From the NCBI GenBank assembly GCA_021801705.1, contig JAJYXP010000030.1, positions 1 through 34,123 of the forward strand: a stretch of DNA of 34,123 bases, read 5' to 3'. The notes beneath the pieces were generated by a model that was not told the DNA's origin, searched no databases, and worked only from the letters and a program-made list of their open reading frames with translations. This document shows positions 1 to 34,123 of this stretch, one piece after another. Source of the DNA: Pseudomonadota bacterium (GTDB lineage: Bacteria > Pseudomonadota > Gammaproteobacteria > Burkholderiales > Sulfuricellaceae). Every line of letters starts with the position of its first letter. Within the stretch, counting starts at the first letter, position 1. The position numbers and the translations under genes were made by a program.

Positions 1-77
1 TCGTTTGCTAGGAGGCGGTATCTGCCGGACGGGCAGCGCAACGAATAAATGGGGTCGGGTTGAGTGTCCCCTGCGCC

Positions 78-110
78 ACAAACAAAAACGGCACCACATG
101 GGTGCCGTTT
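78..110 (-). terminator. Rho-independent terminator of ssrA
   Basis: A 10-bp perfect hairpin (86-95 pairs with 101-110, 5-nt loop) lies just beyond the 3' CCA of the tmRNA gene. Read on the minus strand it is followed by a T-rich run (TTTTTGTTTG). The position 12 bases after the mature tmRNA end fits the ssrA terminator. The stretch 1-77 beyond it shows no gene that I can support. Confidence 0.85.
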
Positions 111-121
111 CTGTTCGATTT

Positions 122-494
122 TGGTGGAGGCGGGGGGAATCGAACCCCCGTCCGCAAGCCCTCTACAGGCAGTTCTACATACTTAGTCCGATTATTTGAT
201 TTCGCCCGAACCACGCCAACCGAACAGGCTGGATTCACGCTAGTTGCCTTAAGTTTAGGATCGGTTCAAGCAACCCGGACCGACACGAGTCTCTGTGAAT
301 GACTCTGCTCTTTCCACCTTGCGGCTTCAAGCCGGCCCAGAGACCAACCGGTGCAGAGTCTAACCGTCAATTAAGCGGCTAGAGCGTAGTTTTCGTCGTT
401 TGCGACTAGTTTTTTTCAGATGGATTTACGAGGTAACTGAGCCTCGGTATGCCCTACACTGCTTTGCAACCCACGTCGAAACCGGGTCGCCCCC
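122..494 (-). ncRNA. ssrA: tmRNA (transfer-messenger RNA)
   Basis: One-piece tmRNA that rescues stalled ribosomes. The 5' end GGGGGCG (from 494 downwards) pairs over seven positions, including one G-U, with the 3' sequence CGCCUCC-ACCA that ends at 122. The tRNA-like T-arm is visible as a GGGGG-TTCGATT-CCCCC hairpin near the 3' end, and the CCA is encoded. The tag reading frame runs from 403 to 371 on the minus strand: GCA AAC GAC GAA AAC TAC GCT CTA GCC GCT TAA, giving ANDENYALAA. The sequence before the resume codon (CTAGTC) and the block after the stop match the usual layout. The length of about 373 nt is normal. The 3' end of ssrA is a common integration site for islands, but the window is cut 121 bases beyond it, so this cannot be judged. 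Confidence 0.97.
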
Positions 495-499
495 ATGCT

Positions 500-549
500 A
501 ACCATAGACTGGGCATTGAAGAGAAAGTTCCCGTGCCAGTCTGATGGTT
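500..549. repeat. 13-bp inverted repeat over the ssrA promoter region
   Basis: AACCAT-AGACTGG at 500-512 is repeated in inverted form at 536-549 (CCAGTCT-g-ATGGTT) with one extra base. The interval lies between the mocA-like stop (556) and the tmRNA 5' end (494), so it covers the expected ssrA promoter. On the minus strand TATGGT ends six bases before the tmRNA start and may be the -10 box; the -35 box is weak. It could also form a hairpin at the 3' end of the upstream mRNA, though no T-run follows. Confidence 0.5.
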
Positions 550-555
550 AATTGA

Positions 556-1131
556 TTATACATGATACGCCATGGCTTGATCGGATAGGGTGTCGATGTC
601 GGCGAAAATGCCGGGGTCTTCGCATTCGAGCGCTTGTATCCGTGCGGCATGGGCGGCGAGCAGAGGATGCGCGCCCCGGTCGCCGCCGAGTTGGGCCAGG
701 TCGTGGAAAAACTCCCGCGCGAAGCCGACCGGATGGCCGCGGCGGCCTTGCTGGCGCGGTGCCGCGACCGGCGCGCCGGCCCTGAGCAGGCCGGCTATGC
801 CGCGGATGGTGTCGGGCCGGATGAATGGCATGTCGGCCAGGGCGATCAGCCAGCCGTCCGTGTCCTGCGCGGCAGTGACGCCGAAAGCGAGGCTGGTTCC
901 CATGCCGGCGTCTGCATTGGGGCAGAAGGCCACCCGGAAGCCTTCCATTTTCAGCAGATGGGCAAGCTGCCGGTCGGACGGGCGCACTACCGCAATGCCT
1001 TGGTCTACAGCGCTGAGCAGATTGCGCGCCGCCTTTACCCCGATCGGGGTGCCGTCGGGCAGGGGGAACTGCAGTTTGTCGCCGCCGAAGCGCGTTCCCG
1101 CCCCCGCGGCGAGGAGAATGCCGGTGATCAT
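556..1131 (-). CDS. MocA-type molybdenum cofactor nucleotidyltransferase
   Basis: A 191-residue member of the MobA/MocA-like NTP transferase family, expected to attach a nucleotide (CMP in MocA) to molybdopterin for hydroxylases of the xanthine oxidase family. The N-terminus carries the nucleotide-binding signature LAAGAGTRFGGDK (residues 7-19). An ALADMPF motif in the middle and RRGHPVGF further on are typical of this group. The ATG at 1131 is chosen because it overlaps the stop of the upstream xdhC-like gene by four bases (ATGA), which fits translational coupling. It is the last gene of the hydroxylase operon. The exact nucleotide (CTP or GTP) is not proven by the sequence. Confidence 0.9.
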   Translation of the reverse strand: MITGILLAAGAGTRFGGDKLQFPLPDGTPIGVKAARNLLSAVDQGIAVVRPSDRQLAHLLKMEGFRVAFCPNADAGMGTSLAFGVTAAQDTDGWLIALADMPFIRPDTIRGIAGLLRAGAPVAAPRQQGRRGHPVGFAREFFHDLAQLGGDRGAHPLLAAHAARIQALECEDPGIFADIDTLSDQAMAYHV

Positions 1132-2128
1132 GAGGCTGCCGCCAGCGGTTCGCGTGTCAGCGGCATGTTGGCAGCGGCAGGCAGAACGCCCAGTTCGATG
1201 CCGTGGCGTACCGCGGTCAGTTCCGCCAGTATGGAGACGGCGATTTCCGGCGGCGTGCGGCTGCCGATGGGCAGGCCCACCGGCCCGTGCAGGCGGCCGA
1301 TTTCGGCTGCGGAAAGATCGAACAGGCGCAGCCGTTCGCGCCGCTTCAGGTTGTTGGCGTTCGAGCCGACGGCGCCGACGTAGAAGGCCGCAGACTTGAG
1401 CGCTTCCAGCAGTGCCATGTCGTCGAGCTTGGGGTCGTGGGTCAGGGCAATCACCGCGCTGCGGGCGTCGGGCATGAAGGCGCTTACCGCGTCGTCCGGC
1501 ATGCCCGGGACGATTTCGGCGCCTGCGATATCCCAGGCGGCGCTGTATTCCTCGCGCGGGTCGCATGCCAGCACCCGGTAATCCAGCGCCTGGGCCATTT
1601 GCGCCAGATGGCGGGAAATCTGGCCGGCTCCGATCAGGAGCAGCCGCCAGCGCGGGCCGTGCACGGCGGTCAGCGTCCGCCCGTCGAACTGCGTGGCTTC
1701 GTCGCCATGCGGTGGGTAAAGGCGGCTATGGCCGCTGGCGAAATCGAGCCGGCGACCGACCTGTTTGTGCTGGGCGATGGCGTCCAGGATCGCTTGCAGC
1801 ACGTGCGCCGCAGGAGCCGGTTCCAGCACCAGTTGCAGCGTGCCGCCGCAGGGCAGGCGGAAGCGGTGGCACTCACCGGCGGAACCTCCGTATGTGAGCA
1901 CTTCCGGGCGGGAGGGCGGCGCGGTGTGCACGCGCTCGATCAGATCGGCCTCGATGCAGCCGCCGGAAACCGATCCGGCGAGCAGTCCGTCGTCGCGCAG
2001 GGCGAGCATGGAGCCGACCGGCCGCGGTGAAGAGCCCCATGTTTTGACCACGGTGGCGAGCGTGGCGCGGCGGCCGTCATCCTGCCAGTGCAGGCATTTC
2101 TGCAGGACTTCCAGATCCGTGCTGTCCA

Positions 2129-2132
<4 letters not shown>
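1128..2132 (-). CDS. XdhC/CoxI family molybdenum hydroxylase maturation protein
   Basis: A 334-residue XdhC-family protein. In this family the protein binds molybdenum cofactor, helps its sulfuration and inserts it into the apo-hydroxylase. The N-terminal XdhC_CoxI domain shows GSSPRPVGS (33-41) and the conserved SGGCIE with Cys59. The C-terminal half is a Rossmann-like domain with LLLIGAG (164-170) followed by a long helix, and ends before residue 334. The start overlaps the stop of the large subunit gene by four bases (ATGA) and its own stop overlaps the MocA-type gene by four, so the three are tightly coupled. It most likely serves the hydroxylase encoded just upstream. A second ATG directly follows the first and cannot be ruled out as the start. 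Confidence 0.92.
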
Positions 2133-4324
<2,192 letters not shown>

Positions 4325-4327
4325 GGC

Positions 4328-4786
4328 TCAGCCTCTCATCGTTCTGGCGGCTTGATGCACCGCCGCGCGTATGCGCTGATAGGTGGCGCAGCGGCACAGG
4401 TTGCCGTCAAGCGCCGCATCGATATCGGCATCGGTGGGATGCGGGTTGCGCGCGAGCAGCGCCGCCGCCGACATGATCTGTCCCGACTGGCAGTAGCCGC
4501 ACTGCGGCACGTCGAGCTTGACCCAGGCATCCTGCAGGGCTTCCACAGCCTTGCCCCGTGCGCCTTCGATGGTGGTGATCTTCTGCCCGGCGGCGGCGGA
4601 AACCGGCGTGATGCAGGACCGGACCGGCGCGCCGTTGATATGCACGGTGCAGGCGCCGCACTGGGACAGGCCGCAGCCGTACTTGGTGCCGGTCAGCCCC
4701 AGCGCGTCGCGCAGCACCCAGAGCAGGGGCGTGTCCGTTGCGGCATCGACCGTATGCGGCTTGCCGTTGACGATAAAGGAGATCAT
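4328..4786 (-). CDS. 2Fe-2S small subunit of the molybdenum hydroxylase (IorA type)
   Basis: A 152-residue electron-transfer subunit with two 2Fe-2S clusters, the partner of the large subunit just downstream. The N-terminal plant-ferredoxin-like cluster is ligated by Cys38, Cys43, Cys46 and Cys58. The C-terminal helical domain carries Cys96, Cys99, Cys131 and Cys133 (CGYC and CRC motifs). All eight ligands are present and the length is normal. There is no signal peptide, which fits co-export with the Tat-bearing large subunit. The start at 4786 has a strong Shine-Dalgarno GGAGG (4795-4799) at good spacing. It is the first gene of the operon behind the promoter at 4886-4913. Confidence 0.95.
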
Positions 4787-4850
4787 GCGAATTCCCTCCG
4801 CTACGGGTTAATCACGAAGATAGGGGAAACGATGCTTGCGACTGCGTCGG

Positions 4851-4862
4851 GCGACATGTCGC
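4851..4862. repeat. 12-bp perfect palindrome in the hydroxylase leader
   Basis: GCGACATGTCGC is perfectly palindromic and lies four bases from the larger operator-like palindrome at 4866-4887, within the predicted 5' leader of the hydroxylase operon. It could be a second regulator site or an accidental palindrome. Confidence 0.4.
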
Positions 4863-4865
4863 TTC

Positions 4866-4887
4866 ATGAGTTCAATGCTGAACTCAT
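4866..4887. promoter_or_regulatory. 22-bp operator-like palindrome over the hydroxylase promoter
   Basis: ATGAGTTCA-ATGC-TGAACTCAT is a perfect 9-bp inverted repeat with a 4-bp spacer. It overlaps the downstream edge of the TATAAT box (4886-4891 on the minus strand) and the expected transcription start, the typical position of a repressor site. No regulator gene sits next to the operon within the window, so the protein that binds is unknown. Confidence 0.6.
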
Positions 4888-4913
4888 TATAGACAATTCA
4901 GGAATTAGACAAG
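4886..4913 (-). promoter_or_regulatory. Sigma70-type promoter of the molybdenum hydroxylase operon
   Basis: On the minus strand a perfect TATAAT (4891 to 4886) is preceded by CTTGTC (4913-4908) at 16-bp spacing as a weak -35 box. The promoter lies at the very end of gph and about 100 bp before the first gene of the hydroxylase operon. Confidence 0.6.
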
Positions 4914-5555
4914 GTAAGCGAGGATGTCCTGCGGGGCGTTGATGCGGCCGTGCGCGCCCCATGTTTCGGGGCGGTCCGTTGCGCCGAGGTAGCCGTAGCC
5001 GGCAATGAGCGCCGTCATGCCTGCCGCGACGGCGGCTTCCACGTCCCGCTCGGCATCGCCCACATACAGGCAGGATTGCGGCGCTACGCCGATCTCGCGG
5101 GCGGCGGTCAGGAGCGGTTCGGGATGGGGTTTGGGTTGGGGGCAGGTGTCGCCGCTGATGACGCTGGCGGCGCGCCGGAACAGGCCCAGTTGTTCCAGCA
5201 GCGGATTGGTGAAGCGCGCCGGCTTGTTGGTGACCACGCCCCATAAAATGTTTCTTGCTTCGAGTGCGGCCAGCAGCTCGGCCATGCCCGGGAAGAGCGT
5301 GGTGTGCAGGCACAGGTTGGCGGTGTAGAGCGCCAGGTATTCCTCGCGCATGGGCTCGAAGCGGGCATCTTCCGGCGTCAGGCCGAAGCCGATTTCGAAC
5401 AGGCCGCGCGTGCCGTGGGAGGCGTAGGGGCGGATCGTTTCCATGGGGAGAGGCGGCAGGCCGTGCCGTTCGCGCTGGAGGTTGAGGGCATGGCCGAGGT
5501 CGGGCGCGGTGTCGGCCAGCGTGCCGTCAAGGTCGAAAAGAACCGCTCTTGTCAT
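4905..5555 (-). CDS. gph: Phosphoglycolate phosphatase, HAD superfamily
   Basis: A 216-residue HAD hydrolase predicted to dephosphorylate 2-phosphoglycolate. HAD motif I is FDLDGT at residues 7-12, with the nucleophile Asp8 and acid/base Asp10. The motif III lysine lies in TNKPARF and motif IV is VGDAERD. The cap domain lies between motifs I and III. A GTG nine codons upstream (5582) is also in frame but falls inside a repeat element (5577-5729) and would add an unusual hydrophobic tail, so the ATG at 5555, directly before the HAD motif, is preferred. No clear Shine-Dalgarno is seen. It follows ubiG in the same direction, an arrangement common in beta- and gammaproteobacteria. Substrate assignment rests on this context, because HAD families overlap. 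Confidence 0.88.
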   Translation of the reverse strand: MTRAVLFDLDGTLADTAPDLGHALNLQRERHGLPPLPMETIRPYASHGTRGLFEIGFGLTPEDARFEPMREEYLALYTANLCLHTTLFPGMAELLAALEARNILWGVVTNKPARFTNPLLEQLGLFRRAASVISGDTCPQPKPHPEPLLTAAREIGVAPQSCLYVGDAERDVEAAVAAGMTALIAGYGYLGATDRPETWGAHGRINAPQDILAYLV

Positions 5556-5576
5556 TTTGAAAAATATTAGTTCGTT

Positions 5577-5729
5577 AACCACCGAGACACAGAGGCACAG
5601 AGAACTTCAAAAGCTATTCAACGCAAAGAAGCAAAGCACTCAAAGAAAATCAGCAGGCCTTTAAAAGATTGCACCTTTTGCGTTTTTGGATTTCTTGGTT
5701 TTCTCTGTGTCTCTGTGTCTCTGTGGTGA
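5577..5729. repeat. Palindromic intergenic repeat of short tandem units (CAGAGACA type)
   Basis: The ubiG-gph gap holds two inverted arms of about 28 bp, 5577-5605 and 5700-5729. Each is built of near-repeats of an 8-bp unit (ACACAGAG / CTCTGTGT). Further inside, a weaker pair of arms rich in CAAAG (from 5622) faces CTTGG/TTTGCG (to 5700). The whole is about 153 bp and has no coding capacity. It has the look of a small non-autonomous mobile palindrome and is related in architecture to the repeats at 24305 and 28741. Confidence 0.75.
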
Positions 5730-5742
5730 AAGATATTTTGGT

Positions 5743-6450
5743 TTATTCCTGCCGGCAGTGGATCAGATAGTTGACGCTGGTATCCGGTCCGAGGGAATAG
5801 GCCTTGGAAAAGGGGTTGTAGCTCATGCCGGTGATGCCGGCGATACCGAGGCCGGCTGCGCGGCAATAGCCGGCCAGCTCCGAGGGCTTGATGAATTTGT
5901 CGTAGTCGTGGGTGCCGCGCGGCAGCAGATTGAGCAGGTACTCGGCGCCGATGACGGCGAAGAGATAGGATTTCGGGTTGCGGTTGAGAGTAGAGAAGAA
6001 TACGTGGCCGCCCGGCTTGACCAGTTGTGCGCAGGCCCTGACCACGCTGGCCGGGTCGGGCACGTGCTCGAGCATCTCCATGCAGGTGACCACGTCGTAA
6101 TGCCGCGGCTGCTCTTGCGCCAGTTCTTCCACTGCGATCAGACGATAGTCCACTTTCACACCGCTTTCCAGGATGTGCAGCTTGGCGACCTTGAGGGCTT
6201 TTTCGCCGAGGTCGATGCCGGTAACCTGGGCGCCGCGCGTGGCCATGCTTTCGGACAGGATTCCGCCGCCGCAGCCGACATCAAGCACGACCTTGCCGGC
6301 CAGCCCGACGGCCTGGTCGACGTAGTCGAGCCGTAGCGGGTTGATGTCGTGCAGTGGTTTGAATTCGCTGTTGGGGTCCCACCAGCGATGGGCTAGCCGG
6401 GCGAATTTGTCCAGTTCCTGCTGGTCTGCATTTAGGCTTGATTCATTCAT
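5743..6450 (-). CDS. ubiG: Ubiquinone biosynthesis O-methyltransferase
   Basis: A 235-residue SAM-dependent methyltransferase that carries out both O-methylations in ubiquinone synthesis. The SAM motif [14 protein letters not shown] lies at residues 55-67. The early [20 protein letters not shown] is diagnostic of UbiG rather than other methyltransferases, and the motif EMLEHVPDP follows further on. Length matches the family. Its ATG overlaps the stop of the upstream amidohydrolase gene by four bases (ATGA), so the two are co-translated. ubiG close to ompA and gyrA is a known betaproteobacterial arrangement. Confidence 0.96.
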
Positions 6451-7781
6451 TTTAAGCTGCTGATTTTTTCGTGCCAGAAAGCGATTCTGGCATTGAGTTC
6501 ACGGATGTCGAGCGTGGTCAGCCGCCGCTCGTCCAGCACCAGATTGCCGTTCACCCAGACGTGGCTGACGTTTTCACGGCCGGCGGCGTACACCAGATGC
6601 GAGGCAACATCATAGCATGGCTGGGTTTCCGGGGCGGACAAATCGACCGCCGTGATATCCGCCGCCTTGCCGGGCGCAAGCGAGCCGGTCAGGTGGTCTA
6701 TCCCCAGGGCCTTGGCCGCATTGATCGTCGCCATGGCAAGCGCCTGGTGGGCGGGAAGGGCGGCGGCATGGCGGCTCTGGCCCTTTGCGAGCAGCGCGGC
6801 GAGACGCATTTCCGTAAATATGTCGAGGCGGTTGTTGCTCGCTGCACCGTCGGTGCCCAGGCCGACATTGACATTATGCTCGAGTTTTTCCACCACCGGA
6901 CCAATGCCGCTGGCAAGCTTGAGATTGGAGCTCGGACAGTGGGCCACATGGCAGCCGTGCTCGGCGAGCAGGCGGATTTCCTGGGCGTTGCTCTGCACCA
7001 TATGCACCGCGATCAGGTTGGGACCGAGCAGACCGAGGCGATGCAGCCGCTCCAGTGGCCGCACTCCGTATTGCCTGAGGCTTTCTTCGATCTCGCCATG
7101 GGTTTCGTGCAGGTGGATGTGGACGGGGAGGTCGAGCTGTTCCGCATAGGTCAACACCTTGGCGAAGGTCTTGTCGCTCACCGTATAGGGCGCATGGGGG
7201 GCCAGCGTGAAGGAGAGCAGCGGCTCGCCGCGAAATTCGTCGCGCACGGCCAGTCCCTTGCTCAGGTAATCGTCGGCGTCGGCGGCGTAGGCGGTGGGGA
7301 AGTCGACCGCGATCATGCCGATGGCTGCGCGCATCCCGGCGCTGAGCGCCGCTTGCGCTGCCGCTTCCGGGAAGAAATACATGTCGTTGAAGCAGGTGAC
7401 GCCGCCCCTGAGCATTTCCGCACAGGCCAGAAGGGTGCCGTCGCGCACGAATTCAGGCGACACGAATTTCGCTTCAGCCGGCCAGATGTGGCCGTTGAGC
7501 CAATCCATCAGCGGCAGGTCATCCGCCAGGCCGCGCAGCAGCGTCATTGCGGCATGGGTGTGGAGGTTGATCAGGCCCGGAATCAGAACATGCTCGTTAA
7601 GCTGGAATCGGCGCCGGGCATTATATTTCGTATGGGCTTCCGCGGTGGGCAGGATGTCCCGGATCAAGCCGTCACTGATGACGATGGCGTGTTGGGCCAG
7701 GACTTGTCGCGGCGTTTCGACGGGAATGACCCAGCGCGCTTCGATCAGGGTATCCACGGTGTTGTCTGGAATGGCATGCAT
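6447..7781 (-). CDS. mtaD: TRZ/ATZ-family amidohydrolase, probable methylthioadenosine/S-adenosylhomocysteine deaminase
   Basis: A 444-residue metal-dependent amidohydrolase, probably cytoplasmic, that should deaminate 5'-methylthioadenosine and/or S-adenosylhomocysteine. Metal-binding motifs are in order: HTH at 74-76 in the NLHTHAAMT block, a later [20 protein letters not shown], and [14 protein letters not shown] with the metal Asp. The coupling with the SAM-using methyltransferase ubiG by a 4-base overlap makes a role in removing SAH plausible. The start at 7781 has no clear Shine-Dalgarno and lies only 19 bases after the terminator hairpin of ompA, so no independent promoter fits between them. 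Family is certain; exact substrate is less so, since guanine deaminase-like and triazine hydrolases share the fold. Confidence 0.88.
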
Positions 7782-7800
7782 CAGGCGAATCTAGCATAAA

Positions 7801-7829
7801 AAAAAGCCCCGCACTAGGCGGGGCTTTTT
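7801..7829. terminator. Rho-independent terminator after the OmpA-family gene
   Basis: A 12-bp perfect stem AAAAAGCCCCGC (7801-7812) pairs with GCGGGGCTTTTT (7818-7829). It has A and T runs on both sides and can work in both directions. It lies 14 bases behind the ompA-family stop on the minus strand, and 19 bases before the mtaD start. Confidence 0.93.
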
Positions 7830-7843
7830 CTGACCTGGGAAGC

Positions 7844-8548
7844 TTACTTCTTGGTCGGAACCTGAATTTCCGGTTCAACGGTGACGCGGCGGTCAGGTTG
7901 CAGGCAGGCGATTATCTTCTTCGAGCCCCTCACGCCTTTGCAGGCTTGCTTGGTATTGGCTTCGGGGTTCGGCTCGGATTCGCCCTTGCCGACAGTCTTG
8001 ACGCGGTCGGCGGCAATGCCTTTGCTCACCAGATAGGTCTTGACCGCGGCGGCGCGGCGCTCGGAAAGCTTCTGATTGTATTGGGTTGTGCCGATGCGGT
8101 CGGTGTGGCCGGTTACCAGCAACAGTTCCACTTCAGGGTGGGCTTTCATGCCTTCGACCACCTTGTCGTCCAGTTCCTTCTTGCCTTCCGCCCTGACAAT
8201 GGCCTTGTCGAAATCAAACAGGGTTTCGGCCTTGAATTCGGCTTTCACGGCAGGTTTTTCAGGTCCGGCAACGACGGGTGCTGCAGGCACTGCAGGCGCT
8301 GGAACATATTCGGCTTTTTTCGGCTCCGGTTTTTTCACCAGATCCGGGTCGCATTCGGCAGTCGCCATGGCCGGGGTCCAGTAGCCGGTACGCCAGCACT
8401 GGTTGTAGTTGTTCCTGACGGGGGTGCCGCGGCTGTCGATCAGGTAGCCGGAATTGGTCACGTCATGTGCAAGAGCGGTGCCGGTGGCGAACAAGCCGAC
8501 CAGCAGCGTAATATTCAGGGCAAATTGTTTGGCAAGCGTGTTTTTCAT
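7844..8548 (-). CDS. ompA: OmpA-family outer-membrane/peptidoglycan-binding protein
   Basis: A 234-residue exported protein that anchors the outer membrane to peptidoglycan. A signal peptide spans residues 1-27 (cleavage after TALA). A short N-terminal segment with two Cys (51 and 66) is followed by a Pro/Ala/Lys-rich linker (70-105). The C-terminal OmpA-like domain (about 108-225) has TGHTDRIGT with Asp150 and NQKLSERRAAAV with the Arg of the diaminopimelate-binding site. There is no N-terminal beta-barrel, as usual for the short betaproteobacterial OmpA. The start at 8548 is fixed by an AAGGAG nine bases upstream; the frame is open further upstream but without a signal peptide. The promoter is at 8645-8674. 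A Cys pair near the C-terminus (203, 215) may form a disulfide. Confidence 0.93.
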   Translation of the reverse strand: MKNTLAKQFALNITLLVGLFATGTALAHDVTNSGYLIDSRGTPVRNNYNQCWRTGYWTPAMATAECDPDLVKKPEPKKAEYVPAPAVPAAPVVAGPEKPAVKAEFKAETLFDFDKAIVRAEGKKELDDKVVEGMKAHPEVELLLVTGHTDRIGTTQYNQKLSERRAAAVKTYLVSKGIAADRVKTVGKGESEPNPEANTKQACKGVRGSKKIIACLQPDRRVTVEPEIQVPTKK

Positions 8549-8644
8549 TTTTTCATGCTCCTTAAGTTTAAAGTTAATTCTTTTGGCCGTTCTAAAACCC
8601 ATCATCGCGGACTACTTGGAATATTTTAGTAATTTTACAATCCT

Positions 8645-8674
8645 ATCATACACTATAGCCGTATTGACTGCCAA
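8645..8674 (-). promoter_or_regulatory. Sigma70-type promoter of the OmpA-family gene
   Basis: On the minus strand TTGGCA (8674-8669) and TATGAT (8650-8645) are separated by 18 bp. The predicted transcript would have a leader of about 90 nt, long enough for post-transcriptional control of an outer-membrane protein. Confidence 0.6.
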
Positions 8675-8709
8675 AATTGCAATTGTCCTGTGGAGCCCGC
8701 CGCCTTGCC

Positions 8710-8739
8710 TTGCCTCGTCGTCAATCTACAATGTATATT
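8710..8739 (+). promoter_or_regulatory. Possible sigma70-type promoter of the PAS-LuxR regulator
   Basis: TTGCCT (8710-8715) and TATATT (8734-8739) are 18 bp apart, 28 bases before the regulator's ATG. It diverges from the ompA promoter. Confidence 0.45.
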
Positions 8740-8767
8740 GTTCTTGCTGTAGTTGATGCGGTAAGCG

Positions 8768-9451
8768 ATGAGTTTAACCACCACCGGGGAGTCTGCCGTG
8801 CCTCTGCTTGCTGATCTTTTTTCGCGTTCAACGGATGGTGTGTTCGCCGTAGACTTGAAAGAACGCATCGTCTTCTGGAACGATGGCTGTGAACACCTGC
8901 TCGGGATTCCCGCGCAGAAAGCCTTGGGACGCGCCTGCTATGACGTGGTCCATGCGTGCGATCTGTCGGGCCAACCTTTCTGTAAGACAGGCTGCCATAT
9001 GGCGCGCCTGGCCGAGGGCGGTTCCGCCCCCCAGGCGATTCCCCTCCGGTTCTGTAACGGCCGGGGTAAAATGCTGAAACTCTCGGTGCGCACTGTGCTG
9101 GTGCCGTCGCAGCAGCGGAACCAGTGGACCGTGGTGCACTTGTTGTATCGCGGGGAGATCGCAGACGAATGCGAGCCGTTGGAGCAGTTCGACCGGCAGC
9201 AGTCATGGATGCCGGAAGGAAAGCGCATCAGGAATAAGACGTTGCCTCCTCTGTCCGTTGACCTCTTGACCGCGCGGGAAAGGGGAATCCTCCGTCTGTT
9301 GGCGGGGGGGCATTCATCTTCAGTGATTTCACGGCAGTTGTGTATCAGCCACGTGACGGTGCGCAATCATATCCAGCACCTTATCGGGAAACTGGGAGTG
9401 CATAGCCAGTTGGAGGCGGTGGCCTATGCCTACCGCCATAACCTTATCTAA
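8768..9451 (+). CDS. PAS domain LuxR-type transcriptional regulator with a cysteine cluster
   Basis: A 227-residue soluble DNA-binding regulator. The N-terminal half (about 13-125) is a PAS domain: FSRSTDGVFAVDLKERIVFWN is the usual opening, and the GRACYDVVHACD segment follows. The C-terminal LuxR-type helix-turn-helix (about 166-224) has LTARERGILRLLAGG and ISHVTVRNHIQHL. Cys57, Cys64, Cys72 and Cys76 are closely spaced in the PAS domain, with further Cys at 41 and 96. This suggests sensing through a metal, an Fe-S centre or thiol redox, not proven. There is no phospho-receiver domain, so it is not a classical response regulator. It is the first gene of the sulfur island and the obvious candidate to bind the two shared palindromes at 9924 and 19849. 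No strong Shine-Dalgarno is seen. Confidence 0.88.
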   Translation: MSLTTTGESAVPLLADLFSRSTDGVFAVDLKERIVFWNDGCEHLLGIPAQKALGRACYDVVHACDLSGQPFCKTGCHMARLAEGGSAPQAIPLRFCNGRGKMLKLSVRTVLVPSQQRNQWTVVHLLYRGEIADECEPLEQFDRQQSWMPEGKRIRNKTLPPLSVDLLTARERGILRLLAGGHSSSVISRQLCISHVTVRNHIQHLIGKLGVHSQLEAVAYAYRHNLI

Positions 9452-9508
9452 ACCAGGGTGGGTCCACGACTCACGGTCCGGTGAGGCAATGCCGGAAAAG
9501 GAGGGCAT

Positions 9509-9781
9509 GTGCAAAAAAAGATCGCGGTGCTGGTGCGGGAGCGGCAAGGTGAGGCGCTCAGGATGTCATTGGGGCTGATATTGGGGGACGATGCGGTGGA
9601 TGTGTATGTGCTTGACAGAAAACTGCAGCATACGGAGGCAAACGTGCTGTGCCTGGGAACGATGCAGGAAATGGAAATGAAGATTTACACAAATTGCCAG
9701 GAAAACGCGGATATGGAGTATTTGACAACCGCGGAAATTGCCCGGAGGTTGCCCCAATACGACAATATCCTGCCGTATTAG
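9509..9781 (+). CDS. DsrE-like small protein (putative sulfur relay)
   Basis: A 90-residue protein that begins with a DsrE-like beta-strand pattern (KKIAVLVRERQGEALRMSLGL, then VDVYVLDR). It ends in a Tyr/Leu-rich tail. Cys48 and Cys63 (TNCQEN) are the only cysteines; Cys63 is the better candidate for a persulfide carrier. Start: GTG at 9509, chosen because AAGGAGG lies six to twelve bases upstream; the ATG at 9507 is in another frame. It follows the regulator by 57 bases in the same direction. I recognise the fold type from pattern only. Membership of the DsrE superfamily is likely but needs a profile search. Confidence 0.72.
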   Translation: MQKKIAVLVRERQGEALRMSLGLILGDDAVDVYVLDRKLQHTEANVLCLGTMQEMEMKIYTNCQENADMEYLTTAEIARRLPQYDNILPY

Positions 9782-9800
9782 CTTTGTCAGGTTGTAAGCA

Positions 9801-9835
9801 GCGAAGGTGAAGATCGTCCGGGTATTCGCCTTCGC
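9801..9835 (+). repeat. 11-bp hairpin behind the DsrE-like gene
   Basis: GCGAAGGTGAA (9801-9811) pairs with TTCGCCTTCGC (9825-9835), with one G-U. It starts 20 bases after the stop codon. No T-run follows, so it may be an mRNA 3' stabiliser or a Rho-type end rather than an intrinsic terminator. Confidence 0.45.
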
Positions 9836-9923
9836 CAATTCCACAATTCCACAAACCGGGTCTTGCGCAGACCGCCCGCCCGAAAATTTCTTCGGCCAGC
9901 TTGCACGAATGGCGCGCCTCTAA

Positions 9924-9943
9924 AATGATGCATATACATCATT
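9924..9943. promoter_or_regulatory. Shared operator-like palindrome, copy A
   Basis: AATGATG-CATATA-CATCATT: 7-bp inverted arms with a 6-bp spacer in an AT-rich promoter-like stretch, about 210 bases before the second DsrE-like gene. A near-identical copy lies at 19849-19872; including flanks, 21 of 22 bases from 9922 to 9943 agree. AT-rich sequence behind it (9950-9975) could hold the promoter, but no box is clear. The stretch 9836-9993 has no gene. Confidence 0.65.
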
Positions 9944-9993
9944 CCATTCACTGATATCTATAGTAATACTTGGTACATGAACTATTCAGATAT

Positions 9994-10155
9994 ATGAGAA
10001 ACCTATGTTGCGGTGGGGGTGCCAGGATGAGCAGAGCGGTGCATGACATATTCTTGGCGATCCTCCGCCGCGGTGTGCGCCGGCCGCCATCGCACTGGTT
10101 CGATGGCCGGCAGGCGAGGGGTGTCTATGCCCGGTGTGGAGGGGGGCAGCGGTGA
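9994..10155 (+). CDS. Possible leader/small ORF coupled to the DsrE-like gene
   Basis: An open frame of 53 codons from ATG 9994 (MRNLCCGGGARMSRAV...). Its TGA (10153-10155) overlaps the GTG start of the next gene (10152), the pattern of translational coupling. An internal ATG at 10027 would give 42 residues. It has two adjacent Cys codons near the start, as does one possible leader frame behind the second operator copy (19941). There is no convincing Shine-Dalgarno and the arginine-rich composition could be chance in GC-rich DNA. Not recognised as a known family. Confidence 0.3.
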   Translation: MRNLCCGGGARMSRAVHDIFLAILRRGVRRPPSHWFDGRQARGVYARCGGGQR

Positions 10156-10454
10156 AGCTCGGGATCCTGGTCAATACCGCGAGACACCTGGACGACGTTG
10201 CCGGAATTACCCGGGCCGCCTTGGCCAAAAAACATCAGGTAATCATTTTCACCATGGACGAGGGCGCCAGGTTGCTGGAAAACCAGGTCTTTGTGTCGCT
10301 GGCCGGGCTTGAGGGTGTGACGCTGAGCATTTGCGATCACAGCGCCAAGATGCACGGGGTCAGCACTGTGGGCCTGCCGCCGAAGATCGTCTGTGGCAGC
10401 CAGTTGCACAACGCCATGATGAACCATAACGCCGACCGGGTGATCGTCCTGTAG
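10152..10454 (+). CDS. DsrE/DsrF-like family protein (putative sulfur relay)
   Basis: A 100-residue single-domain protein of DsrE-like alpha/beta pattern. It opens with KLGILVNTARHLDDVAGITRAAL and HQVIIFTMDEGARLL, then VTLSICDHSAKMHG with Cys61. It ends with CGSQLHNAMMNHNADRVIVL, Cys81 being the second cysteine. Cysteine at the end of the third strand, as at Cys61, is where DsrE-type proteins carry sulfane sulfur. The start is a GTG at 10152, with a purine-rich GGAGGGGGG tract 8-14 bases upstream; an in-frame GTG at 10134 lacks one. Expected to be cytoplasmic and to exchange sulfur with the TusA-type protein encoded at 13959. Confidence 0.78.
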   Translation: MKLGILVNTARHLDDVAGITRAALAKKHQVIIFTMDEGARLLENQVFVSLAGLEGVTLSICDHSAKMHGVSTVGLPPKIVCGSQLHNAMMNHNADRVIVL

Positions 10455-10501
10455 CAGGCGATTGCCGGCGCGCACGTGTGGATCGAAGAGGGGGATGGCC
10501 C

Positions 10502-10672
10502 GTGAATATACTTTATCTGTTAAATGACGGGGCGGACGCCTCATCCAATGAATGGATCGAGGCACTGGCCAGAGATCACCGGGTAGAGGTGATCGACCTC
10601 AGGAAAAAGGAAATTCCGTATGACGCGCTCGTGGACAGAATCTTTGCGAGCGACAAGGTCATTTCCTGGTGA
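10502..10672 (+). CDS. Short DsrH/TusB-like protein
   Basis: A 56-residue protein, MNILYLLNDGADASSN... ending FASDKVISW. The opening strand and the terminal DKVISW resemble DsrH/TusB, the third subunit type of DsrEFH complexes, but the protein is about half the usual length and has no cysteine. The GTG start at 10502 has GAGGGGG upstream. It follows the DsrE-like gene by 47 bases. Together with the genes at 9509 and 10152 it may make a DsrEFH-like complex; the low length leaves the family call uncertain. Confidence 0.6.
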   Translation: MNILYLLNDGADASSNEWIEALARDHRVEVIDLRKKEIPYDALVDRIFASDKVISW

Positions 10673-10720
10673 GGCGTGATGCCGGTGGATGGACGACAAC
10701 GTGCTGAGGCGAACTGAAGA

Positions 10721-12472
10721 GTGAACGGAACGGCACCCATTACTTTGCGCGATTCGCTTTCCCGTCGGCGGTGGACGTCCGGGGTGGAGGTCGCCCCCCT
10801 GGCACACGTTGCGGTCATGCTCCTGTCCCTGGCTGCGTTCCTCACGCTTTTCGTCTTCCGCGCGCAGGATGACAACCGGCTGACAAGCTGGCAGTGGGTG
10901 TTCGCCGACGCCGATGTGTTCAGGATCACACCCATCCTGGCCGTCGGGCTGCTACTGGCCTTTGCTTTGGCAAGAATTCCGTTTCCCCGGCGCCGCCCGG
11001 CGAGCGCGCTTTTTGTTTTATCCTTTGCCGTGGGCGCGCTGTCGTGGGCCGAACCCGAAGTCATCGTGGATGCCGCCAGATATTTCACGCAGGCCAAGCA
11101 TGTCGAACTCTACGGCGTCGGATATTTCCTCACCGAGTGGGGCGGGAAAATTACCGCATGGACGGACCTGCCGCTGGTGCCTTTGCTTTATGGCCTGATC
11201 TTCAGCCTGCTGGGTGAGAACCGGATATTTATCCAGGTCTTCACCACGCTGCTGTTCTCGGGCACCGTGGTGCTGACCTACCACATCGGCAAAACATTGT
11301 GGGACGAGGCCGCCGGGGTTTACGCCGGCGCGCTGCTGCTCGGGATGCCGTACCTGCTCGCGCAGGTGCCGCTCATGCTGGTGGATGTGCCCACGATGTT
11401 TTTCCTCACCCTGGCGGTCTTTATGACGATCCAGGCCCTTGAGCGCGGCGGGACCGGGCTTATGGCGCTGGCGGCAGTGGCGGTGGCGCTCGCCTTCTGG
11501 ACCAAGTATTCCGCCTGGCTGATGCTGAGCGTGCTTCCGGTTGTTTTTCTCGCGCGGCACCGGAACGGGCCGCGGTCCGTGCGGCTCCGCGCCGGCGCAC
11601 TGACTGCGGCCTCTGCGGTCCTGATCGGAACCGTCCTGTTGCCGAACATTGACGTCATCATGGGGCAGCTTGAGCTGCTGCAAAGCTATCAGGCGCCCGG
11701 CCTCAGGCGCTGGGAAGAGAGCTTCGTCTCGACCTTCCTGTTTCAAATTCATCCGTTTATTACCTGCGCGGCGCTGTTTTCCGCCTACGCCGCTTACAAG
11801 CGCCGGGATTCCAGGTACGCCATTATCCTGTGGCTGCCGCTGCTGCTGGTGCTGCTGGAGATCAAGCGTATCCGTTACCTGCTGCCGGTGTTCCCGATGC
11901 TGGCGCTGATGGCCTCCTACGGGCTGCGGGAGATCCGGAGCGGGGAAGTAAGGAAGTATGTCGTCCTGTGCATCGTCACCTCGTCCGTCGTGCTCATGGC
12001 CTTCGGGTTCCTGCCTTTTGCGCAGAAGGCGAGCGCCGTGAACCTGAAACAGGCCGGGGAGTATCTCGATTCCCTGGCGGCGGACAGGGCGGTAGTCATC
12101 GCCCTGCCGCAGCTCCATGCCCCTGTCAATCCGGCCGTCTCTGTGCCCATGCTGGATCTGTTCACCTCCAAGCGCCTGGTCTATCACCATGATTCGGTGC
12201 CGGCGCCGGCCGGGGAGGCGGCGAACAAGTCGCCCTTGCGGTTTACGTGGGAGTACCGGAACCCGGCATACTATGCCGCCGGGACGGACGGCCCGGGGGA
12301 TACCGCCGTGGTGGTGATCGCCAGCGACCCCGCCCAACCCCTGCCGGCTTCCGCCGGTCAGCGGCTGCAGGGTTATCGCCTGTCACGGGAGTTCATCGAT
12401 CCGGAAAACGTTTTCGGATACAGAACGATCGTGAAAGTGTACTTGCCGGTGCGGGAGGCGCCACAAGTATGA
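10721..12472 (+). CDS. GT39/ArnT-like integral membrane glycosyltransferase
   Basis: A 583-residue polytopic membrane protein. It has an N-terminal membrane segment (about 27-46), roughly ten more hydrophobic helices to about residue 430, and a C-terminal soluble part (about 430-583), probably periplasmic. The layout and the acidic residues in the first loop (EPEVIVDAARYF, 111-122) are those of the PMT/ArnT clan, which moves sugars from polyprenyl phosphate to protein or lipid on the outer face of the membrane. LEIKRIRYLLPVFPMLALMASYGL near residue 385 is the typical RY(L)LP motif of this clan. GTG start at 10721. It lies between sulfur-relay genes and a sulfur transporter, an odd pairing. 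The acceptor is unknown. Confidence 0.8.
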   Translation: MNGTAPITLRDSLSRRRWTSGVEVAPLAHVAVMLLSLAAFLTLFVFRAQDDNRLTSWQWVFADADVFRITPILAVGLLLAFALARIPFPRRRPASALFVLSFAVGALSWAEPEVIVDAARYFTQAKHVELYGVGYFLTEWGGKITAWTDLPLVPLLYGLIFSLLGENRIFIQVFTTLLFSGTVVLTYHIGKTLWDEAAGVYAGALLLGMPYLLAQVPLMLVDVPTMFFLTLAVFMTIQALERGGTGLMALAAVAVALAFWTKYSAWLMLSVLPVVFLARHRNGPRSVRLRAGALTAASAVLIGTVLLPNIDVIMGQLELLQSYQAPGLRRWEESFVSTFLFQIHPFITCAALFSAYAAYKRRDSRYAIILWLPLLLVLLEIKRIRYLLPVFPMLALMASYGLREIRSGEVRKYVVLCIVTSSVVLMAFGFLPFAQKASAVNLKQAGEYLDSLAADRAVVIALPQLHAPVNPAVSVPMLDLFTSKRLVYHHDSVPAPAGEAANKSPLRFTWEYRNPAYYAAGTDGPGDTAVVVIASDPAQPLPASAGQRLQGYRLSREFIDPENVFGYRTIVKVYLPVREAPQV

Positions 12473-12500
12473 ACATAAGTATAAACAATTCAGGAGATAG

Positions 12501-13931
12501 ATGATGGAAGGTGTCGAGAAACGAAATCAAGTGTGGGTCTTCGTCATCATCGGTTTTTTGTCGTTGCTGACGATGGTTACCTACTCGATGCACGAGTATT
12601 ACATCTATCTTGCGGCCTATCTGTGGTTCGGTTTCGTCTACGGCATGTGTCTGCAGTACGGCCGGTTCTGCTTCTCCTCGGCCTTCCGCGACCTGTTTGC
12701 CGTGGGCGTGCCACGCATGGCGGTGGGCATCATGATCGCCATGGTGCTGTTCGGCACGGTATCGGCCTTCGTCACGGCCACCGGCAATAGCACCTTCCAT
12801 CCCGCGCCCTACGGCATCCACTCGGTGATCGCCGGTTTCGTCTTCGGGGTGGGCATGGTACTCACCGGAGGCTGTGCCTCGGGTTCGCTGTACAAGGCTG
12901 GCGAGGGCAACGCGACAGCCCTGCTGGTGATACTCTCGATCAGCGTGTCGCAGGCGATCTTTGCGGACATCGGCGGATGGGCCAACAACCTGGTGCCGTA
13001 CTCCTGGCACCTGTCGGCGGTGTCCAAGGGGCTGCCGGCGGCGATAAACGCCAGCGACGGCTGGATGGACCAGTATCTCGCCGGCTACGTGTGGGATCAG
13101 CCGGTGTTGCTGTTCAGCCAGTGGCTCGGGATCCGCGATCCATTTCTTGCGGCCTACGTGGGCGACGTGCTGGTGGGCGTCGTCGTGCCCGCGACGGTGG
13201 TGCTGATCGCGGTCTACCTGATCTGGTACCGTAAAGGGTATCTGCGCAAGCGCGCGGAGGCGCATCTGCCTACCGCGGGACTGGGGGTGGAGCTCGCGGG
13301 CTACTGGAGCATGATCACAGCCTCCAAGCGCACGGCGATCGCGGGCCTCGTGCTCGGCATTGCTGCCGGACTGCACATGTATGTGATGAAGGGGATGCAG
13401 CTCAAATTCGGCGCGAGCAATTTCGGTACGCTGATGAAGGAAATGGGCATCACCTCCGGGCTCTCCGCCAAGGGTACGGTATTCGACCCCGGCTACTGGT
13501 ATGTCACCACCCAGGAGGCGCAGTGGGTGGGGTGGGTGTTCAACAAGCTCGGCGCGGACAACATGGACAACATCTACTTCGGCCTCGAGAACGGCCTTCC
13601 CAACCCGCTCATCAACCCGGCCGATTGGATGTCGCTCGCCCTCATCGGCGGTGCCGCGGTGATGGCGCTGCTGAGCAACGAGTTCAAGTGGAAGGGCACG
13701 ACCCGGGAACTCGCCATGTGGGCCATCATCGGCGGCACCTTGATGGGCATCGGCGCCCGGCTCGGCTTGGGATGCAACGTGGGCGCGTTCTTCGTCCGGG
13801 TGTCCCAGGGCGACGTCTCGGGATGGTTGTTCGGGCTCGGCATGGTCGGCGGCGCCTATGTCGGCGTTAAATTTTTCAACTGGTGGACCGAAAGAAAACT
13901 GGCCAGGGAAATGGCCGCCTGCGGACTGTAA
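12501..13931 (+). CDS. YeeE/YedE-family sulfur-compound transporter
   Basis: A 476-residue inner-membrane protein with about nine to twelve hydrophobic helices, related to the TsuA (YeeE) thiosulfate importer. The conserved cysteine motifs are present: GRFCFSSAFRD (Cys57), TGGCASGSLYKAGEG (Cys125) and GLGCNVGAFF (Cys425). In TsuA such cysteines pass thiosulfate by transient S-H contacts. The longer length and internal repeat fit the two-halves YedE type. An AGGAG (12492-12496) lies four bases before the first ATG and seven before the second (12504), so the second ATG may be the true start. It is followed 27 bases later by a TusA-type gene, the usual partner of this family, so the imported ligand is probably thiosulfate or a related sulfur compound; selenium compounds are an alternative. 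Confidence 0.92.
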   Translation: MMEGVEKRNQVWVFVIIGFLSLLTMVTYSMHEYYIYLAAYLWFGFVYGMCLQYGRFCFSSAFRDLFAVGVPRMAVGIMIAMVLFGTVSAFVTATGNSTFHPAPYGIHSVIAGFVFGVGMVLTGGCASGSLYKAGEGNATALLVILSISVSQAIFADIGGWANNLVPYSWHLSAVSKGLPAAINASDGWMDQYLAGYVWDQPVLLFSQWLGIRDPFLAAYVGDVLVGVVVPATVVLIAVYLIWYRKGYLRKRAEAHLPTAGLGVELAGYWSMITASKRTAIAGLVLGIAAGLHMYVMKGMQLKFGASNFGTLMKEMGITSGLSAKGTVFDPGYWYVTTQEAQWVGWVFNKLGADNMDNIYFGLENGLPNPLINPADWMSLALIGGAAVMALLSNEFKWKGTTRELAMWAIIGGTLMGIGARLGLGCNVGAFFVRVSQGDVSGWLFGLGMVGGAYVGVKFFNWWTERKLAREMAACGL

Positions 13932-13958
13932 TGCGTGATAACAGGAGGGGTGTAAGCG

Positions 13959-14210
13959 ATGAAATTCGACAAGAAGAGTGAAGGCGTATACGTGCTGGAC
14001 GTCTGCGGGTATGTCTGCCCCCATCCCCAGCTCTACACCAAGAAGGCGCTGGAGAAAATTCAGGCGGGGGAAACGCTGGAACTGGTGTTCGACAATCCCT
14101 CCTCCGGAGAATCCATCGCCGCCATGTGCGAAAGCACGGGGAACGAGGTTGTCGACAAAGCCGGCCAAGGCGGCAAATATATCTGGAAGATCAAAAAAGC
14201 GGCGGCCTGA
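13959..14210 (+). CDS. TusA-family sulfur carrier protein
   Basis: An 83-residue small cytoplasmic sulfur carrier. The family motif CPxP appears as CPHP with Cys20 as the persulfide-bearing residue, preceded by Cys16 (VCGYVCPHP). A further Cys lies in AAMCES. Length and beta-alpha pattern fit TusA/SirA-like proteins. Shine-Dalgarno AGGAGG is ten bases before the ATG. It sits directly behind the YeeE/YedE transporter, a pairing known from many genomes, and should accept sulfur from it or pass it to the DsrE-like proteins upstream. Confidence 0.93.
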   Translation: MKFDKKSEGVYVLDVCGYVCPHPQLYTKKALEKIQAGETLELVFDNPSSGESIAAMCESTGNEVVDKAGQGGKYIWKIKKAAA

Positions 14211-14222
14211 GGAGAAGACCCT

Positions 14223-14381
14223 ATGAACAAGACGAGCCTTTGGATGGTCGTTATCGTCGCCACGGCCTGGATCGGGTTTCTGACCGGCTACGCCGTGTCG
14301 TCCCATAGCGGCGGCGCCAAGCCAGCCGCCGAGGGGGCGCCCGCAGCGGAAAGCGCGGGCGCGGGCGGGTACGGAAAATGA
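14223..14381 (+). CDS. Small single-pass membrane protein
   Basis: A 52-residue protein starting 12 bases behind the TusA-type stop, with GGAG at suitable distance. Residues 5-25 form one hydrophobic membrane helix (SLWMVVIVATAWIGFLTGYAV). The rest is Ser/Gly/Ala/Pro-rich and low in complexity (SSHSGGAKPAAEG...). The short Lys-bearing N-terminus suggests an N-in, C-out orientation, with the tail in the periplasm. It is not a known family to me. The tight spacing suggests cotranscription with the transporter, for which it may be an accessory subunit. Confidence 0.65.
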   Translation: MNKTSLWMVVIVATAWIGFLTGYAVSSHSGGAKPAAEGAPAAESAGAGGYGK

Positions 14382-14432
14382 GCATGCCGGCGTGAACGGC
14401 GTCCGGGCTGGGCGGTGGAACGGCGGATGCCT

Positions 14433-14577
14433 CTAGTAGTCAGTCATATTGAAACCGGTGGACAATCTCGTCATTCCGGCGAAAGCCGGAATCCAGAAAA
14501 ATCAACAACCTGGACACCGGCTTTCGCCGGTGTGACGGTTCAACTCATCCATGCTTTTCACCGTGACTGACTACTAG
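14433..14577. mobile_element. Small palindromic element with 14-bp terminal inverted repeats and two REP-like hairpins
   Basis: Terminal repeats CTAGTAGTCAGTCA (14433-14446) and TGACTGACTACTAG (14564-14577) enclose about 117 bp. Inside are two hairpins in opposite orientation: ATTCCGGC-gaaa-GCCGGAAT (14473-14492) and ACACCGGC-tttc-GCCGGTGT (14514-14533). The second is the inverse of the first with paired changes that keep the stem. No coding frame. It fits a non-autonomous REP-type or MITE-like element. The bases 14382-14432 before it show nothing. Confidence 0.8.
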
Positions 14578-14779
14578 GAGCCTGTCGGACTTGAAGAATC
14601 GAAGCGAAGTGGGTCAAGCAGGCAAGCCGCGTAGCGGATGCTCGCAAAATGCGGCTGGGCGAGGACAGATTTTGCCGGTTTTGCAGGTCAATAGTCATTC
14701 TATTGACCAAGAAAGCGGTGAAATATGGACCGCCCAGGCGGATTTGCAGCCGATTTCCTTTAAGTCCGACAGGCTCCTA
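14575..14779. mobile_element. MITE-like element with 18-bp perfect terminal inverted repeats
   Basis: TAGGAGCCTGTCGGACTT (14575-14592) is perfectly inverted at 14762-14779. If the outer TA on each side is the target duplication, the terminal repeat is 16 bp and the element 201 bp. It abuts, and shares its TA with, the end of the element at 14433-14577, so it probably inserted into that end. Inside is a further hairpin around 14689-14706 (GGTCAATAG ... CTATTGACC). There is no transposase, so it must be moved by a related IS elsewhere. It ends only 14 bases before the FAD oxidoreductase start. Confidence 0.82.
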
Positions 14780-14793
14780 GGCCGCACGGGGGC

Positions 14794-16197
14794 GTGTCCG
14801 TGAAGTCCGGAACCGATTGCCTCATCTTGGGCGGCGGGCTCGCCGGTCTGGCGGCCGGCCGGGCGCTCACGCAAGCCGGCCGCCGCGTGCAGGTGCTGGA
14901 AAGCGGGGATGCCGTCGGCGGGCTTGCGCGCACCGTGGCGCACGACGGTTTCCGGTTCGATCTCGGCGGCCATCGCTTCTTCACCCGCGACACGCACGTC
15001 GAGCGCTTCGTGCGCGAGCTGCTCGGTGACGAGCTCGTCACGGTGCCGCGCACCAGCCGGATCTATCTGCGCGGCAAATGGATCGAGTATCCGCTGCGGC
15101 CCATGAACGCGCTGTTTGGGCTCGGCCTCCGCGCCAGCGCGGAGACTCTGCTTGGGTATGGCTCGGCGAGGGTTGCGCGGCGGATGCTGCCTGTGCCGCT
15201 GGTGTCGCTGGAAGACTGGGTTGTGGCCCACTTCGGGCGGCCGTTGTTCGAACTTTATTTCCGGGATTACAGCGAGAAGGTCTGGGGCATCGGCTGTCGT
15301 GACATCAGCGCCGAGTGGATGGCGCAGCGCGTCCAGGGACTGTCCCTGGGCGCCGCCATTCAGCGTGCGTTTCTGAAGCGCGGCCCTGCGCTGCCGACGC
15401 TCGTGGACCGGTTTCTGTACCCGCGGCTCGGGATCGGCCGCATCGCCGGGCGGTTGCGCGAGGAGATAGAGCAATCGAGCCCGATTGCCACCGGCACCCA
15501 GGTGGTGCGCATACACCACGACGGACGGCGCATTGAGGGCGTCACCGTACGGCAGGGGGACCGGGTGCACGACCTTCCGGGCGGGGCGTTTCTGTCCACA
15601 ATCCCGCTTACCCAGGTTATGCAGGCGCTAACCCCGCATGCACCGGCCCATGTGCGCGCGGCTGCGGCGCAGTTGCGCTACAGGGATCTCGTCATCGTGA
15701 CGGTGATGCTTGACCGCGACCGGGCGACCGACCAGACCTGGATCTACTTTCCCGGCAAGGACATTCCCTTCGGGCGGCTGCACGAGCCGACCAACTGGAG
15801 CGCCGCGATGGCGCCGCCGGGGCGCACGCTCCTGGTGACCGAACGCTTCTGTTTTCGCGGCGACGCCACGTGGAACGCATCCGATGCCGAATTGATTGAA
15901 ACGACCGTGCATCATCTCGAAAAACTTGGGTTCATCCGCCGGCACGAGGCGCGTGACGGCATGGTCGTGAGAATTCCCGCGGCCTATCCGCTGTTCGATG
16001 TGGGTTACCAGGAACGCAGCCAGATCCTCTGCGATTACCTGGAGCGGTTCGAGAACCTGCGGGTCGCGGGCCGCGGCGGGCTGTTCCGCTACTACAACAT
16101 GGATCAGGCCATCGCCTCCGGGCTCGCGGCGGCGGAAGCGCTGCTGGGGCGTGACACGGAGATGCGCGCCACCGTCGCGGCGGGGGCCGTGCCGTGA
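14794..16197 (+). CDS. FAD-dependent amine oxidase/protoporphyrinogen-oxidase-like protein
   Basis: A 467-residue flavoprotein with an N-terminal dinucleotide-binding motif, LILGGGLAGLAAGRAL (GxGxxG at 13-18). The second conserved block GGLARTVAHDGFRFDLGGHRFF is typical of the amine oxidase/UDP-galactopyranose mutase-like superfamily. The C-terminal FAD block appears as LRVAGRGGLFRYYNMDQAIASGLAAAEALL. Relatives are often encoded beside polysaccharide or lipid glycosylation genes. Start: GTG at 14794, just behind a MITE, with GGGGG upstream; a second GTG is two codons on. Its stop overlaps the radical SAM gene start by four bases (GTGA). The substrate is unknown; a role in sugar or lipid modification is inferred from neighbours. 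Confidence 0.85.
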   Translation: MSVKSGTDCLILGGGLAGLAAGRALTQAGRRVQVLESGDAVGGLARTVAHDGFRFDLGGHRFFTRDTHVERFVRELLGDELVTVPRTSRIYLRGKWIEYPLRPMNALFGLGLRASAETLLGYGSARVARRMLPVPLVSLEDWVVAHFGRPLFELYFRDYSEKVWGIGCRDISAEWMAQRVQGLSLGAAIQRAFLKRGPALPTLVDRFLYPRLGIGRIAGRLREEIEQSSPIATGTQVVRIHHDGRRIEGVTVRQGDRVHDLPGGAFLSTIPLTQVMQALTPHAPAHVRAAAAQLRYRDLVIVTVMLDRDRATDQTWIYFPGKDIPFGRLHEPTNWSAAMAPPGRTLLVTERFCFRGDATWNASDAELIETTVHHLEKLGFIRRHEARDGMVVRIPAAYPLFDVGYQERSQILCDYLERFENLRVAGRGGLFRYYNMDQAIASGLAAAEALLGRDTEMRATVAAGAVP

Positions 16198-17711
16198 GGT
16201 GCGCGCTTATCATTCCCGCCTGGGTGCCGCAGGAGTTGTTTCCGCGCCAGACGGCGGGCTCGCAGATCAATTACTGGCAGCCGCTCGGCATGCTCTACAT
16301 CGCGGCGGCGCTGCTCAAGGCGGGGCACGAAGTGCGCTTCTTCAACGGCGCGTTCCTCACGCAGGAGGAAATCATGCTGCGCGTCGGCGAGTTCGATCCG
16401 CGTTTCGCCGGCATCTACTCGACGACCTTCGGCTGGAACAAGGCGGTGCAGACCGCCGAGGCCCTGAAGCGGCTGAACCCGGAGATATTTACCTGTGCCG
16501 GCGGCCCGTATCCGATCGCGATGCAGGAGCAGTGCCTGCACGACTGCGCGCACTTCGATGCGGTGGGTACCGGCGAGGGGGAGCTTACCGTTCCCGATAT
16601 GATCGAGCGGCTGGAGTCGGGCGGGAGCCTCGACGGCGTGCCCGGGGTGGCGTTCCGGCGGGGCGCCGGGATCGTCAAGAACCCGCCGCGCCCGCTCATC
16701 GAGGATCTGGACTCGCTGCCATTCCCTGCGCGCGAATTGCTGGGCGAGGCGGACCGCTATCTGCCGCCGCCCGGCACCTACCGGCGCAAGCCGGTTACGG
16801 TGATGCTGACCGCCCGCGGCTGCAACCGTAAGTGCCTGTTCTGCTTCCAGATCGACAGGCGCAGGCGCGCAGGCGTGCGCGGCATCCGTTTCCGCTCGAT
16901 CGAGAACGTGCTGGCCGAGATCGAGCACTGTCTCGCGCTCGGCTACCGTGAGATCAAGTTCTTGGACGACACGCTCGCAGCCGATTACGACCGCGCGCTG
17001 CGGCTTGCCAAGGAAATAAAGGCGCGCGGGCTTGACTTCACCTGGTTTGCCTCGGTCTGTGTGAACCAGGTGGACGAACCGCTGCTGCAAGCGTTCAAGG
17101 AGGCGGGCTGCTGGGCCATCCTGCTCGGCGCCGAAAGTGGTGCGCAGAAGAACCTCAATGCCCTGCGCAAAGGCTCGACCATCGATCACACCCGCGAGGC
17201 GGTGCGGGCAGCCAAGGCGGCCGGACTGCGGGTCAGTATGTCGTTCCTGTTCGGGATTCCGGGCGAGACCTACGAGGACGGCCTGAAGACCATCGAGTTC
17301 GCAATCGCGCTCGATCCCGATCTTGCGAACTTTCACGCCGTCGCACCGTTCCCCGGAACCGATCTCTACGAAAATCACGCGAAGTACGGCACGATCTCCC
17401 CGGACCTCAGGGACTATACCTACCAGGGCGCGGCGTTCGTGCCCTACACGATGACGCGCGAGCAGATTCACGATCTGCGCCAGCTCGCCTTCCGGCGGTT
17501 TTACTCGCGGCCGGGGTTTCTCCTGCGCCAACTGCTCCGGCTGCGCAACCTCAACGATCTCCGCGCCGCCCTGGCCGGCGTCAAGAGCCTGTTTTGGCTT
17601 TGGGCCCGGAACGGGTTGTTCGGCCGCAAGGCAGGCGCCGCCGCGCTTGCCGGCCGGCTACAATCGCAAGTACTCTCTGGCGAGCGCGGGATACATTCTC
17701 GGGTTGAATAG
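16194..17711 (+). CDS. B12-binding-domain radical SAM protein
   Basis: A 505-residue protein with an N-terminal cobalamin-binding-like domain (about 1-140; LGMLYIAAALLKAGHEVRFFNG, later TCAGGPYPI). The radical SAM core starts near residue 200 with CNRKCLFC, giving Cys210, Cys214 and Cys217 for the 4Fe-4S cluster (CX3CX2C). LLGAESGAQKNLNALRKG and FLFGIPGETYEDGLKTIEFA are core motifs of the BchE/HpnJ-like group. The classical DxHxxG cobalamin histidine motif is not seen, as in many relatives. It may methylate or rearrange an unreactive carbon, perhaps of a lipid or natural product. GTG start overlaps the flavoprotein stop. The last 54 bases overlap the 3' end of the convergent radical SAM gene. 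Confidence 0.9.
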   Translation: MRCALIIPAWVPQELFPRQTAGSQINYWQPLGMLYIAAALLKAGHEVRFFNGAFLTQEEIMLRVGEFDPRFAGIYSTTFGWNKAVQTAEALKRLNPEIFTCAGGPYPIAMQEQCLHDCAHFDAVGTGEGELTVPDMIERLESGGSLDGVPGVAFRRGAGIVKNPPRPLIEDLDSLPFPARELLGEADRYLPPPGTYRRKPVTVMLTARGCNRKCLFCFQIDRRRRAGVRGIRFRSIENVLAEIEHCLALGYREIKFLDDTLAADYDRALRLAKEIKARGLDFTWFASVCVNQVDEPLLQAFKEAGCWAILLGAESGAQKNLNALRKGSTIDHTREAVRAAKAAGLRVSMSFLFGIPGETYEDGLKTIEFAIALDPDLANFHAVAPFPGTDLYENHAKYGTISPDLRDYTYQGAAFVPYTMTREQIHDLRQLAFRRFYSRPGFLLRQLLRLRNLNDLRAALAGVKSLFWLWARNGLFGRKAGAAALAGRLQSQVLSGERGIHSRVE

Positions 17712-18737
17712 AATATTGGTGATGAAGTAGCACTCGTGGGTGCAGTAACAGCGCTGGTCGCGGATGGCGCGCATGGTCGTGCCGGCCTTTTCCGAGCGCA
17801 GGATTTTCCGCACGTCGTAGTCGTATGCCCGGACGTTGCCGAGACTCTCCGCGAGCATCTCGCAGGGATACGCCTCGCCGTTCTCTGTTAGCACCAGGTT
17901 CAGTCTCCCGGCATAGCACGGGATGAGCCTTCTTTGCTCAAGCAGGGTACGGTGGATCAGGCGGCGCTGCAGGATGTCCTGGGCCGCCTTCAGGCGCGCG
18001 CCGCGGAAGCGGTAGGTCGGCGCCGCCCGGTTGCGCAGATTCGCGGCCAGTTTGCCGATGGCCTGCTCGTATTTCGCGTGATCCACTTCCTTGTGGCTCG
18101 CGTCCGCCAGGTGGCCGCGTACCAGGGAGATGGTATGGGTACGGATATGTTTCAGGCCCTGCACGAATTCGATGATTTCATCCATCTGATCCTGGTTCTC
18201 GGAACAGAAAACGGTATTTATGCCGAGTTCAAGATTGGGATGGTCGTCCAGCAGTCCGGTAAGCCGGTGGTAGGTCTGCATGGCCTTGTCGAAGCCGCCG
18301 GGGGTGCGACGCAGCGCATCGTGCGCCACGCTCACGCCGTCGAGCGAGAGTTTGACGACGACGATGCTGTTGCCGCAGTCGCGCAGAATCTGCGCCGTGC
18401 GCTCGTGAATCAATTCCGGCAGCAGGCCATTGGTGGGATAAAGCATGATCGCCGGGCGGTTCTGCCGGTAGAAGACCCGGCTGATTTCAACCAGATCCTT
18501 TCTTAAAAAGATTTCGCCGCCGGAAAAGGCGAGCCACAGCAGCGGCCCCAGCGAGCGGGAGAGCTTGCGGATCTCCTCCAGCGACAGCTCGCTGGCGTCG
18601 GGTTCCGCCGCCTCGGCGCTTTGCAGATAAAAGCAGAACGGGCACCGGGCGTTGCACTTGCGGGTGACAAAGAAGGTGAGCTGGATGGGCTGGCGCTTCC
18701 AGGGGATCGAGCCGGCATGGCGTAGCCACGAATACAT
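17658..18737 (-). CDS. Radical SAM protein with SPASM-like C-terminal cysteines
   Basis: A 359-residue radical SAM enzyme. Cys28, Cys32 and Cys35 form the CX3CX2C motif (CNARCPFC), followed by FSGGEIFLRKDLVEI as the SAM-binding GGE block. Near the C-terminus CYAG, YPCEM and CYCTHEC give a cluster of cysteines like the SPASM/twitch auxiliary cluster, as in enzymes that modify peptides or other bulky substrates. The ATG at 18737 is preferred because it overlaps the stop of the GT2 gene by one base (TGATG); the frame stays open upstream but in antisense to that gene. The 3' end runs 54 bases into the convergent B12 radical SAM gene. Substrate unknown. Confidence 0.88.
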   Translation of the reverse strand: MYSWLRHAGSIPWKRQPIQLTFFVTRKCNARCPFCFYLQSAEAAEPDASELSLEEIRKLSRSLGPLLWLAFSGGEIFLRKDLVEISRVFYRQNRPAIMLYPTNGLLPELIHERTAQILRDCGNSIVVVKLSLDGVSVAHDALRRTPGGFDKAMQTYHRLTGLLDDHPNLELGINTVFCSENQDQMDEIIEFVQGLKHIRTHTISLVRGHLADASHKEVDHAKYEQAIGKLAANLRNRAAPTYRFRGARLKAAQDILQRRLIHRTLLEQRRLIPCYAGRLNLVLTENGEAYPCEMLAESLGNVRAYDYDVRKILRSEKAGTTMRAIRDQRCYCTHECYFITNILFNPRMYPALAREYLRL

Positions 18738-19741
18738 CAGTGTTTCCCGCTGAACGGGCCAAGGTTTCGGAAATGGAGCGTTAACCCGGCAACGGCGCCG
18801 GCGGCCACGGCCACGGGATAGAGCAGCAGGTAATACAGCGTTGCCATGACCGCAAAGCCTGAACCTTCGGCGCGGTGGAACGCGAGGAGCAGCCCCCGGC
18901 TTTTGAACAGATTGAACGCGAGCGCCAGGGACATGAGCGCCAGGAGCGCCGGCTTCCCGCTCAGAAAATAGCCGGGCAGCAACAGGCCGTTGAAAACGTA
19001 GGCGCACACGTTGACCTTGAGCTCCACCGAGGCGGTACCCGAATCCGCCAGCAGGTCCCGGTTCCCGATGGCGTAGCAGGTCCAGTACGTCGATTTGACA
19101 AAGGCATTGCGCAGCGACCGGAACAGCGAATAATCAAAGATATGCTGCACCTGGATGGCGGGGTTCATCACCAGCCGGCAACCGGCGCGGCGCAGCCGGT
19201 GGCTGAATTCCACGTCTTCCATGATCGGCAGCGGGCCTTCTGCGAAACCCCGGTGCCTGCGGAAGGTGTCCGCGTCCATGGCCAGTGCGTGGGTGGCGAT
19301 GTAATCGGCCGCCGGCGCGTGCCTGGTTTCAAAGTAATTGATGAAAACCGACTGAAAGCGGCTGCAGAAGCGCCGGTCGTATGGCGCCACCGTGTATGTG
19401 CCGCCCACGATTGTCCCCGGACCTTCGGCCGCCAGAGTTTTGACCGCCAGGGCAAGGGTATCGTCCTGTAGCAGGCAGTCGGCGTCCGTGAAGAAAAGTA
19501 TGGCGCCGCGGCCATGCTGCGCTCCCATGTTTCTTGCCAGGGCCGCGCCGCCGTGTTTCGAAAGCCGCACCAGCTTGCATGGATATCGCATAATCGCGGT
19601 GATGGAATTGTCTTGCGAATCGTCGTCCGCCACGATGACTTCGAAATTGTCATGGCGCGATGCCAGGGCGGCTTCCAGGCATTTTCCTATTGTGGTTCCG
19701 CCGTTGCGGTTGGGGATAATGACCGAGACGAGGTTTTCCAT
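18737..19741 (-). CDS. Family 2 glycosyltransferase with C-terminal membrane segments
   Basis: A 334-residue GT-A-fold enzyme. ENLVSVIIPNRNGGTTIGKCL opens the nucleotide-sugar domain, VIVADDDSQDNS is the next loop, and FFTDADC holds the metal-binding Asp86/Asp88. MEDVEFSHRLRRAG is the later ED motif. Two or three hydrophobic helices follow near the C-terminus (about 255-330), so it is membrane-attached with the active site in the cytoplasm. Start: ATG at 19741, right before the catalytic domain; an in-frame TTG 17 codons upstream is less likely. No clear Shine-Dalgarno. It is divergent from the rhodanese gene, with the shared palindrome copy B between them, and is coupled to the radical SAM gene. 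The sugar and acceptor are not known. Confidence 0.88.
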   Translation of the reverse strand: MENLVSVIIPNRNGGTTIGKCLEAALASRHDNFEVIVADDDSQDNSITAIMRYPCKLVRLSKHGGAALARNMGAQHGRGAILFFTDADCLLQDDTLALAVKTLAAEGPGTIVGGTYTVAPYDRRFCSRFQSVFINYFETRHAPAADYIATHALAMDADTFRRHRGFAEGPLPIMEDVEFSHRLRRAGCRLVMNPAIQVQHIFDYSLFRSLRNAFVKSTYWTCYAIGNRDLLADSGTASVELKVNVCAYVFNGLLLPGYFLSGKPALLALMSLALAFNLFKSRGLLLAFHRAEGSGFAVMATLYYLLLYPVAVAAGAVAGLTLHFRNLGPFSGKH

Positions 19742-19848
19742 TGTCGGATGCTGAAAGATGCAATATTCCGCTTCAAGCGGGTGAACGGGCAAGAACTGCG
19801 GAAATTCTCACTTACTCAGACTCACCCGGCCGTTTCTCGATTTGCTGC

Positions 19849-19872
19849 AAAATGATGCAAATACATCATTTT
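19849..19872. promoter_or_regulatory. Shared operator-like palindrome, copy B
   Basis: AAAATGATG-CAAATA-CATCATTTT, a 9-bp perfect inverted repeat with a 6-bp spacer, is a near copy of the palindrome at 9924-9943. It lies about 107 bases before the GT2 start on one side and about 280 before the rhodanese on the other. AT-rich sequence at 19885-19920 (with TTGTTA at 19890) may be the plus-strand promoter. Confidence 0.7.
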
Positions 19873-19940
19873 CATCGACAAGTAATCATTGTTAACTACT
19901 ATATCACATAGCAATACAAATTATTCTCCATAAGAGGTGC

Positions 19941-20122
19941 ATGCCATGCTGTGCGACCTGCGCCAGAGAATGGGGAGACGGCCAGGTACGGTGGAATCCG
20001 CACGGCCACATGTACAAAAGCTGTTTCAACCGTGCGGACGGCCGCACGGGAGGGTTTTTAAGTGTAGCACCGGGTGCCTCCAGCCATGGCACCGCTGGTT
20101 TGGCTTGGCGCTGGAGGCGTAG
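19941..20122 (+). other. Leader region with possible Cys-containing leader ORF
   Basis: Two overlapping start codons, ATG 19941 and ATG 19946, follow TAAGAGG (19931-19937). The second ATG has the better spacing (8 bases) and reads MLCDLRQRMGRR..., 58 residues to 20122. The first ATG reads MPCCATCAREWGDG... with four Cys in the first 28 codons, but only three bases separate it from the Shine-Dalgarno. I cannot tell which, if either, is translated. Neither belongs to a family I know. The segment also holds the competing hairpins at 19998-20049. Confidence 0.35.
19998..20059 (+). promoter_or_regulatory. Attenuator-like pair of competing hairpins before the rhodanese gene
   Basis: CCGTGCGG (20030-20037) can pair either with CCGCACGG upstream (19998-20005, 24-nt loop) or with an identical CCGCACGG downstream (20042-20049, 4-nt loop). 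The second hairpin is followed by GAGGG and then TTTTT (20055-20059), so it is an imperfect terminator. Mutually exclusive stems in a leader that lies between an operator and a structural gene are the layout of an attenuator. Confidence 0.45.
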
Positions 20123-20152
20123 TGGGATATTCCAAAACGATGGGGGTGAGCT

Positions 20153-21178
20153 ATGAACAAGCGCTATAACAAATGGGAAATCTGCAGGGCCGGAATGCTG
20201 CCGGTTTTTTTTCTGTGCGCCGGGATCGGGACGGCCTACGCGGATCGCGTGATCGTGGACACGGACTACGTTCTTAAGCACAAGGACAAGCACGGCGTCG
20301 TGCTGGTGGATGCACGCGGGGCGTCGGATTACAAGAAGGGGCTCATTCCGGGCGCCGTTGTCCTTGGTGAAAAGCCCGGGGCGGTGGGCCTCCGGGACGT
20401 GGATGCGCGCATCCTGCCGGTGAAGAAACTCGAGAAAATCCTGGGAGATGCCGGGCTGACACGCGAGAACGAGATCATCGTGTATGGGGCCAAGGGCGAC
20501 ACGGGGCCGACGGTGGTGTTCTGGATCCTCGAATACCTGGGGGCGGAGAAGGCCAAGGTCTATATGGGGGGGATGGATGACTGGACAGCAGCCAAAAACC
20601 CCGTGACGAACGAGGCGCGCAAACTTCCTGCCGCGCACTTCACCGCCAAGGTGCAGGCGGACCGCCTGGCCACGACGGACTATGTCAGGAAAAACCTGCA
20701 GAACAAGGAAATTCAGTTCCTCGATTCGCGGACCGGGAAGGAGTATGAGGGAGACGACATCCGGGCGCTCCGTGGCGGACATATCGCGGCGGTCAACCAT
20801 GTCAACATCCCTTATGAGCAGGCCTGGAAGGATCCCGAGGCGGCGAAAAAGTTAGCCGAGAAGACGGTCAAAGACCGCGAGGGCATGACCTTGAAGGACC
20901 CTGCGGCGCTCAAGGAACTCTATAAGGGGGTGGACCCCAAGAAGGAAGTGGTAGCCTATTGCCAGACCGGCACGCGCTCCACCTATGTCTATACCGTGCT
21001 GCGGGATATGGGGTATCAGAAGGTCCGCAACTACGATGATTCGTGGATCGTGTGGGGCTCGGACCTGAATATGCCGGCCAGGAACGTGAGCTATTACGAC
21101 TTCGTCAAGGTGAATGCGGCCATGAAGCGGCTTGATGCGCTGGAGAAACAGCTTGAGGCGATAGCGCCCAAGAAATAG
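20153..21178 (+). CDS. Exported tandem-domain rhodanese (sulfurtransferase)
   Basis: A 341-residue protein with a signal peptide (1-30, cleavage after TAYA), so periplasmic. Two rhodanese domains follow: the first (about 31-155) has YGAKGDTG in place of an active-site loop and lacks the catalytic Cys; the second (about 165-310) has YCQTGTRS with Cys270 as the persulfide nucleophile. This inactive/active arrangement is normal for thiosulfate sulfurtransferases. The last 30 residues form a charged helix. A purine-rich GGGGGTGA precedes the ATG. It stands alone behind copy B of the operator and a leader with competing hairpins. Likely to act on thiosulfate or other sulfane sulfur outside the inner membrane, ahead of the YeeE/YedE importer. 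Confidence 0.92.
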   Translation: MNKRYNKWEICRAGMLPVFFLCAGIGTAYADRVIVDTDYVLKHKDKHGVVLVDARGASDYKKGLIPGAVVLGEKPGAVGLRDVDARILPVKKLEKILGDAGLTRENEIIVYGAKGDTGPTVVFWILEYLGAEKAKVYMGGMDDWTAAKNPVTNEARKLPAAHFTAKVQADRLATTDYVRKNLQNKEIQFLDSRTGKEYEGDDIRALRGGHIAAVNHVNIPYEQAWKDPEAAKKLAEKTVKDREGMTLKDPAALKELYKGVDPKKEVVAYCQTGTRSTYVYTVLRDMGYQKVRNYDDSWIVWGSDLNMPARNVSYYDFVKVNAAMKRLDALEKQLEAIAPKK

Positions 21179-21328
21179 CCGGGCGACTATGGTAACGAAT
21201 TAGATCGGCGTGAAGCTATTTCGCCCCGGCTGGCATCCGCCAGACGGGGCGTTGCCGTTCTGGAAGGAAAGAAGGCCGCATCTCCTGTGGTCAGTGCGAA
21301 ACGGTTTGGCCGGAAAAGGCAATCCCAC

Positions 21329-21520
21329 AAGTCGCCGGTTCGAGAGTTGTCCCCGCCGCATGCTGACCAATCCCGACAGCCCTTCAGCCCGATAACATTC
21401 GACGATCCGTCGCACTTGACGTGGTGTGAGCCCCAGCATCTTCGCTGCTTCATCCCGGCTTGTCTTATCCTCTTCCAGCAAGCCCGATGCCTGGGTTCGA
21501 TTCGCTTCCTTCCGGCTCAT
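21329..21520 (-). pseudogene. Remnant of an ISNCY-type transposase N-terminus
   Basis: About 64 codons encode a helix-turn-helix like that of ISNCY-family transposases: MSRKEANRTQ, then DEAAKMLGLTPRQVRRIVECYRAEGLSGLV and the closing block SNRRL. After SNRRL the frame (open to 21200) no longer matches a transposase, and the catalytic DDE part is missing. The frame is also open four codons upstream (to 21532). It is a truncated insertion-sequence fragment at the right edge of the island. The rest of 21179-21720 holds no other gene. Confidence 0.72.
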
Positions 21521-21620
21521 TAATTCCCCCATTTCAAAACATCCGCCGCTATTTTTAACAAGAAGAGATTAATCCCCAGCGGACATGACTGTTTTGCGCT
21601 AACACAATTTTCCTGCGCAG

Positions 21621-21649
21621 TGGCCTGGGTTGCGCTGGCATGCTAAAAT
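21621..21649 (+). promoter_or_regulatory. Probable gyrA promoter with extended -10 box
   Basis: TGCTAAAAT (21641-21649) is an extended -10 box. The region 17 bp upstream (TGGCCT) is a poor -35, as is usual for extended -10 promoters. It lies about 70 bases before the gyrA start. Confidence 0.5.
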
Positions 21650-21720
21650 TGCGCACATTTTGTTCTTGTGCCCTTTGGGTATTCGCATATCAATTTAGCT
21701 GGTAGAACTTAAAATATTCC

Positions 21721-24273
21721 ATGGATCAATTTGCCAAAGAAACGCTCCCGGTAAGCCTCGAAGAAGAAATGCGCCGCTCCTATCTCGATTATGCCATGAG
21801 CGTGATCGTGGGGCGGGCGCTGCCGGACGTACGCGACGGCCTGAAGCCGGTGCACCGGCGCGTGCTGTTTGCGATGCACGAACTGTCCAACGACTGGAAC
21901 AAGGCCTACAAGAAATCGGCGCGTATCGTCGGTGATGTGATCGGTAAATACCACCCTCACGGCGACACCGCGGTGTACGACACCATCGTGCGCATGGCGC
22001 AGGATTTCAGCCTGCGCTACCCGCTGGTGGACGGCCAGGGCAATTTCGGCTCGGTCGACGGCGACAACGCCGCCGCGATGCGCTACACCGAGATCCGCAT
22101 GGCGCGCATTGCCCACGAGCTGCTCGCCGATCTCGACAAGGAAACGGTGGATTTCGGCCCGAACTACGACGGTTCCGAGCACGAGCCGCTGGTCCTGCCG
22201 TCGAAGATCCCCAACCTGCTGATTAACGGCAGCTCCGGTATCGCGGTGGGCATGGCGACCAACATCCCGCCACACAATCTTAACGAGGTGGTGGATGCCT
22301 GCCTGAAACTGCTCGAAGATCCGGAGACCGGCGTTGAAGAGCTGATCGAGATCGTGCCGGCACCGGATTTCCCGACGGCCGGCATCATCTACGGCACCGC
22401 CGGTGTCAAGGACGGCTATCGCACTGGCCGCGGCCGGGTGGTGATGCGTGCCCGCGCCCATTTCGAGGATATCGACAAGGCCGGCGGCAGGCAGGCCATC
22501 ATCGTGGACGAGCTGCCCTACCAGGTGAACAAGGCCAACTTGCTGATCAAGATCGGCGAGCTGGTGCGCGAGAAGAAAATCGAAGGCATTTCCGACTTGC
22601 GCGACGAGTCGGACAAATCCGGCATGCGCATGGTGATCGAGCTGAAGCGCGGCGAAGTGCCGGAGGTGGTGCTGAACAACCTGTACAAGCAGACGCAGAT
22701 GCAGGATACCTTCGGCATGAACATGGTGGCGCTGGTGGACAACCAGCCGCGCCTGCTCAACCTGAAGCAGATGCTCGATGCCTTCCTGCGCCACCGCCGC
22801 GAGGTGGTGACGCGGCGCACCGTGTTCGAGCTGCGCAAGGCGCGCGAACGCGGCCACATCCTGGAAGGCCTGGCGGTGGCATTGTCCAATGTGGACGAGG
22901 TGATTGCCCTGATCAAGGCGGCGCCTACGCCGGCCGCTGCCAAGCAGGGGTTGATGGAGAGGGTCTGGCGCTCGCCGCTGGTGGAGGAGATGCTGCAGCG
23001 GACGGCGGCCGACGCTTCCCGCCCGGACGGGCTGGCACCCGAGTTCGGCCTGACCGGACAGGGTTACCGCCTTTCCGACACCCAGGCCCAGGCGATCCTG
23101 GAGTTGCGCCTGCAGCGCCTGACCGGCCTGGAGCAGGACAAGATCGTGTCCGAATACAGGGAAGTGATGGAGAAGATTGCCGATCTGCTCGACATACTCG
23201 CCAGACCCGAACGTATCACCGAAATTATCGTCCAGGAGCTGACCGCGATCAAGGCGCAGTTCGGCGACCAGCGCCGCAGCGAGATCGTCGTTCACGCCCA
23301 GGATTTGAGCATGGAAGATCTGATCACGCCGCAGGACATGGTGGTCACCTTGTCACACGGCGGCTACATCAAGTCCCAGCCGCTGGAGGACTACAGCGCC
23401 CAGAAGCGCGGCGGGCGCGGCAAGCAGGCGACGGCGATGAAGGAGGAGGATTTCATCGAGAAGCTGTTCATCGCCAACACCCACGACTACATCCTGTGTT
23501 TCTCCAACCGTGGCCGGGTCTACTGGATCAAGGTCTACGAAGTGCCGCAGGGCAGCCGGGGCTCGCGCGGCAAGCCTATCGTCAACATGCTGCAACTGGA
23601 AGAAGGCGAGAAAATCAACGCCATCCTGCCGGTCAAGGAATTCGATGACGGCCATTTCATCTTCATGGCGACCGCCAGCGGCATCGTCAAGAAGACCCCG
23701 CTTTCCGATTTCTCGCGCCCGACCAAGCGCGGCATCATCGCCATCAATCTCGACGAGGACGATTACCTGATCGGCGTGGATATTACCGATGGCCAGCACG
23801 ACGTGATGCTTTTCTCCGACGGCGGCAAGGCGGTGCGCTTCGAAGAGAGTGATGTTCGCGCTACCGGACGTGTCTCGCGCGGCGTAATCGGCATGCGTCT
23901 GGCCAAGGGAAAGCAGGTGATTTCCCTGCTGGTGGCGCAGAACGAGACCCAGTCGGTGCTCACCGCCACCGAGAACGGCTACGGCAAGCGCACGTCGATC
24001 ACGGAGTATACCCGCCACGCGCGCGGCACCCAGGGCATGATCGCGATCCAGACCACGGAGCGCAACGGCAAGGTGGTGGCCGCGACACTGGTGAACGCGG
24101 AAGACGAAATCATGCTGATTACCACCGGCGGCGTGCTGATCCGCACACGGGTCAGGGAGATTCGCGAGATGGGCCGCGCCACCCAGGGCGTGACCCTGAT
24201 TAACCTCGACAAGGGCGAAAAGCTGGTAGGCCTGGAAAAAGTGGTGGAAGCGGAAGAAGCGGGAGAAGAGTGA
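21721..24273 (+). CDS. gyrA: DNA gyrase subunit A
   Basis: The 850-residue breakage-reunion subunit of gyrase, which with GyrB introduces negative supercoils. The N-terminus begins with the conserved [34 protein letters not shown] block. The catalytic Tyr122 lies in [11 protein letters not shown]. The quinolone-determining loop reads [10 protein letters not shown] with Thr83 and Asp87. The C-terminal beta-pinwheel carries the GyrA box (QKRGGRG, about residue 560). Length is normal. No clear Shine-Dalgarno. It begins the conserved supraoperon gyrA-serC-pheA-hisC-aroF-tyrA-aroA-cmk-rpsA-ihfB. Confidence 0.98.
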
Positions 24274-24304
24274 TTTTGACCATGTGTAGAGTATGGAAAA
24301 ACCT

Positions 24305-24366
24305 CACCACGAATGACACAAATGTTCACGAAGTTTCACGAATAAATTCGAGTGCATTCGTGGTTA
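24305..24366. repeat. Palindromic intergenic repeat of short units (CACGAATG type)
   Basis: In the gyrA-serC gap, CACCACGAATGACACAAAT (24305-24323) is inverted as ATTCGAGTGCATTCGTGGTTA (24345-24365) with a few mismatches, around a centre that repeats TTCACGAA twice. It is of the same architecture as the elements at 5577 and 28741. Confidence 0.65.
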
Positions 24367-24393
24367 ATAATTTTTAGCTTATATTCAAGTGCT

Positions 24394-25476
24394 ATGGAAC
24401 GAATTTGCAATTTCAGCGCCGGCCCGGCCGCGCTGCCGCAGGAGGTGCTGGAGCAGGCGCGCGACGAACTGCTGAACTGGCACGGCTGCGGCATGTCGGT
24501 GATGGAAATGAGCCATCGCGGCAAGGAGTTCACTGGCGTCATCGAGCAGGCCGAGGCCGATTTGCGCGAGTTGCTTGCCATTCCCGCCAACTACAAGGTG
24601 CTGTTTCTGCAGGGCGGCGCAACGCTGCAATTCGCGCAGGTGCCGATTAACCTGCTGGGCGGACGTTCCGCCGATTACCTGGTGACCGGCGCCTGGTCGC
24701 AAAAGGCCTACAAGGAAGCGCAGCGCTTCGGCGCGGTGCGCTGCGCGAGTTCGACCGAAGATACCGGATTCAATCGGCTGTTCGCGCCCGGCGAGATCAA
24801 CCTCGATCCCGGCGCCGCCTACCTCCACGTCTGCACCAACGAAACCATACATGGCGTCGAAGTCCATGACTGCGCGACTCTGCAGGCGTCCGTGCCGCTG
24901 GTTGCGGATATGAGCTCGCATATCCTTTCCCGCCCGGTGGACGTGGCCAAATACGGCCTGATCTACGGCGGTGCGCAGAAGAACGTCGGCCCCGCCGGGC
25001 TGACGCTGGTGATCGTGCGCGAAGACCTGCTCGGCCACGTCATGCAGGGCATGCCCACCATGCTCGACTACCGGGTTCATGCCGAAAACGGCTCGATGCT
25101 CAATACCCCGCCGACCTTCGCCATTTACATGGCCGGGCTGGTTTTTCAGTGGCTCAAGCGGCAGGGCGGCCTGGCGGAGATGGAGCGAGTCAACATCGAG
25201 AAGGCAAAGCTGCTGTATGACGCCATCGATGCCAGCGCGCTTTACCGCAATCCGGTCGAGCCGGCCAGCCGCTCGCGCATGAATGTGCCGTTTACGCTAG
25301 CTCGCCCCGAGCTAGATGGCGCCTTCCTCGCCGAAGCCAAGGTGCGCGGGTTGGCGGGACTCAAGGGCCACAAGTCGGTGGGGGGCATGCGTGCCTCTCT
25401 CTACAATGCCGTGTCGCTGGAAGGTGTCAAGATTCTGGTAAATTTCATGCGCGAGTTCGAACAAAAAAATGGCTGA
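24394..25476 (+). CDS. serC: Phosphoserine aminotransferase
   Basis: A 360-residue class V aminotransferase that converts 3-phosphohydroxypyruvate to phosphoserine, and acts in pyridoxal phosphate synthesis. The start [15 protein letters not shown] is the family's N-terminus, so ATG 24394 is chosen; the frame is open 14 codons further upstream, into the repeat region. The PLP-binding Lys196 lies in [11 protein letters not shown]. The end [18 protein letters not shown] is typical. Its 3' end overlaps pheA by eight bases. Cytoplasmic. Confidence 0.97.
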
Positions 25477-26539
25477 CGAACTACAGCGGCACCGCGACGG
25501 CATCGACGCGATCGACGCAGAGATTCTCAAGCTCGTCAATCAGCGCGCCGAGCATGCCAAGGCGATCGGGGCGCTGAAGAATGGCGCGGTTTACCGCCCC
25601 GAGCGCGAGGCGCAGATCTTGCGCCGGATCAAGGAGCGCAATCCCGGGCCATTATCGGATGAAACGGCGGCGCGCCTGTTCCGTGAAATCATGTCGGCCT
25701 GCCTGGCGCTGGAGAAGCCGCTTTCGGTGGCCTTCCTCGGGCCACAGGGTACGTTTACACAGGCGGCTGCAATCAAGCATTTCGGGCACGCCGCCAAGAC
25801 CCTGACTTGCTCTTCGATCGACGAGGTTTTCCGCCAAGTCGAGGGCGCCAACGTCGATTACGGTGTGGTGCCGGTGGAGAATTCCACCGGCGGTGCGGTG
25901 GGTACTACCCTGGATCTACTGCTGGAAACGCCGCTCAAAGTTTGCGGCGAAGTGGTGTTGCGGGTGCACCAGCATTTGTTGAGAAAATCGGGTGGACTCG
26001 ATAATATCAAAATCGTCTATTCCCATGCGCAATCTTTCGCCCAATGCCACGAATGGCTGAACAAAAATCTGCCCGATGTGAAGCGTGTTAGCACCGAGAG
26101 CAATGCCGAGGCGGCCAGGATGGCTGCGGAAGACGGTAGTGCTATTGCTGCGGCAATCGCCGGAGAAGCCGCGGCCGAGCCATATGGGCTGCAAGTGATG
26201 GCATGGAACATCGAGGACGAGCCGAACAATACCACGCGCTTTTTGGTGATTGGCCAGCACGATGCCGCGCCTTCCGGGCGCGACAAGACTTCCCTGCTGA
26301 TGTCGGCGAAGAACCGTCCGGGTGCGGTGCTCGAACTGCTCGCGCCGCTGGCGCGACATGATGTGAGCATGACCAAGCTGGAATCTCGCCCGTCGCGCAT
26401 GAGACTGTGGGAATACGTGTTTTTCGTCGACATCGAGGGCCATCACCAAGACGGCAAAGTGGCTAAAGCACTGGCCGAGCTGAGCGACAAGGCGGCTTTT
26501 CTGAAAATTCTCGGTTCCTATCCCGTGGCAGTCTTATAG
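25469..26539 (+). CDS. pheA: Bifunctional chorismate mutase/prephenate dehydratase
   Basis: A 356-residue enzyme of phenylalanine synthesis. Residues 1-85 form the AroQ chorismate mutase helix bundle ([26 protein letters not shown]). The prephenate dehydratase domain (about 92-270) begins [14 protein letters not shown] and contains VPVENSTGG and the catalytic T256-R257-F258. The C-terminal ACT domain (about 280-356) with KLESRPSR would bind phenylalanine for feedback inhibition. It overlaps serC by eight bases. It is followed by a 74-bp gap before hisC. Confidence 0.97.
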
Positions 26540-26613
26540 AAGACAAGCTTTAACTCCCTCAAGAATCGGCGTATCCTAACCGCTTTAAATTTCCCGTTCA
26601 GCCTACTTCGACA

Positions 26614-27723
26614 ATGGATCTGTGTGAACTAGCGCCGGCTTATGTCCGCGCCATCGCGCCCTATCAACCCGGCAAGCCGATTTCCGAACTGGCGCGGGAA
26701 ATGGATCTGCTCGAAAGCGACATCGTCAAGCTGGCTTCCAACGAGAACCCGCTGGGTGCCAGCCCGCGCGCGCTGGCTGCGATCGAGAACGTGATCATGG
26801 AGATCGCGCGCTACCCGGACGGCAACGGCTTTGCGCTCAAGACCGCTCTGGCGCGAAAGCACGGCGTGGCCTTGAACCAGATCGTCCTCGGCAACGGCTC
26901 CAACGACGTGCTGGAATTGGCGGCGCGCGCCATCCTTACGCCGCAGTCCTCGGCTGTTTATGCCCAGCACGCCTTCGCGGTGTATCGGTTGGCGACCCAG
27001 GCGGCAGGGGCGCGCGGCATCGAGGCCAAGGCCAGGGATTACGGCCACGACCCCGAAGCGCTGCTGGCGGCGATTGCGGATGATACGCGCATCCTTTTCA
27101 TCGCCAATCCCAACAACCCCACCGGCACGCTGCTGCAACCCGCGCAACTGCTCGGATTGATCGAACGCGTGCCGGCCCGTATACTGGTTGTGCTGGACGA
27201 AGCCTATACCGAATATCTCCCCGAGGCGCTCAAAAGCGACAGCGTTGGCTGGCTCGCGCGGTTCCCGAATCTGATCGTCAGCCGCACCTTTTCCAAGGCC
27301 TACGGCCTGGCCGGTTTGCGCGTAGGCTATGCGCTCGCCAGCCCGCAGGTGGCGGACATGCTGAACCGTGTCCGCCAGCCGTTCAATGTCAACAGCCTGG
27401 CACAGGCGGCGGCGGTGGCGGCAATGGCGGATGAGGTTTTCCTCGACGAATGCCTGGAGATCAACCGCAATGGCATGGTGCAAGTGACGGAAAGCTTCAA
27501 ACGCCTGGGCCTCGATTACATCCCGTCCTATGGCAACTTCGTCGCGGTCCGCGTCGGGGATGCCGCCGCTGTCTATCAAAGCCTGCTGAAACAGGGCGTG
27601 ATCGTGCGGCCGGTCGCCAATTACGGTATGCCTGAGCACTTGCGGGTCAGCATCGGCCTCGAAGGTGAGAACGAAATATTTTTACAGGCCCTGGAACGGG
27701 CACTCAAGGAGTTGAAAAAATGA
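26614..27723 (+). CDS. hisC: Histidinol-phosphate aminotransferase
   Basis: A 369-residue class I/II PLP aminotransferase. In this operon it may also transaminate aromatic amino acid precursors. Motifs: [12 protein letters not shown] near the N-terminus, NPNNPTGT in the middle, and [17 protein letters not shown] with the PLP lysine Lys228. Length is normal. The last four bases overlap the DAHP synthase start (ATGA). Placement between pheA and tyrA in an aromatic operon is typical for beta- and gammaproteobacteria, while the rest of the his operon is elsewhere. Confidence 0.95.
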
Positions 27724-28736
27724 TTATCGTCATGAGCAGCGGCGCAAGCGAACAGCAGATCGACGGCGTCATCCGCAGGATCAAGGAGGCCGGGCTGGAC
27801 GCCAATGTTTCGCGCGGCACCGAGCGTACCGTAATCGGCGCCATCGGCGACGAACGCAAGCTGGAAGCGAAGTTCTTCGAAGCCCTGCCCGGCGTCGAGC
27901 AGGCCATGCACGTGGTCAAGCCCTACAAGATCGTCGGGCGGGAATGGCACAAGCAGGACAGCGTGATCGATATCAACGGCATCCCGCTGGGCGGCAAGCA
28001 GGTGCAGATCATTGCCGGGCCGTGCTCGGTGGAAACGCCGGAGCAGATGGCGATCGCGGCGCGGGAAGTGCATGCCGCAGGTTGCCGCCTGATGCGCGGC
28101 GGCGCCTTCAAGCCGCGCACCAGCCCGTATTCCTTCCAGGGCCACGGCGTGGAAGGCCTGACGATGTTCCGCGAGGCGGCGCAAAAATACAATCTCCCCA
28201 TCGTCACCGAACTGATGGATGCGCGGATGCTCGATACCTTCATGGAATACGACGTCGACGTGATCCAGATCGGCACGCGCAGCATGCAGAATTTCGAGCT
28301 GCTCAAGGAAGTCGGCAAAATCAACAAGCCTGTCATCCTCAAGCGCGGCATGTCGGCAACCATCTCCGAGTGGTTGATGTCGGCCGAATACATCGCCGCC
28401 GGCGGCAACCACAACATCATCTTCTGCGAGCGGGGAATACGCAGCTTTGAAACCTACTACCGCAACGTGCTCGACGTGACAGCCATCCCGGTACTGAAAA
28501 AGGAAACTCACCTGCCGGTAATCGTCGATCCCTCCCATGCCGGCGGCAAGGCGTGGATGGTGCCGGCGCTCTCGCGCGCGGCCATCGCGGCCGGCGCAGA
28601 CGGCCTGCTGGTTGAAATGCACCCCAACCCCTGCGAGGCCTGGTGCGACGCCGACCAGGCGCTGACCCCCCAGGAGCTCAAGGATCTGATGGTGCCCTTG
28701 AAGGCCATTGCCGAGGCGATCGGCAGAACAATTTAA
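27720..28736 (+). CDS. aroF: 3-deoxy-7-phosphoheptulonate (DAHP) synthase, type I-beta
   Basis: A 338-residue DAHP synthase that makes the first committed intermediate of the shikimate pathway from phosphoenolpyruvate and erythrose 4-phosphate. Residues 1-70 form an N-terminal ferredoxin-like regulatory domain. The barrel follows, with IIAGPCSVE (metal-binding Cys102) and [15 protein letters not shown]. This domain order marks the I-beta class (as in Thermotoga) and not the E. coli AroFGH I-alpha class. Start overlaps hisC by four bases. Presence in the operon puts the first pathway step next to pheA, tyrA and aroA. The symbol aroF follows common annotation for this class. Confidence 0.94.
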
Positions 28737-28740
28737 ATTG

Positions 28741-28814
28741 AACCGCCAAGACGCCAAGAACGCCAAGTTTTTTGTGGTTTTGTTTTTCTTGGCGCTCTTG
28801 GCGTCTTGGCGGTT
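28741..28814. repeat. Palindromic intergenic repeat of short units (CGCCAAGA type)
   Basis: Two 27-base arms (28741-28767 and 28788-28814) are inverted copies with one mismatch. Each arm is three copies of an 8-9-base unit CGCCAAG(A/AA). A T-rich loop of 20 bases lies between. The element fills almost the whole aroF-tyrA gap. Read on the plus strand, the bases just behind it (TTGGAGTAA) supply the tyrA Shine-Dalgarno. Confidence 0.85.
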
Positions 28815-28821
28815 GGAGTAA

Positions 28822-29703
28822 ATGGATTTTTATATTAATAAACTGGTGATTATCGGCGTCGGCCTGATCGGCGGATCCTTTGCACTGGCCTTGCGCGAGG
28901 CCGGCGTGGCGAGGGAAATCGTCGGGGCCGGGCGCTCTGCCGCTAATCTCGAAGAAGCCTTGCGGCTCGGCGCGATCGACCGGATCGCGCCGGATGCGGC
29001 CGAGGCCGTGCGGGACGCGGATCTGGTCATGCTGGCGGTTCCCGTCGGGCAGATGGCTGCGTTGATGCAGCAGATTGCGCCGTGTCTGGGCGCGCACACG
29101 GTGGTGACGGATGCCGGCAGCACCAAGGGCGATGTAGTGGCGCTGGCGCGCCGGCATCTGCCGCAACATCTGGCTTCGTTCGTGCCGGGCCACCCGATTG
29201 CCGGAGCGGAAAAAAGCGGTGTCGGCGCGGCGGATGCCGGCTTGTTCCGCGGCCGGCAGACAGTGCTGACGCCTTTGCCGGAAACCGGTGCCCGCGCCAC
29301 GGAACTGGTTCTGAACGCCTGGCAGGCTTGCGGCGCGCGGGTTGCCGAAATGGCGCCGGAGAATCATGACCGGATTTTTGCCGCGGTAAGCCATCTGCCG
29401 CATCTGCTGGCGTTTGCCCTGGTGGAAGACATGGCTTCCCGCGCCAACGGGGAAGAGTTGTTCAGTTTTGCCGCCGGGGGCTTCCGTGATTTCACCCGCA
29501 TCGCGGGCAGTTCACCGGAAATGTGGCGGGATATTTTCCTTGCCAACCGCGAGCCGCTGCTTGATGAGCTCGATCTGTACCGGGCGCAACTGGATCGTTT
29601 GCGCGCCATGCTGGAGCAAGGGGACGGTGCGGCGCTGGAAAAGGTTTTCAGCCGCGCCCGCGCGGCCCGCAACAAATGGATAGCAAAGAAAAACCTTGAT
29701 TGA
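28822..29703 (+). CDS. tyrA: Prephenate dehydrogenase
   Basis: A 293-residue NAD(P)-dependent enzyme that oxidises prephenate to 4-hydroxyphenylpyruvate for tyrosine synthesis. Arogenate dehydrogenase activity is possible, as the family overlaps. The Rossmann motif [20 protein letters not shown] is at residues 9-28. [11 protein letters not shown] and the later [10 protein letters not shown] are typical. No ACT domain is present. Shine-Dalgarno GGAG lies five bases before the ATG, directly after the palindrome at 28741-28814. The stop is one base before the aroA ATG. Confidence 0.95.
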
Positions 29704-29704
29704 C

Positions 29705-31057
29705 ATGGATTACCTCGATCTCCCTCCCATCGCACAGGTCAGCGGCACGGTGCTGCTTCCCGGTTCGAAAAGCATTTCCAACCGCACCCTTTTGCTCGCG
29801 GCACTGGCGGACGGCGTCACCGAAGTCAAGGCACTGCTGGACTCGGATGACGTCAGCCACATGCTTGAGGCGTTGAAGAAACTCGGCGTCAACTGGACGC
29901 GGCACGGCGACAGCCGCGACTACCGTGTGGAAGGCGTGGGCGGTGCATTCCCGGTGAAGCGTGCCGATCTGTTTCTGGGCAATGCCGGCACTGCTTTCCG
30001 CCCTCTCACCGCCGCCCTGGCGCTTTCCCATGGGGAGTATCGCTTGAGCGGCGTGCCGCGCATGCATGAACGGCCGATCGGCGACCTGGTGGACGCCTTG
30101 CGCCAGCTTGGCGCCGATATTGCCTACCTTGGCAACGAAGGCTACCCGCCGCTTCTCATCAAGGCTGGCGCGATTTCCCCTCACCCCTGCCCTCTCCCGC
30201 CTGCGGGAGAGGGGGACGAAGTGCCGCCTGGCGGCGTGGTAAGAATACGCGGCAATGTTTCCAGCCAGTTCCTTACCGCTTTGTTGATGGCCGCTCCCCT
30301 CGCCAAGCAGGACGTGACCATCGAGGTGGTGGGCGAGCTGATTTCCAAACCCTATATCGCGATCACCCTGAACCTGATGGAACGCTTCGGCGTCAAGGTC
30401 GAGCGCGAGGGCTGGCAGGCGTTTACCCTCCGCGCCGGCCAAATGTATCGCAGCCCCGGCGTGATCCATGTCGAAGGGGATGCTTCGAGCGCTTCCTATT
30501 TTCTCGCTGCCGGGGCAATCGGCCATGGGCCGGTGCGGGTGGAAGGGGTGGGCAAGGCCAGCATCCAGGGCGACGTGCGCTTCGCCGAGGCGCTGGCCCA
30601 GATGGGCGCACGCATCGAGATGGGCGACAACTGGATCGAAGCGCGCGCGCCGGAGAGCGGGAAGCTGAAGGCGATCGATCTCGACTGCAACCATATCCCC
30701 GACGCAGCCATGACCCTGGCCGTGGCGGCGCTGTTCGCCGAGGGCACGACCACCCTCTCCAATATCGCCAGCTGGCGGGTCAAGGAAACCGACCGCATCG
30801 CCGCGATGGCGACGGAACTGCGCAAGGTCGGCGCGACCGTGGAGGAAGGGCCGGACTACATCCGCGTCACCCCGCCTCACGCCTTTCTCCTCAGTCCTCA
30901 CGCGTCGATCGACACCTACGACGACCACCGCTTGGCAATGTGCTTCTCCCTTGTCGCCCTGGGCGGCGTGCCGGTGCGCATCAATGATCCCGGCTGCGTG
31001 GCCAAAACTTTCCCCGACTATTTTGACCGCTTTCGTTCCATTTCAACCACGGCCTGA
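29705..31057 (+). CDS. aroA: EPSP synthase (3-phosphoshikimate 1-carboxyvinyltransferase) with a palindrome-encoded insertion
   Basis: A 450-residue enzyme that makes 5-enolpyruvylshikimate 3-phosphate. N-terminal [20 protein letters not shown] (Lys22), [10 protein letters not shown] and [15 protein letters not shown] are the conserved blocks. Between [16 protein letters not shown] and [20 protein letters not shown] lies an extra Pro/Gly-rich segment (about residues 156-175), encoded by a GC-rich palindrome (30190-30213) that reads [13 protein letters not shown] second odd segment, HAFLLSPHA, precedes the YDDHR block. Start ATG 29705 follows the tyrA stop by one base; a TTG three codons upstream is also in frame. 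With conserved blocks intact the enzyme is probably active. Confidence 0.95.
30171..30228. repeat. REP-like palindrome inserted in frame within aroA
   Basis: CCCTCTCCCGC (30190-30200) and GCGGGAGAGGG (30203-30213) form an 11-bp perfect palindrome with a 2-base loop. It is preceded by a C-rich tract, CCCCTCACCCC. This type of sequence is a common intergenic repeat in proteobacteria. Here it lies within the aroA reading frame in a surface-loop position, adding roughly 18-20 codons without a frameshift. The outer limits are estimated from where family similarity resumes. Confidence 0.7.
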
Positions 31058-31059
31058 CA

Positions 31060-31743
31060 ATGCCTGCGATGTCCAACAATACACCCATTCCCGTCATTGC
31101 CATCGACGGCCCCTCCGCCTCCGGCAAGGGCACGGTGGCGCAACTGGTCGCCGAGAAGCTGGGATTCCACTATCTCGACAGCGGCGCGCTGTATCGGCTG
31201 CTCGCCCTGGCGGCATCCCGGCGCGGGGTGTCCTTCGAAGATGAGGAAAAATTGGCGCGCCTGGCGGAAGGGCTGGCCATCCGTTTCGAGAACGGAGAAA
31301 TCTGGATGGATGGCGAGCGGGTCGGGGATGCGATCCGCACCGAGGAATGCGGCAATGGCGCTTCCAGGATTGCCGCCTACCCCCGCGTTCGCGCCGCGCT
31401 GCTCGGCCTGCAGCGCGCTTTTTGCAAGGCGCCGGGACTGGTCGCGGATGGCCGGGATATGGGGTCGGTGGTGTTTCCCGCTGCCACGCTCAAGATATTT
31501 CTGACCGCCAGTGCTGAAGTGCGTGCCGATCGCCGGTATAAACAGTTGATGGAAAAAGGAATGCATGCTAATATTCATCAGATTTTGCATGATATCAGGC
31601 AACGCGATGAGCGCGACAGCGCGCGGAGCGTGGCTCCATTGCAAAAATGCGCGGATGCCAGCCTGCTGGAAACCAGCGCCCTGACCATTGCGCAAGCGGT
31701 GGACGAGGTGCTGGCACGGTTCAGGCAGGTTAGTGTTCAATAG
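31060..31743 (+). CDS. cmk: Cytidylate kinase
   Basis: A 227-residue kinase that phosphorylates CMP and dCMP. The P-loop [14 protein letters not shown] lies at residues 15-28 with Lys23. [13 protein letters not shown] is the NMP-binding start and [11 protein letters not shown] the later signature. ATG 31060 begins two bases behind the aroA stop. A second ATG three codons on (31069) is possible. The order aroA-cmk-rpsA is conserved widely in proteobacteria. Confidence 0.96.
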
Positions 31744-31844
31744 GCGCCTCAAGCTCCAACAGTTTTGTCGGTTGAAACATTCTTTATGCTATTTCGGCAT
31801 GTTTCCCTTTTCAGGCTGCCGGAAGCTTTTGGCGGATAACTAAC

Positions 31845-31865
31845 CCCGTTGATTGACGGGCTTTT
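31845..31865 (+). terminator. Terminator-like hairpin in the rpsA leader
   Basis: CCCGT (31845-31849) and ACGGG (31856-31860) form a short stem, followed by CTTTTT (31861-31866) and later by TTTTTTTT (31871-31878). It lies 17 bases before the rpsA start. The stem is weak; it may end cmk transcripts or act within the S1 leader, which is known to be translationally autoregulated in enterobacteria. Confidence 0.45.
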
Positions 31866-31882
31866 TCGGGTTTTTTTTAATA

Positions 31883-33604
31883 ATGACTACTGCTGCTCCT
31901 TCTGTTTCCCTATCCAATGAAAGTTTTGCCTCTCTGTTCGAAGAGAGCTTGTCCCACCAGGAAATGCGTGCCGGCGAGGTGATTACCGCCGAGGTTGTGC
32001 GCGTCGATAACGATACCGTGGTGGTGAATGCCGGGCTCAAGTCCGAAAGCGTGATCGACGCTAACGAATTCAAGAACGACAGGGGCGAAATCGAGGTGAA
32101 GCCGGGCGATTTCGTCAAGGTTGCGATCGAGATGCTGGAGGACGGTTACGGTTCGACCAAGCTGTCGCGCGAAAAAGCCAAGCGCGTCGCCGCCTGGCTG
32201 GACCTGGAAACTGCCATGGAGCAGGGCACCCTGGTGCCTGGCGTGATCAGCGGTTCCGTAAAAGGCGGCCTGACCGTCATGGTCAACGGCATCCGCGCCT
32301 TCCTGCCGGGCTCGCTGGTCGACATCCGTCCGGTCAAGGACACCACGCCCTATCAGGGCAAGGAGATGGAATTCAAGGTCATCAAGCTGGACCGCAAGCG
32401 CAACAACGTCGTGGTTTCGCGCAAGGCAGTGCTGGAGCAGAGCCTGGGCGCCGAACGCCAGGCATTGCTGGGGAACCTCAAGGAAGGCATGGTCGTCAAG
32501 GGGATCGTCAAGAACATCACCGACTACGGCGCATTCGTGGACCTGGGCGGTGTCGACGGCCTGCTGCATATCACCGATCTGGCCTGGCGCCGCGTCAAGC
32601 ACCCCTCCGAGGTGCTGGCTGTGGGCGACGAGGTCGAAGCCGTGGTGCTCAAGTTCGACCAGGAGAAAAACCGTGTTTCCCTGGGCGTCAAACAGTTGGG
32701 CGATGACCCGTGGGTCAACCTGTCGCGCCGCTATCCACAGGGCACCCGCCTGTTCGGCAAGGTGACCAACCTCACCGACTACGGTGCATTCGTCGAGATC
32801 GAGCAGGGCATCGAAGGCCTGGTGCACGTTTCCGAAATGGACTGGACCAACAAGAACGTGCATCCGGGCAAAGTGGTGCAGCTTGGCGATGAAGTGGAAG
32901 TCATGGTCCTGGAAATCGACGAAGAGCGCCGCCGCATCTCCCTCGGCATGAAGCAGTGCAAGACCAATCCCTGGGACGATTTCGCCGTCACCCACAAGAA
33001 AGGCGACAAGGTCTCCGGACAAATCAAGTCCATCACCGATTTCGGCGTGTTCATCGGTCTGCCTGGCGGCATCGACGGTCTGGTGCACCTGTCCGATCTG
33101 TCCTGGAACATGCCGGGCGAAGAGGCGGTGCGCAACTACAAGAAGGGCGACGAAGTCGAGGCCATGGTGCTGGCGATTGACGCAGAGCGTGAGCGTATCT
33201 CCCTGGGCATCAAGCAGATGGAGGGCGACCCCTTCACCAACTACGTTGCCATGAATGACAAGAACAGCATCGTCAAGGGCATCGTCAAATCCATGGACGC
33301 CAAGGGTGCCGTGATCACTCTCGACGGTGAGGTTGAGGGCTATCTGCGCGCTTCCGAAGTGTCGCGCGACCGTGTCGAGGATATCCGTACACATCTCAAG
33401 GAAGGCGACGAAGTCGAGACCAAGATCATCAACATCGATCGCAAGAACCGCAATATCAACCTGTCGATCAAGGCCAAGGATATGGCGGACGAGGCCGAGG
33501 TAATGCAGAAGATGGCCACCGACAACAGCGGCGCTGCCAGCGGCACTACCAACCTCGGAGCGTTGTTGAAGGCCAAGATGGATACCAAGCAAACTGGCCA
33601 GTAA
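31883..33604 (+). CDS. rpsA: 30S ribosomal protein S1
   Basis: A 573-residue RNA-binding ribosomal protein made of six S1 (OB-fold) domains, at roughly 29-95, 113-180, 201-270, 286-356, 373-443 and 460-530. Domains 3-6 show the repeated motif (I/V)TDYGAFV or its variants ([25 protein letters not shown]). It holds mRNA on the 30S subunit for initiation. Start ATG 31883 ([19 protein letters not shown]) fits the family; a longer frame from 31853 would read through a T-rich hydrophobic run. A strong Shine-Dalgarno is absent, as is usual for rpsA. Confidence 0.97.
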
Positions 33605-33638
33605 AATCAGTCAACCCCAAGAATAAGGTCGAAAGTCT

Positions 33639-33917
33639 ATGACTAAATCCGAGCTGATTTCCAAGCTGGCGTTGCGTTATCCGCAGCTTGTCACCAAGGA
33701 CGCGGAACTTGCGGTTAAAACGATACTTGATGCGATGTCGACCAGCCTGTCCCAGGGCGAGCGAATCGAGATCCGGGGGTTCGGGAGTTTCAGCCTGAAC
33801 TACCGCCCGCCCAGAGTCGGGCGCAATCCTAAAACCGGAGGCAAGGTGAGCGTACCCGAAAAGTACGTGCCACACTTCAAGGCCGGTAAGGAATTGCGTG
33901 AACGGGTGGATGCTTGA
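33639..33917 (+). CDS. ihfB: Integration host factor subunit beta
   Basis: A 92-residue HU/IHF-family DNA-bending protein. [11 protein letters not shown] is the typical N-terminus, [21 protein letters not shown] carries the DNA-clamp arm with R62-N63-P64-K65-T66-G67, and [19 protein letters not shown] ends it. It forms a heterodimer with IHF-alpha encoded elsewhere. It lies 34 bases behind rpsA, with AAGG about ten bases before the ATG. rpsA-ihfB order is conserved in proteobacteria. Confidence 0.97.
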
Positions 33918-33962
33918 TGCCAAGTAAATCGGGTAAGTTGGGGTACTGACAAACCAGAGGAT

Positions 33963-33998
33963 GGCGGCATAATCGAAAGATCATGCCGCCTTTTTATT
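33963..33998 (+). terminator. Rho-independent terminator of the rpsA-ihfB unit
   Basis: GGCGGCAT (33963-33970) pairs perfectly with ATGCCGCC (33983-33990), with a 12-base loop, and is followed by TTTTTATT. It lies 45 bases after the ihfB stop. The group II intron begins two bases behind the T-run. Confidence 0.92.
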
Positions 33999-33999
33999 G

Positions 34000-34123
34000 G
34001 TGCGCCCGGCAGGGCGCACTTACTTGGAGGTGAAAGTCCTCTACTCGCCCGGCAAGGGGAAGAGTTAGCCGAACGGCAAGGGTGTTCTGGGTGACTGGAA
34101 ATCTGGAGGAAGCCGAAGGCAAA
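34000..34123 (+). mobile_element. 5' end of a group II intron (continues past the window)
   Basis: The sequence from 34000 begins GTGCG, the consensus 5' end of group II introns. A GTGCGCCC-ggca-GGGCGCAC hairpin follows (34000-34019), then domain I-like sequence GGAGGTGAAAGTCCTC and GCCGAACGGCAAGGGTG. I recognise this as group II intron domain I. The window ends before the reverse transcriptase or domains V/VI, so completeness and class cannot be told. Insertion directly behind a terminator hairpin is characteristic of class C introns. Confidence 0.72.

Follow-up and report, generated by a model that had tools for sequence, protein, structure and literature searches.

A conserved palindrome pair as the very probable on-switches of a sulfur-handling gene cluster with its own PAS-LuxR regulator gene

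Sequence comparison indicates that the two palindromes found in the window, i.e. the whole analysed stretch of 34,123 nucleotides, very probably act as on-switches for a cluster of sulfur-handling genes, since distant relatives possessing this cluster have both palindromes in matching positions and carry the same regulator gene. From a repeat present twice in one genome, a regulator-operator pair shared by several families can now be predicted, and the promoter geometry supplied here makes it testable. With its operator sequence, regulon boundary and candidate sensor defined, the cluster itself also becomes accessible to study. The accessible text of one source (PMC11582611) describes the sensing of external sulfur by regulators as poorly understood, and no published description of the cluster or of the regulator-operator pair was found in the literature searched.

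The palindrome pair and the genes around it

A whole-genome scan revealed two exact copies of AATGATG-N6-CATCATT in the 2.84-Mb genome, both inside the window, against 0.014 expected per 2.84 Mb under a first-order Markov model, which makes the two observed copies significant. The initial annotation had located them at 9924-9943 and 19851-19870, and both were recovered there with zero mismatches, as was the single spacer-base difference between the 22-mers 9922-9943 and 19849-19870. The AT-rich gaps that it had described upstream of a DsrE-like gene and an exported rhodanese are indeed present, the N-terminus of the rhodanese being signal-like, and the second copy does lie between divergent genes, those for the GT2 glycosyltransferase and the rhodanese. 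A scan of the window at ≤3 mismatches yields just the two copies, in agreement with the earlier statement that no further one was seen in the other intergenic gaps read, the count itself being within chance at this threshold (1.2 expected; at least two in 31 of 100 shuffles). The palindrome extends beyond the version first described, the relatives giving AAATGATGC-AAAT-GCATCATTT; operator A (22-mer 9923-9944) matches this cross-genome consensus at 18 of 20 positions and is identical in the sister genome G304, while operator B (22-mer 19850-19871) matches it at 19 of 20.

The left part of the cluster runs from luxR through the 90-aa gene, site A, the dsrF/H-like genes, GT39, yeeE and tusA to, further on, the B12 radical SAM gene; in the right part, GT2 and the radical SAM gene extend leftwards and the rhodanese gene rightwards from site B. 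The whole island is missing at the ompA-gyrA junction of five congeners. Its features are the following:

8768..9451, forward strand: regulator of the PAS-LuxR (GerE) type, presumably binding both operators
9509..9781, forward strand: 90-aa protein, probably of the DsrE superfamily
9922..9944, no strand: putative operator A, AAAATGATGCATATACATCATTC
10152..10454, forward strand: DsrE/DsrF-like protein, start at the conserved MKLGIL
10502..10672, forward strand: 56-aa protein, putatively DsrH-like
10721..12472, forward strand: GT39/PMT-type membrane glycosyltransferase
12501..13931, forward strand: YeeE/YedE (TsuA-like) sulfur transporter
13959..14210, forward strand: TusA sulfur carrier with a CPHP motif
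14223..14381, forward strand: 52-aa peptide with a single hydrophobic stretch
14794..16197, forward strand: FAD-dependent amine-oxidase-like protein
16194..17711, forward strand: B12-binding radical SAM protein resembling HpnJ/BchE, with scores under the NCBIfam cut-offs
17658..18737, reverse strand: radical SAM protein; weak SPASM match, obtained from the L257 homologue rather than the window protein
18737..19792, reverse strand: GT2 glycosyltransferase, first gene left of operator B
19849..19871, no strand: putative operator B, AAAATGATGCAAATACATCATTT, between the divergent GT2 and rhodanese genes
20153..21178, forward strand: two-domain rhodanese with a signal-like N-terminus, first gene right of operator B

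Three small genes are DsrE-superfamily-like, one of them, the DsrE/DsrF-like gene, with a Pfam match under the cut-off (E=2.9e-4; 21.4 bits, cut-off 22.7) and two without a family match: the 90-aa protein gave none in Pfam or NCBIfam, and none was obtained for the 56-aa protein, scanned as its L257 homologue. The 56-aa gene is present at 9/9 other cluster loci tested and at one of four control loci (L260), and Cys61 of the DsrE/DsrF-like protein, numbered from the MKLGIL start, is invariant in all five aligned sequences. The rhodanese active-site motif CQTGTRS occurs once, at residue 270. As judged by eye, one or two hydrophobic peptides like the 52-aa one follow tusA in 9/9 clusters, window included, and the amine-oxidase-like gene was undetected in three of the eight other clusters covering that part. 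A transposase-like fragment is found at 21187-21532.

Concerning the regulator, its N-terminus is a PAS domain and its GerE domain covers residues 166-221 (Pfam E=2.1e-15), the best PDB matches being NarL DNA-binding structures; an autoinducer-binding domain is absent among its Pfam matches. The initial annotation regarded it as the sole regulator of the island, and no other DNA-binding protein turned up in the set of island proteins scanned. The cysteines C57, C72 and C76 are invariant in 10/10 aligned cluster proteins and C41 is kept in 9/10; the CX14CX3C arrangement may suggest redox or sulfur sensing.

Occurrence of the motif, the cluster and the regulator

The motif was built from 20 aligned sites, those of the window together with sites of nine further genomes; G315 supplies two copies of site B, and site A of G304 was excluded as near-identical. 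AATGATG and ATCAT are invariant in these sites, and C15, T21 and A1 are present in 18-19 of the 20; the columns of the left flank hold 0.05-0.32 bit each, and mild conservation extends to four right-flank columns with 0.40-0.85 bit. The two exact copies in the host genome are its only matches with fewer than two mismatches, there being four further ones with two, with no island-gene homologue within 1.5 kb. For the shorter core TGATG-N6-CATCA there are four occurrences in the host genome, and the 12 genomes of the genus have between 0 and 7 apiece (reversed control 0-4); this core was rejected as the motif, being little above the background within the genus, and the outer palindrome bases therefore matter. 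A tandem core pair in G062 was considered unrelated; it precedes an apparent VapB/PIN-type toxin-antitoxin pair, judged by eye.

Other copies of the cluster were searched for in a sample of 369 class genomes. In the seven cluster-bearing genomes of this sample, 13/13 matches at ≤1 mismatch fall in the cluster, so that the random scatter of hits envisaged as counter-evidence in the initial annotation did not occur there. Of the remaining 362 genomes, 21 have single look-alike matches at the same threshold, most of them within genes, which exceeds the reversed control (4/369) and speaks against the proposed regulon. One of these matches, in G652, differs little from site A and occupies a gap without cluster genes. 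G451, which is without the regulator, has two 15/20 matches within the 16 kb surrounding its dsrE-like gene, plus two matches with one mismatch elsewhere in the genome. The exact palindrome was dismissed as a pan-bacterial marker, the at least 114 exact stretches being mostly background. Among those listed, six fit ATGATGCANNTGCATCAT, three of them in the cluster, and no island-gene homologue was found in the stretches of the remaining three (L081, L088 and L112). Homologues of island proteins are present in four of the 114 exact stretches listed, three being the cluster and the fourth L047, from an Acidobacteria MAG, where a PAS-LuxR homologue of full length (36% identity) is preceded by an exact site at a distance of ~310 bp, a single case found after the fact; the cluster was not found within the 8 kb examined there.

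The cluster, whole or partial, is present in ten other genomes. Site A was found in 11/11 cluster copies and site B in 9/9 where the assembly reaches, at the same gene boundaries and with 16-20 of 20 consensus matches; in the three genomes found via one site, the second was present at the predicted place. The regulator gene also occurs in 11/11 cluster copies (in G315 full-length on another contig, 324 bits), and the palindrome kept without its regulator, named earlier as a possible refutation, was not seen. The best regulator score in the six site-less genomes was 60.5 bits, from partial domains only. A dsrF-like profile, blind to both site and regulator, drew 12 genomes, six with luxR and site and six with neither; with the window added, the association is 7/7 vs 0/6 (p=5.8e-4), where the unbiased sample comprises only the six profile-found genomes and the six negatives, since G313-G315 were discovered via the palindrome and G304 via the regulator, and where the negatives are also more distant, the profile having been built from cluster proteins. 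In the six genomes of the class sample that possess a dsrE-like homologue and lack such a regulator, no comparable site adjoins that homologue (best 11-15/20). It should be pointed out that the co-occurrence does not single out luxR, because luxR travels with the whole cluster. The proposal that the palindromes mark a regulon is largely supported; what the comparison shows is the sites, the conservation of their places, the restriction to the cluster in cluster-bearing genomes, the co-occurrence of the regulator gene and the -10 spacing described below.

Plasmids yielded no dsrE-like match. The rhodanese was abandoned as a guide to the cluster, its homologues occurring in 231/300 order genomes, and no second cluster gene was seen within ~1.5 kb at 29 other rhodanese loci inspected. 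A LuxR homologue of 44% identity lies beside an fccAB-like pair in G129, with no TGATG-N6-CATCA in the 20 kb examined there, which speaks against the proposed pairing of regulator and site.

Promoter geometry and mode of action

A -10-like box is positioned 20 nt past the palindrome in three promoter directions, its score peaking at this offset from A towards dsrF (p=0.0005), from B towards the rhodanese (p=0.001) and from B towards GT2 (p=0.002), these values being derived from mononucleotide shuffles of ten sites for each direction, which are in part related to one another, the two from G315 being near-duplicates. The control direction, from A to the 90-aa gene, has no such peak (p=0.40), its top mean, of a low value, being common to offsets 19 and 32. 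The boxes of the window itself are, at both operators, poor fits at the offset of 20 seen in relatives; the candidate regions are:

9959..9970, forward strand: possible -10 region of operator A, TATAGT at 9959-9964 or AATACT at 9965-9970
19892..19905, forward strand: possible -10 region from operator B to the rhodanese, TTAACT at 19892-19897 to TATATC at 19900-19905

Given the fixed offset, the centre of the palindrome would lie at about -43 to -43.5. Hexamers at -35 spacing agree with TTGACA at just 2-4 of 6 bases, a poor fit to be expected if an activator stands in.

It appears quite likely that the palindromes are two operators of a self-contained local regulon, with class-II activation by the PAS-LuxR protein from both. 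This protein, whose gene stands first in the cluster, would bind each 22-bp dyad as a dimer and activate transcription at promoters of class-II type, the dyad, centred near -43, replacing the -35 element. Operator A would drive the long rightward unit from the dsrF-like to the B12 radical SAM gene, whereas operator B would drive the rhodanese rightwards and, by its symmetry, GT2 and the radical SAM gene leftwards, so that all structural genes except luxR and the 90-aa gene would come under one of the sites. We infer activation, not repression, the extent of these transcription units and, as the signal, sulfur or redox state perceived via the PAS cysteines. It is conceivable, though speculative, that the cysteine-bearing regulator directly senses sulfane sulfur or redox state (C57, C72, C76 and usually C41; an Fe-S or persulfide switch) and fires the two operators, one of them bidirectional, to switch on sulfur import and relay in conjunction with radical SAM and glycosyltransferase reactions, whose targets may be the small membrane peptides encoded after tusA; in this reading the module would occur in many families of the class.

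Regulators with a GerE domain usually act as activators. That the same protein at the same operators instead represses, by covering the -35 place until a signal releases it, is unlikely: the dyad overlaps the expected -35 place, a repressor sitting there would look much alike, and the sulfur-oxidation regulators SoxR and sHdrR work by repression according to the accessible parts of PMC10451225 and PMC12423496, but the spacing fits LuxR-type class-II activation and the -35-spaced hexamers resemble TTGACA only at the 2-4 of 6 bases given above. Binding by the PAS-LuxR protein, and not by another factor, is what we infer from sequence. Dyads of 22 bp are also used by CRP/FNR regulators, which counts for a different factor, encoded elsewhere, that binds the sites and controls the cluster; such control is nevertheless decidedly improbable, as the strong sites of cluster genomes are located in the cluster, the regulator gene accompanies it in 11/11, and the homologue outside the cluster in L047 has an exact upstream site. 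The half sites of CRP/FNR are TGTGA-N6-TCACA or TTGAT-N4-ATCAA, and the half site found here, AAATGATG, with AATGATG invariant in 20/20 sites, does not agree with that reading.

As direct copies 9.9 kb apart in an island absent from congeners, the palindromes could be taken for recombination ends or for what is left of a mobile element, but such an origin is highly improbable, since they are internal to the island and not at its ends, their spacers differ, their positions are kept across families and the -10 box stands at a fixed distance. They were also rejected as tyrosine-recombinase core sites, the spacers being non-identical between the copies, and no recombinase match was obtained among the ten island proteins scanned, a set outside which lie small ORFs and the fragment at 21187-21532. 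Chance palindromes, for which the ≤3-mismatch count in the window would speak, being within the random range, can practically be discounted in view of the exact expectation per genome and the same places conserved in ten other genomes; a chance origin was already refuted by these conserved places and the cluster-restricted matches in the class sample.

Relation to known systems

EL222 consists of a PAS(LOV) sensor followed by a LuxR-type GerE DNA-binding domain, the LuxR of Vibrio fischeri carries an acyl-homoserine-lactone domain, and the lux box is unrelated in sequence to the present palindrome. A profile search matched the cluster regulator to EL222 (PDB 8a5r; E=6.4e-5) over the HTH part only; EL222 is light-activated, as its PDB molecule name indicates, whereas the cluster regulator bears the CX14CX3C cysteines. 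The similarity to the Vibrio fischeri system would lie in a ~20-bp dyad, a GerE-domain activator and a centre at ~-42.5, here probably ~-43.5, although the cluster regulator has an N-terminal PAS domain in place of the lactone-binding one; the available part of PMC7585371 gives the position of the 20-bp lux box as -42.5.

With regard to gene content, the YTD or yeeE-tusA-dsrEFH type II clusters unite a YeeE/YedE-like transporter, TusA and DsrE-like proteins, as described in the accessible text of PMC13293266. The present cluster resembles them in its adjacent yeeE and tusA, with the dsrF-like gene ~2 kb upstream of yeeE, but adds the PAS-LuxR regulator with the two putative operators, a pair each of radical SAM proteins and glycosyltransferases, and the rhodanese. 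The regulator and comparable sites were absent from six control loci, four with yeeE-tusA-dsrE and two with the 90-aa gene and a dsrE-like gene. SoxR and sHdrR likewise regulate sulfur-oxidation genes, but are ArsR-type repressors, as far as the accessible part of PMC12423496 describes them, and not PAS-LuxR proteins.

The palindrome pair and its recurrence

The two palindromes AATGATG-N6-CATCATT stand exactly where the initial annotation had placed them, and a search of all 2,837,534 bases of the genome returned only these two exact copies.

9924-9943, palindrome site A, between a 90-aa gene and a dsrF-like gene
19851-19870, palindrome site B, between the divergent GT2 and rhodanese genes
8768..9451, (+), gene of the PAS-LuxR regulator

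Because only 0.014 exact copies are expected per genome, the pair is significant; the next-best matches in the genome, four in number, carry two mismatches each, and a three-mismatch scan of the window alone gave two found against 1.2 expected, which is not significant. Among 300 genomes of the order Burkholderiales, at least one exact copy is present in seven (three for a control pattern) and two exact copies only in the genome of the window.

Concerning other organisms, a scan of public contigs yielded at least 114 stretches with the exact palindrome. Among the matches listed (114), four match island proteins, i.e. the stretch L047, dealt with below, and three clusters in which the palindrome lies beside homologues of island genes—L051 (a Burkholderiales MAG), L083 (a betaproteobacterial MAG) and L093 (a gammaproteobacterial MAG). 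The three source genomes, searched at ≤2 mismatches, contain two exact sites 11.1 kb apart plus two 2-mismatch matches elsewhere (G313), one exact and one 2-mismatch site 8.6 kb apart plus one match elsewhere (G314), and three exact sites on three contigs plus one match elsewhere (G315). Both G313 and G314 share the gene order luxR, 90-aa gene, site A, dsrF-like gene, GT39, yeeE, tusA and, further on, B12 radical SAM, followed by GT2 and rhodanese diverging from site B; G315 has the same junctions in pieces, with the GT2-rhodanese junction in two copies. It should be noted that the identity between G313 (L234) and the window is uneven—85% for YeeE, 82% for the FAD protein and 75% for the rhodanese, but 48% for LuxR, 56% for the dsrF-like protein and 55% for GT39—as if, judging from the sequences, the cluster were mosaic.

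For a sample independent of the palindrome, a profile of five dsrF-like proteins was applied to 369 class Gammaproteobacteria genomes; 12 genomes besides that of the window gave a match. In six of them, from six families (G316, G348, G440, G508, G598 and G614), the matched gene is adjoined by luxR, the 90-aa gene and GT39, and in all six the palindrome separates the 90-aa gene from the dsrF-like gene, 16-19 of 20 positions matching. Exactly two sites of ≥15/20 occur in each of these clusters, one at boundary A and one at boundary B; the exception is G348, whose contig stops short of B. The other six lack an adjoining luxR, four having yeeE and tusA (G329, G341, G553, G649) and two a homologue of the 90-aa gene (G451, G546). 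No site was seen beside their dsrF-like homologues (best 11-15/20, against second-best matches of up to 14 at the six luxR-bearing loci), and in wider stretches the A+T-rich genome G451 has two 15/20 matches, the remaining five none of ≥15. With a regulator profile, G315 gave a full-length match (324 bits) and the six luxR-less genomes gave partial-domain matches only (≤60.5 bits).

Over all cluster copies, site A is present in 11 of 11 and site B in nine of the nine covered; A and B almost certainly represent a conserved operator pair. Leaving aside G313 and the sister species, rhodanese identity to the window falls to 33-39%, yet site B persists.

Specificity and the PAS-LuxR regulator

The pattern AATGATGNANNTNCATCATT, searched at ≤1 mismatch in the 369 class genomes, matched in 28 of them, against four for the reversed control. 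The 21 genomes without the cluster account for 22 matches, of which 21, one locus per genome, were inspected: 18 lie inside open frames and three outside, and no homologue of an island gene was found within ~1.5 kb of any. Since most matches are in genes, the excess over the control probably reflects coding bias. The initial annotation had counted two outcomes against its proposed regulon, matches scattered over the genome and a palindrome conserved without the regulator; in the seven cluster genomes, however, all 13 matches stand at A or B, and none of the six luxR-less genomes has a site at the corresponding place, the regulator accompanying 11 of 11 clusters. At ≤1 mismatch, the sequences thus indicate that the regulon in these seven genomes would be the cluster itself.

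Two further loci deserve mention. In G652 (L271 1501-1520), TATGATGCATATACATCATT, nearly identical to site A, occupies a gap outside open frames adjoining a gene that by eye resembles a pseudouridine synthase, with no cluster gene within the 3 kb examined. In the congener G062 (L232 10643-10674), two abutting TGATG-N6-CATCA palindromes directly precede a pair of small genes resembling, by eye, a VapB/PIN-type toxin-antitoxin, and are probably the operator of that putative pair.

The regulator combines PAS and GerE domains. Ten cluster proteins were aligned (the G315 protein being left out); all ten have cysteines C57, C72 and C76, and nine have C41. These cysteines may sense sulfur or redox state. 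The helix-turn-helix contains a TVRNHIQH motif that hardly varies. Among solved structures the closest are NarL-type helix-turn-helix domains, the light-activated protein EL222 being also matched through this part. Both sites are predicted, with high confidence, to be bound by the PAS-LuxR protein of the cluster. In the Acidobacteria MAG stretch L047 (segment 6945-7998), an exact palindrome (6945-6964, 18/20 to the consensus) occupies an intergenic gap. A large gene pointing outwards flanks it on one side, and on the other a PAS-LuxR homologue begins at ~7273, ~310 bp from the palindrome. Full-length identity of the homologue is 36%, and the three cysteines as well as TVRNHIQ are retained; other island proteins had no match in the 8 kb examined. 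A chance pairing is unlikely because the order has few full-length homologues of this similarity (among its 300 genomes, only G129 besides that of the window), although this is a single post hoc case and the rarity figure is for Burkholderiales, whereas L047 is acidobacterial. In G129 (L233 6912-10472), the homologue (44%) lies directly 3' of genes for a c-type cytochrome and a flavocytochrome c sulfide dehydrogenase-like protein, with a Crp/Fnr-type gene nearby (gene names by eye), a setting which suggests a broader link between this family of regulators and sulfur genes.

Predicted promoter anatomy

All 20 aligned sites share AATGATG and ATCAT without change. To the left of the dyad the sequence is close to random (0.05-0.32 bit), and to the right four columns show mild conservation (0.40-0.85 bit). 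The -10 matrix score was followed against distance for ten sites per direction with 2,000 mononucleotide shuffles, the -10 weights being approximate. The mean score peaks 20 nt past the 22-mer from A towards dsrF (p=0.0005) and from B towards rhodanese (p=0.001) and GT2 (p=0.002). The direction from A to the 90-aa gene, where the 3' end of a gene follows, was taken as an internal control; offsets 18-22 show no enrichment there (p=0.40), the highest means, both low, being at 19 and 32. With the hexamer taken as -12 to -7, the computed dyad centre falls at ~-43.5, close to the lux box, centred at -42.5 (PMC7585371). At 16-18 bp spacing, the place of the -35 element overlaps or abuts the dyad end and fits TTGACA at 2-4 of six bases. 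The window's own -10 fit is weak (A, TATAGT at offset 15; B, TTAACT to TATATC at 20-28). Given binding by the PAS-LuxR protein, activation takes the larger part of the probability over repression.

Cluster content, island and neighbouring elements

The sulfur proteins of the cluster comprise the transporter YeeE, the carrier TusA, a rhodanese with a signal-like N-terminus and three small proteins resembling the DsrE superfamily, the names of two being inferred; two radical SAM proteins and two glycosyltransferases are also encoded. One or two small membrane-type peptides follow tusA in all nine clusters inspected by eye. By description only, they recall Hden_0678 of Hyphomicrobium denitrificans, a 56-aa membrane protein (PMC11582611). 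The closest published cluster is the YTD or yeeE-tusA-dsrEFH type II (PMC13293266). No account of the regulon (regulator, cluster, palindrome letters) was found in open-licence PMC literature. The FAD protein was detected in five of eight other clusters; after tusA in L236, L253 and L258, where it was undetected, small open frames resemble by eye remnants of its dinucleotide-binding start (e.g. GLAG motifs), a picture that would fit decay of the gene.

The island, ~13 kb between ompA and gyrA, is missing in five congeners (G014, G303, G305, G213, G243), where ompA adjoins gyrA; G062, G106, G145 and G273 are uninformative, having no ompA in the examined stretch upstream of gyrA. The full-length regulator occurs in two of 22 family genomes, several of them incomplete—that of the window and its sister G304 (gyrA 98%). 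The G304 assembly splits the island, its left part and the rhodanese being on separate contigs; site A is identical to the window's and site B falls in an unassembled gap.

Other elements of the window are:

122-494, (-), tmRNA gene (Rfam RF00023, 228.6 bits)
14434-14576, MITE-like element 1, ends TAGTAGTCAGTCA/TGACTGACTACTA
14576-14778, MITE-like element 2, ends AGGAGCCTGTCGGACTT/AAGTCCGACAGGCTCCT
21187-21532, (-), open frame with helix-turn-helix, between the rhodanese gene and gyrA

The last presumably resembles an IS630-type transposase fragment. The two MITE-like elements are adjacent, between a small peptide gene and an amine-oxidase-like gene, and parts of them match many places in G304.
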